A DNA stretch of 41,009 bases from a virus. The stretch spans positions 1 to 41,009 of IMG/VR virus record IMGVR_UViG_3300045051_000231, one strand, 5' to 3'. Shown piece after piece: positions 1 through 41,009 of the stretch (within the stretch, counting starts at the first letter, position 1; each line of letters starts with the position of its first letter). The notes below the pieces were generated by a model. That model was not told the origin of the DNA, did no database searches, and saw only the letters and a program-made list of their open reading frames with translations. A program made the position numbers and the translations under genes.

Positions 1-209
1 TCGCACATGACCTTGGAGGTCGCCTCTCTGGTTCCGGCAATCGCATCCCATAATTGGGAACTCTCCTCCGTCCAGACGCTACCAGAATGGAATAGAAGTG
101 GCAGATTCAAGGCTTGTCGCATCGCACTGAACGCCTCAGCTAAGCGGTCGCACGACTCGCAGCCGCTATCACATACACAGCCGTTGCCTAGGATCGCTTG
201 GTTACTCAT
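1..209 (-). CDS. Cys-rich small protein, N-terminal part (gene crosses the window end)
   Basis: Unknown function. The reading frame opens at the ATG at 209, overlapping the TAA of the preceding gene (202..381) in an ATGAGTAA junction, and stays open to base 1 with two bases left over. The protein begins MSNQAILGNGCVCDSGCESC, a cluster of four cysteines that could bind zinc. Its first ten residues resemble those of the 59-aa neighbour (MSNQTVLGNG), which points to paralogy. If the window is circular, the frame continues without a break at 41009..40979 and ends GGGADKVRP, giving 79 aa. Confidence 0.7.
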   Translation of the reverse strand, partial: MSNQAILGNGCVCDSGCESCDRLAEAFSAMRQALNLPLLFHSGSVWTEESSQLWDAIAGTREATSKVMC

Positions 210-381
210 TGGCTAATTGCTCCTCGATGGTGGAAACGATTAGATGGCGCTCCGTCAATTCGTATATTCGCTCCGAGTCATCGCGGCAGTCACCATAGAA
301 ATCTGCTCGATGGTAGGCCCCGCAACCGCCGCACTCCTCGACCTCTATGGAGCCGTTGCCCAGGACAGTCTGATTGCTCAT
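202..381 (-). CDS. Small CxxC protein, 59 aa
   Basis: Unknown function. The ATG at 381 overlaps the TGA of gene 378..605 (ATGA), so it is probably translated by coupling. The N-terminus MSNQTVLGNG is shared with the gene that follows. A single CGGC pair near residues 18-21 and a mostly acidic, helical-looking C-terminus follow. Its stop lies inside the start region of the next gene (8-nt overlap). Confidence 0.65.
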   Translation of the reverse strand: MSNQTVLGNGSIEVEECGGCGAYHRADFYGDCRDDSERIYELTERHLIVSTIEEQLANE

Positions 382-605
382 GCCAGCACCTCGAATTGTG
401 ACGAGTGGAGAGGCACGTCATAGGCTCCGAGCGATACGACATGCCAATCTTTCTTGCCGAGCGGGCCGGGAACCTTGCCGACGTAGAGTCCTTGCTGGCC
501 CGGCTCCACAGTCTCAATGAAGTGTGTGGCGGACCCGCATGTGCCCTTTGCGACAGCCCCACAGCGAACTAGGATCTTTACCGGCACGCCTACCTTTGCG
601 CTCAT
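378..605 (-). CDS. Small protein, SH3-like barrel candidate, 75 aa
   Basis: Function unknown. The ATG at 605 is chosen because a GGGAGGGAGC Shine-Dalgarno stretch sits just before it and because the ATG overlaps the upstream gene's TGA. The spacing of Gly, Val and aromatic residues (PGQQGLYVGKV ... WHVVSLGAYDVPL ... FEVL) is like a small SH3-type beta barrel; this is inference only. Two cysteines lie at about residues 15 and 23. It is part of the packed minus-strand operon. Confidence 0.65.
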   Translation of the reverse strand: MSAKVGVPVKILVRCGAVAKGTCGSATHFIETVEPGQQGLYVGKVPGPLGKKDWHVVSLGAYDVPLHSSQFEVLA

Positions 606-922
606 GCTCCCTCCCTCTGCGCCTTTGCTACATGCACGCCAGGTACTGGACCATCGCACGAGCAGGCATCAGGCCGAGCGCGCCCGCAGTCAGGGCATTG
701 TTTCCAATAACTGGGGCAGTCGCGTCCACAGCCGTCGCATTCCCATCGCTCATTCGCTTGGGTGTTCATTGACCCTCTCTCTGCGCCTCGTACATAGCGC
801 ATGATTGTCTCGCGTCTGGCGTAGCGGTGACAGGCGACACAATGCCCCATACTGTGCCCGCCCGCCGAGCGGTACTCCACGGTGTCATGTGTACAGACTG
901 ATTGATAGCCTCTAGGCTTCAT
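602..922 (-). CDS. Cys-rich zinc-ribbon-like protein, 106 aa, possible fusion of two micro-genes
   Basis: Function unknown. The start at 922 (MKPRGY) follows GAGGGAGAGCTG and overlaps the upstream TGA (TGATG). The first half has CVACH. The second half begins at an in-frame ATG at 769 (MNTQ, residue 52) that has its own GAGAGAGGGTCA ribosome-binding site, and carries CDGCGRDC, CPDC and CSC, typical of zinc ribbons. The DNA before residue 52 is a copy of the junction sequence that elsewhere separates two genes, but here no stop codon is present. Two genes may have fused, or the 55-aa protein from 769 may also be made alone. Confidence 0.65.
   Translation of the reverse strand: MKPRGYQSVCTHDTVEYRSAGGHSMGHCVACHRYARRETIMRYVRGAERGSMNTQANERWECDGCGRDCPSYWKQCPDCGRARPDACSCDGPVPGVHVAKAQREGA
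612..625 (-). repeat. Junction repeat AAGGCGCAGAGGGA (second copy 929-942, variant near 777-788)
   Basis: The same 14-mer lies at the end of one gene and holds the ribosome-binding site of the next at 612-625 and 929-942. A shorter variant (AGGCGCAGAGAG, 777-788) lies inside gene 602..922. Confidence 0.6.
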
Positions 923-1278
923 CAGCTCTCCCTCTGCGCCTTGACGGGGCGCGGTTCGTGGCACCAGCATTCGCACAGCGGGCCATCGCAGCATGCGCGC
1001 TCGTGGTAGCCGCTACGGGTACAATGCATCGCACATGTGCAAATCATCAGCGTCACCTTGACGGGCGCACGACACCGGTCCCGGTACTCCAGACAGGCAA
1101 CAGAACCTTGCCAGTGGTCGAGCGCTCCGCCGCACACCTTGCAGCACTCCGCGACGACCTGCGGCTTGGGCTCAGGCTCACGCACACAGATACAGCAATA
1201 GAACCAACCGTGCCGTCCTCGCTCTAGCGGGATATCATGCTCCCGGCACATCAGCGTAGGCTTCGTCTGTCCGCTCAT
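922..1278 (-). CDS. Cysteine-rich zinc-binding candidate, 118 aa
   Basis: No family recognised. The start at 1278 (MSGQTK) overlaps the upstream stop (ATGA) and follows AAGGTGAGCCG. About one residue in seven is Cys, in pairs and triplets (CCICV, CCKVCGG, CTCAMHC, CCDGPLCECWC), which suggests two or more zinc-ribbon or treble-clef knuckles. The C-terminus VKAQRES is encoded by the repeated junction sequence that carries the next gene's ribosome-binding site. Confidence 0.7.
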   Translation of the reverse strand: MSGQTKPTLMCREHDIPLERGRHGWFYCCICVREPEPKPQVVAECCKVCGGALDHWQGSVACLEYRDRCRAPVKVTLMICTCAMHCTRSGYHERACCDGPLCECWCHEPRPVKAQRES

Positions 1279-1457
1279 CGGCTCACCTTGTCGGGGCCAT
1301 ACTTCGCCTCTAGTCTGGCATCCACTATCTGCATGGCGCAGGTTGAGCAAAGCATCCGCGCCGCGCCAAATGAACCATCCACACAGCGCCAGGTCACATC
1401 CTGCCAGCGCCTATCACAGCACTCGCACCGTTCGCCGTCCTTGTGTCGCTTGCTCAT
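1275..1457 (-). CDS. Small zinc-ribbon-like protein, 60 aa, first gene of the leftward operon
   Basis: Function unknown. The ATG at 1457 follows GGGAGGTAGCACACC. Two Cys pairs (CECC at residues 11-14, CSTC near 37-40) separated by about 22 residues fit a single zinc ribbon. It is the promoter-proximal gene of the minus-strand operon, with a readable sigma70 promoter at 1481-1509. Its C-terminus PDKVSR is encoded by a junction sequence that recurs near 40988. Confidence 0.7.
   Translation of the reverse strand: MSKRHKDGERCECCDRRWQDVTWRCVDGSFGAARMLCSTCAMQIVDARLEAKYGPDKVSR
1284..1294 (-). repeat. Junction repeat CCGACAAGGTG (second copy 40988-40998)
   Basis: Eleven identical bases, followed in both copies by GCC and an ATGA start/stop overlap. 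It encodes the DKV near the C-terminus of each upstream gene and supplies the downstream ribosome-binding site. Confidence 0.5.
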
Positions 1458-1480
1458 GGTGTGCTACCTCCCACTCGACG

Positions 1481-1509
1481 AATCTACGCTCACTTGACAA
1501 TCGCGTCAA
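1481..1509 (-). promoter_or_regulatory. Sigma70-type promoter for the leftward operon
   Basis: On the minus strand TTGACG (1509-1504) and TAGATT (1486-1481) are separated by 17 bases, 24 bases upstream of the ATG at 1457. The -35 lies in one arm of the dyad CTTGAC-N6-GTCAAG (1493-1510), whose other arm is a TTGACA on the plus strand. A protein binding the dyad could cover both. Confidence 0.5.
1489..1500 (+). repeat. 12-nt direct repeat CTCACTTGACAA, copy 1 (copy 2 at 1558-1569)
   Basis: The identical 12-mer occurs at 1489-1500 and 1558-1569, and each copy contains a TTGACA hexamer. Copy 1 also forms the left arm of the dyad CTTGAC-N6-GTCAAG (1493-1510). Copy 2 is the -35 of the late promoter. 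Copy 1 has no good -10 at 16-18 bases, only TATTGT at 14 bases, so it may be a binding site or a weak promoter. Confidence 0.5.
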
Positions 1510-1562
1510 GGACTATTGTGGAGTGGATGTCATTTGTCACAAACTGTTACCTATTGCCTCAC

Positions 1563-1591
1563 TTGACAAGCCTATTAGTGGGGCGTAATGT
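1563..1591 (+). promoter_or_regulatory. Sigma70-type promoter of the late (structural) operon
   Basis: TTGACA (1563-1568), 17-base spacer, TAATGT (1586-1591). The same -10 hexamer is used by the promoter at 38165. The expected transcription start is about 1597-1599, at the GTG at 1598, so the first transcript would have almost no leader. This is the only strong promoter noticed for the 29-kb plus-strand gene block. Confidence 0.6.
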
Positions 1592-1597
1592 AACGGT

Positions 1598-2131
1598 GTG
1601 CAGACTGCTATGTCAGAACTAGGCGCTAACCCTGCACCAACTAGGCCGCGTCCCACTGGGACTAGGCCAACCGCAGACCAGCGGGCGGCATTCTACGTGG
1701 CCCTAGAGCAAGGTCACTCTGCACGTCAAGCCGCTATCATGGTAGGCGTTAACCGTAACACTGGCGCTGAATGGGCCAAGCAAGCAAAGGTGCGAAAGGC
1801 TGAACAACAGGCTCGCAGCGGCGTAATTGCCTCAAAAACCGAATTGGCAGCTGAATTGACACGAATCGCACTCCATTGCGACGACGTTGCGCCACGAGAC
1901 AAGGTGAACGCGGTTGCCACGCTCAGTAAGGTGATGGGCTATGACGCGCCCACCCGCACCGAGCAGGTGATCGTCAACGCATCCGTGCAGCAGTGGATTG
2001 AGGCGCAGCGCTCCCTGGCCACGCCAGCGGTCAATGCTCTGCCATCATCGACGGCCGGCACACCCCCAAATCAAACTATTTCGAGTTCGCTCAGCCAGTC
2101 TCCAGCTACGGTAGATCCGGAGAAATCGTGA
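1598..2131 (+). CDS. terS: Terminase small subunit
   Basis: Recognises phage DNA and recruits the large subunit for packaging. The protein has 177 aa from the GTG at 1598, or 173 aa from the ATG at 1610. Neither start has a good Shine-Dalgarno, and the promoter places the RNA start at about 1598. A helix-turn-helix is visible at about residues 44-66 (ARQAAIMVGVNRNTGAEWAK). A helical central part follows, ending in KVMGYDAPTRTE, the usual TerS pattern of a DNA-binding domain then an oligomerisation region, with a Ser/Thr/Pro-rich tail. Being first in the late operon, followed by terL after an HNH gene, supports the call. Confidence 0.75.
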   Translation: MQTAMSELGANPAPTRPRPTGTRPTADQRAAFYVALEQGHSARQAAIMVGVNRNTGAEWAKQAKVRKAEQQARSGVIASKTELAAELTRIALHCDDVAPRDKVNAVATLSKVMGYDAPTRTEQVIVNASVQQWIEAQRSLATPAVNALPSSTAGTPPNQTISSSLSQSPATVDPEKS

Positions 2132-2943
2132 TTCTCAATTTGTACCAGGCTGGAGTTGGATATGTACATAGGAACGTTGAAGTCGCTTGTGGTAACTGCG
2201 GCAAAATTTTTTTACTGAAGAACGGGAGAATGAAGTATTGCTCGGTTGAGTGCAGGGGCAGTGCAATATCTAAGCGAGCCGCCGAAAAGCACGCCAGCAA
2301 GTCTCCCAAGATTTTTCTGCTGACGTGTGTTACATGCAACAAGCAGTTTGAGCATTCTGGGAGATATGCGTCCGAGCGACGCAAGAATTGTTCTGTGGAG
2401 TGCAAGAAAGAACACAAGAGAGTTAAGTGGCCTCCGCGTGAGTGTCCTGGGTGTCACGTCAAGTTTGTTCCGGCTGTGGGCCGAGGTGGAGCGTGGAGAT
2501 CGCAGATGTACTGCACCCCATCATGCAGGCTCTCTAATCGCCCAGAGTCTGTACGAAAAATTAAAATTGAGCCGAAGCCATTGTCTCAGCCTGTGCTGGA
2601 ATCTAGGGCATGTAAGTTCTGCAAGTGCGAGTTTCAGGCATACAGGCATCAGAACAATAAATATTGCTCGGTGAGATGCTCCAAGTCATTCGGTAACAAA
2701 GTGCGTCTTAGAGCAAAGAAGAATCGCCAGACCGGCGGTCTTCTGTTCTCGATAGCCGCCTGTGAGATATGTGGCTGGGACAGAAATATCGAACGCGCTC
2801 ATATCCTGCCTGCTCACAAAGGATGGAAGTTAAGCAAGTTCAATGTAATCCTGCTGTGCCCAAATCATCATCGTGCCTTTGATAGCGGTCAGTTAACAAC
2901 AGATGAGCTTCATAAGCTAGGCGTTGGATGGCTCGCAGCATGA
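2128..2943 (+). CDS. HNH endonuclease with four tandem zinc fingers
   Basis: Probable free-standing homing endonuclease. The GTG start overlaps the terS stop (GTGA) and follows GGAGAAATC. Four repeats of the form CxxC-x(13-20)-CxxxC lie at residues 21-42, 67-92, 106-133 and 162-184. The HNH fold follows at about 212-251: CEIC, then AHILPAH, then LCPNHHRAFD, with Cys pairs stabilising the beta-beta-alpha metal site. The gene is AT-richer than its neighbours (23 G/C of 60 in 2161-2220 against 33 of 60 in 3481-3540). Together with its position between terS and terL this suggests insertion from elsewhere. HNH proteins beside terminase genes can also assist packaging cleavage; that role is not excluded. 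Confidence 0.85.
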   Translation: MILNLYQAGVGYVHRNVEVACGNCGKIFLLKNGRMKYCSVECRGSAISKRAAEKHASKSPKIFLLTCVTCNKQFEHSGRYASERRKNCSVECKKEHKRVKWPPRECPGCHVKFVPAVGRGGAWRSQMYCTPSCRLSNRPESVRKIKIEPKPLSQPVLESRACKFCKCEFQAYRHQNNKYCSVRCSKSFGNKVRLRAKKNRQTGGLLFSIAACEICGWDRNIERAHILPAHKGWKLSKFNVILLCPNHHRAFDSGQLTTDELHKLGVGWLAA

Positions 2944-3017
2944 CATGGATCGATATCACCGACTGGTGCGCAGCGACGGCGAATCGGCGAACGAGTACAC
3001 CTATACTGGAGGACTAA
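2940..3017 (+). CDS. Possible 25-aa coupled micro-ORF
   Basis: The ATG at 2940 overlaps the HNH stop (ATGA) and its TAA overlaps the next ATG (TAATG at 3015-3019). It encodes MTWIDITDWCAATANRRTST and five more residues. The overlaps at both ends match the spacing of real genes here, but there is no motif. It may be a real micro-gene or a remnant left by insertion of the HNH gene. Confidence 0.3.
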   Translation: MTWIDITDWCAATANRRTSTPILED

Positions 3018-3295
3018 TGGCTAGCAAGGCAAAATTAGTGGCACCGAGTACTCTGGCGTTCACACGCTATGACGAGTCCAACACAAAGAAGGTTGGCATT
3101 GGCGTGTTCGTGGTGCTCAAGAACGGGAAGCAATATTTGTTTGGCGAGACGGCACAATGGACATGGCGTCATATCAGTGGCCAGCTAGTGCTTCAGGTGA
3201 AAGAGCACGGAACGATCTCTCTGCATGCACCATACGATTCGGTGGCATGCGTTGGCGGCCCGCAGGTAATATTCCGCGATGCAGAATGGAAGTAG
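3017..3295 (+). CDS. Hypothetical protein, 92 aa
   Basis: No family recognised. The start at 3017 (MASKAK) is preferred over an upstream in-frame ATG because GGAGG lies four bases before it. The protein looks like a small beta-rich domain (VGIGVFVVLKNGKQYLFG ... WTWRHISGQLVLQV). It lies in the terminase block between the HNH gene and terL, so it is late-expressed and may have a packaging or capsid-accessory role, which is inference from position. Confidence 0.7.
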   Translation: MASKAKLVAPSTLAFTRYDESNTKKVGIGVFVVLKNGKQYLFGETAQWTWRHISGQLVLQVKEHGTISLHAPYDSVACVGGPQVIFRDAEWK

Positions 3296-3297
3296 GT

Positions 3298-3459
3298 ATG
3301 CCTAAACCGCGCGCCAGCAGCAGCCGGCTGCAATCGGCTATGCGCGAGGTGCACACCAATGTACCGAGCACAGTTAAGCGTGCCAAGCATTTTGGACCTG
3401 GCGGCCCAGAGGCAATGAAGCGTGCGATTGCTTATGCGAAAGTACGCAGAGGTAAGTAG
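3298..3459 (+). CDS. Small basic protein, 53 aa
   Basis: Begins at 3298 two bases after the previous stop, behind GGAAGTAGGT, and ends immediately before terL. It is short, Lys/Arg-rich and helical. The pattern (LQSAMREVHTNVPSTV, then AMKRAIAYAKVRRGK) recalls the short basic proteins often found beside phage terminases, of unknown function. A nucleic-acid-binding role is plausible but not shown. Confidence 0.7.
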   Translation: MPKPRASSSRLQSAMREVHTNVPSTVKRAKHFGPGGPEAMKRAIAYAKVRRGK

Positions 3460-5241
3460 GTGCTTGACACTCAAGGCCAGGAGTTCAAGGACAAGCTCGC
3501 CGCTACTCGCCTCCGCTGCCTAAGCGATCTCTATTTCCTAGTCACGGAAGTCTTGTACTGGAACGACATCCACAAGTACGGCCCGTTCCACAAGTGGATG
3601 GCGGATACTGTGGGCAAGACGCCTGGCACCCGCGAACTATGGCTCGTCCCGCGCGACCACTTCAAGACGACCATCCTCACCATCGGCCACGGCATTCAGC
3701 AAATCCTCAGAGACCCAGGCGTCTCGCTACTCGTCGTCTCGCGCAAGGATGAGCACGCGCTGCTGATGTCGGAGGAGATGCGCCGCCAGTTCGTCTTCAA
3801 CGAGCGCATGCGCAGCCTATTCCCCGGCTGGTGCAGCGCCACTCTGGATGACATGGGCAGCAAGGGAGAGTGGACCTCACCCGGCTACAAGATTATCCGT
3901 GGCAAGCGCCGACGCGAGCATACCGTCACAGCAACTGGTATCAAGTCGACGCAGCAATCCCGCCACTACAAATGGGGCTACTTCGACGATTGCATGGACG
4001 CGGCCGACACCACCGAGGTTGGCCTGCGTGAGATCCGCGCCGACTTCAAGGAGTTGATCCCGCTTATCGACAACGACGGCGGCATCATCATCCCCGGCAC
4101 CCGCAAACACTACAACGATATCTATCAGGCGCAGATGGACACCGGCGCCTACAAGGTGTATGTGCGCCACGGCCTCGAAGGCAAAGAGCGGTGCAAGCTG
4201 GATGAGTGCAGCCGCTATGCCGAGCCGCACAACGAGCCGCAGTTCAAGACTGGCACAGCACTCTGTCCCGAGCGCATGAAGCGCGAGGACTACGATCGCA
4301 AGCTGCGTGAGTGTGAGATCGATCCCAAGAGCGGCGTCAGCTTCTTCTACCACGAGTACATGAACATTCCGTTCAGTCCCAGCGACCGCAAGTTCCAGCC
4401 GCGCTGGTTCGTGCAGGTGGACGACGGCAACATACCTGGCCTAGTTGCACCATTCGACCCGCTGACCAAGTGGATAGCCGTCGATACGGCGCTGAAGGAA
4501 GAGGAGCACCCGAGCGGCTACGACTATACCTGCATAGTGGTCGGCGGCTTCGATGAGCACGGCAGGCTATTCATTCTCGATATACTGCGCGACCGCCACT
4601 GGACAGCCAAGAAGTTCTGCGAAGCGGTGGTGACGTGCATGCAGTCGCAGGAGTACGGCGGCATCAGCCGAGTGATTACCGAGAAGGTGGCTGACAACAT
4701 CAGTTGGCACGACACGCTGCGCGGCATGTGCAGAGCGAAAGGTGTGCCACTCATGCTGCTCAGCCTTACCCGTGGTGGTGGCGGCGTCATGGCGCGCCGC
4801 TCCAAGTACGAGCGCATCGAAGCCACTCAGGGTCACTTTGAGCAGGGCCGCGTATTCTTCCGTCGTAAGTCGGCTAACTTCGAGGATTGCGTCAACGAGT
4901 TCTGCAACCTGCGCCGCTGGACGAATGACGACATCGCCGACGCCATCAGCATGTTCTTTGATGAGCGCGTGATTGTCATGCCGCCGCACAAGGCTGCGGC
5001 CCAGCTGCCTGCTGCACAATTCCACCCGATGCCATTCGACGGGCCAGCCAGGCGAGCCGCCTTCAGGCAGGTGTCGCACTCCTCAAAGGGACTGACGGCC
5101 GCCGAGTTCCTGCGCAACGGGCAACTGTCGGTTGACGGCCGCGGCGGCATACTGTTCACCAAAGAGCAAGCCGACTTGTTTGCCACTCGTCCTGACAAGA
5201 AGCAAGAGCAGCTAGTGACTGCATTCAGGCCGATGCGATGA
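3460..5241 (+). CDS. terL: Terminase large subunit (ATPase/nuclease)
   Basis: DNA-packaging motor, 593 aa, with a GTG start behind GAGGTAAGTAG. The N-terminal ATPase domain shows a divergent Walker A at residues 65-71 (RDHFKTT, in LVPRDHFKTTIL) and a Walker B at about 172-178 (WGYFDDC). The C-terminal RNase H-like nuclease starts at WIAVDTA with a candidate metal Asp at 342. Further acidic candidates are E408 (ITEKVADN) and the D490/D491/D494 cluster (NDDIADAI). Length and domain order fit TerL. It is followed by portal with an ATGA overlap. Confidence 0.93.
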   Translation: MLDTQGQEFKDKLAATRLRCLSDLYFLVTEVLYWNDIHKYGPFHKWMADTVGKTPGTRELWLVPRDHFKTTILTIGHGIQQILRDPGVSLLVVSRKDEHALLMSEEMRRQFVFNERMRSLFPGWCSATLDDMGSKGEWTSPGYKIIRGKRRREHTVTATGIKSTQQSRHYKWGYFDDCMDAADTTEVGLREIRADFKELIPLIDNDGGIIIPGTRKHYNDIYQAQMDTGAYKVYVRHGLEGKERCKLDECSRYAEPHNEPQFKTGTALCPERMKREDYDRKLRECEIDPKSGVSFFYHEYMNIPFSPSDRKFQPRWFVQVDDGNIPGLVAPFDPLTKWIAVDTALKEEEHPSGYDYTCIVVGGFDEHGRLFILDILRDRHWTAKKFCEAVVTCMQSQEYGGISRVITEKVADNISWHDTLRGMCRAKGVPLMLLSLTRGGGGVMARRSKYERIEATQGHFEQGRVFFRRKSANFEDCVNEFCNLRRWTNDDIADAISMFFDERVIVMPPHKAAAQLPAAQFHPMPFDGPARRAAFRQVSHSSKGLTAAEFLRNGQLSVDGRGGILFTKEQADLFATRPDKKQEQLVTAFRPMR

Positions 5242-7136
5242 TTCCAGGTGCTTATCCAACTGGCTCACCCGACGACGCCATCCTCAACATCTGGCACCGG
5301 CGCAAGGCTATCAGCCAGCGACTGCGCGATCCGTATGAGGGGACGTGGGTGCAGAACTGGAGAGCGTACCGCGCTTTTCAGGAGGAGACGCCCGACCCAG
5401 CCGACTGGTGGAGGAGTAACGAGTACATACCAGAGATATTCAACTCGGTAGAGACTGTGCTGCCGCGCATGATCTTGGGAATGTTCAGCAAACCCGAGTG
5501 GTTTGACGTGAATTGTCCACACGCCAACATTCCCGGCCACCCTGGACTCAACTGCTTTGACTATGAGCGAATGGTGAAGTCGCTGCTCATGAGTGGAACG
5601 CGGCGCATGAATCTGTTTGAGCCAGCCTATGAAGGCTGCAAGTACTGCACCATCATGGGCCACGTCTGGTGGAAGCTGCGTTGGGAGCAGGATGTACAGA
5701 ACCGTGCGGTGGACGTGCCGGTGATGGACCCGTCAACCGGTGAGATGCACAGCGCCACCATGGCCGTACCCTATATGGCCTATGACGATCCCAAGCTGGA
5801 CTGGGTGAGCAACTTCCGCTTGTGGCCAGATCCCACTGGCCAAGGTGAATGGTTCATCGAGCGCATCGACACGACGCTAGAGAAGCTGATGCGCATCAAC
5901 CAGCACACCGGCATCTACAAGAATCTAGAGACGCTGGAGCGCGCACCCGTCAATTTGATGAAGGAGACTAACTCGCCAGTCGCGCGCACAGATGGCTACA
6001 GCAACAGAGAGCTGGAGATTGATGCGATTGAGGGTGTGCAGACGGATACGCGCGACGAGGGCCACGAGGGCACACCGATTCAACTGGACGTGTGCGTCGG
6101 CATGGTGCCTTATGAGCCCGATGACGGAATTCACTGGCGCCGACAGGTGATAGCTAACAACTTCACCATCATCCGTGACGTGCCTAATCCGACGCCTGAC
6201 ATGAAGCCTGAGTACTTCAGCAGCCAGCAAATACCCGTACCAGGCTTTGTCTATGGTGACAGCGTGGTACGTTATGCAGAACCAATGAATCGTCAGCTCA
6301 ACCGGCTGGCCAACTACCGAATGGACGAGGTGGTGCTCGGTATCTGGCAGCAGTACATCCTCAATCGCAATGCTGTGACACCCAATCAGCTACAGTTTGG
6401 GCCTGGCGGTGTCATCTGGGTAGACACGCAGGCTGATGTGCGCACCGCCGCCGCTGTGCTGGAGCGCCGGCCAGTGATGCCTGAGAGTTACAAGGAAGAG
6501 GCGGTGAGCATGGATCGCATTCAGCGCACTACTGGCGCGACGGCCATTCAGCAGGGTGCGCAGTCCAGCGACAGAGAGACAGCCACCAGTGTCGGTGCGC
6601 GTGTGCAACTAGGAAGCGAGCGATTCCGCCTGGCCGTAATGTGGCAGAACATGACATTCAAGCGTCAGCTGCTGAAGCGCATGTTCGCACTCTATCAGCG
6701 CCACTTGCCGCCTGAGCGACTCGTGCGCATCGTCGGCACGGACTATCAGGTGCCAATCGACATCAGCATGCTTCAGGACGACATCGACATAGACATCGAC
6801 GCCGACATTTACGACATAGACGGCCCGCTGAAGCAGCAGGCGTTGACGCAGTTGATGCAGGCTGCTGCGGTGCCGCCATACTCGACTTGGCTGCGTCCAG
6901 AAGTTCTACTGAGAGACAGCGTGGAAGTCGCGCTGAACAAGGACGGTCGCAAGTATGTCAAGTCTGCTGAAGAAGTGGCTGCCGAATCTCAGGCTGCTCT
7001 GTTCCGGGCTGTCACGCTCGCTGGTCTCGGCTTGGAGCCGGATGCGTCGGGAGGAAACACCCTCGCTTCCGAGAACATTAAGTCTCGAACAGCTATCCAG
7101 AAACAGCGTAAGAGTGTATCTGGAAGCGCTGCATAA
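5238..7136 (+). CDS. Portal protein
   Basis: Twelve-subunit ring at the capsid vertex through which DNA passes. The protein has 632 aa and overlaps terL by ATGA. Recognisable features are the N-terminal WHRRKAISQRLRDPYEGTW segment, a long mixed alpha/beta body with PNPTPDMKPEYFSS, and the conserved FVYGDSVVRYAEPMNRQLN region typical of podovirus-type portals. An Asp/Ile-rich stretch (DDIDIDIDADIYDID) lies near residues 513-530, before the C-terminal helices. Position directly after terL and before scaffold and capsid supports the call. Confidence 0.88.
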   Translation: MIPGAYPTGSPDDAILNIWHRRKAISQRLRDPYEGTWVQNWRAYRAFQEETPDPADWWRSNEYIPEIFNSVETVLPRMILGMFSKPEWFDVNCPHANIPGHPGLNCFDYERMVKSLLMSGTRRMNLFEPAYEGCKYCTIMGHVWWKLRWEQDVQNRAVDVPVMDPSTGEMHSATMAVPYMAYDDPKLDWVSNFRLWPDPTGQGEWFIERIDTTLEKLMRINQHTGIYKNLETLERAPVNLMKETNSPVARTDGYSNRELEIDAIEGVQTDTRDEGHEGTPIQLDVCVGMVPYEPDDGIHWRRQVIANNFTIIRDVPNPTPDMKPEYFSSQQIPVPGFVYGDSVVRYAEPMNRQLNRLANYRMDEVVLGIWQQYILNRNAVTPNQLQFGPGGVIWVDTQADVRTAAAVLERRPVMPESYKEEAVSMDRIQRTTGATAIQQGAQSSDRETATSVGARVQLGSERFRLAVMWQNMTFKRQLLKRMFALYQRHLPPERLVRIVGTDYQVPIDISMLQDDIDIDIDADIYDIDGPLKQQALTQLMQAAAVPPYSTWLRPEVLLRDSVEVALNKDGRKYVKSAEEVAAESQAALFRAVTLAGLGLEPDASGGNTLASENIKSRTAIQKQRKSVSGSAA

Positions 7137-7158
7137 GCGCGGGCAGCCAGTGAGTGTG

Positions 7159-7464
7159 ATGACTTATGACGAAGCAATCAAGCGCGCAGAACTTGCCGCG
7201 AGTTTCATCGCGCACCCATACTGGGAGTATGTGAGTCGCATGCTGAGCGGCACCATTCAAGCCGAGACTGAGGAAGTATTGGCAAGTAACGAGCATTTAG
7301 AGAGCAACCGTGCAGCTGTAGCCCACTGTCGCAAGATGCTGCAGATGCCATTCCGAGACATTGAACAAGGCCGACTGGCAGAGGGCGAGTACCGCAAGGC
7401 GCAAGCCAGCTATGCCAGGAGACGCGGTGTCCAAAGCGGCCCAGTGCCGCATGAGGTGCAGTGA
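7159..7464 (+). CDS. Hypothetical protein between portal and scaffold, 101 aa
   Basis: Function unknown. The ATG at 7159 (MTYDEAI) is taken as start; a GTG at 7150 in the same frame is possible and neither has a strong ribosome-binding site. The protein is predicted mostly helical and charged (AIKRAELAASFIAHPYWEYVSRML). Its TGA overlaps the scaffold ATG (TGATG), so the two are probably coupled and it may take part in head assembly. Confidence 0.7.
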   Translation: MTYDEAIKRAELAASFIAHPYWEYVSRMLSGTIQAETEEVLASNEHLESNRAAVAHCRKMLQMPFRDIEQGRLAEGEYRKAQASYARRRGVQSGPVPHEVQ

Positions 7465-8429
7465 TGGCTGATACACCGAACCAACTGGACTTTACGCTGA
7501 ATCCTGGGCAGCCTCCGAGCGGAGAGAGCAGCGAGTCTCTCGAAGCCAAGATTGCCGAGATGCAGCGACAGGGACTGGACCCTAACATGAATCCAGTGAT
7601 TGTCGAGAAGATGCAGCGGGATATCGAGTACATGCGCAACATTGAGAACACTCAGCAACCGGAGAGCGCTCCCTCACTTCTGCCGACGACTACGCCTGAA
7701 TTAGACAGGCTGGAAGCTCTGCAGAAGGAGCTGGACACTGCGAAGGCTGAGGCAACCCGCTGGAAGAAGGAGTTCGGCCGCCGCGAAGGCACGGTTGGGC
7801 AGATGAAGCGTGAACTGTCTGAGCTCAAAGCGCAGGTCAGCCAGATCACGCCGTCATACAACGTGCAGCAGATAACTGGGAAGGCGCCGGAAGAGTATTT
7901 GACGGCGCAAGACTCAGTCAACTTGCTCATGTCCCAGTCGCAAGCCTTCGGGAACGCACTGCGTCAGTTGCGTGAAGAGCTGCTGGCTCAGCAGACAAAT
8001 CCCGCTGATGCGCTGCCTCTCGACATGGAGGCCGAGCTGATTGAATCGCACCCGTGGCTGACCGACCTGCCGCGTCCGCAGAAACTGCGTGCCATGCAGG
8101 ACATTCTCGCCAGCTCGGGTGTCACCGTGACGCCGCCAGCGCCAGTTGCGACTGGTCAAGCGTCACAACCAGCAACATTGCCAGCACAGGCCCGCGCTCC
8201 CGTGCGGCAGGTTGCATTCATAGAGCCGTCGAACAAGGGAAGTCAGGCTGAGCGTGACTCCATCATGCCCGAGCGCCAGGCATACCAAACCAAGATGAAT
8301 CAGCTTGCCGATTTGCTGCGCGGGCCATATAAGCCCGGCTCAGCAGACAAGGCTGAGGAGATTCTGAGTGCCATGGGCTCTGGTGTTGTGGACGAGCGCG
8401 CATCTGACTTCGTGATTCGTCGGCACTAA
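7464..8429 (+). CDS. Scaffolding protein (candidate)
   Basis: Guides capsid assembly and is then lost. The protein has 321 aa; the ATG at 7464 is chosen because GAGGTG lies at the right distance and it overlaps the previous stop. It is rich in Gln, Glu, Lys and Pro with no globular core. A coiled coil is evident at about residues 84-125 (LDRLEALQKELDTAKAEATR, then REGTVGQMKRELSELKAQV), with a low-complexity Pro/Ala linker and a short helical C-terminus. Composition and its place between portal and major capsid are the basis of the call. Confidence 0.78.
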   Translation: MADTPNQLDFTLNPGQPPSGESSESLEAKIAEMQRQGLDPNMNPVIVEKMQRDIEYMRNIENTQQPESAPSLLPTTTPELDRLEALQKELDTAKAEATRWKKEFGRREGTVGQMKRELSELKAQVSQITPSYNVQQITGKAPEEYLTAQDSVNLLMSQSQAFGNALRQLREELLAQQTNPADALPLDMEAELIESHPWLTDLPRPQKLRAMQDILASSGVTVTPPAPVATGQASQPATLPAQARAPVRQVAFIEPSNKGSQAERDSIMPERQAYQTKMNQLADLLRGPYKPGSADKAEEILSAMGSGVVDERASDFVIRRH

Positions 8430-8441
8430 TAACGAGGAATC

Positions 8442-9410
8442 ATGACTATCACCACCACTGGCATAGCGACGCTCATCCCGGCGTACTATGACCGCAAGTT
8501 ACTGGACAACCTTTATCCCGACCTGTATCTCTACCAGTTCGGCGTCAAGAAGCCCGTCCCGCGCAACTTCGGCAAGACGATCACCTTCACGCGCTACTTC
8601 ACCTCCGGCACCAGTCATCCGCTGCCATTTCAGGTGACCGAGGGAACGCCAATCGGTCTGTCCAACCTGTCGGCCGCGACTATCACTGCCACGCTCAGCG
8701 AGTATGCGTCAGCTATCGGCGTCAGCGACCTAATCGTCATGACGGCTATTAGCGACGTTGTGCGTGGCGCCGTCTACGAGTTGTCGAAGGGTGCAGCGCT
8801 GAAGATCGAGCGCAAGACTCGCCAGACGATCAGCGCGACGGGTGCTCTATTGCCGGCTCGCAATACCGCTGGCACCGGCTCAGTCACAATCGCCACCACC
8901 AGCACTCTGCAGGGCCGCGACTTGTATCGTGCGGTGGCCAAGCTCCGTCAGTCGAACGCTCGCACGTGGCCGGACGGTTACTTCGCCGCAGTCATGCACC
9001 CGCGCGTGGCTCTCGATGTCAAGAGTGAGGCGGCCACCACGTCACCTGGCGCCTGGATTGAAGTCAACAAGTACGCTACCAACGAAACAGTCGGCATGGT
9101 GTATCGCGGTGAAGTCGGCCGCATCGGCGGCGCTCGTGTTGTCGAGTCGAGTGAAGCGAAGCGCCTGGTGGGTGTCCCGATTTCCACCAATGCCAGCGGC
9201 TTTATGACGCTGGTCATTGGGCCTGGTGCTTACGGTGAGGCCGAGTTGGACGGTATGGCCGCATCCGTGTACGTGAAGCCAGTCGGCAGCGCCGGATCAG
9301 CCGACCCGGCCAACCAGCGCGGCAGTATTGCTGTGAAGGTGCTGTTCGCTCCTGTGGCACTGGAGGCGGCCCGCATGGTGCGTCTGACCAGCGGTGGCGC
9401 GCTCCTCTAG
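8442..9410 (+). CDS. Major capsid protein, N4-gp56 family
   Basis: Forms the icosahedral shell. The protein has 322 aa with a GAGGAATC ribosome-binding site. The N-terminus (YYDRKLLDNLYPDLYLYQFG), the segment NFGKTITFTRYFTSG followed by the TEGTPIG loop, and the Ala/Ser/Thr-rich HK97-type core match what I know of the N4-gp56 family. Other supports are FAAVMHPRVALDV and YGEAELDG. It sits after the scaffold and lacks a prohead-protease neighbour, as in podoviruses. Confidence 0.9.
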   Translation: MTITTTGIATLIPAYYDRKLLDNLYPDLYLYQFGVKKPVPRNFGKTITFTRYFTSGTSHPLPFQVTEGTPIGLSNLSAATITATLSEYASAIGVSDLIVMTAISDVVRGAVYELSKGAALKIERKTRQTISATGALLPARNTAGTGSVTIATTSTLQGRDLYRAVAKLRQSNARTWPDGYFAAVMHPRVALDVKSEAATTSPGAWIEVNKYATNETVGMVYRGEVGRIGGARVVESSEAKRLVGVPISTNASGFMTLVIGPGAYGEAELDGMAASVYVKPVGSAGSADPANQRGSIAVKVLFAPVALEAARMVRLTSGGALL

Positions 9411-9422
9411 AAAGGAGTCTAC

Positions 9423-9782
9423 ATGGCAGAACGATTCAATCGCGACCCTACATACGATCTCGGCAGGCACATCGTCACCGGAGAAACCGGGCCGCTTAGC
9501 GGCGACCCGGCAATCCAGAAGTTTGATGCCGAGCTGGATCGCAACGATCCAATGGACAGCTTCACGGCTGGCGTCACTGCAGGCCTATTCGAGGGCCAGT
9601 CCGCCGAGGCTATCCAAGAAATGAATCTCACTCAGGCACTCGGCATGCAGTCTGGCGCAGGACAAGCAGGTCTACCAGTCAACATGCAGGTGGCCAACGA
9701 TTGTCATGACGAGCCGTCGAAGGGCGGCCTCGCATACGGTCCGCGCTATACAGACAGCGAGCGCGACAATGGAGGTTACTGA
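9423..9782 (+). CDS. Small virion-associated protein candidate, 119 aa
   Basis: Function unknown. It has a strong AAAGGAG ribosome-binding site right after the capsid gene. The protein is acidic and Gly/Gln/Asn-rich (RHIVTGETGPLSGDPAIQKF, DPMDSFTAGVTAGLFEG). No membrane segment. Its immediate position after the capsid gene suggests a capsid decoration or assembly role, which is inference. Its C-terminus YGPRYTDSERDNGGY resembles the end of the 53-aa gene at 9977 (SGPRYVGESDAP). Confidence 0.75.
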   Translation: MAERFNRDPTYDLGRHIVTGETGPLSGDPAIQKFDAELDRNDPMDSFTAGVTAGLFEGQSAEAIQEMNLTQALGMQSGAGQAGLPVNMQVANDCHDEPSKGGLAYGPRYTDSERDNGGY

Positions 9783-9967
9783 TGGCTGACATCACGGTTG
9801 ATGTGAACTGGGAAATCCTTCCAGCCAGAGAAGTGCTTGGCAACGGCGCCAATCGCTTCGACTGCTGGAGGCAGAACGACACGCTAGGCCCGTACCCGCC
9901 GACTGCCGAGTCTGGTCCGCCGGAGACTGAAGGCGAGCCTGGCAATGCACCAACGGCCGGCGGCTAG
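9782..9967 (+). CDS. Small hypothetical protein, 61 aa, paralogue of the next gene
   Basis: The ATG overlaps the previous TGA (TGATG). The N-terminus MADITVDVNWEI matches MPKVEIDVDWEI of the next gene, so the pair probably arose by duplication. The rest is Pro/Gly/Glu-rich and looks disordered (PPETEGEPGNAPTAGG). Its place in the virion block suggests a structural or assembly peptide. Confidence 0.65.
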   Translation: MADITVDVNWEILPAREVLGNGANRFDCWRQNDTLGPYPPTAESGPPETEGEPGNAPTAGG

Positions 9968-9976
9968 GAGGTTTAC

Positions 9977-10138
9977 ATGCCCAAGGTAGAGATCGATGTC
10001 GACTGGGAGATTGGCAAGCCGGCTACGACAGTCGATATCGACAAGTGCTCCAAGAACGTGACGCTCAACCCTGACAAGCATCATATTGACAGCGGTCCGC
10101 GCTACGTCGGCGAGAGCGATGCGCCGAAGGCAGGGTAA
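9977..10138 (+). CDS. Small hypothetical protein, 53 aa
   Basis: Begins at 9977 behind AGGAGGTTTAC, a strong ribosome-binding site, and ends TAA at 10138. Sequence features are MPKVEIDVDWEIGKPATTVD and SGPRYVGES near the end. It shares the DVxWEI beta-strand-like N-terminus with the 61-aa gene just upstream and the GPRY element with the 119-aa gene, so this looks like a small family of capsid-adjacent proteins. Confidence 0.7.
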   Translation: MPKVEIDVDWEIGKPATTVDIDKCSKNVTLNPDKHHIDSGPRYVGESDAPKAG

Positions 10139-10144
10139 CTGAAC

Positions 10145-10576
10145 ATGCGTCCCGGCAGACACGGCTCCATGTCGTCTGGCGAGTTCGAGCAGATACTCGT
10201 CCGCAACGCAAACTTTCTATCCGTCCGCCGCGCCGGGAGCGGCGACGGACTCGCCGGCCTCTACAATGCAGTCAATGGCGACTTCGTGCTCGGCATTACA
10301 CCCGGCACGATGCCAGAGTACTCGCACATGACTAAGCTCACCTACAACTGTGACTGCAGCCCACGCGCTCTCTGCAAGCGCGGCATTCACGGCACTGGTC
10401 TGGTGCGCGGCTGGCGCAACATTCTGTTCGAGTTGGCCACTCGCGGCCGCGTGCGCATCACCAACGAGATAGTCCGCACACTCGGCGAAGAGGACACGAT
10501 ACATGCAATGTCCAAGTTGCTGGCGGCCGCACCTGGCGGCAACCCAGCGCCTGCATGGGAGTACAGCAGCCTATGA
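10145..10576 (+). CDS. Hypothetical protein with CDC/CKRG motif, 143 aa
   Basis: No family recognised. It is globular-looking, with YNCDCSPRALCKRGIHGTG around residues 68-86 that could hold a metal through three Cys and a His. The end (PAPAWEYSSL) overlaps the glycosyltransferase start (ATGA), so it is coupled to the sugar-modification cassette. The 14-base string CCTGCATGGGAGTA in its tail recurs near 11972 in the second glycosyltransferase (NPAWEYEHD). Confidence 0.7.
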   Translation: MRPGRHGSMSSGEFEQILVRNANFLSVRRAGSGDGLAGLYNAVNGDFVLGITPGTMPEYSHMTKLTYNCDCSPRALCKRGIHGTGLVRGWRNILFELATRGRVRITNEIVRTLGEEDTIHAMSKLLAAAPGGNPAPAWEYSSL

Positions 10577-11403
10577 GTGACAACCCGATAGTCAGCGTAA
10601 TCATCAGCACCTACGACAGGCCGCAACGTCTCGACACAGCACTTGCAAGTGTGCACGCTCAGACATTCACCGACTTCGAGGTAATCGTCATAGACGACTG
10701 CTCGCCAGATAACGAAGCGGTGCACGCAGTACTTGAGAAGTGGAATGACAAGTTTGAGGAGCGCGGCGTCGAGTTGAAAGGCATCCGGCTTGGCGAGAAC
10801 AGCGGCTATCAGTGCATGCCTAAGAACATCGGCGTCGGATTCTCGCGCGGCACTTACATTGCCTATCTGGATGACGACAACACGTGGCGGCCTGAGCATC
10901 TGAGCAAGTGCGTCGCTGCCATCGAAGCCGACTTCAGCACCGATATGGTGTACTCGCGTCTTTGCTACCACGCAGACGAGGCGGCCAATGCGGCATACAA
11001 GGAGAAGTCTGGTGTCGAGTTGCCAATCGGTGACGCTGAAGGCCAGCAGTGGAATCCTCATCTTCTGAGTGTGCGCAACTACATAGACACCAGCACCATC
11101 TTGCATAGTAAGGGTGCATTTGTGCGGTTGGTGCGAGACTCTGGCAAAGGTTGGGATGAAAAACTGCGCCGCTTCGGTGACTGGAACTTCGTCTGGCGCT
11201 GGGCCGTGCATGGACTGAGCGGCAAGTTGGTGGATGCAGTGACAGTGGACTATAACTGGCACATGGGTAGCATGCAACTGAGTCGTCCAGCCATCGAGGT
11301 GCCTGTATGTTTGAACTACTCACAGTATCACGCGATGAAGCACGACCGCGACATCGAGTTGCGTGCTGCATCGTCACTCGCAGCGGCCGGGAACGTTACC
11401 TAA
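10573..11403 (+). CDS. Glycosyltransferase family 2 (GT-A fold)
   Basis: Transfers a sugar from a nucleotide-sugar donor, in the cytoplasm. The protein has 276 aa with an ATGA overlap to the preceding gene. Classic family 2 signature: VSVIISTYDRPQRLDTALAS (residues 8-26), VIVIDDCSPD (37-46), and metal-binding YLDDDN at 99-103 (DDD 100-102). The GWDEKLRRFGDWNFVWRWA segment near 193-211 fits the catalytic base/acceptor region. No membrane segments, so a soluble enzyme. The acceptor is unknown. Its place in the virion operon suggests modification of a virion or tail protein, or a newly made host glycan (inference). Confidence 0.87.
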   Translation: MSDNPIVSVIISTYDRPQRLDTALASVHAQTFTDFEVIVIDDCSPDNEAVHAVLEKWNDKFEERGVELKGIRLGENSGYQCMPKNIGVGFSRGTYIAYLDDDNTWRPEHLSKCVAAIEADFSTDMVYSRLCYHADEAANAAYKEKSGVELPIGDAEGQQWNPHLLSVRNYIDTSTILHSKGAFVRLVRDSGKGWDEKLRRFGDWNFVWRWAVHGLSGKLVDAVTVDYNWHMGSMQLSRPAIEVPVCLNYSQYHAMKHDRDIELRAASSLAAAGNVT

Positions 11404-12023
11404 AGCGCACATTAGCCGGGTTGCGCAAGCAGCCGGTAGATATTCTGCTTTGGGCCAACGGTCCAATCGACCACAAGCTGGCAGACGGCTGCGTCTACTT
11501 TCGCCAGCACGAGTTTAACGTCGGCCAGCACGTTGCGCACAACGAGATGCTGGACGAGTGTGTGCGGCGCGGCTACGACTGGCACATTCGCATCGATGAC
11601 GACTGCTGGATCAGCACGCGCAACTGGCTCAAGCGTCTTTTAGCAGCCCAGGAAGCGATTAAGAAGCTGCGTGGCAAGTATCTGGTGCTGGGCATAGACA
11701 TCAAAGGGCTGAACAGTCCGCCGCCTCGGCTTGAGGGTTACGAGATTGGCCGCGAAGTCATGGAGCGCGTAGACATACTCGGCGGCATCTTCCGCATGGC
11801 ACCGATGTCCATGATGCAATACTTCCGTTGGGATGAGCGGCAGGCGATGGGCTTCGGTGACGCCACCCAGTTCCGCTCATTCTGCGAGTCCACCACCACC
11901 GAGTTGATGCGCATTGTAGGGATTCGGGCCACGCACGGAGAGAGCACCAACTCACAGAACGACACCAACCCTGCATGGGAGTATGAGCATGACATGCTGC
12001 AGTACATTCCGCTGGGGCTATAG
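11307..12023 (+). CDS. Glycosyltransferase, family 2-like
   Basis: The protein has 238 aa. The ATG at 11307 lies 97 bases inside the previous gene in another frame and has its own GAGGTGCCTGT ribosome-binding site. There is no usable later start before the first beta strand (RVACCIVTRSGRERYLKRTL). The metal-binding motif is RIDDDCW at residues 95-101. The C-terminal half contains EYEHDMLQYIPLGL. The GT-A-like core appears complete but short, so it may work with the neighbouring transferases. Donor and acceptor are unknown. Confidence 0.75.
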   Translation: MFELLTVSRDEARPRHRVACCIVTRSGRERYLKRTLAGLRKQPVDILLWANGPIDHKLADGCVYFRQHEFNVGQHVAHNEMLDECVRRGYDWHIRIDDDCWISTRNWLKRLLAAQEAIKKLRGKYLVLGIDIKGLNSPPPRLEGYEIGREVMERVDILGGIFRMAPMSMMQYFRWDERQAMGFGDATQFRSFCESTTTELMRIVGIRATHGESTNSQNDTNPAWEYEHDMLQYIPLGL

Positions 12024-12617
12024 ATGCGCGCCATCTTAGACTTCGACGACTTGTGCGACACCAACGATCCATACGACGCGCTGGTCAAGCTGCACGAGCG
12101 CGACTCCAACTTCAAGGTGACGCTATTCGCCATACCAGTCCGCTGCTCCGAGGCCTTGCTGCACAAGTACTCGAAGATTAGCGACTGGTGCCAGCTAGCC
12201 GTGCACGGTTGGCGTCACTCACGTCATGAGGCCTTGGGCTGGAACAGTGAGGAGACCAATGACAGGCTGCAGAAGGCGCAGTCGCTCTATCCAGGCTTCG
12301 CCAAGTTGTTCAAGGCGCCTAACTGGGAAACGCACAACGAGACATACGCCGGCTGCAAGGCTGCAGGATTCGCCATTGCCGACCACATCCGCAACATCGA
12401 GATTCTACCGGCCAAGCAGCCGCATTACATTTACAACATCCGGCTTCGCGGCGACAAGTTTACCCGTCTACACGGTCACATTCAGCCGTGGGACGGAACA
12501 GGATTGACGGAGAATGCAGATGAGAGTGGAATCAACCCAGCGTACCTATTGCCCGTCGGCACCGACTACGCCTTCTGCGCCGAAGCAGTCACGACGGACA
12601 AGGGAGTGGCAATCTGA
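12024..12617 (+). CDS. Polysaccharide deacetylase-like protein (NodB-type)
   Basis: The protein has 197 aa and starts at the base after the previous TAG. NodB-like metal site: Asp pair in LDFDDLCD (D8, D9) and the HxxxH pair HGWRH (H61, H65), then FKAPNW in place of the usual RxPxG/Y loop. These residues suggest a metal-dependent N- or O-deacetylase acting on a sugar. No signal peptide is present, so it should act in the cytoplasm, unlike most cell-wall deacetylases. That fits modification of a sugar made by the neighbouring transferases. The Arg-to-Lys change in the third motif leaves activity uncertain. Confidence 0.72.
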   Translation: MRAILDFDDLCDTNDPYDALVKLHERDSNFKVTLFAIPVRCSEALLHKYSKISDWCQLAVHGWRHSRHEALGWNSEETNDRLQKAQSLYPGFAKLFKAPNWETHNETYAGCKAAGFAIADHIRNIEILPAKQPHYIYNIRLRGDKFTRLHGHIQPWDGTGLTENADESGINPAYLLPVGTDYAFCAEAVTTDKGVAI

Positions 12618-13191
12618 TCAGGCTTATATAGCCGATCAGGACGAGACGAGCAGCTGGAGCAGCGAATCCATCTGGGGAGAGGCTGCGGCCAGCAAACTAG
12701 TGGCCTTCGGTCACTGGTTGGGTACTCGTCTCTGCCATGACGACAAGGTAGCCGACTTCGGCGGCAACGATGGCTTCGCTTCATTCAACTTCTACCTGGT
12801 GCACAAGGTGAAGCCGCTGGTGGTGGACTGCGAGCCGCGCCGCCTTGAGCATGCCGACAAGGTATACAAGTTATCCACTTACCAGACTTTCATAGAGAGT
12901 ATGCCTGAGCTGGCCGACGACTCAATCGACTGGGGCTTCACGTCGCACACTCTTGAGCACACGAGAGACACAGAACGTGCTATGCGTGAAATGGCTCGTG
13001 TGGTGAAGCGCGGCTGCCTGTTTGTCGTCCCACTGGAAGACTTGAGGCATGCGAGGCGCAACCATGCACACGCCATCTGCTTCACCAAGGAGAGCGACTG
13101 GGCCAAACTCTTGCGGCGCAACGGCTGGAATGTCATCTCGTGCAAGAAGGTGATTAAGCACGAGTGCCACATCTATGCGGAGCCCTTATGA
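12520..13191 (+). CDS. SAM-dependent methyltransferase, class I
   Basis: The protein has 223 aa from the ATG at 12520, which has GGAG seven bases upstream; an ATG at 12514 has poorer spacing. It overlaps the deacetylase gene by 98 bases in another frame. Motif I VADFGGNDG lies at residues 77-85, the acidic motif II is VVDCEP, and the HTLEHTRDTERAMREMARVV helix plus GCLFVVP strand match the methyltransferase 11-type family that often methylates sugars. The Ser/Thr-rich N-terminal 50 residues look disordered and exist only because of the overlap. The substrate is unknown; a sugar is favoured by context. Confidence 0.82.
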   Translation: MRVESTQRTYCPSAPTTPSAPKQSRRTREWQSDQAYIADQDETSSWSSESIWGEAAASKLVAFGHWLGTRLCHDDKVADFGGNDGFASFNFYLVHKVKPLVVDCEPRRLEHADKVYKLSTYQTFIESMPELADDSIDWGFTSHTLEHTRDTERAMREMARVVKRGCLFVVPLEDLRHARRNHAHAICFTKESDWAKLLRRNGWNVISCKKVIKHECHIYAEPL

Positions 13192-13580
13192 TGAGTGCAA
13201 ATGATCTCACGCGCAAGATGCTGACTGGGTGCGGCCACACGCAGGCAATCATTGTGCCGCATGACGAGTGTGTCGCGGCTCAGTTGGCTCAGTGGGAGGC
13301 CGCCATCAGACTCGACTGTGCGCGAGTGCACGCCAGAGAGCACCGACAGTCCATTGACGACAACAATGCAGCTACCGAGTTGGCCAAACAGGAAGTTGAG
13401 AAGCTGACGAGAAAGGCAGACGCCTTGAGTATTCGCGTGACTACTCTGAATGAGTCTAATGCGCTACTGAGAGCCGAGTTGCGTGCTGCGCTGGCCGAGA
13501 TTGACGACTTGAGCGCTCGACTGAAGGCTGAGGGCCTGCAGAACCAGTATGCCAAGTATCCGCAGGTGGTGAGCGAGTGA
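13188..13580 (+). CDS. Coiled-coil protein, 130 aa
   Basis: The ATG at 13188 overlaps the methyltransferase stop and follows GGAG. The N-terminal part has Cys/His residues (CGHTQAIIVPHDEC). Residues about 50-118 form a long coiled coil (EVEKLTRKADALSIRVTTLN, then LRAELRAALAEIDDLSARL). It could be a scaffold that holds the modifying enzymes together, or a virion component. No family recognised. Confidence 0.72.
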   Translation: MMSANDLTRKMLTGCGHTQAIIVPHDECVAAQLAQWEAAIRLDCARVHAREHRQSIDDNNAATELAKQEVEKLTRKADALSIRVTTLNESNALLRAELRAALAEIDDLSARLKAEGLQNQYAKYPQVVSE

Positions 13581-14680
13581 ATATAGTCGGCATTCACCTT
13601 GAGCCTGGCGGTGTCGGCTGGCTGCGCTGTTGGAACTGGACGACGGCGCTTAGCAAGCGCGGCCACAGCGTCAAGCACCGCCCGCACGAGAGCAAACAGT
13701 TTGAGTGGCGCGAGATTGACAACTACCTGCGCGATGCAGACGTGGTGATTGCCGGACGCATGGCTCATGAGCAAGTGTTTCTGGCGCTACTGGCTGGCCG
13801 CGACTTGTACCATTACAAGCTGATCATCGACACTGACGACAATTCAGACGACATCCCGCATTTCAACTATGCGCACCCTGACTATCATGCTGGCACTGGG
13901 CTGTCGAGGCTAGTGCGGCTGGAGTTGCGCGAGGCTGACTTGGTAACAGTCAGCACGCGCCGACTTGCAGAGTGGGCCAAGCAGTACGCCAAGCGAGTGG
14001 TGGTGCAGCCTAACTGTGTGGACACCAGCTTATATGCCAACGTGCACAGTCGGCCCAAGGAGCCGCGCCACTCAACGGATCAGCGCATCTACTGGGGCGG
14101 TGGCGGCGGCCACTACGGTGACTTGTTGCTAGTCAAGGAGCCGCTGCTGCAGATTATGGCTGAGCGGCCTAACGTCAAGCTGGTATTCAGTCTGTTCATA
14201 CCCGACTGGGCCGCCAGCCTGCCGCCATTCCGCTGCTTCATGATCCGCTTCGCGCACTTCAACGCCTACCCAAAGGTACTCAAGGCAATCAACGCAGATG
14301 TGGCACTGGCACCGCTTGTCGAGCACGAGTTCAACCGCTGTAAATCAAACATTAAGTATCTCACATACGCCATGGCTGACATTCCTGGCGTCTATCAGGA
14401 CATTGACGCCTACGAGTGCGTGCGCCACGGCTATGACGGCATGAAGGCGCGCACTCAGGACGACTGGTACAAGCACATCAGCACGCTGCTGGACAATCGA
14501 GAGCTGGCCAGCCGTATTGCACATCAAGCCAAGACTGAGGTGCTGACGCATTGGACAACCGAGTCGCACATTGCACGCTACGAGCGCATGCTGCAGGAGT
14601 TGATTACGCCGCGGCCTGTGCCTGAGCAACAGATGGTTAAAGAGGGCGAGCCAATCGAGGTGACTACATGGGTATCGTAG
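13577..14680 (+). CDS. Glycosyltransferase family 4-like (GT-B fold)
   Basis: The protein has 367 aa with a GTG start overlapping the previous stop (GTGA). A two-domain GT-B layout is readable: N-terminal domain MNIVGIHLEPGGVGWLRCWN, with DTDDNSDD at about 85-92; hinge region with VVQPNCVDTSLY (142-153), the usual GT4 interdomain signature; C-terminal domain with YWGGGGGHYGDL (172-183), NADVALAPL, and the donor-binding SNIKYLTYAMADIPG. This third transferase completes a cassette able to build a short modified glycan. It overlaps the head-tail adaptor gene by 13 bases, so it belongs to the late operon. Confidence 0.83.
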   Translation: MNIVGIHLEPGGVGWLRCWNWTTALSKRGHSVKHRPHESKQFEWREIDNYLRDADVVIAGRMAHEQVFLALLAGRDLYHYKLIIDTDDNSDDIPHFNYAHPDYHAGTGLSRLVRLELREADLVTVSTRRLAEWAKQYAKRVVVQPNCVDTSLYANVHSRPKEPRHSTDQRIYWGGGGGHYGDLLLVKEPLLQIMAERPNVKLVFSLFIPDWAASLPPFRCFMIRFAHFNAYPKVLKAINADVALAPLVEHEFNRCKSNIKYLTYAMADIPGVYQDIDAYECVRHGYDGMKARTQDDWYKHISTLLDNRELASRIAHQAKTEVLTHWTTESHIARYERMLQELITPRPVPEQQMVKEGEPIEVTTWVS

Positions 14681-15426
14681 TAGTCCCGACTAGTGGAGGT
14701 GGCCAACCAACCTGTGGATCCGGCAGCCATCTAGTTGATGAAGTGGCAGCGTGCATAGGAGGCGTTGACGAGGACAACGTGCGCGTGCAGGCGCTGCACT
14801 GTGTCAATCGCGCACGCAACGAAGTCAACATGCACGACTGGCGATTTCTGAAGCGCAGCGTAGCCAGCACGGCATTCACCAACGCGACAGCTACCTACTC
14901 ACTGCCTACCACATTCAAGTCGCCCAGCTGGTTCCAGATACTCGATAGCAATAGCAAGCCATTCAGAGACTTGGTGTACACCGACGATGCTGCCTTGGTG
15001 CATTCATCGCCCCAGCAGACGCTCAGCGGACCACCCAGCATCTACTCGCTGCGCAACACATTCGAGGACGGCCTGATTACCTTCTATCCGATACCAGACA
15101 CCAGCACGGCCAGCGGCTACACCTGGCAAGGCGAGTACTACACGCGTATACCCAACATCACTGACGACTCTACTGACTTGAGCAGCATTCCAGAAGAGAT
15201 TTGCAACGTAATCATAGCCGGCGGCCAGTACTTTCTAGTGAGCGAGCGCCAGAAGGAGAATACCGCCATGATCAATCTGAAATGGCAGGACTATCAGCGG
15301 GTGAAGAATCTGGCGCTGGTGAACGATCGGCGCATGACAGACAACACTCAGTCGCGCTTTAGGCTGCCGTCTCGTCGTGCCACCAACTTCACCAACTCTA
15401 ACGACTTCTATGGCTGGTTCCCTTAG
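14668..15426 (+). CDS. Head-tail adaptor (gp4/gp11-like connector) candidate
   Basis: Probably the ring joining portal to tail. The protein has 252 aa. It opens with a Gly/Val-rich strand and a helical segment (VRVQALHCVNRARNEVNMHDWRFL), typical of podovirus adaptors. YSLPTTFKSPSW, FYPIPDTSTASGYTWQGEYY and the helical WQDYQRVKNLALVNDRRM also match that family pattern as I know it. It is the first tail gene after the modification cassette. An alternative is a tail tubular protein A. Confidence 0.72.
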   Translation: MGIVVVPTSGGGQPTCGSGSHLVDEVAACIGGVDEDNVRVQALHCVNRARNEVNMHDWRFLKRSVASTAFTNATATYSLPTTFKSPSWFQILDSNSKPFRDLVYTDDAALVHSSPQQTLSGPPSIYSLRNTFEDGLITFYPIPDTSTASGYTWQGEYYTRIPNITDDSTDLSSIPEEICNVIIAGGQYFLVSERQKENTAMINLKWQDYQRVKNLALVNDRRMTDNTQSRFRLPSRRATNFTNSNDFYGWFP

Positions 15427-16494
15427 ATGGCGCAGCTTGGCCGCTTTGAGTATACGGTAATCGACAGATCCGGCAATGCGATTAGCGGCGCATCTGTGGA
15501 GGTGCGCAAGCAGGGTGCGCAGGTTAGTGGCGCACAGGCTGGCTCACCTTATACCGTCAACGACATTGGTGGCATTATCGTAGGCGACACGGTTAAGCTG
15601 AACACCGGCAGCACATCGCGCAACGTTTCGGCCATCAGTGCTACAACTGTAACAACTAGCGGTGGCGACCTAGGCGCTGTCATTGACGACGATCGCATTA
15701 CCTGTGTGACGCTGCCGACTATATACGAAGACGCGCTGGGTGCCACCAGCACACCCAATCCTCTCACCACTGATGCCAATGGCTACTGTAGCTGCTATGC
15801 AGAAGGCGGCAAGTACGACATGCTGATCACCGCTGGTGCCAATGTGCGACTCGTCACCGATGTCACAGTCGTCGGCGAGGACAATCGCAGCAACATATTC
15901 AACAGCGGCACGGCTGTGGCGTTCAAGTTTGATACTCTGCGCAACCTAGGCGCTGCTGACAAGATTCTGCAGGTGAGCCGGCTGGAGAGTAATGAGGTAT
16001 TCAGTGTCGGCGGGACTGGCAATGTTGCTATAGCTGGGACGTTGGACGTAACTGGCACTACAGCTCTCACAGGCGCTGCAACTCTGGCCACGCTCAACGT
16101 TACAGGCGCCACGACCCTTGATGTTACAACTGTGAACGGAAATCTAACAACTATTGGGACAATTGGCGACGTGGGCAGGACAGAACTGGTTAGTGGTGTC
16201 GCATCTGGCTCAGCGTTGCTCGGTGCATTCTCTATCACCTCAACCAACAATCTTGTAGGCGCAACTGACAATCTGATGGTTATCTACAATGCCGGCGTGG
16301 CCAAGATGCAAGTCACCAAGGATGGTGATATAGGACCGCGCCAACTTGGACCGCTATTGACGGCTGGTGTCGGTGCGCCCGGAGCATTGGTTCAGCCAAA
16401 AGGCACTATCTACATGCGCACAGACGGCGGCGTCGGCACGACTATCTATGTGAGTCAAGGCGGCGGCACGTGGAATCCTATAGCAGGAGTCTAA
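15427..16494 (+). CDS. Tail fibre protein with shared virion-anchor domain
   Basis: The protein has 355 aa and starts at the base after the adaptor stop. Residues 1-150 (MAQLGRFEYTVIDRSGNAIS onward) are similar to the N-terminus of the tailspike at 18052 (MPQLGRFDEHIIDR). Both therefore probably dock on the same virion site. The middle is Thr/Gly/Val-rich repeats (TLDVTGTTALTGAATLATLN), as in beta-prism or triple-helix shafts. The C-terminus GTIYMRTDGGVGTTIYVSQG resembles the trimerising end of many tail fibres. Confidence 0.78.
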   Translation: MAQLGRFEYTVIDRSGNAISGASVEVRKQGAQVSGAQAGSPYTVNDIGGIIVGDTVKLNTGSTSRNVSAISATTVTTSGGDLGAVIDDDRITCVTLPTIYEDALGATSTPNPLTTDANGYCSCYAEGGKYDMLITAGANVRLVTDVTVVGEDNRSNIFNSGTAVAFKFDTLRNLGAADKILQVSRLESNEVFSVGGTGNVAIAGTLDVTGTTALTGAATLATLNVTGATTLDVTTVNGNLTTIGTIGDVGRTELVSGVASGSALLGAFSITSTNNLVGATDNLMVIYNAGVAKMQVTKDGDIGPRQLGPLLTAGVGAPGALVQPKGTIYMRTDGGVGTTIYVSQGGGTWNPIAGV

Positions 16495-16495
16495 T

Positions 16496-18052
16496 GTGCC
16501 AGTAGTCAATACAACACTTCTGCAGAGTTGGCTGGACGCCAATAACAGGTGGACTGGCCAGAACACGTTTGAAGATATTGTGTTCAATGGCGTTATATCA
16601 GCTGACGGGCCGATTGTCACATCTGCCAATCCAGCGACTCATGAGATTGTTGTAGATCCGAATGGACTGGTAGGCGGATTCCCTACTCTGCCACTAGCTG
16701 TCTCATATGTCTCTGGTGTCGCATCGTCATCCAATCAGTGGACTATCAGACTATTGCCTGGTAAGTACACACTCTCAAGCGTTCTAACAGTTCCATCGTA
16801 CACATCAATTATAGGCTCTGGCAGGGATGCCAGCATAATCACTCGCACGGTCAATCTGGCCAACTCGGTAGATAGCGTCTATGACCCAGTAGTCAATGTC
16901 GCCAGCACTACAGGCGTCACGCTGAAGAATCTGACGATCAATGCAGCGGCGCCAGACCAATCGCTAAGCGGATCGCCAACTAGCGGGCCGCTTGCCGTGT
17001 GTGGCTCGAATGCCGTGAGTCTGGTAATCGACTCCTGCCGGCTGGTGAGCAATCACACGGCCTATGAGGCGACTGACAGCGCCGTAACCACTACTCTAGT
17101 TGAGTCCAGCGCGCCATTGTTCATCAACTCTCAGTTTATCGCTTATGGCCCGGATGCTAGCAAGCACCAGAAATCGAATGGCGTGTACATCGGCTGCCTG
17201 CTGATTGTTGACATGAGCAGCAGCAGCCCGCAGAACAGTTCATTCGACACAATAGCCATCACTGGCGGTTATCTGCGGATGATCGGCTGCGACATCCGCA
17301 ACGTTCTGCGCAAGACAATCACCAACACTGGGCTGGGCGTCTCATGTGTGATGATGCAGAACAGCGGTGCCGATGTAGTCACAGTCTGGATGGATGGTTG
17401 TAGCTTGATGCTCGACAGCACAGCCGGCGACTTCAACACGGCATCCGGCCGCACGGCGTGCGTTGACTTGCGCATAGGATCGGCCACGACTGGCGATGCA
17501 CTCCTCTATGCCAATGGCTCACAATTCCATTACCAGACAGGCACAGTAACTTCGATGAAGTACATCTGCGGCCTTCTGGTTGGCCAGCCTGGCGATAATG
17601 CTCTGCGCGGTCAGGCATTCCTTAGCAACGTGGAGATTCGGGATCTGGCCGGCAGCGGCGGCACGAATCGCAAGGGTGTAATACTCGATGTTACTGGCGT
17701 GCCTGGTACACGTTGCCCGAAGAAGATAGCCGCCACCAATTGCCGCATTGCTGACTATGCAATTGTAAATGCCGCTGGCGCTCCTACTCTCACCCATTCC
17801 AATTACATGGCCAGTGAGCAGGGGCCTAATTACCAAATAGGCAGCAGTACATTTGCCACGGCTGCAACGGTTGCTGCAACTCTCCCAACGGCTTACCCAA
17901 GCATATCATCCGGCGTCACGGACTATATAGTGTGTCTGGAGCCGACAATCGGCGAGACGTTCTGGGTGACAGCGAAGACGAATACCGGGTTCACGCTCAA
18001 CAGTAGCAACGCCGCATCCACAGCCACTGTTCGCTGGCTAATCAGGCGCTGA
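16496..18052 (+). CDS. Beta-helix tail protein (pectin lyase-like fold)
   Basis: The protein has 518 aa. The GTG start follows AGGAGTCTAAT; an ATG two bases earlier hits an immediate stop. The N-terminal NNRWTGQNTFEDIVFNG resembles shaft segments of tail fibres. From about residue 50 (VDPNGLVGGFPTLPLAV) the DNA encodes a right-handed parallel beta helix, with repeated short strands and Asn/Ser turns (GKYTLSSVLTVPSYTSIIGS, VTLKNLTINAA, VSLVIDSCRLVSN). It lacks the anchor domain of its two neighbours, so it may attach to the preceding fibre. Receptor binding or glycan cleavage is likely. Confidence 0.75.
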   Translation: MPVVNTTLLQSWLDANNRWTGQNTFEDIVFNGVISADGPIVTSANPATHEIVVDPNGLVGGFPTLPLAVSYVSGVASSSNQWTIRLLPGKYTLSSVLTVPSYTSIIGSGRDASIITRTVNLANSVDSVYDPVVNVASTTGVTLKNLTINAAAPDQSLSGSPTSGPLAVCGSNAVSLVIDSCRLVSNHTAYEATDSAVTTTLVESSAPLFINSQFIAYGPDASKHQKSNGVYIGCLLIVDMSSSSPQNSSFDTIAITGGYLRMIGCDIRNVLRKTITNTGLGVSCVMMQNSGADVVTVWMDGCSLMLDSTAGDFNTASGRTACVDLRIGSATTGDALLYANGSQFHYQTGTVTSMKYICGLLVGQPGDNALRGQAFLSNVEIRDLAGSGGTNRKGVILDVTGVPGTRCPKKIAATNCRIADYAIVNAAGAPTLTHSNYMASEQGPNYQIGSSTFATAATVAATLPTAYPSISSGVTDYIVCLEPTIGETFWVTAKTNTGFTLNSSNAASTATVRWLIRR

Positions 18053-20385
18053 TGCCACAACTCGGCAGGTTTGATGAGCACATCATAGATAGACTCGGCA
18101 CATCAGTCGCTGGTGCCGATGTGAATGTCTATCGGGAAGGCGCTACGGTGCAGGGTAATCAGTCTGGCACAACGCCACTGGCTGTTACGGTGCGTCATGC
18201 TGGCAAGATAGCCACTGGCGACAGCGTATTTGTAGACGCAGCCACTGGCACAACATACTCAGCGACTCGCACGTCGGCAACTGTCATCACGCTCAGCGGC
18301 TTCACTGGCACACTATCTCTGTCTGGCGGCTCACGTCTCACTCCAAGCAACAATAAGCCGACAATCTATGCCGACGATCAAGGTGGCGCCACCACTAGCC
18401 AGCCATTACTTACCAGCAGTACCGGTCGCGCTCAGTGCTGGATTGAGTTCGGCGCCTATGACTATGTGGTGAGTGGCGGCGGGACGATCAACACGACGTT
18501 TGTCAGCGAGGTACAGCCGACTGAGGCACCTGGGCAAGTTAGATATGCCGATAGCTTCCTTGACGGTGGAACTGTAACAGGCGGCATTCAAGAAGCCATA
18601 GATGATCTAGGCAGCAACGGCGGCGTAGTTCACCTCAGCGGTCCGAAGACTTATACGATTACAGGCACAACGGCTGCTACATCCAGTATATGGCTGCACT
18701 CGAATGTGACACTCGTGCTGAATGGAGCCACGGTGAAGCGCGGGTCTGGCAGCCTCGCGTCTGCCCGCAGCGTTATCAACGCATGTGCCTTTGGCAGTAA
18801 CGGAACGTTGCCCACGTCTGCTGGCACGCTTTCCAACATTACCGTCGTTGGGCCTGGAATAATCGACGGCAATCAAGCCGTGATAGGCGGCAACGTTGGT
18901 ATCGGCGTCGAAATAAAGTTCACCGCCGATCTGAAATTGTCCAATTTTACCGTGCAGAATTGCTTGCAAGATGGTATCGAGACAGATGAGTGTAAGCACG
19001 TTGCCGTGTCGAATATTCATATCGACACATGTGGACAGGCTGCCGGAGTCACCAGCCGTAACGGGATCTCCTGCTATAACAACTCTGGCACCGGGAATGC
19101 CGCTGGATTCTCCCGCTATTACACGATTAACAACGTGTCGATCAAGAGCGTGAACGACAACGCCATGTCGTTCCTGAACGTGGCGAACGTCGCCGTGTCA
19201 AATGTCTCCGTGGATACCTGTAACTACGTGATCGAACTCCAGACCGGCGCGGCCACCATAGCCACAGGGGACAATCGAAACCTGTCGTTCAGCAACTTCA
19301 GCGCGGTCAATTACCGTGGGCCGTCCATTGCATTGATCACCACAGTTACCAATCATCGCTATGACAACGTGACACTATCCAACTCTAATTTCGATGGCGA
19401 CGCATCGCTCCACGATGCAAGCCCGCTCACTCTATTCATGAGCGGAACGACGAACGTCTCGAACATCGCCATCACAAATTGCAATTTCTCGAACGTCAAC
19501 GCGAAGGATACGACCGGACGATCCTGGGCGAATGTACAGGCAACCGGCACAGGAGTTCTCGATGGCGTGCTCGTGTCGAACTGCATCTTCCGTGGCAAGA
19601 CTGGCAGCACGAGGACGAATGACTACGGCGCTTTTGTCGCTGGCTCAGTCAAGAACGTCGTATTCGCCGATTGCCATTGGGGCAATGTTCCAGGTACAGG
19701 GTTCGCCGTCGCAGATCAGGCCAATAATACGACTGAGGACGTGCAGTTCATCCGCTGCAAGTGGGATACCTGCGGCACGCACGGATCGTTCATCGGGTGC
19801 GGCACGGCATCCGGCACGATACGCGGCGTCTACGTCACCGACTGCATCGTGAAAGACTGTGGCACGCAGACAGGCTCCAACGCATATTTTGTGCAGAACA
19901 ATGCGGCTGGATCTACATCGTTCGTGTTTTTCCGAAACTGCCGGGCGTGGCGCACGACTTCGGCGAACATGAATGTGGGCTGCAGCATCAATGGTACAAC
20001 TGGGACTGTAGACGAGATCACTATTGACGGCTGCCTGTTCAAAGGAATGCTCGTGACTCCCTTAGCTGCTGCTGGCGCGCCAACCAACATGCACTTTCGT
20101 CCTCTCCCCGGCAAGGGGACAAACATCACATCCGCCGCTACAGTAGCGATCCCAACAGATGGCGACGTGTTCCATGTGACCGGCGCGACTAATATCACGA
20201 ACGGAATCACGGTCAATCAATGGGACAACGGTCGTCTCGCAACGCTGATCTTCGACAGCACGCCAACGGTAAGTGACACAGGAACATCAGTCCTCGCTGG
20301 CAACTTTGTCGCCACGGCTGACGATACGTTAAGTCTGCGCTGTGACGGGACTAATTGGTATGAGGTTGGCAGGAGCGCCAATTAA
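18052..20385 (+). CDS. Tailspike with anchor domain and beta-helix depolymerase-like domain
   Basis: The protein has 777 aa with a TGATG overlap to the previous gene. Residues 1-155 are the anchor domain shared with the fibre at 15427. From about 175 (GGTVTGGIQEAIDDLGSNGG) a pectate-lyase-type parallel beta helix begins, with NITVVGPGIIDG, LSNFTVQNCLQDGIETDEC, VNDNAMSFLNVANVAVSNV and many more rungs. The C-terminal capping domain ends CDGTNWYEVGRSAN, a common fibre end. It probably binds and may cleave host surface polysaccharide; catalytic residues cannot be assigned. The beta-helix part uses more CG-rich codons than the anchor, suggesting domain exchange. Confidence 0.82.
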   Translation: MPQLGRFDEHIIDRLGTSVAGADVNVYREGATVQGNQSGTTPLAVTVRHAGKIATGDSVFVDAATGTTYSATRTSATVITLSGFTGTLSLSGGSRLTPSNNKPTIYADDQGGATTSQPLLTSSTGRAQCWIEFGAYDYVVSGGGTINTTFVSEVQPTEAPGQVRYADSFLDGGTVTGGIQEAIDDLGSNGGVVHLSGPKTYTITGTTAATSSIWLHSNVTLVLNGATVKRGSGSLASARSVINACAFGSNGTLPTSAGTLSNITVVGPGIIDGNQAVIGGNVGIGVEIKFTADLKLSNFTVQNCLQDGIETDECKHVAVSNIHIDTCGQAAGVTSRNGISCYNNSGTGNAAGFSRYYTINNVSIKSVNDNAMSFLNVANVAVSNVSVDTCNYVIELQTGAATIATGDNRNLSFSNFSAVNYRGPSIALITTVTNHRYDNVTLSNSNFDGDASLHDASPLTLFMSGTTNVSNIAITNCNFSNVNAKDTTGRSWANVQATGTGVLDGVLVSNCIFRGKTGSTRTNDYGAFVAGSVKNVVFADCHWGNVPGTGFAVADQANNTTEDVQFIRCKWDTCGTHGSFIGCGTASGTIRGVYVTDCIVKDCGTQTGSNAYFVQNNAAGSTSFVFFRNCRAWRTTSANMNVGCSINGTTGTVDEITIDGCLFKGMLVTPLAAAGAPTNMHFRPLPGKGTNITSAATVAIPTDGDVFHVTGATNITNGITVNQWDNGRLATLIFDSTPTVSDTGTSVLAGNFVATADDTLSLRCDGTNWYEVGRSAN

Positions 20386-22247
20386 TGCCTGATGCTATCA
20401 CCCTTCCACTCGACAAAGGCTGTGTAACTGGCACCGATCCGTCACTATTGCAGCCGGGCCAACTTCAAGAGGCGGAGGGTGTTGCCTACCAAGCTGGCGA
20501 CCCTGCCGCGCACAAGGTGGGTGGCCGCAGTGCCTTCAATGCTTCAGCACCAGCCAGCGCCGCAGTCAATGGAATCAACTTTAACTCATTCGACTCGCCA
20601 GCAGTGGACTATGTGACGGCGCAGATGAATGGCACCCTATACAGCGCACCATCCACCACTGGCGTCTTCATGAGTATACGCACCGGGCTGACGGCTAGCG
20701 CCTCGATGATTGACCGAGCCAAGTTTGCCGATGCCGCCTACATGGTGAATGGCACCGATCCAAACTGGGTGCACAAGAACGACAACACGACGATTCTGTG
20801 GGGCCTGCAAGTCATGGGCTCAGTCCCTGGCTTGGCAGTTGGTGGCGCCGGCATCACTGGCGCCTACGTCTACTGGACGACTGAGTATGACAGTGTGAAC
20901 GATATCGAGTCGGCCAATAACAATAGGACTGCTACCATATCGCCAGCCAACCAGACGGTGACTGTCACCAAGCCAACCACTGTAAATGCGTCGGCTACTC
21001 ATTGGCGTGTCTACAGAACTATCAGCGGCGGCTCATACCCAGTCGGTTGGCGCGTTGCCACAGTGCTTATTGGCACAGCCACGTATGCGGACTCTACCAC
21101 TGACGCAGCGTTAGTGCTGCTGGCTGAATATGACCGCGTAGCTATCAACGACATACCCGAGCCGCAGAACATGCCGCCGCCAGTCTTCCGCAGCATCTGC
21201 AGCTTTGAGGGCAGCATGTGTGGTGTAGCAGCTCGCAGCCTCTACTTCAGCGAGACTGGAACGCCGCACTACTTCCCATCTAGCTATGTGCTCAACTTCA
21301 GGCCACAGTGGGGTGGACAGGCACGTTGCGTGCGCACCGTTAATAAGGTAGCGCTCGTCTTCTTCGATCACAACACCTTCCGCGTCAACACGCTACCCAA
21401 GGCGGCTGACAGTTTCTTCGATCCAGGCATTGTGCAGGAGCGCATCAGCAATTACGGCACATCCTCGCCGCTTGGCGCCTGCACATTCAGCGGATGGGGC
21501 GGCCAGGAGATAGTCTTCTTCTGGGATCGCAACGGGCCGATGATTACCGACGGAAATGCATTCGATTCCGCTGTCGCTAACCTAGACACAGACACGGTGC
21601 CAGCCACCAGCCTGTCAACCATTGTGTGCGTGGACAACCCATTCCGCTATCGGGTGGAGGTGACATACCTAGATGCTGCTGGTGCGTACCGACGCCTCGA
21701 CTTCTACTACGACTCATCCAAGATTAGTCAGGAGCGCGGCTTCCCAGAACTCGTATGGACTGGGCCACATCTGGTTCCTGGTCCTGGCACCTATGGAGTG
21801 CTGAGTGGCGTCGGCACCGTATGGACTGGCAGTCGCGCAGCAGACGGTAAGGTGTACCGTGAGGACGTTGGCTATAGCGATGCAGCTCTACTGGTAGACA
21901 GCAGCGGCACAGTACGATTCAGGCTGCGTACACCGCGCATCTACTCTAAGGGTGTCGCGTCACAAATGGAGATTGGCCGCATATTCGTCAGTAAGAGTGA
22001 GGTTGGGACCGGCACCTATACGACGACGCTCAATACGTGGAGTGAGGGAGATACCAGCCAGCCGCACGCTATCACGCACCAGATAGACGCGACAACTATA
22101 GGCAGCACCAGCGATGACTATGGCCGCTGGGGACAAGGTGTTGATGTGAGAATAGTGCGCGATGACGCCGTGTTCATGCCGCCGATCAACAACATAACGC
22201 TCGCCGTGACTGATGTAGGCGAGTACGTGAAGACGAATAGACGATGA
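20385..22247 (+). CDS. Tail nozzle/stabilisation-type protein candidate
   Basis: The protein has 620 aa with a TAATG overlap. It is almost all beta, with repeated blade-like elements (DYVTAQMNGTLYSA, KFADAAYMVNGTDPNW, ARSLYFSETGTPHYF, VALVFFDHNTFRVN, GQEIVFFWDRNGPMIT, TVWTGSRAADGKVYRED). These are typical of beta-propeller-containing podovirus tail tip or nozzle proteins (T7 gp12 or P22 gp10 type). Position after the tailspikes agrees. The exact tail site is inference. Confidence 0.65.
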   Translation: MPDAITLPLDKGCVTGTDPSLLQPGQLQEAEGVAYQAGDPAAHKVGGRSAFNASAPASAAVNGINFNSFDSPAVDYVTAQMNGTLYSAPSTTGVFMSIRTGLTASASMIDRAKFADAAYMVNGTDPNWVHKNDNTTILWGLQVMGSVPGLAVGGAGITGAYVYWTTEYDSVNDIESANNNRTATISPANQTVTVTKPTTVNASATHWRVYRTISGGSYPVGWRVATVLIGTATYADSTTDAALVLLAEYDRVAINDIPEPQNMPPPVFRSICSFEGSMCGVAARSLYFSETGTPHYFPSSYVLNFRPQWGGQARCVRTVNKVALVFFDHNTFRVNTLPKAADSFFDPGIVQERISNYGTSSPLGACTFSGWGGQEIVFFWDRNGPMITDGNAFDSAVANLDTDTVPATSLSTIVCVDNPFRYRVEVTYLDAAGAYRRLDFYYDSSKISQERGFPELVWTGPHLVPGPGTYGVLSGVGTVWTGSRAADGKVYREDVGYSDAALLVDSSGTVRFRLRTPRIYSKGVASQMEIGRIFVSKSEVGTGTYTTTLNTWSEGDTSQPHAITHQIDATTIGSTSDDYGRWGQGVDVRIVRDDAVFMPPINNITLAVTDVGEYVKTNRR

Positions 22248-22885
22248 GCATAGGCCGCACGCGCCAACTGAGCATATCACCAGGCATGTCGCCAGAGATG
22301 CTGCGGCTCATCAGCGAGCAGCGCGGCATCAACAAGGAATTCGACAGACGTAAGCCTGTAACGGTTCCCAGCTTGTTTGACAACAACGCACAGAGACCGC
22401 CGGCGGCTGATAACGGTGGCCGCATCATCTTCGTGCGTCAGGCCAATGGCAGCCTACAAGGCCAGTACAGCGACGGCGCTGCGTGGCAGCTATTCCTCAG
22501 TGGCTCATCCGGACTCACCTCAGTCACCATTACTGACGAGGTGACGGTGCTGATTGAAGACCCGTCGTCCAGCGAGGATATTACCATCTGGAATGCCGGT
22601 GATGCCAAGACGGTGACTGGCGTACAAGGAGTGTTGCAGGGTGGCACGGTGGCCAGTTGCACAGTGGATATTAAGCATGCTAACGATCGCAGTGCAGCCG
22701 GCACGAGTGTGCTGACAGCCGCTACGGCCATCACATCGACAACCACTGGTACCGTCGCTGCGCTCAGCGGCACGCCAGCCAACTTGGTAATTGCCGCAGA
22801 TGACTGGACGTGGATAGAGACGAGTGCAGGTGGCGGCACTGGTACACTGGCCGTCACCATCAAATACAGCAGGACATATCCATGA
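22244..22885 (+). CDS. Virion structural protein candidate, 213 aa
   Basis: Overlaps the nozzle gene (ATGA). The N-terminal 50 residues are charged and helical (SPGMSPEMLRLISEQRGINK). The next part, GGRIIFVRQANGSLQGQYSD followed by GAAWQLFL, resembles C-terminal elements of tail fibres. The second half is a beta sandwich-like, Thr/Ala-rich domain (TVTGVQGVLQGGTVASCTVD). No function can be named beyond probable tail association. Confidence 0.6.
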   Translation: MSIGRTRQLSISPGMSPEMLRLISEQRGINKEFDRRKPVTVPSLFDNNAQRPPAADNGGRIIFVRQANGSLQGQYSDGAAWQLFLSGSSGLTSVTITDEVTVLIEDPSSSEDITIWNAGDAKTVTGVQGVLQGGTVASCTVDIKHANDRSAAGTSVLTAATAITSTTTGTVAALSGTPANLVIAADDWTWIETSAGGGTGTLAVTIKYSRTYP

Positions 22886-23223
22886 ATCGAGTGGCTGGCT
22901 ATGTGGTGTGGTATGCGGATGGAAGCTCATGCAGCAGCCGCAACAAGTCGTGGGATCAGATGCCGGCTGATGGCGTGCTTATGGTCATGCTCTACTTCGA
23001 CAAGTTTACCGCTGGCAACAAGCGCTATGCAGAAGTCCAGCAGGGGCACGAGCACTACTTTCGCATGCCAGACGGCAGCGATTGGATACACGGCTACTCT
23101 AACGATTCAGCCGGCGATATACAGAAGCGCTATCCGGGGGCTATAGTGAAGCGTGGCAAGTGGGCATCGAATGGACGGTATGCCAAGTTGATTGAGCAGG
23201 CATTCGACATGGGTGATTTCTAA
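22882..23223 (+). CDS. Hypothetical protein, 113 aa
   Basis: The ATG at 22882 overlaps the previous stop and follows AGGACATATCC. It contains YVVWYADGSSCSSRNKSWDQ and many aromatic residues (GHEHYFRMPDGSDWIHGY). A small globular protein, with no membrane segment or known motif. It lies among tail genes, so a tail-tip or chaperone role is possible. Confidence 0.65.
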   Translation: MNRVAGYVVWYADGSSCSSRNKSWDQMPADGVLMVMLYFDKFTAGNKRYAEVQQGHEHYFRMPDGSDWIHGYSNDSAGDIQKRYPGAIVKRGKWASNGRYAKLIEQAFDMGDF

Positions 23224-23774
23224 TGGGTCGGCCGTATCAGGCTAACAATGTAGCGCCTCCATGTGCCATCGCCGGCTTCTGTTCTGGTCTAGCAGTGACG
23301 GCTGGCACGTCGCAGCGTGCGCAGATTGACTATAACAATTCGTCTGATCCGCATGTCTACACTGTATCGCTTACTGGCAGTGAGACTAATGTCATAGGCG
23401 CCATGGCACAATTCATTACTGGGTTGCCTGGTGTTGAGAACTGGGCAGCAGGCATCTGGGATATCACCATCAACGTAACGACGGCCAACGCTAACGTTGA
23501 CTGGGTAGGCCTGTATATCTGCCGCTCAAGCTCCGGCTGCGTGAATCAGTCTACCGTCGGCTCGTCAACGTTCACTACTACTCTCAGCGCGACTGGACTT
23601 ATCTTCAAGTCCATAACCTGCGCGGCCAGCAACCGAGTTGGCGGATCTGGTGATTTGCCGACCTACCTTCTGGCATTCACCAACAACGCAGCTAAGGCAC
23701 AGTCGTTCGGGTTCGACCTATCGGCCATTCCGACATTTAACACGCCGCTGAAGCCGCGACGACTGGTGATGTGA
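23223..23774 (+). CDS. Beta-sandwich virion protein candidate, 183 aa
   Basis: TAATG start overlap. It is rich in Thr, Ser, Asn and Val with alternating hydrophobic strands (VYTVSLTGSETNVIGAMAQF, WDITINVTTANANVDWVGLYI), suggesting an immunoglobulin-like or jelly-roll fold. Four Cys (PPCAIAGFC, YICRSSSGC) could pair. Its place among tail genes suggests a surface-exposed accessory. Not recognised as a family. Confidence 0.65.
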   Translation: MGRPYQANNVAPPCAIAGFCSGLAVTAGTSQRAQIDYNNSSDPHVYTVSLTGSETNVIGAMAQFITGLPGVENWAAGIWDITINVTTANANVDWVGLYICRSSSGCVNQSTVGSSTFTTTLSATGLIFKSITCAASNRVGGSGDLPTYLLAFTNNAAKAQSFGFDLSAIPTFNTPLKPRRLVM

Positions 23775-24946
23775 TGCCGACACCCGATCTCAGCAGCATA
23801 CTCAGTGGAGTATATGGCAATTTGCCACAGACAGCGCAGCGCACACCGACCCTCAACCTGCCGACGACTAGCAATCCACAGGCAGGCGGCGCACTTGATG
23901 CGTTTAAGAACATGCTGAACTCGCGGCAGGCGGCTTACGATCAGTTTCAGGCAACCCGTACACATAAGCCGGGTGGGCCGGGCAGGCGACATGGACTACT
24001 GGGACGCATAGGCAGTACTGTCGGCGGACCAATTGGCAATGTTGCGAAGGATGCGCCACGTCTGCTTACTGAAGGTGTGCCAGCTATTGGCCAAGGTGGC
24101 GGCGACTGGCTGAAGCACTATCTCGGCACCTATGAAGGCCGCAAGCAGCTACTCATCATTGGTGCAATAGCGGCTGGAGGCGTGGCTGCAGGTGGTGGAT
24201 TTGGTGGCGGGGCCGCTGGAGCAGGTACAGGTGCTAGCGCTGGTGCAGCGGGCATACCCACCGGATGGGCTGGCAGTACTGGGGCATTAGGAGCAGGAGG
24301 TGGATTGGCAGCAGGCGCAGGCGCAGCAGGCATAGGAGCTGCCGGAGCTGCAGGAGGAGGTGCTGGCGTGGCTGGAGGAGGAGGATTCCTAAGCAGCTTT
24401 GGCGGACAGACTCTACTCAATACAGGCGCTAACTTGCTGAGCGGCTATATGCAGAATCGCGCTCAGTCTAAGGCTCAGAAGGCCAGCCAGAAACAGATTG
24501 AGGCGCGCATCAGGCAGGCACTCGCTGCGCTGTCACCCGAGCATATCATGGCGCTGGCGCAGCAGTTCCTACCACAGATGGCAGCCAACATGAGTGGTGC
24601 TGGCCAGACGGCCATTCAAGCTGTGCGTGAGCAGGCAGCGCGGACTGGCCAACTTGAGAATCCGCGCGCGCTGAGTTTCGAGGCAGGCACACGAGCCAAG
24701 CTGGCAGGTGATGTGCAGCAGCGTGCCTTCGAGGCGGCATTCAACACGGCTGGCAATCAGGCGTCTCAGATTGGCGGTGCGCCGTATACGAATATTCAGC
24801 CGCAGACTGGTATAGCTGATGCAATCATGCAAAGTATAAACCAAGCATATTACACTAAGGCCAGGACTCAGCAACCAAATCAGAATGTGCCCTACAGGTT
24901 CCCATACACTCCTGGTGTACCGTATGGCTACGGAGGGCAACTCTAA
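23774..24946 (+). CDS. Gly/Ala-rich internal virion (ejection) protein candidate
   Basis: The protein has 390 aa; the ATG at 23774 overlaps the preceding TGA, with an alternative GTG at 23771. The N-terminus has a basic segment (PGGPGRRHGLLGRIGS). Residues about 125-210 are almost pure Gly and Ala, encoded by GGAGGAGCTGCAGG-like low-complexity DNA. Such a stretch could form a membrane-spanning hairpin or flexible channel. The C-terminal half is helical and Gln/Ala-rich (AQKASQKQIEARIRQALAAL), then Tyr/Pro-rich (PYRFPYTPGVPYGYGG). The composition fits proteins injected with DNA to cross the envelope. Confidence 0.62.
   Translation: MPTPDLSSILSGVYGNLPQTAQRTPTLNLPTTSNPQAGGALDAFKNMLNSRQAAYDQFQATRTHKPGGPGRRHGLLGRIGSTVGGPIGNVAKDAPRLLTEGVPAIGQGGGDWLKHYLGTYEGRKQLLIIGAIAAGGVAAGGGFGGGAAGAGTGASAGAAGIPTGWAGSTGALGAGGGLAAGAGAAGIGAAGAAGGGAGVAGGGGFLSSFGGQTLLNTGANLLSGYMQNRAQSKAQKASQKQIEARIRQALAALSPEHIMALAQQFLPQMAANMSGAGQTAIQAVREQAARTGQLENPRALSFEAGTRAKLAGDVQQRAFEAAFNTAGNQASQIGGAPYTNIQPQTGIADAIMQSINQAYYTKARTQQPNQNVPYRFPYTPGVPYGYGGQL
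24151..24400 (+). repeat. Low-complexity GGA/GCA-rich DNA coding Gly/Ala run
   Basis: Irregular short repeats of GGAGCAGG, GCAGCAGG and GCTGGAGGAGG type inside the 390-aa virion protein gene. They encode runs such as GAAGAGTGASAGAAG. Likely to vary in length by slippage between relatives. Confidence 0.65.
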
Positions 24947-25368
24947 TGAAGCAGTGTACTAGGTGCAAGCGCAGTCTCGACATAAGTTGCTTCTATTCAA
25001 AGAAGCCAATTAAAAAGAGTCATTCACCGATCACGCCTTGGTGTAGAGAATGCTACAAGTCTTATCACGTTGAATATCGTGGAAGGATGAAGGCTAACTT
25101 TCCAGAAGAATTGAAGCATCGAGAAAGAAAATATCATCTGTGGACTCTGTTCAAGCTAACTACTGAGGAAGCAGATGCACTTCATAGGAAAGCTGGCGGC
25201 GTGTGTTGCATATGCAATAGATCCAAGAAACTAGTGATTGATCACGATCATAGGAATGGTAAGGTACGCGGCGCAATTTGCCAGTGTTGTAACTCTCGCA
25301 TTGGTTGGCTAGAGACTCACGGTGAAGCCATATCGGATTATCTCAATCCGGTTAAGGTGGCGCTCTAA
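24946..25368 (+). CDS. Recombination endonuclease VII-like HNH nuclease
   Basis: The protein has 140 aa. Residues 1-40 hold a zinc-ribbon (CTRCKRSL, then WCRECYKSYH). The nuclease core is CCICNRSKKLVIDHDHRNG followed by VRGAICQCCNSRIG, matching the endonuclease VII pattern CxxC...DHDHxxGxVRGxxCxxCNxxLG. T4 endonuclease VII resolves branched DNA before packaging; orphan copies in phages often behave as mobile elements. It lies between two ejection-type genes (TAATG at both junctions) and is AT-richer than they are (26 G/C of 60 in 25021-25080), so an inserted mobile gene is favoured. Confidence 0.87.
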   Translation: MKQCTRCKRSLDISCFYSKKPIKKSHSPITPWCRECYKSYHVEYRGRMKANFPEELKHRERKYHLWTLFKLTTEEADALHRKAGGVCCICNRSKKLVIDHDHRNGKVRGAICQCCNSRIGWLETHGEAISDYLNPVKVAL

Positions 25369-26456
25369 TGGCCGGCGCAGGCGGTACTGGCAAGCCGCAG
25401 ACACCCGATCAGCTTGAGCATCTGCGCGAGATGCTGATTCCCCACATCATCAAGCATCTGAGCGGCCCTGAGCCTACGCCGCCGCAGTACCAGCCGCAGG
25501 CACTCACACCATTCCAAGGCTATGCACAGGCTCGCAATCCACAGATGGCTGGCCAACTTGAGCAGGCTTATCAGGCACCCGCACAAGCTCAGTATGCCCA
25601 GCAGCAAGAGGCATTCAAGGCGGCAATGGAGGGTAGGCAGCAGGCTGCGCAGCTAGGTGCCACTATGATCAATGCGCAGACTCGCTCTTCAATGTCTGGA
25701 GTTGGCGGTCGCCCGGCTATGGCCACAATCATTGATGAGAATGGTAGGCGCATATCAGTCAATGTGCATCGTGGGCCAGACGGGCGTATTGCTGGAGTTG
25801 AGGAGATCGGGCCATCGCCGTGGGCACCGCAGGCCATTCCAGCCGTGCCTGGAGTAGCGCCACCGCAGATATACCAGAGAGGCGTTGGCGAAGGAGCCGT
25901 AGCGCAGAACATTCCAGGAGCTGTCACACCACCGGCGCCAGCGGCTGTAGAGGAAGACTTCCGCAAGAATGCCGCCTTCATCAAAGGCTCTGATCATCTG
26001 AGGCAGGCATTCAGAGAACTGAAGGCACAGACGGCCAATCGCGGGCCATTAGGACAGGCAATCGGTCAAGAGCTTGGCGAGTTCAAGTATGGTGGCGCTG
26101 TACCTTACTCCAGCCCGAATGCCAAGTTTGAGGCTGAACTACGCACGACTCTGGACACTATGATCGTCGCTGTGACTGGTCTGTCATTCCCTGAGCAGGC
26201 ATTCAGGCGCTACCGCAGTGAGTTGCCAGTAGCCACCGATTCAGAAGATCAGGCTATGACGAAGATTGACAACGTTGTGCGCAAGTTCCTCAGTGAGCAA
26301 GGATCTATGAAGCAGACATATCCAGCAGTTGGCGGCGGCGCTCCAGCCACCAGTGGACAGTACTCTGGCATGGTGTTGCACGAGTCTGACTTTGCTACAG
26401 CCAAACCGGGTGAGCGCGCTCGATTCATTGCCGGCGGCGGCAAGGTGGAACCATAA
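25368..26456 (+). CDS. Internal virion protein candidate, 362 aa
   Basis: TAATG overlap with the endonuclease. Gln/Pro/Ala-rich, disordered-looking N-terminal 180 residues (PPQYQPQALTPFQGYAQARN, AQAQYAQQQEAFKAAMEG), then a helical region (FRKNAAFIKGSDHLRQAFRE) and a compact C-terminal part with FPEQAFRRYRSELPVATDSE. It sits between two other ejection-type proteins, so a DNA-ejection role is inferred. Confidence 0.6.
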   Translation: MAGAGGTGKPQTPDQLEHLREMLIPHIIKHLSGPEPTPPQYQPQALTPFQGYAQARNPQMAGQLEQAYQAPAQAQYAQQQEAFKAAMEGRQQAAQLGATMINAQTRSSMSGVGGRPAMATIIDENGRRISVNVHRGPDGRIAGVEEIGPSPWAPQAIPAVPGVAPPQIYQRGVGEGAVAQNIPGAVTPPAPAAVEEDFRKNAAFIKGSDHLRQAFRELKAQTANRGPLGQAIGQELGEFKYGGAVPYSSPNAKFEAELRTTLDTMIVAVTGLSFPEQAFRRYRSELPVATDSEDQAMTKIDNVVRKFLSEQGSMKQTYPAVGGGAPATSGQYSGMVLHESDFATAKPGERARFIAGGGKVEP

Positions 26457-27814
26457 TGGCCGACTCGCTAGAGGACATCCTCGCTCGCAAGAAGACATCG
26501 GCTACTGGCGACCACTCTCTGGAAGACATCCTTGCAATGAAGACAGCGCGCAAGGAAACCTATCCGCTTCCGCCATCAGGGCCGCAGCCATTGCCTAAAG
26601 AAGGCACGTCTGCATTCTCTGCCCGCCAGCCTATATTTGATGTTGGTGAGGCGATTGCAGAGTTTGCTGCCGATGCCTATGCAACTGGCAAGCTTGGCAG
26701 CGTAGGTGAAGCCATCGGCAAGCGCATACTCACCAAGTTTCCACGTGCTGGTGGCTTCTTGGGCAAGATGGCTGGCTATACAGGTGGCGGAGTGCTTGGA
26801 CAGTATGCACGCGGCGAAGAGCCAAACATCAAGACATCCGCCGCTGGCGCATTATTCGGTGCAAGCTCAGAGAAACTGCTGCAGGGAGTTGGCGGTGCAT
26901 TGGCACGCGGCGGCAAGGTACCTCGTGCCGTTGTGAAAGAGACACTTGAGCAACCTACGGTCGGCCGCGTTGGCGAGATGTTTGGTGGAGCTGAGCCTCA
27001 GCAGTTTCTAGAGGAGACTAAGCGAGTCGGCGAAGGCGTCAAGACGGCGCTTAGGACAAAGAGTGCGGGCCGCGTTGAAGCTGAACGCATGATTAAGGTG
27101 GCGGATCAGCTTGTTCCGCACGGAGTAGACGCTGGCCCGATTAAGCAGCGCATCCTGTCTATGAAGAATCCAAATGCCACGTTCGGACAAGCCAAGATGC
27201 TGAATGATCAGCTTGACGAGATGGCGGCATCCATACCAGACAGGGTGAGCTACAGCAAGCTAGACAACCTTGTGCGTGAGCTAGGTGAGCCAATCAAGTC
27301 GCAGCTGGGCAATATAGAGATGCGCCTGCCAGTCCAGACACGCAAGCGCATACTCGATTTCACCCGTGCCTACCGCAACAAGGAGCTGCCTGGTGCCGAG
27401 GAGCCGTTCAAGCGGTCTGAGAAGTACATCAGCGCTACCAAAGACTTGTATAAGCGGATATTCGATACCAAAGGCAATATGAGGCCACAGGCACCCAACA
27501 CATGGCGCAAGGCCATACAGGATCCACAGGTTATGGAGGCGCTCACTAAGTTCGATCAGACGACTGGCGGCCAGTACGGCGCGACGCAGAAAGGAATGGA
27601 GCTGGCCCGTAAGGCCTACTGGACGCCAGATGATGGCGAGACGGCCGAGGGTCTGTTACTAGCCGGCATTGGATGGTTCGGTCGCGCATCTCTATTCCTC
27701 GGTCGCGGCGCTGGCAAGACAGCCATTGCAGTATCTAGGCCGGTCGGCGGTGCATCTTCAGTCGCGGCCCGAATGGCATTCGAGACCGCAATGAATCCGG
27801 AGAACAATCCATGA
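26456..27814 (+). CDS. Internal virion/ejection protein candidate with SLEDILA repeats
   Basis: The protein has 452 aa with a TAATG overlap. It opens with two copies of SLEDILAxK (residues 4-12 and 21-29) separated by a short linker, possibly docking peptides. Two Gly/Ala-rich amphipathic segments follow (AGGFLGKMAGYTGGGVLGQY; later LLLAGIGWFGRASLFLGRGA near the C-terminus). Both could insert in membranes. The middle is helical and charged. It overlaps the subtilase gene by ATGA. The function is inferred from composition and from position at the end of the virion genes. Confidence 0.6.
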   Translation: MADSLEDILARKKTSATGDHSLEDILAMKTARKETYPLPPSGPQPLPKEGTSAFSARQPIFDVGEAIAEFAADAYATGKLGSVGEAIGKRILTKFPRAGGFLGKMAGYTGGGVLGQYARGEEPNIKTSAAGALFGASSEKLLQGVGGALARGGKVPRAVVKETLEQPTVGRVGEMFGGAEPQQFLEETKRVGEGVKTALRTKSAGRVEAERMIKVADQLVPHGVDAGPIKQRILSMKNPNATFGQAKMLNDQLDEMAASIPDRVSYSKLDNLVRELGEPIKSQLGNIEMRLPVQTRKRILDFTRAYRNKELPGAEEPFKRSEKYISATKDLYKRIFDTKGNMRPQAPNTWRKAIQDPQVMEALTKFDQTTGGQYGATQKGMELARKAYWTPDDGETAEGLLLAGIGWFGRASLFLGRGAGKTAIAVSRPVGGASSVAARMAFETAMNPENNP

Positions 27815-29247
27815 AGCCACGCACAGCAATGTACGTCGTCGGGTTCGGAGCGCTTGTTCTGGCGGCCGTCCTGTTCTTCGCGGTGCAGCGGGAGGATGAG
27901 CAGCCGGTTGTGCAGCAGAGTGCGTCGCTGGCCGTCTGTGGTAGCGCACCGACTGGCGAGGTCAAGTTCGTACCCGGCGAACTGCTGGTGAAGTTCAAGG
28001 ATGGGGCTGATAAGTCGCGTGCCATGCGGGAAGCGCACGGCCGCAAGCTGCACAAGTTCGACTCGATTGGCGTCGAGCACTGGGCGGTGGATGATACCGA
28101 CGCCTCGATTGCCATGCTCAAGAAGAGCGGCGATGTGGAGTATGCCGAGCGCAACATCCTGTACAACGTGGACTACTGGGTGCCGAACGATCCGTGCGTG
28201 GCAAACGGCGGGCCTCCGTGCGGCACCAACCCGGCAAACCCCGGCCAGTGGAACCTCGACAACATCCATGCGAAGGAAGCGTGGGAAGTGACCAAGTGTG
28301 ACGGCTGCGTGATTGGGTTCATCGGCTCAGGGCCTTATCCGGGCGACCCGGAACTCGGCCCGCAGCTATGGTCCAACCCCGGAGAGATAGCTGGCAACGG
28401 ACTGGATGATGACGGAAACGGGTGGGTGGATGACACATGGGGAATCGACCTCTACCACACGCCCACCAGTGTCAACCCGGTGAGCACCTACTGGCATGAC
28501 CACGCTTGCGCTGCCATCGCAGGAGCCACCACAGACAACGGCATCGGGATTGCCGGAGTAGCACCGCACGCAAAGCTGGCCTTCGTGAAGACGGCGGGGC
28601 CATGCGGGGGTGGCGCTTCGATCGACAAGTTCATCCAGGCGCTGGACTACTTCCAGACCAAGGGTATCAAGACGGTGAGCGTTAGCTTCGGGTGCGGCCC
28701 GTCGCCAGCTTGCTTCAGCCAGGCCGTGCAGGACAGGATCAACACTTACTACAACTTTGGCGCGCTGATCTATGCGAGCGCCGGCAACGATAGCCATAAC
28801 CATGCTGGCCCAACTCCGTGTGTTGAATGCAGCTACCCGTGTGACTACGACAAGGTGATATGCACGGCCAGCAACAATTGGGACGATGCGCGGTCCTCGT
28901 TCAGCGACTACGGGCCCAATGTGGAGTTTGCAGCACCGGGCGGCTTCAGCGTCAACGGTGGGACGGCAATCTGGACCTCGGTGTTGTATGAAAACTACGT
29001 GCCGCCACAGTTCTTGTTCCAGACGGCGCAGGGGACGAGCTTCTCGTCACCGACAGCAGCGGCGGCCGGGGAATCAGTGCGGATCATGCACCCATCATGG
29101 CCGGCTGGAAGCATTCGGACGGCGCTCCAGTTGACGGGGGATACCGTGCCTGCGCTGGCGCCGCCCGTCACGCTCTGGGGCAAGCGGCTCAACATGTTCA
29201 AGGCGGTGTGCTGGCAGGTGACACCGAAGCCTCCGGCGTGTCCATGA
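27811..29247 (+). CDS. Secreted subtilisin-like protease (S8) with the catalytic Asp replaced by Gly
   Basis: The protein has 478 aa with an N-terminal membrane/signal segment (residues 8-25, VVGFGALVLAAVLFFAV). An S8-type pro-domain follows (about 50-120, FVPGELLVKFK ... YAERN). The catalytic domain keeps His229 (WHDHACAAIAG, aligned with HGTHVAG), oxyanion Asn326 (ASAGND) and Ser410 (GTSFSSPTAAAAG). The usual DTG/DSG Asp is Gly172 in FIGSG, codon GGC at 28324-28326. The NPGEIAGNGLDDDGNGWVDD stretch is typical of calcium-binding subtilases. About 15 Cys suggest disulfides outside the cytoplasm. GC is locally high (43 of 60 in 28201-28260). It is coupled to the endolysin by ATGA. Protease activity may be lost; an envelope or host-protein target is possible. 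Confidence 0.85.
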   Translation: MKPRTAMYVVGFGALVLAAVLFFAVQREDEQPVVQQSASLAVCGSAPTGEVKFVPGELLVKFKDGADKSRAMREAHGRKLHKFDSIGVEHWAVDDTDASIAMLKKSGDVEYAERNILYNVDYWVPNDPCVANGGPPCGTNPANPGQWNLDNIHAKEAWEVTKCDGCVIGFIGSGPYPGDPELGPQLWSNPGEIAGNGLDDDGNGWVDDTWGIDLYHTPTSVNPVSTYWHDHACAAIAGATTDNGIGIAGVAPHAKLAFVKTAGPCGGGASIDKFIQALDYFQTKGIKTVSVSFGCGPSPACFSQAVQDRINTYYNFGALIYASAGNDSHNHAGPTPCVECSYPCDYDKVICTASNNWDDARSSFSDYGPNVEFAAPGGFSVNGGTAIWTSVLYENYVPPQFLFQTAQGTSFSSPTAAAAGESVRIMHPSWPAGSIRTALQLTGDTVPALAPPVTLWGKRLNMFKAVCWQVTPKPPACP

Positions 29248-29657
29248 GCACCGACGATCTGCACCCGCTGTTCAAGCCTATCGCTGACGATATCCTAAGT
29301 CAGGCACAGGCGAAGATCACGCCGCTGTATCCGGGTAGCACGATTCGTCCGGATGTCACACTGCGCTCCATGGCAGATCAGGCGGCGGCACTAGCGGCGG
29401 GGCTCACCACTCTGAAACTGGGGTGGCACCAATTCGGGTTTGCCATGGACGTGGCGGTGCTGGCCGCCAATGGCAGCTACGTGAAGGACGGCGAGGATGT
29501 GCGCTATGCACTATTCGGGAGGGTGGCCATGGATAATGGGTGCGTCTGGGGCGGCAGCTGGCACAATCCGGACTGGGACCATTGCGAGTATCACCCAGGC
29601 TTCACGTTGCAGCAGTACCTGGCATGGCTGACGACGGTGAAGACGGTGACGGCCTGA
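29244..29657 (+). CDS. Endolysin, M15 D,D-/L,D-peptidase type
   Basis: Cuts peptide cross-links of peptidoglycan. The protein has 137 aa; the start at 29244 is chosen for the ATGA overlap with the subtilase. Zinc ligands of the M15 fold are visible: His62 and Asp69 in GWHQFGFAMDV (HxxxxxxD) and the DWDHCEYH segment at 110-117, in which Glu115 and His113 or His117 complete the site. The RSMADQAAALAAGL helix is typical of the family. It has no signal peptide, so export needs the holin-like genes downstream. Confidence 0.87.
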   Translation: MSTDDLHPLFKPIADDILSQAQAKITPLYPGSTIRPDVTLRSMADQAAALAAGLTTLKLGWHQFGFAMDVAVLAANGSYVKDGEDVRYALFGRVAMDNGCVWGGSWHNPDWDHCEYHPGFTLQQYLAWLTTVKTVTA

Positions 29658-29923
29658 TGGAGCGCAACGGGAACAGGCTCATCTACTGGATCATGGGAGT
29701 CATGTTCGCCATTCTGATGGTGCTGGCTGGCGGTGCGACGGCCGCTTTCAACTCGCGTGTTGATAAGCTAGAAATGGCCAAGGACTCGCTGGCTATCGAG
29801 GTGGTGTCGCTCAGACAGGAGTTGCAAAGGGCACGCGAGGACATCTGTCGATTGCAGGACAGCGTGAATGACTTGCGCGAGGAAGTGACGCACCGCAACA
29901 TCTACAGGCGGCCATGCCCATAA
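29657..29923 (+). CDS. Rz-like inner-membrane spanin candidate, 88 aa
   Basis: TGATG overlap with the endolysin. One N-terminal membrane helix (about residues 8-30, LIYWIMGVMFAILMVLAGGA) is followed by a long coiled coil (VDKLEMAKDSLAIEVVSLRQ to LREEV). This topology matches i-spanins, which bridge to the outer membrane at lysis. No lipoprotein partner with a clear lipobox was found nearby, so the role is probable rather than certain. Confidence 0.65.
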   Translation: MERNGNRLIYWIMGVMFAILMVLAGGATAAFNSRVDKLEMAKDSLAIEVVSLRQELQRAREDICRLQDSVNDLREEVTHRNIYRRPCP

Positions 29924-30087
29924 CTGGCACGCACAAGGCTATCGGTCTAGCCGGCATTCTCGGTCTGATGCTGGCGGGCTTCCAGGTGTGGGAGCACCTG
30001 CGGGTGGAAATGGATCGCGTGGTGCAGCAGCGTGAGTGGCAGCACCAAGTGGACGACCGTCTGTGCGCCTTGGAGCATGGAAGGTAA
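29914..30087 (+). CDS. Small membrane protein of the lysis cluster, 57 aa
   Basis: ATG at 29914, overlapping the previous gene by 10 bases, stop TAA at 30087. One hydrophobic helix (IGLAGILGLMLAGFQVW, residues 10-26) followed by a charged amphipathic tail (LRVEMDRVVQQREWQHQVDD). It resembles small holins or spanin partners but has no lipobox. Confidence 0.62.
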   Translation: MPITGTHKAIGLAGILGLMLAGFQVWEHLRVEMDRVVQQREWQHQVDDRLCALEHGR

Positions 30088-30352
30088 GTGGTATCTGAAG
30101 CACCGCCTGAAGCGAGAGGTCAGGCGCATGAGGAGGGAAGCACCGATGCTTAGTAAGCTGCTGGACTTCTTGACGCTGAACTACCAGGCGCTCAAGGGTG
30201 TGCGCACCGTGGCGGGCCTGCTCATGCTACTGGGGCCGCAGATCGTTGAACGCATGATTGCAACGCACTGTAGCGTCAAGGAGAGCGTGTTCTGCTTTAC
30301 ATTGCAGGCTGTAGGTGCATGGTTCTTGTCCATGGGAATAAGGGGGAAGTGA
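30077..30352 (+). CDS. Holin-like protein with two membrane segments, 91 aa
   Basis: The ATG at 30077 (MEGKWYLKHRL) overlaps the preceding gene. In-frame alternatives are the ATG at 30128 and the ATG at 30146 (MLSKLLDF), the latter with GGAGG upstream. A basic N-terminus is followed by hydrophobic segments (VRTVAGLLMLLGPQIV; VFCFTLQAVGAWFLSMGI). Size, topology and place after the endolysin suggest a holin. Two starts could give holin and antiholin, as in lambda S, but this is inference. Confidence 0.65.
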   Translation: MEGKWYLKHRLKREVRRMRREAPMLSKLLDFLTLNYQALKGVRTVAGLLMLLGPQIVERMIATHCSVKESVFCFTLQAVGAWFLSMGIRGK

Positions 30353-30353
30353 C

Positions 30354-30404
30354 ATGTGGATCTGGACACCGTACGGGCTAATCTGGTCAACGGGGACGCG
30401 GTAA
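30354..30404 (+). CDS. 16-aa Trp-rich peptide ORF
   Basis: ATG at 30354 behind a strong GGGGAAGTGAC ribosome-binding site, encoding MWIWTPYGLIWSTGTR and ending TAA. Three Trp in 16 residues and hydrophobic character suggest a membrane-active or leader peptide. It lies between the holin-like gene and the outer-membrane protein gene. Confidence 0.35.
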   Translation: MWIWTPYGLIWSTGTR

Positions 30405-30425
30405 ACTCATTCAAAGGGGGAATCA

Positions 30426-30896
30426 ATGAAGGGACTACTGGTAGCGATGGTGTGCGTGCTGTGCGTGGTGCCGGCGTTTGCCAAGGCGGCCGATGAGCTG
30501 ACCTTCAGCGCCAGCCTGTTCAATCCCAACCAAGGGCCTACGACTTGGGCAGGCAATGGTGAGTACCTGATCGGGGTGAGCAATAACGTGCTGATCGGGC
30601 CGAGTGTCGGCCTATTCGACTTGGGCGAGACTGACGGCGGGCAGGTAGGTGTCGCTGGCAAGGTGCGCATCGGCAAGAAGTCTGGGCTATTCGTCGGTGG
30701 GGCGCTGCACAAGCTCACCGGGGATGCGGCTGACGCTGCAGACTACACGGCTGATGCGCGTGCTGGGCTGGACTTCGGTGGCGAGAAGGGCTTCGTGACG
30801 GTCTACGCGCAGCAGACTTGGGCTCAGAACGATGCTGGGGACCGCACCTCACCGGAAGGGACTAGCGTTGTGGCGGGGGTTGGATTAAGATTCTAG
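30426..30896 (+). CDS. Outer-membrane beta-barrel-like protein, 156 aa
   Basis: Strong ribosome-binding site (AAAGGGGGAATCA). Clear signal peptide (KGLLVAMVCVLCVVPAFAKA, cleavage after AFA or AKA). The mature part alternates strands and Gly/Asn turns (EYLIGVSNNVLIGPSVGLF, QVGVAGKVRIGKKSGLFVGG, GFVTVYAQQTW) and ends VAGVGLRF. A terminal Phe with alternating hydrophobics is the BAM signal of outer-membrane proteins. It may alter the infected cell surface (superinfection exclusion, Lom-like) or help lysis. It is the last gene before the terminator. Confidence 0.75.
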   Translation: MKGLLVAMVCVLCVVPAFAKAADELTFSASLFNPNQGPTTWAGNGEYLIGVSNNVLIGPSVGLFDLGETDGGQVGVAGKVRIGKKSGLFVGGALHKLTGDAADAADYTADARAGLDFGGEKGFVTVYAQQTWAQNDAGDRTSPEGTSVVAGVGLRF

Positions 30897-30900
30897 CTGG

Positions 30901-30924
30901 AGGCGGCCACGGTCGCCTTTTGTT
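30901..30924 (+). terminator. Rho-independent terminator of the late operon
   Basis: Stem AGGCGG/TCGCCT (one G-U pair) with a six-base loop, followed by CTTTTGTT, starting five bases after the stop of the outer-membrane protein gene. Confidence 0.65.
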
Positions 30925-30930
30925 ATGCAG

Positions 30931-30967
30931 CGGCCTCACTGAGTCGCACCGGCCAGTGGGGCCGTTT
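30931..30967. terminator. Long hairpin between convergent operons
   Basis: Eleven-base stem CGGCCTCACTG (30931-30941) with CAGTGGGGCCG (30954-30964), one G-U pair, 12-base loop, then TTT on the plus strand. It lies between the convergent ends at 30896 and 30974 and could stop transcription from either side. Confidence 0.55.
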
Positions 30968-30973
30968 CTATGT

Positions 30974-31198
30974 CTACTCATCTGTACCAAACAGTCTGCG
31001 CTCGCCCTGCAGTCGCTTGACCTCGTGCAGCGTTGACTGCTTATGCATGAACATTCCCTGCGCCACGCCGCACAGGTTCCACAGCGCCATCGCCTGCTTG
31101 CGCATGACATCCTTGCAAGTCTCACAGGTTGATAGGTGCGCCTCCAGTTTTTCAGCAGCCACCTTGCGTTTATAGTTGGCTCTGCCTAGCTCGCTCAT
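30974..31198 (-). CDS. Small helical protein with CxxC, 74 aa
   Basis: Start at 31198 behind GAGAGGTGACAA. Lys/Glu-rich with a single CETC pair (about residues 25-28) and further Cys/Met in the second helix (LWNLCGVAQGMFMHKQ). The HLSTCETCKDV arrangement recalls anti-sigma zinc-binding motifs (HxxxCxxC), which is suggestive only. Last gene of the leftward operon. Confidence 0.65.
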   Translation of the reverse strand: MSELGRANYKRKVAAEKLEAHLSTCETCKDVMRKQAMALWNLCGVAQGMFMHKQSTLHEVKRLQGERRLFGTDE

Positions 31199-31201
31199 TT
31201 G

Positions 31202-31327
31202 TCACCTCTCAAATGTCCAGCCCGCCCGGCCCAGGGAGGCCACTGGGAGGTGGGGGCCGCAGCACGCCGGGGCTGGACGGTAGGTGGCTACGGCGCCTAG
31301 CATGTCTTCAATGAGAGAGAGCCGCAC
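31202..31327 (-). CDS. Small hypothetical protein, 41 aa
   Basis: A GTG at 31327 is preceded by GAGGAGGCGGTC, a near-perfect ribosome-binding site. It encodes MRLSLIEDMLGAVATYRPAP and then ACCGPHLPVASLGRAGWTFE, ending just before the ribosome-binding site of the next gene. A CC pair is the only motif. Not recognised. Confidence 0.5.
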   Translation of the reverse strand: MRLSLIEDMLGAVATYRPAPACCGPHLPVASLGRAGWTFER

Positions 31328-31446
31328 GACCGCCTCCTCGTATTGAGCCGATCAGGGTGACTACAGACGATCGTGCGGTTGCCGGATACCGGGTGCTGGC
31401 GGAGAGTGTAGCGGTCACCAGACAACCGATTCGGTGGCGCTCCGGC
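31328..31446. other. Short region without a clear gene
   Basis: No convincing ORF. A 36-codon minus-strand frame from the GTG at 31418 lacks a ribosome-binding site. Nothing else is evident except the GAGGAGG ribosome-binding site region next to 31327. Confidence 0.4.
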
Positions 31447-31728
31447 TCACCATATCAGCCCACATGTTTCCTCTGTACAACGGTACTCGCGCTTGCCAGG
31501 CAGACGCAGCTCCCACGCCACCTCACTACACCGCCCGCACCTAGCCTGCGGCCTCGGATAGTCCATGTCGCGCTGAATGCTCTCGACCATGAGGAAGTGC
31601 TTTGTCCGCTTGTCACAACTCAGGCCATTCAGCCAGTACGCATAGTCAAGCTGGACGGCCCAGAGGTACCACTCATTGGCGCAGAGGTACTCGGCCTGTG
31701 GAGGTGCCGCCAGTACGCCATCAGCCAT
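31447..31728 (-). CDS. Hypothetical zinc-ribbon-tailed protein, 93 aa
   Basis: Start at 31728 (MADGVL) inside the ERCC4 gene, preceded by AAAGGGTGACGCTGCG. An aromatic-rich N-terminal part (CANEWYLWAVQLDYAYWLNG) is followed by a C-terminal zinc ribbon CGRC ... CTEETC. It overlaps the nuclease gene by 100 bases in another frame. Function unknown; coupling to the nuclease gene suggests a DNA-related role. Confidence 0.6.
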   Translation of the reverse strand: MADGVLAAPPQAEYLCANEWYLWAVQLDYAYWLNGLSCDKRTKHFLMVESIQRDMDYPRPQARCGRCSEVAWELRLPGKREYRCTEETCGLIW

Positions 31729-32126
31729 CGCAGCGTCACCCTTTCCGCGTAGGCCCTCGACGGGCAGAAGAAGATCGGGATGCGGTACTCTTGGGACCAC
31801 GAGATGTACGCTCCAACAGCTTGAGCAGCTGTAAGGCGTGTTCGGCTAGGAGGATCACAGAAGTCATCAAGGCTGCATTCAACAACGATGGCTGGACTCG
31901 ACATGCTTCCAAGGCGCCGGAGGCACTCCTTAAACCGAATGCGGCCCGCTCCAACGCAACCCCACGCGTCAGGCTTGCTCTTTCTTTCGACAGCGCAGGA
32001 TTCACTTTGTCCAGCAAGACTGTAATCCCCCGTCGGAAGTCCCGCTCTCTCTGTCTGCCAGCCGCTGAACTCATATGGCCTCTGCTCTCTCGTGTCGATC
32101 AGGATTACGGGAGGCGGCACCTTCAT
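31629..32126 (-). CDS. ERCC4-domain (XPF/Mus81-type) nuclease
   Basis: Structure-specific endonuclease. The protein has 165 aa. The family signature is complete: VILIDTREQRPYEF (Asp11), PTGDYSLAG (Asp34) and VERKSKPD (Glu47, Arg48, Lys49, Asp53), i.e. GD-x(n)-ERKxxxD. It lacks a helicase domain or tandem helix-hairpin-helix, as in short phage and archaeal forms. The Ser/Pro-rich C-terminal tail overlaps the next gene. Placed after SSB-like and Sak4-like genes, it probably trims or resolves recombination and replication branches. Confidence 0.87.
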   Translation of the reverse strand: MKVPPPVILIDTREQRPYEFSGWQTERAGLPTGDYSLAGQSESCAVERKSKPDAWGCVGAGRIRFKECLRRLGSMSSPAIVVECSLDDFCDPPSRTRLTAAQAVGAYISWSQEYRIPIFFCPSRAYAERVTLRWLMAYWRHLHRPSTSAPMSGTSGPSSLTMRTG

Positions 32127-32138
32127 CCGCCGAGTCTA

Positions 32139-32627
32139 TCAGAAAGGGATCTCATCTGAGGCCCTGGCGGCGGCCTGCGCTGCAGCCTCAGCCTCAGCAA
32201 TCGGAATGAATGCCACGATCCTCGGGTACTTGTTGCCATCCTTCTTGGACTTGCGGGCCTCCACCTTCACGCCCACCACGTCGCCCTCGCGCAGGCCATG
32301 CACATCCTTCCCGTAGAACTGGATGAGCTGGCGGCGCATGGACACGGCGTTGGCTACTCCCATCTTCTTGCCCTTGGTCCAAGTGGCCAGCTCCTCCTTG
32401 CTGGGCGGGTTCTCAGGCGGGTCCACATAGGCCATGTCGATGTCGGCATTGCTGGCCGTGGTCAGGCAGAAGGCGATCTTCTTGTACTCCTGCTCGGGGT
32501 AGCCGTTCTTGGCCTCCCACTTATCGTCGGTGATCGATCGCACAATCGCCTTGTGCTTGCCCAGCCGGTCATCCTTCTCTGCGTCTGCCAGGAATCCGTC
32601 CCATCCGTCATTGGTATCGGTCGTCAT
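32139..32627 (-). CDS. Single-stranded DNA-binding protein candidate with DEIPF tip
   Basis: The protein has 162 aa. The last five residues, DEIPF, match the C-terminal tip by which bacterial SSB (DDDIPF) binds partner proteins. Upstream is an Ala/Glu-rich linker. The body has beta-strand patterns (KAIVRSITDDKWEAKNGYPE, EYKKIAFCLTTA, DVVGVKVEARKSKKDGNKYP) compatible with an OB fold. It is directly coupled to a Sak4-like ATPase (ATGA), a pairing known for phage recombination modules, and followed by an ERCC4 nuclease. OB fold membership is inferred, not shown. Confidence 0.75.
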   Translation of the reverse strand: MTTDTNDGWDGFLADAEKDDRLGKHKAIVRSITDDKWEAKNGYPEQEYKKIAFCLTTASNADIDMAYVDPPENPPSKEELATWTKGKKMGVANAVSMRRQLIQFYGKDVHGLREGDVVGVKVEARKSKKDGNKYPRIVAFIPIAEAEAAAQAAARASDEIPF

Positions 32628-33412
32628 TTGGTCTCCACGGCCGCGGGTTGCAGCCTCAGTGATTGAACGAACGTTGCGATGTGAAAGTCCTTCTGCTCTC
32701 TGGGCACCATGATGCCCGCCCTCTGATCATTGCGGGCCTTGCTGCGAACGAACCCCTTCGACTCGTCATGCATGGCCGTACACTTTCCTCCTTCCACAGT
32801 GAGGCGCAGGACGTAATCGAAGGCGTCATAGACTGCATCGCGGCTGCCCTTGCCTGGGGCATCCACCCCCCACGGCAGCCCCTTCTTGCGGTCCGGCAAC
32901 TGGCTCTCATCCTCCCAGAAGTTCATGTAGATGTTGCAGCCGGTGCCGATGATCTTGTTGAGTAGGATCTCAGCCTGTACCTTAATCTCCTTCCACTGGG
33001 CATACCCGTCAATCTCCCCCTGACCAGTCACGAAGCGAGAGCCGTAGCGTGCTATCCCTTCGAGGCTGGAGCGCGACCTCTTGAGGAACGTCATCTGGTC
33101 GTAAGCCTCGTCGCTGGCATCCCAAATCTTCCCGGCATTCCACTGGAGGACTCGGGTGCCGCCGTCGATACACAGGAACTTGGAGGTTCCCCGGTAGGAC
33201 TCCGCCCAGCGCAGCGCACTCTCGAACTCACTCAGCTTGGTCGGCTTCTGGATGTACTTGTCGTCAACGGAGGAAACGATGGTGGATAGCCCAGCCTCGC
33301 AACTGATGATGCCGACGTTAGCCACCCCCAGCCAGTCAATCAGCGAGCGGATCTGAAGAGTCTTGTGTGTCGAATTAGTCCCGAACAGCGCGATCTTATC
33401 GGTGTCGCTCAT
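32624..33412 (-). CDS. Sak4-like RecA-fold ATPase (AAA_24 type)
   Basis: Single-strand annealing/recombination ATPase. The protein has 262 aa. N-terminal strand KIALFG leads into a P-loop GTNSTHKT (residues 11-18), in which the usual Gly before Lys is His. The Walker B is KFLCIDGG (78-84). Further RecA-core features are IGIISCEAGL-like strand 2 and the YMNFWEDESQ strand. Partner SSB-like gene immediately downstream. The C-terminal tail REQKDFHIATFVQSL is typical for the family as I know it. Altered P-loop noted. Confidence 0.75.
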   Translation of the reverse strand: MSDTDKIALFGTNSTHKTLQIRSLIDWLGVANVGIISCEAGLSTIVSSVDDKYIQKPTKLSEFESALRWAESYRGTSKFLCIDGGTRVLQWNAGKIWDASDEAYDQMTFLKRSRSSLEGIARYGSRFVTGQGEIDGYAQWKEIKVQAEILLNKIIGTGCNIYMNFWEDESQLPDRKKGLPWGVDAPGKGSRDAVYDAFDYVLRLTVEGGKCTAMHDESKGFVRSKARNDQRAGIMVPREQKDFHIATFVQSLRLQPAAVETK

Positions 33413-33558
33413 TCAGTCGCCTCATCCTCTCTCCGGCTATCCTCATCCTCTTGTGCGTGGTAGTCGCACCAGTCGTGCTTCTCGTCGTAGAAGTCGCAGG
33501 TCTCCGGGTCGCAGTGATTGCAGTAGGGGCAGGAGTACAGGTGCTCGCGCTCAGTCAT
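33409..33558 (-). CDS. Cys/His-rich micro-protein, 49 aa
   Basis: Start at 33558 overlapping the previous stop, stop overlapping the Sak4-like start (ATGA both sides). The metal-binding part CPYCNHCDPETCDFYDEKHD plus CDYH has five Cys and several His, followed by an acidic tail. A zinc-knuckle fold is likely. No family recognised. Confidence 0.7.
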   Translation of the reverse strand: MTEREHLYSCPYCNHCDPETCDFYDEKHDWCDYHAQEDEDSRREDEATE

Positions 33559-33752
33559 GACTTGATGCTGCATCCACTGACGTTTACTGGACGGGTCAGG
33601 CTATCGGTCATTGTCTTGAGCGCCGCTACTGTGACTTGTATGCCGCGCCCGGCCTTCATAATGGTCAGCACGGCATCACGTACCTCCCGCACGTTCTCCT
33701 TGTCCACTCCAGCGTTAATGTACATCCCGATGCTATCGGCCTTCTTCTTCAT
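33555..33752 (-). CDS. Small hypothetical protein, 65 aa
   Basis: Start at 33752 behind AGGAGGACAA. Looks like a compact alpha/beta domain (SIGMYINAGVDKENVREVRD, VLTIMKAGRGIQVTVAALKT). No Cys pairs, unlike most of its neighbours. Stop overlaps the next start. Confidence 0.68.
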   Translation of the reverse strand: MKKKADSIGMYINAGVDKENVREVRDAVLTIMKAGRGIQVTVAALKTMTDSLTRPVNVSGCSIKS

Positions 33753-34003
33753 TTGTCCTCCTGAGCCCTCGCGGCGAGGGCGCGGATATTTACTGCGCGC
33801 TTGCTCAAGATAGTGACAACGTGTGGAGGCTCGTGCGGCCACGGCTCCACGATTTTCGCCGCCTCCTCAATCGCCCTCTCGCGGGCCTCGCGCACCTCGC
33901 GCTGGTGAACATCGCGCAACTTAATGGCGAGAGTCCCGCTGAAGTTAGTTGATACGTCATGACATAGTTGTTCAAAGCTCGGCTCTCCCGCTTTCGGCTT
34001 CAT
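33749..34003 (-). CDS. Small helical protein, 84 aa
   Basis: Start at 34003 behind AGGAGTGCGTCC. The long charged helix (RDVHQREVREARERAIEEAA) ends in a basic segment (ILSKRAVNIRALAARAQ). ATGA overlaps on both sides. Function unknown. Confidence 0.68.
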   Translation of the reverse strand: MKPKAGEPSFEQLCHDVSTNFSGTLAIKLRDVHQREVREARERAIEEAAKIVEPWPHEPPHVVTILSKRAVNIRALAARAQEDK

Positions 34004-34197
34004 GGACGCACTCCTTTGCAGGCGCAGCCCGCAGGTTGAAAGTCGAGAATGTCTTTCTCGCCAAGCGTGTACCACGCCGTTCGGTGCCAGCCAAAGAAGC
34101 AGCACGCCCTGAGTGTCCACCACGACACTTTGTATTGGAATAGCGCCCAGTGGAATGACAGTCGCTCACGAGTCGTCGGCTTCGCTTCTGCGCTCAT
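34000..34197 (-). CDS. Small Trp/Phe/Cys-rich protein, 65 aa
   Basis: Start at 34197, overlapping both neighbours by 4 bases. Contains FHWALFQYKVSWWTLRACCF, which is aromatic-rich and weakly hydrophobic, and a CAC near the C-terminus. It might associate with membranes. The frame fits the overlap pattern of the operon; no other support. Confidence 0.5.
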   Translation of the reverse strand: MSAEAKPTTRERLSFHWALFQYKVSWWTLRACCFFGWHRTAWYTLGEKDILDFQPAGCACKGVRP

Positions 34198-34400
34198 CGC
34201 TCACGCTCTGGATGGCAGTCGTCATGTTCACACACCGGCGGCCCGTTCTGACATAGCCAGCAGCAGTCTGGCTTGTGACGCTCAGACACGGTGCGTTCAC
34301 AGTGGATGCAGCCACCTCCGCACTCATAGGGATGGAAGTCGCTGGCTCTGATGACCGTCACAGGCTTCGGCCTACTCTCCTCATGGCCTATACCCCCCAT
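34194..34400 (-). CDS. Cys-rich zinc-binding candidate, 68 aa
   Basis: Start ATG at 34400. Cys/His arrangement CGGGCIHC ... CCWLC ... CEHDDC, consistent with a zinc ribbon or treble clef. It overlaps the upstream gene by 20 bases and the downstream one by 4. Confidence 0.68.
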   Translation of the reverse strand: MGGIGHEESRPKPVTVIRASDFHPYECGGGCIHCERTVSERHKPDCCWLCQNGPPVCEHDDCHPERER

Positions 34401-35052
34401 CGCCTGAGTTCAGCGCGCATCCACCACAGTCTATGCGGGCCTTCAGGCTGGCGCGTACCATCTCAGGATTGTCTGGTGGTCCACCATCATCGTCAGGCAC
34501 CATTGACAACACATCTGCAAATGCTTCTATCGCTGCACACACATTCTTTTGACAAAAGTTCGGCAAGATGACGCGAACACCCTTATCCGTATTGTGATCC
34601 TCGTACATCCATCCGACTAGATAGTTCATGGCTGATATGAAGCGCTCCTTCGCGCCACCATCTGAGTTCAGCGCCTCATTGATTGAGTCCGATAAAGCAC
34701 AACGTGGATCATTATTCTGCTTGTGAAGGTGATCACACGCTAGGCCGCTTCTTTTGCGCGGTAAACACTCTGGAACATGTACAAAACGGGGACGACAGTG
34801 ACATCCTGCAACGTGTCCCCGCGACTCCGGCAGCTTGCACTTGTGCTCGGCGCGCTCGTCGCTGCGGCCGCGGGCGTAGGCGGCAGCTCGGCAACTTTCA
34901 TGTCGCTCGACGTATCGTTGCAGTTCTTGTTCCAAGGCCATTCCGCTGATCTCGACGCTTCTCGTGTTGGCACGATTCGCCTTCTCTGACAGGCGCAGCA
35001 ATAAGTCGCTGCACATACAAACATGGACATCCGTCAACGTGCGCTCGCTCAT
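34381..35052 (-). CDS. Hypothetical protein, 223 aa
   Basis: Start at 35052 overlapping the previous stop (ATGA). The N-terminal half has Arg-rich helices (ALEQELQRYVERHESCRAAA) and scattered Cys/His (HKCKL, CHCRPR, CDHLHK). The C-terminal half looks like a compact helical domain (AKERFISAMNYLVGWMYEDH, QKNVCAAIEAFADVLSMVPD). No known motif. Confidence 0.65.
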   Translation of the reverse strand: MSERTLTDVHVCMCSDLLLRLSEKANRANTRSVEISGMALEQELQRYVERHESCRAAAYARGRSDERAEHKCKLPESRGHVAGCHCRPRFVHVPECLPRKRSGLACDHLHKQNNDPRCALSDSINEALNSDGGAKERFISAMNYLVGWMYEDHNTDKGVRVILPNFCQKNVCAAIEAFADVLSMVPDDDGGPPDNPEMVRASLKARIDCGGCALNSGDGGYRP

Positions 35053-35846
35053 GGCTTTCTCCCGCTGGGATAGTCGTGTTCGCAGCGCTCCCGCTCCACC
35101 GCCTCGGCCCGCTTCTCCAGCGCCGCTATCCTGTCAAACACCGCCTTGGGGCTGTCGAATCCGTAGGCCTCCATCTGCTTCCATTTGTCCTCCAGCAACT
35201 CGGCCCGCTTGAGGAGGGAGGCGTTCTCCTCGCGCTCAACCTTCAACTGTGACTCGAACTGTGCGATCACGTTGTCCATGCCAGAGCGAGTCTCAGCAGC
35301 CTTGCATTCACCTTCGAGTAGCTCGACCTTCGCTTCACTGGCCGCGAGCGCGTCGGCGAGGGCGCGGGCACATGCTAGCGCCTTGAAGTAGCCGCGATCT
35401 CCGTGGCCGCCAGTCTTCCATTCGGTTAAGGCTGCGTCGTGCTCCCGCCTCAGCCTCTCCCCCTCCGTCTCGGGATTTTCGTATGGACACACCATAGAGA
35501 ATGGATGCTCCAGTCCGCATTCTTTGCATGTCTCGGGCTTCACTTGCTTATGCCACGATGAATCGCAAGACCCGGTGGTTGCAGCCGAGTATTTGACGGT
35601 GCCACGAAACAACCGTGACTGACTGTCACACTTTGGACAAGTCTCGGGCTTCACCGAGTCGTGCCACGGATCGATGCAGGGTACGAACTTAGCCCCAGGG
35701 TACGAAGGCGAGACGTTCTTACGCACCTTTGGACTGTCCGACTGGCAGCGCTGGTTCGGGCACCGCTCGGGCTTCGGCTCAGTCAGCCGCCTGTTGATAG
35801 TGCGACCATCCCTCCGAGCGAGATCATCCACTGGTTCGTCGCTCAT
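35049..35846 (-). CDS. Zinc-ribbon plus coiled-coil protein, 265 aa
   Basis: Start at 35846 behind GAGGAGGGGAG. The first 125 residues carry three ribbon-like pairs, each near a WHDSVKPETCPKC or WHKQVKPETCKEC repeat (duplicated KPETCxxC element). From about 130 a long coiled coil follows (LRREHDAALTEWKTGG; QLKVEREENASLLKRAELLE). It may be a DNA- or protein-binding adaptor. Function unknown. Confidence 0.68.
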   Translation of the reverse strand: MSDEPVDDLARRDGRTINRRLTEPKPERCPNQRCQSDSPKVRKNVSPSYPGAKFVPCIDPWHDSVKPETCPKCDSQSRLFRGTVKYSAATTGSCDSSWHKQVKPETCKECGLEHPFSMVCPYENPETEGERLRREHDAALTEWKTGGHGDRGYFKALACARALADALAASEAKVELLEGECKAAETRSGMDNVIAQFESQLKVEREENASLLKRAELLEDKWKQMEAYGFDSPKAVFDRIAALEKRAEAVERERCEHDYPSGRKP

Positions 35847-35975
35847 CTCCCCTCCTCATGACGCTCAGAACGCTGGCGAAGCGTTGCCGCTGCATGCGCC
35901 CTGAAGGGTGTGTCGCCCTGGCCGTCCGCACCCCGGTGCTTGCCTGCTCCAGGCCAGTCGCCAGCGATCTCAGCC
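35843..35975 (-). other. Out-of-frame coding remnant (possible frameshifted extension of the 110-aa gene)
   Basis: Between the stop of gene 35976..36308 and the start at 35846, the +1 frame encodes SEAEIAGDWPGAGKHRGADG and continues to HEEGR. It ends in a TGA overlapping the next ATG (ATGA), exactly like genuine genes here. It has no start codon of its own. Either an indel or ribosomal frameshift joins it to the gene above, or it is a decayed gene. Confidence 0.35.
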
Positions 35976-36308
35976 TCACTCTTTCGTCTCCTCAGCTGGG
36001 AGCCAACTAGGCAACGGCTTCTCGTCGAATGCCGCCATCAATCCAGAGTCGATTAAATTCATTGTGTCTTGCCGGTGCCGCTGCCCCGCCTCAAACGCCT
36101 CCCGCACGGCGCGGTTGATGGCAGCGTGGCCGGGCCAGCCACACTCGCCACCTTGCTCATCGCCGATGCAGCACACGCAGATGCCTTTGTCTGGTGTTGG
36201 GTAGCCTCGTGCATCTCTACACGAACACGCCTCATGCGCCTCTCGCAGCGCCTTCTCCGCGCTACTCGGCAACGGCTTCGGCTCACCGCTACTCGCCTGC
36301 TTGCTCAC
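35976..36308 (-). CDS. Small Cys-containing protein, 110 aa
   Basis: Start at 36308 overlapping the upstream stop (ATGA). Central CSCRDARGYPTPDKGICVCC followed by CGWPGH gives a likely metal site. Helical flanks (EKALREAHEA; AVREAFEAGQRHRQDTMNLI). See 35843..35975 for a possible longer product. Confidence 0.65.
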   Translation of the reverse strand: MSKQASSGEPKPLPSSAEKALREAHEACSCRDARGYPTPDKGICVCCIGDEQGGECGWPGHAAINRAVREAFEAGQRHRQDTMNLIDSGLMAAFDEKPLPSWLPAEETKE

Positions 36309-36532
36309 GGCTTCTCTCCTCTGGCCTCGGCGCGGAGGCGTTCACAGACGCGGCATGTGCCTTGAGCGCTACCAACGTCTTCTTGGTGCTGCTGCAACTT
36401 GGCCTCCGCAATCAGCGCGAGGGCGACATCGACGGCGTCCGGTACTCCAATTACCAGTCCCGGCAAACCACTCATGAACGCTTGTTCGCTCATGCGCTCA
36501 GTCACCCTCCGCCGCGTCTCGTCGCTACTCAT
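36305..36532 (-). CDS. Small helical protein with C-terminal CxxC, 75 aa
   Basis: Start at 36532 with GGAGGAGTGTCTACTC upstream, overlapping the previous stop. Hydrophobic helix (PDAVDVALALIAEAKLQQHQ) and a terminal TCRVCERLRAEARG. Unknown function. Confidence 0.65.
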   Translation of the reverse strand: MSSDETRRRVTERMSEQAFMSGLPGLVIGVPDAVDVALALIAEAKLQQHQEDVGSAQGTCRVCERLRAEARGEKP

Positions 36533-36741
36533 GAGTAGACACTCCTCCTCCGCTTCCCCAGCACGGCCAGCTTATCCACCGCGGCCAGGGTGTCAGCGCG
36601 GCACCCGGGACAGCTACGGTAGCCTGGCCGCTTGGTACCGGCATTCACGTCACCACTCCCGAAGCTGTGGCTGATGGCGCACTCGTAGGAGTCGCGGCAT
36701 AGCCAGCACAGGTGTGAGTGGACTTTGCCGTCGTTACTCAT
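36529..36741 (-). CDS. Small zinc-finger-like protein, 70 aa
   Basis: Start at 36741, GAGGTGCCTGGGATAC upstream. Two pairs: CWLC (12-15) and CPGC (44-47), with His residues between, fit one zinc finger. A basic tail (LGKRRRSVYS) could contact nucleic acid. Confidence 0.68.
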   Translation of the reverse strand: MSNDGKVHSHLCWLCRDSYECAISHSFGSGDVNAGTKRPGYRSCPGCRADTLAAVDKLAVLGKRRRSVYS

Positions 36742-37165
36742 GTATCCCAGGCACCTCGCCTTCGTCCGTCAAGTTGCCGCCGTAGTACCCGTTAGAGTCG
36801 TTGCGATACTCCAGCACAATATCGCCTCTGTCTGTGCGGAAGCGCGTGTGGTAGACGGCCAGTGAGTCGTGATCGCACATGCCAGCGATTGCTTTCTGTT
36901 CATCGGTAGCGTCCCACCGTGCGCGTAGGCACTTATGATTATCGTGCGGCGGCATCTCGGCCTCGTCTACCGACTGAATCGTCGCCCCACGCACGTCATT
37001 TGGCAGCGTCAGATGCTCAATCCATGACTGTGAGCAGCACTCGCCATAGACGCCAAGCCGCTTGCTGGCACCCTCGCACACGAAGTCCACCACGTCCGCG
37101 TCTTTGTTCATGGTGACGCTGACGATCTTCTTGCCTACGAACCAGTTGAAGTCAGATCCGTGCAT
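36734..37165 (-). CDS. Conserved phage protein of unknown function (DUF7448-like), 143 aa
   Basis: Start at 37165 (MHGSDFNWF) behind GGAGGGTAAGA, chosen over an upstream in-frame ATG. I recognise the pattern VGKKIVSVTMNKDADVVDFV, then GECCSQSWIEHL, then VLEYRNDSNGYYGGNL. It occurs in many unrelated phages and I believe it corresponds to DUF7448; the family name is from memory. A beta-rich fold is likely. Role unknown. Confidence 0.75.
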   Translation of the reverse strand: MHGSDFNWFVGKKIVSVTMNKDADVVDFVCEGASKRLGVYGECCSQSWIEHLTLPNDVRGATIQSVDEAEMPPHDNHKCLRARWDATDEQKAIAGMCDHDSLAVYHTRFRTDRGDIVLEYRNDSNGYYGGNLTDEGEVPGIHE

Positions 37166-37388
37166 TCTTACCCTCCAGCGAGTCCAGCCAGTCCATGAAG
37201 TGGTCGGCCAAGTTGTTGTCATTGGACCAGGGAATATGGCCGTCATCCATCCACTTCACGAATGCAGTGGCAGTCTCAAGCGCCGTCATGCCATATTCGC
37301 TGCGAATGATCGGCCCGAAGGCCCAGAGAGTAGCGTCATACAGCACCGCCTCCTTGCCGTCGCGGGACTCAAGCACTTTCACTGACAT
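37152..37388 (-). CDS. Small hypothetical protein, 78 aa
   Basis: Start at 37388 behind GGAGGCGGT. The N-terminus MSVKVLESRDGKEAVL parallels that of the next upstream gene (GVRVLESKDGK). The rest is acidic with aromatic residues (TAFVKWMDDGHIPWSNDNNL). Unknown function. Confidence 0.68.
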   Translation of the reverse strand: MSVKVLESRDGKEAVLYDATLWAFGPIIRSEYGMTALETATAFVKWMDDGHIPWSNDNNLADHFMDWLDSLEGKNARI

Positions 37389-37662
37389 ACCGCCTCCGAT
37401 TGCTTTCCTTGGTCTTGATTAAATGGACGCGGCACAGAGAACTATTCTTCTTGACGGTACTGTTGCACCAGAGGCATTCTCCACGTCTGCGCTTTCTCTC
37501 TCGGCACCGTCTCAAATTATCAGCATTCTCCTGCGGGTTCTTCTTGCGACGTTGGCGGCCATAACACTTCCAGCAGACTCGACCGCTTTGGGGCTGCCCC
37601 ACCGCCTTGCAGATCCTGCATTTTGGCTTGCCGTCTTTGGATTCGAGGACTCGCACGCCCAT
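37369..37662 (-). CDS. Basic zinc-finger protein, 97 aa (HNH-family-like N-terminal ribbon)
   Basis: The ATG at 37662 (MGVRVLESKDG) has GGAGG nine bases upstream and overlaps the previous TAA (TAATG). Pairs CRIC, CWKC, CLWC and a later C/H define two zinc ribbons separated by a very basic segment (YGRQRRKKNPQEN; RRCRERKRRRG). Probably nucleic-acid binding. It resembles zinc-ribbon parts of phage homing nucleases but no HNH triad is present. Confidence 0.68.
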   Translation of the reverse strand: MGVRVLESKDGKPKCRICKAVGQPQSGRVCWKCYGRQRRKKNPQENADNLRRCRERKRRRGECLWCNSTVKKNSSLCRVHLIKTKESNRRRYVSESA

Positions 37663-38057
37663 TACTTGCACCCTCCATGAAGCAGGCTGCCGACATATTC
37701 AAGTAGGTAGAGACGCGGGGCCAGCCATGCCTTGAAGGCGCACGAAATAGCGAATGTTGTTAGTCCACACGATAGCAAGCCGACCATGCCAGCAGCAAGC
37801 GGTGCGGCTGGAAAGTCCAGTGACCGACTATTCTCTTTCCAATCCTCGTACTTGGTGAAGAACCAGCGCACGCAGAACAGCGTCACTGTACCAAATATCA
37901 GAATCTCGGCAAGGCTTTCAATGCGGCCATACGCCACTATCTCTTTCGCCAGCGGCGGTGCCTGCTCAAGCACGAACTGGCCACCCTTCTCCAGTAGCGT
38001 GCGCAGGTCTTCCAGTAACTTGGCGGCTTGGTCGGTCAATTGCGAGTTGTCAGTCAT
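37662..38057 (-). CDS. Membrane protein, 131 aa, first gene of the early operon
   Basis: Start at 38057 behind GGGAGGTGAGGC. N-terminal amphipathic helices (QAAKLLEDLRTLLEKGGQFV), then two membrane segments (ILIFGTVTLFCVRWFF; PLAAGMVGLLSCGLTTFAIS) and WLAPRLYLLEYVG. It could be a holin or an early inner-membrane host-takeover factor. Its promoter-proximal early location favours the second, by inference. Confidence 0.7.
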   Translation of the reverse strand: MTDNSQLTDQAAKLLEDLRTLLEKGGQFVLEQAPPLAKEIVAYGRIESLAEILIFGTVTLFCVRWFFTKYEDWKENSRSLDFPAAPLAAGMVGLLSCGLTTFAISCAFKAWLAPRLYLLEYVGSLLHGGCK

Positions 38058-38076
38058 GCCTCACCTCCCGCCGCTG

Positions 38077-38105
38077 ACAATACGGCGCATGGACAACCGA
38101 GTCAA
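38077..38105 (-). promoter_or_regulatory. Sigma70-type promoter of the early leftward operon
   Basis: Minus strand TTGACT (38105-38100), 17-base spacer, TATTGT (38082-38077), 20 bases upstream of the ATG at 38057. Confidence 0.6.
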
Positions 38106-38130
38106 CGGTTATTTCTCACTTTAATTTCAG

Positions 38131-38146
38131 CAACCGGCGGCGGTTG
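38131..38146. promoter_or_regulatory. Dyad between the divergent early promoters
   Basis: CAACCG-GCGG-CGGTTG, a six-base inverted repeat about midway between the minus promoter (38077-38105) and the plus promoter (38165-38192). A candidate operator. Confidence 0.35.
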
Positions 38147-38164
38147 GCATGGCAATAATCCCGC

Positions 38165-38192
38165 TTGACACATACGCGCAATGGTGTAATGT
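38165..38192 (+). promoter_or_regulatory. Sigma70-type promoter for the AAA_25 ATPase gene
   Basis: TTGACA (38165-38170), 16-base spacer, TAATGT (38187-38192). Both hexamers are the same as in the late promoter at 1563-1591. The expected RNA has a leader of about 90 bases. Confidence 0.6.
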
Positions 38193-38231
38193 GCGGGTTG
38201 ACGGATAGCTACCGTCGCTGCCATGCACTCA

Positions 38232-38280
38232 GGGGGCTGGCGGACACCTCACCTGCCCGCTGGCCCCCGCCTTGGTGAGG
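38232..38280 (+). promoter_or_regulatory. Possible pseudoknot in the ATPase leader
   Basis: GGGGGC (38232-38237) can pair with GCCCCC (38263-38268), and CCTCACC (38247-38253) with GGTGAGG (38274-38280). The second stem ends at the Shine-Dalgarno (GGGAGGT). The two stems interleave, as in an H-type pseudoknot, and could gate translation. Confidence 0.35.
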
Positions 38281-38288
38281 GAGGTAGA

Positions 38289-39239
38289 GTGAAATTTGAA
38301 AGCACAGACGCCGCAGTCTTAGCACCCCCGCGCTGGCTAGTTCCAGGTTGGATCGGCAGAGACCACCTCACACTATTGATAGGCGACGGAGACGCCGGTA
38401 AGAGTACGCTGGCGACTGACCTCGCCGTGGCACTCGCATGCGGACAGTCATGGATGGGGGTGCCGACGAAGCAATCCAAGGTGGTCTACTTCGATGAGGA
38501 CGGCGCACGACCAGACATCATCAATAGAATGCTGGCATTCAGGGTAGGGCGCCGCGTTCAGCACGTGCCGCTCGACCAGTACCTTCTAGTTCATCCCGCC
38601 TGTGGTCTCAGCATTGAGAGTGACGCCGACTTTCTGGACATTGTGAAGGCATGCATCGGGGCTGACCTGATCATCTTTGACGCGATGGTTGCCTTCCACG
38701 GTCAGGATGAGAACGCCGCCGACAAGATGCGCTACATCATGCGCGGCAGGTTCCGCAAGCTCATGCGGGACACTGGTGCAGCGGTCAAGCTCATGCACCA
38801 TGTCCCAGGTCCTGACGAGAACGGGAACATGCGGGACAAGCCGCGCGGCTCGACTGAGATTCGCAATGCCTGTGACGCCATTCTGAGTGTCAAGGCGGGT
38901 GAACTGGCGCACACCCTCAAGGTCAAGCGATGCAAGTTCGCGCGCAAGGTGGAGTGGGCCGAGCCAGTCAATATCTGTCTGGAGTCCACCGAGGAACAAT
39001 CAATCCTCATCACATCCTATGCCACCAAGACAGCTGCCTGTATCGCCTACCTTGCCGGGTGTCCTGACTTGCTGACCTGGACGGTAGATCAGGCGTCCAA
39101 AGCACTCATGTCGGGGGGCCTCCAAGTGGCCCGCGAGACCGCTTGGAAGAGCCTCAACATAGCTCAATCTAGAGCCCGTTCGGCCTCTAAAAACTGTGGA
39201 CCGAATGAGGCACCGACCGAACGGATTCTGACTGTTTAG
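38289..39239 (+). CDS. RepA/AAA_25-type replicative ATPase (helicase)
   Basis: The protein has 316 aa. The GTG at 38289 is chosen because GGGAGGTAGA lies directly before it; an ATG at 38223 has no ribosome-binding site. RecA-fold motifs: LIGDGDAGKST (Walker A, residues 32-40), YFDEDG (68-72), Walker B LIIFD (127-131), HH at 170-171 and KPRGSTEIRNACD (185-196), all typical of RSF1010 RepA-like hexameric helicases. With no polymerase or primase recognised, this is the main replication candidate. The gene ends in the CCGAACG repeat cluster, a possible origin. Confidence 0.83.
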   Translation: MKFESTDAAVLAPPRWLVPGWIGRDHLTLLIGDGDAGKSTLATDLAVALACGQSWMGVPTKQSKVVYFDEDGARPDIINRMLAFRVGRRVQHVPLDQYLLVHPACGLSIESDADFLDIVKACIGADLIIFDAMVAFHGQDENAADKMRYIMRGRFRKLMRDTGAAVKLMHHVPGPDENGNMRDKPRGSTEIRNACDAILSVKAGELAHTLKVKRCKFARKVEWAEPVNICLESTEEQSILITSYATKTAACIAYLAGCPDLLTWTVDQASKALMSGGLQVARETAWKSLNIAQSRARSASKNCGPNEAPTERILTV

Positions 39240-39313
39240 ATTCAGTGGCTTACAGTTCGTTCGGTAATTTCGTTCGGACCCTTATACTAGAATAAGGGTA
39301 AGGCCACCGAACG
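39177..39313. repeat. Cluster of CGTTCGG/CCGAACG repeats (origin or operator candidate)
   Basis: Exact 7-mers at 39177-39183, 39217-39223 (inverted), 39258-39264, 39271-39277 and 39307-39313 (inverted), plus a one-mismatch copy at 39201-39207. The pair 39271-39277/39307-39313 encloses the hairpin at 39278-39299. The cluster straddles the 3' end of the helicase gene and the convergent intergenic gap. Iterons for replication are one reading; transcription control is another. Confidence 0.5.
39278..39299. terminator. Stem-loop between convergent genes
   Basis: ACCCTTAT (39278-39285) pairs with ATAAGGGT (39292-39299) around a six-base loop, extended outward by CGTTCGG/CCGAACG. No T-run follows, so it may be a weak terminator or an origin cruciform. 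Confidence 0.4.
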
Positions 39314-39323
39314 GACGAATGGC

Positions 39324-39512
39324 CTATTTAGCTTTGGCCAGTCCACTCGTCCACCCCCTGCGCGCCCTGGCGAGCTGCCGCACCCTATCCTCCACCGCCT
39401 CGACCCACTCCTCGCCGCGCTGGACTCGACGGTATACCGCCCTGTAGCACGCCGGGCACATATGGCGGGTAGTCGCTGGTCGGCGCAGGCACGTCAGACA
39501 CGGGTCAGTCAT
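39324..39512 (-). CDS. Small zinc-ribbon/HTH-like protein, 62 aa, last gene of the circular leftward operon
   Basis: Start at 39512 (MTDPCL) overlapping the previous stop (ATGACTGA); an ATG at 39533 is the alternative. Pairs CLTC and CPAC with His between form one ribbon, followed by a basic helix (RAVYRRVQRGEEWVEAVEDR). Likely nucleic-acid binding. Unknown function. Confidence 0.62.
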   Translation of the reverse strand: MTDPCLTCLRRPATTRHMCPACYRAVYRRVQRGEEWVEAVEDRVRQLARARRGWTSGLAKAK

Positions 39513-39669
39513 AGGGCACGTATCGTGGGTCATCTTTTTCCAATTCGTACCAGTGTGGGCCGTCCTCTGGCCCGGCTTCACAGCCTGGACAGCATTCCTC
39601 GCAACACACTGGATGCGGGCCACAATGGTCATGCGCCTCTTTCCACTTGTACACTTCTTCCTTGGTCAT
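39505..39669 (-). CDS. Cys-rich micro-protein, 54 aa
   Basis: Start at 39669 overlapping the previous stop (ATGA), stop TGA at 39505. Core HCGPHPVCCEECCPGCEAG has six Cys, then acidic/aromatic WYELEKDDPRY. Zinc-binding knuckle likely. No family recognised. Confidence 0.65.
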   Translation of the reverse strand: MTKEEVYKWKEAHDHCGPHPVCCEECCPGCEAGPEDGPHWYELEKDDPRYVPYD

Positions 39670-39779
39670 CCCAGCCATGCACCCACCCCATACACCACCG
39701 CCAGCACCAGACAGAAGGCATAGACGGCCAGCAGCAGCCCAGCAACGTCATGCAGCGGCTCAGGCTCCTGTATCGGCAT
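39666..39779 (-). CDS. Single-pass membrane micro-protein, 37 aa
   Basis: Start at 39779 with GGAGACTGGC upstream, stop overlapping the next ATG. After MPIQEPEPLHD almost all residues form one membrane helix (AGLLLAVYAFCLVLAVVYGV). Role unknown; small membrane peptides of phages can target host membrane enzymes or lysis timing. Confidence 0.62.
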   Translation of the reverse strand: MPIQEPEPLHDVAGLLLAVYAFCLVLAVVYGVGAWLG

Positions 39780-39933
39780 GCCAGTCTCCTATCCATGAGT
39801 CGTCGTCAATGTCGTCACACTCGCAACAGTCCATCCGACACACCTCACAGTAGACGGCCTCGTCAGTCTGTACGTGCCGCTCGGCTACGTGCGGACAGTA
39901 CCGGCAGGAAGGCGGCTCAGGCTCGTTAGTCAT
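39760..39933 (-). CDS. Zinc-ribbon micro-protein, 57 aa
   Basis: Start at 39933 in an ATGACTAA overlap with the previous gene. Pairs CRYC and CEVC, then CCEC, followed by an acidic tail (DDIDDDSWIGDWHADTGA). One zinc ribbon is likely. Unknown function. Confidence 0.65.
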   Translation of the reverse strand: MTNEPEPPSCRYCPHVAERHVQTDEAVYCEVCRMDCCECDDIDDDSWIGDWHADTGA

Positions 39934-40132
39934 TGGATAGCCTCCCAGAGGCGTTTAAAGCCTCTCTGGCGCGTTCAAGCATTGCCCGTGCCGAATTCCT
40001 TGCCCGTTTGTCCTGAGCCCGCCTATCGCGCTGGAGTGCCATATCCAGCATATAGGCCGAATGCTGGCAATGGCAGCACCGGAGGCCCACGGTCAAGCAC
40101 TCGCAATGTCTGCAGGAGGGGTCGTAGGTCAC
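39926..40132 (-). CDS. Cys-rich protein with basic helix, 68 aa
   Basis: GTG start at 40132 behind AGGAGGCCGCCACA, overlapping the previous TGA (GTGA). N-terminal CRHCECL ... CCHC ribbon, then a basic helix (RDRRAQDKRARNSARAMLER). Probably nucleic-acid binding. Confidence 0.67.
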   Translation of the reverse strand: MTYDPSCRHCECLTVGLRCCHCQHSAYMLDMALQRDRRAQDKRARNSARAMLERAREALNASGRLSND

Positions 40133-40311
40133 TGTGGCGGCCTCCTGGCATCGAACACTGGCGCGGTCAGGCGCAGAGTTTCATGTGGCTCCGATCCGCC
40201 CCATTCCGTAGCTTGGACTACGGCTTGAGAGAGGGAGTCAGCGATCACATAGCAATGCTTCCGGCCGCCGCCTTCCGCTGGCGTGTGCCATGAAGCTTTG
40301 TAAATGGTCAC
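40129..40311 (-). CDS. Small hypothetical protein, 60 aa
   Basis: GTG at 40311 (MTIYKAS) chosen because it overlaps the previous TGA (GTGA) and GGTGGACTC precedes it; an in-frame ATG at 40347 would give 72 aa. Beta-alpha pattern (YKASWHTPAEGGGRKHCYVI, ADSLSQAVVQATEW). No motif. Confidence 0.6.
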   Translation of the reverse strand: MTIYKASWHTPAEGGGRKHCYVIADSLSQAVVQATEWGGSEPHETLRLTAPVFDARRPPQ

Positions 40312-40490
40312 GAGTCCACCCGGTAAGGCACAACGTCTGGATTCCACGGTGTGTCAGCTAGCCGCCTGTGACAGTGGCTGCACGTCCAATGCGTTGGATC
40401 ACAGCGACCCCCGCAGAGTAGGCAGCGGGTACGGCGGTCGTCGGTGAGTTCGTAGACGGCTAATGGGCTCAGGACGATAGGTTCGCTCAT
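40308..40490 (-). CDS. Small zinc-ribbon protein, 60 aa
   Basis: Start at 40490 behind GGAGGGAACACG. Pairs CLLCGGRC and CSHCHRR form one ribbon. Ends in a GTGA overlap. Unknown function. Confidence 0.67.
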   Translation of the reverse strand: MSEPIVLSPLAVYELTDDRRTRCLLCGGRCDPTHWTCSHCHRRLADTPWNPDVVPYRVDS

Positions 40491-40756
40491 CGTGTTCCCT
40501 CCAAGTGTTCAAGCATCCTCCGCATATGGTGAATGCGGCAATCGCGGTGCTGGTGGTCAGCATGGAACAGGCAGCCATAGCCCTTTGACGCGTCAGCCTC
40601 AACCATGCATGACGGGCAATGGATAGTCGCTCTGTGGGCCTCCCACTCCTTCAGGTACTCGGCATACTCCCACTCATACACCGCCTTACACCCGTCGCAC
40701 TCTTCGGGTCTGGGGCGCTCGTCGTGGCCGTCCAGGCGGCAGTCGGGCGGTCTCAT
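40487..40756 (-). CDS. Cys/His-rich protein, 89 aa
   Basis: Start at 40756 behind AAAGGAAAGCC, ATGA overlap upstream. CDGC, CPSC, then CLFHADHQHRDCRIHH give two possible metal sites; an acidic helix (YEWEYAEYLKEWEAHRA) lies between. Unknown function. Confidence 0.68.
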   Translation of the reverse strand: MRPPDCRLDGHDERPRPEECDGCKAVYEWEYAEYLKEWEAHRATIHCPSCMVEADASKGYGCLFHADHQHRDCRIHHMRRMLEHLEGTR

Positions 40757-40896
40757 GGCTTTCCTTTCGGCCCGGACGCAGGCTCACTAGGCTTAAATGG
40801 TCCAATTGCTTTGCCCTCAGCTGTGCGACATTCGGAGCACACACAGACACAACCCGCTGCAAGCCTGCACCATTGAGATTGGCAGTGCGCGGTCAT
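40753..40896 (-). CDS. Cys-rich micro-protein, 47 aa
   Basis: Start at 40896 (TGATG overlap), stop in an ATGA overlap at 40753. The cluster CQSQWCRLAAGCVCVCSEC has six Cys, and a disordered Pro/Lys tail follows. Zinc-binding candidate. Confidence 0.6.
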   Translation of the reverse strand: MTAHCQSQWCRLAAGCVCVCSECRTAEGKAIGPFKPSEPASGPKGKP

Positions 40897-40982
40897 CAGT
40901 AGCACCGTCCGTTGTTCGCCGCAGAGAGGAGGAGCATGAATGCCGCCCCGCCTGCTATTGACAGCGCTAGGATAATCATCAT
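40896..40982 (-). CDS. Membrane micro-protein, 28 aa
   Basis: ATG at 40982, AAGGTGCGCCC upstream, overlapping the previous stop. One hydrophobic segment (MIILALSIAGGAAFMLLL) and a short polar tail. Role unknown. Confidence 0.55.
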   Translation of the reverse strand: MMIILALSIAGGAAFMLLLSAANNGRCY

Positions 40983-41009
40983 GGGCGCACCTTGTCGGCC
41001 CCTCCGCCA
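40979..41009 (-). CDS. C-terminal end of the gene that begins at 209 (crosses the window end)
   Basis: Reading in from the right edge, one leftover base plus nine codons give GGGADKVRP and a TGA overlapping the ATG at 40982. The leftover T completes the GA left over at base 1 (GAT), so the two fragments form one 79-aa frame on a circle. Confidence 0.6.
   Translation of the reverse strand, partial: GGGADKVRP

Follow-up and report, generated by a model that had tools for sequence, protein, structure and literature searches.

A conserved island of sugar-modifying enzyme genes between the capsid and adaptor genes of uncultured phages: a candidate virion glycosylation module

The glycosyltransferases of phages are usually explained as modifiers of DNA or of O-antigen, and very few tailed phages are, to our knowledge, known to glycosylate their virions. 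A further point of comparison is the synthesis of Nod factors, which uses the GT2 glycosyltransferase NodC, a membrane enzyme, together with the CE4 deacetylase NodB and the SAM-dependent N-methyltransferase NodS. Glycans attached covalently to the major capsid protein have been described for the mycobacteriophages Che8 and Rita (Freeman et al. 2023, cited by PMC11256854), while clusters of glycosyltransferase genes in other environmental phages have often been read as serving host-surface modification (PMC7029224). Here, we describe the computational analysis of an enzyme island in an uncultured phage, IMGVR_UViG_3300045051_000231, whose whole analyzed stretch of 41,009 nt is called the window below.

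The island (10573-14680) consists of six genes, all on the + strand and oriented head to tail, with capsid-side genes upstream and an SU10-type adaptor gene downstream (Table 1). A preliminary description of this DNA had placed the cassette inside the virion operon with overlapping, coupled junctions, and the ORF coordinates agree, every junction being either overlapping or without a gap. GT2a and g10145 share 4 nt, the start codon of the former overlapping the stop codon of the latter, although the ATG at 10555, further upstream, may be the start instead. GT2a and GT2b overlap by 97 nt, GT2b and the NodB-like gene abut with zero gap, and the following overlaps measure 104 nt (NodB-like/MTase, an overlap found also in L003, L005, and L018), 28 nt (MTase/coiled-coil-like), 4 nt (coiled-coil-like/GT4-like), and 13 nt (GT4-like/adaptor). 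The GC content of the individual cassette genes is 55 to 58%, against 57.7% for the whole record. A single consensus terminator match was found around the cassette and promoter matches were at chance level, a pattern consistent with one transcription unit. A late-operon position would also suit enzymes that modify precursors of the host envelope towards the end of infection. Near the island are genes for tail-spike-like proteins that have a beta-helix match, and an Rfam scan of the window and of L004, L018, L070, and L100 gave no match. As for g10145, it matched no PHROG family and had no credible Pfam match; its structural model (pLDDT 73) found no PDB match at E<=0.001, which is not proof of a new fold.

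Table 1. Genes of the island and of its flanks in the window
Feature	Position	Strand	Evidence or remark
Major capsid protein (MCP)	8442..9410	+	phrog_1357 major head protein, 3.5e-48; anchor gene 5' of the island
Small conserved protein after MCP	9423..9782	+	Kept in L002-L005; no family match
61-aa conserved protein	9782..9967	+	Kept in L003-L005
g10145, 143 aa	10145..10576	+	Invariant PGRHGxM and GWRNI motifs (alignment); precedes the cassette in the window clade
GT2a, predicted soluble GT2 glycosyltransferase	10573..11403	+	PF00535, 1.3e-21; DDD motif
GT2b, predicted divergent second GT2-type glycosyltransferase	11307..12023	+	PF00535, 4.5e-4; hhalign to GT2a
NodB-like protein, predicted CE4 polysaccharide-deacetylase fold	12024..12617	+	AlphaFold model; conserved metal-site residues
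Predicted class I SAM-dependent methyltransferase (MTase)	12514..13191	+	PF08241, 4.6e-9
Coiled-coil-like protein, Cys/His-rich N-terminus, accessory	13164..13580	+	Weak matches to coiled-coil families
GT4-like (GT-B) glycosyltransferase	13577..14680	+	phrog_7162, 1e-28; PF13524, 1.5e-4
SU10-type head-tail adaptor, downstream boundary	14668..15426	+	PF24175, 3.9e-12

Pfam, PHROG, and fold matches recovered the set of products named in the preliminary description, namely, two GT2 enzymes, a NodB-like protein, a SAM MTase, a coiled-coil protein, and a GT4-like enzyme. The profile of GT2a matched the structures of chondroitin synthase and SpsA; the protein also matched the GtrB-like family phrog_22739 (3.4e-11), and its DDD motif was invariant in the alignment. 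The PF00535 match of GT2b lies below the Pfam cutoff, but an hhalign comparison (E 1.5e-5) showed the protein to be a homologue of GT2a; it also matched the solved glycosyltransferase 6p61 (4.9e-4), and retained D97 and D99 in all aligned relatives. On these matches, both proteins are predicted to be GT2 (GT-A) glycosyltransferases. The product of the last gene is called GT4-like on the strength of profile matches, which reached BshA (2e-5), TarM, and GtfA-type structures; its Pfam matches, PF13524 included, were below the cutoff. The coiled-coil-like protein has counterparts in L003 and L005 at 33 to 34%, and no match was found in L013, L015, and L018. No transmembrane segments were predicted in any of the cassette proteins, and the earlier claim that all the enzymes are soluble thus held.

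The NodB-like protein matched no Pfam family. Its AlphaFold model (pLDDT 92.2) nevertheless had almost exclusively CE4 enzymes as top structure matches, with Z scores of 13 to 14 (up to 14.2 over 159 residues) against CE4 deacetylases, and it is modeled as a NodB-homology barrel, that is, a CE4 fold. The sequence contains the Asp-His-His metal site and the HxxxH motif, and residues D9, H61, H65, H150, and H152 were invariant in 33 of 33 relatives. Position 8, the catalytic-base aspartate preceding the metal aspartate, was more variable: the window has D8-D9, and of 33 homologues, 23 carry D and the other 10 carry H. Since the first residue of the CE4 Asp-Asp pair is replaced by histidine in these 10 proteins, the predicted activity may differ between lineages. 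An MTase gene was found within 400 bp of the NodB gene in 30 of 36 contigs, and in L022 the two are fused; L022 also gave a weak match to the NodS profile, below the cutoff (0.0034).

The preliminary description had proposed looking in other phages for this gene order in the interval from MCP to adaptor, and the search was positive. The island lies between the two genes in the window clade (L003, L004, L005, L013, L015, and L018). In a scan based on the MCP, and hence blind to the cassette, all 24 sister-clade contigs with at least 5.5 kb of sequence after the MCP encoded GT2a, GT2b, NodB, and GT4 in the order GT2-GT2-NodB-GT4. One GT4 gene occupied the post-MCP site in 24 of 26 contigs of a third clade, with an SU10 adaptor following in L106. 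Some MCP homologues (L128 and L130) had no glycosyltransferase there. Contigs within one clade are not independent observations. A scan based on NodB gave 80 loci, 70 with a glycosyltransferase and 53 with an MTase nearby, and in some phages the island follows an unrelated capsid gene, either phrog_371 (L179 and L182) or phrog_267 (L199). The GT4 protein of the window alone found no match in viral contigs, while a profile built from five relatives found 42 loci. Within 14 window- and sister-clade records, 29 of 35 GT2 matches fell inside the island (coordinates converted by hand). The divergence of the MCP correlated with that of the enzymes (r 0.80 to 0.96 overall and 0.54 to 0.72 within the sister clade). 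Other islands add genes for donor sugars, encoding a DegT aminotransferase, a GHMP kinase with a SIS isomerase, or an RGP mutase-like protein, which fits glycan chemistry. Because the gene order recurs across divergent contigs, the arrangement exceeds chance, and because dozens of environmental phages, only distantly related to one another, have the island in this position, it appears to be an old built-in module rather than stray cargo. The capsid-adaptor site also takes variable extra genes, for GroEL in L080 and for additional glycosyltransferases and MTases in L004, L005, L064, and L070.

Among cultured phages, a nucleotide search of named phages with the cassette region gave no match, nor did the NodB protein, in its window and L021 versions, match any of 50,697 phage records, among which no cultured carrier of the island was found. 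Judged by the terminase, even the nearest isolates reach only about 25% identity, and the cultured relatives that were checked have no comparable island; as these relatives assemble virions without it, the island is dispensable for assembly as such. Streptomyces phage Zuko, which came up through a GT4 match, has a different arrangement, in which the genes for its glycosyltransferase and for a UDP-glucose dehydrogenase precede the terminase gene. When 84,980 species genomes were scanned with MCP and NodB, no prophage or cellular relative came up, and searches of the open-licence literature found no paper joining NodB, a glycosyltransferase, and a capsid in phage genomes.

On balance, we lean towards reading the island as a module that acts late and in the cytosol, assembling a short glycan whose amino sugar is deacetylated and probably methylated, and transferring this glycan onto a virion protein. 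The enzyme families, the NodB fold with its conserved active site, the operon position, and the deep conservation of order and place are supported directly, as are the covariation with the capsid and the lack of membrane export machinery; from there we infer the catalytic activities and the sequence of steps. The genes would be expressed late, and the two GT2-type enzymes, together with the GT4-type one, would assemble the glycan from host sugar nucleotides. The NodB/CE4-fold enzyme is predicted to take the N-acetyl group off an amino sugar, which the adjacent MTase would then methylate, possibly on the freed amine as in the NodB/NodS pair, N-methylation being as putative as O-methylation. Attachment to a virion protein would take place in the cytoplasm, the likeliest acceptor being the MCP or a small protein encoded in the interval from MCP to adaptor. 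A bolder version, which we put forward only tentatively, is that capsid-adaptor islands, found beside unrelated capsid genes too, constitute a widespread capsid glycosylation system that uses Nod-factor-like chemistry to make short glycans with a de-N-acetylated, methylated, and positively charged amino sugar and places them onto head proteins in the cytoplasm with no lipid carrier.

The main rival to virion glycosylation is modification of the host surface. The module may alter cell-envelope glycans (O-antigen, teichoic acid, or capsule precursors) at the cytosolic face late in infection, a reading that we consider rather unlikely but serious, and we regard its suggested purpose, blocking superinfection or keeping progeny off debris, as similarly doubtful. 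The GT2a matches to polysaccharide synthases, the reach of the GT4 profile to the teichoic acid glycosyltransferase TarM, and the neighboring beta-helix proteins point this way, and the glycosyltransferase clusters of pelagimyophages were interpreted likewise by their authors (PMC7029224). Against it, the enzymes are all soluble and the islands stay fixed beside the capsid gene in different lineages and covary with that gene. Moreover, the partners expected of such a pathway are missing: no GtrA-type flippase was found in the 16 records searched (the window and 15 related ones, some maybe incomplete; controls matched in 7 of 14 genomes), nor was a Wzx flippase, a priming transferase, or a Wzy O-antigen polymerase. 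Since cytosolic glycosyltransferases may use undecaprenyl-linked intermediates that the host flips, a missing phage flippase is not decisive.

It is improbable that the module instead yields a soluble product acting inside the cell, either a glycoconjugate or a modified sugar nucleotide, for example in counter-defence or metabolism, with the capsid-side place reflecting timing only. The solubility of the enzymes and the fact that the sequence names no acceptor agree with this, but long-term covariation with the capsid and the occurrence of islands beside unrelated capsid genes better fit a link to the capsid.

Glycosylation of phage DNA, as part of base hypermodification, is less probable still, and we know of no role for a CE4-type deacetylase in that process. 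No thymidylate-synthase-like base-forming gene (PF00303) and no TAGT transferase above the cutoff occurred in the 16 records, no hypermodification gene was present among the scanned window proteins, and the virion operon is where the island is located. A search for Tet/JBP base hydroxylases gave 0 of 16 matches, but its control was silent too, which makes this result uninformative. What speaks for DNA as the target is a sub-threshold TAGT match in the GT2b of L018 (9.3e-4, 13.7 bits; cutoff, 27.5), a weak one in L021, and the existence of phage glycosyltransferases that modify DNA (cited in PMC12619734). Finally, the least credible reading is that the island is a moron, passive cargo at a site between the capsid and adaptor genes that tolerates insertions. 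Although the variable extra genes at the site and the MCP homologues lacking a glycosyltransferase there would suit it, it is disfavored by the conservation of four enzymes in every sister-clade contig counted, with invariant catalytic residues, genome-typical GC content, and divergence parallel to that of the MCP.

With a conserved sugar-building module beside the capsid gene in several lineages of environmental phages, many uncultured phages may decorate their capsids. Should this be true, it would matter for the stability of the particles and their adhesion, for adsorption, and for immune visibility, and the island would offer a defined set of genes for expression tests in laboratory bacteria.

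With Gtr O-antigen conversion systems the cassette shares a GT2-type enzyme, GT2a matching the GtrB-like family, but it comes without a GtrA flippase (0 of 16 records) and without a membrane glycosyltransferase, and it lies within the virion operon, from which Gtr genes stand apart. Pelagimyophage clusters similarly combine several glycosyltransferases and sugar-nucleotide genes among structural genes, yet they are small, scattered, and tied to the tail-fibre hypervariable region (PMC7029224), whereas the island has a fixed capsid-adaptor place and a conserved order. Phage-encoded soluble glycosyltransferases are the feature in common with virion-glycosylating systems of the Che8 type; in Che8 and Rita such enzymes are tied to glycans covalently bound to the major capsid protein, while for the window such a link is predicted. 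In Maravista, a relative of these two phages, the glycosyltransferase genes lie near the 3' end of the genome and not between MCP and adaptor, according to PMC11256854. The combination of a GT2 enzyme, a NodB-fold deacetylase, and a SAM MTase, with NodB beside or fused to the MTase, resembles NodC/NodB/NodS, but the island is without the acyltransferase NodA, GT2a is soluble where NodC is membrane bound, and the MTase is generic, the weak NodS match being confined to L022. Podoviridae sp. ctQWt234 (MW202801, from a Manatee Spring metagenome) has a different enzyme complement, and the protein annotated there as NodB-like gives a poor alignment with that of the window (25% identity); the ctQWt234 GT4 is 25% identical to the window GT4 over 94% of the query, and the phage's island, in the order MCP, small protein, rSAM-GT-PhyH-MT-NodB-like-GT4, and stabilization protein, occupies the same place as in the window.

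The window, an entire IMG/VR viral record of 41,009 bases, carries a podovirus-type virion operon on the plus strand, in which the gene for the major capsid protein (MCP) is followed by three small genes, the six cassette genes (10573-14680), an SU10-type adaptor gene, genes for tail-spike-like proteins and one for an internal virion protein. Family, profile and fold matches agreed with the enzyme types and location proposed in the preliminary description, and the cassette recurs across contigs. GT2b is clearly akin to GT2a by profile comparison. The NodB-like protein had no match in Pfam; its model (pLDDT 92) showed a CE4 deacetylase fold (Z up to 14.2 in the structure search). All cassette junctions overlap or have zero gap, and the GC content of the cassette is in line with that of the whole record. 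The virion operon ends with a subtilisin-type protease. Cross-matches with the related environmental contigs L003 and L005 revealed a related N-terminal domain in at least two tail-spike-like proteins, suggesting that several receptor-binding proteins may share one anchor.

Features of the window and of related contigs
Record	Feature	Position	Strand	Match or remark
Window	Terminase	3460-5241	+	
Window	Portal/head-tail connector	5238-7136	+	
Window	MCP	8442-9410	+	phrog_1357
Window	GT2a	cassette gene 1	+	PF00535, 1.3e-21
Window	GT2b	cassette gene 2	+	PF00535, weak, 4.5e-4
Window	NodB-like	cassette gene 3	+	CE4 deacetylase fold (predicted)
Window	Methyltransferase (MTase)	cassette gene 4	+	PF08241, 4.6e-9
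Window	Fifth cassette gene		+	weak coiled-coil matches
Window	GT4-like enzyme	last cassette gene	+	phrog_7162, 1e-28
Window	SU10-type adaptor	14668-15426	+	
Window	Tail-spike-like (at least two in 15427-20385)	15427-16494; 18052-20385		related N-terminal domain
Window	Subtilisin-type protease	27811-29247		PF00082, 3.9e-27; fervidolysin-like prodomain
L004	Capsid gene, apparently interrupted	4508-6095		residues 1-25 match 4508-4576; 20-322 match 5181-6095
L070	Sugar genes	13658-15923		SIS isomerase, GHMP kinase, RGP (UDP-arabinopyranose mutase-like)
L080	GroEL-like chaperonin	10237-11778		PF00118, 1.2e-53
L092	Second glycan set	15806-20426		UDP-sugar dehydrogenase-like, GTs, MTase, NodB (18917)

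The same enzymes were present in L003, L004 and L005, whose capsid proteins are 75-81% identical to that of the window. Identity was 59-80% for GT2a, GT2b and NodB in all three; for MTase and GT4, L003 and L005 showed 64-71%, and the L004 contig stops within NodB. L005 has an additional GT2 ahead of the set, while L004 has an additional MTase and GT4 ahead of it and another MTase within it. The order GT2a-GT2b-NodB-MTase-GT4 was kept in L013 and L018 (capsid 53-54%) and in L015 (capsid 36%). No Rfam intron was found in the L004 capsid gene; the capsid gene of L100 is likewise split.

Scanning with sister-group capsid proteins, without using the cassette, gave 79 loci. The preliminary description had proposed looking for the gene order between MCP and adaptor in other phages. 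GT2a, GT2b, NodB and GT4, in this order, followed the capsid gene in 24/24 sister-clade contigs with at least 5.5 kb after it. In a third clade (capsid about 33% identical), a single GT4 directly followed the capsid gene in 24/26 contigs, with an SU10 adaptor as the next gene in L106; in the same scan, L128 and L130 had no GT after the capsid gene. Since clade-mates share ancestry, these counts are not independent events. Among the 80 loci of a NodB-side scan, 70 had a GT and 53 an MTase nearby, but only 27 this capsid family. Islands followed phrog_371 (L179, L182) and phrog_267 (L199) capsid genes, so that this kind of island stands beside at least three capsid families.

For every enzyme, pairwise divergence correlated with capsid divergence (r 0.80-0.96 across 33 contigs; 0.54-0.72 in the sister clade alone). 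Across 33 NodB sequences, the residues of the metal site (D9, H61 and H65) were invariant, as were E69, P99, W101, H150 and H152; position 8, usually the catalytic base, was Asp in 23 of them and His in the other 10. The NodB model also matched the capsid turret of Haloferax tailed virus 1 (HFTV1; PDB 8qpg, Z 12.2), thus a CE4-like fold exists as a virion part of another tailed virus.

MTase lay within 400 bp of NodB in 30/36 contigs. L022 encodes a NodB-MTase fusion and, in addition, both GT2 domains joined to a methyltransferase; L021 has both GT2 domains in one protein. This adjacency and fusion suggest that deacetylation and methylation may act on one product, by analogy with Nod-factor synthesis; N-methylation of the sugar is a hypothesis, since the NodS match fell under threshold. 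Some islands hold extra glycan-building genes: a DegT aminotransferase (L064), the sugar genes of L070, a UDP-sugar dehydrogenase-like gene that follows GT4, close to another GT-NodB set located downstream of the first island (L092), and, by sequence only, epimerase-like and aminotransferase-like genes with a GT2 after the capsid gene (L006). The L070 genes are unusual cargo for a 45-kb phage. In L080, a chaperonin gene lies inside the island, between NodB and GT4.

The preliminary observation is confirmed, and its interpretation gains partial support: the glycan module is real, old and location-locked, and decoration of the virion is its most likely role, which we hold with moderate confidence, the acceptor being putative. 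The main rival, modification of the host envelope, is a published reading for other phages (PMC7029224) and stays plausible, since host flippases could serve it. However, the enzymes have no predicted membrane segments, and GtrA, Wzx, priming sugar-phosphate transferase and O-antigen polymerase were found in 0/16 records (34-55 kb, possibly fragments) while controls matched; the long linkage to head genes also argues against it. A thymidylate-synthase-like gene was likewise found in 0/16. In 14 window- and sister-clade records, 29/35 GT2 matches fell inside the capsid-adaptor island (coordinates converted by hand). For a soluble set, predicted to be expressed with the head genes and long linked to them, the best explanation is that the acceptor is a protein of the particle.

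In cultured phages with related capsids (Bacillus phage Page, Pseudoalteromonas phage vB_Pun_Y3, Streptomyces phage Kumquat), nothing but small genes separates the capsid gene from the adaptor or tail genes, and the isolates related to the phrog_371 group, CRP-902, HTVC023P, Pag-Yong1 and Caulobacter RW, had no annotated GT island adjoining the capsid gene. Of the annotated records with a comparable island, the nearest was a metagenomic genome, ctQWt234; as far as searched, the island thus belongs to uncultured phages. Precedent comes from Che8 and Rita, for which glycans on the major capsid proteins are described (PMC11256854); the window system would constitute a new form of phage virion glycosylation, with a putative glycan on the virion.
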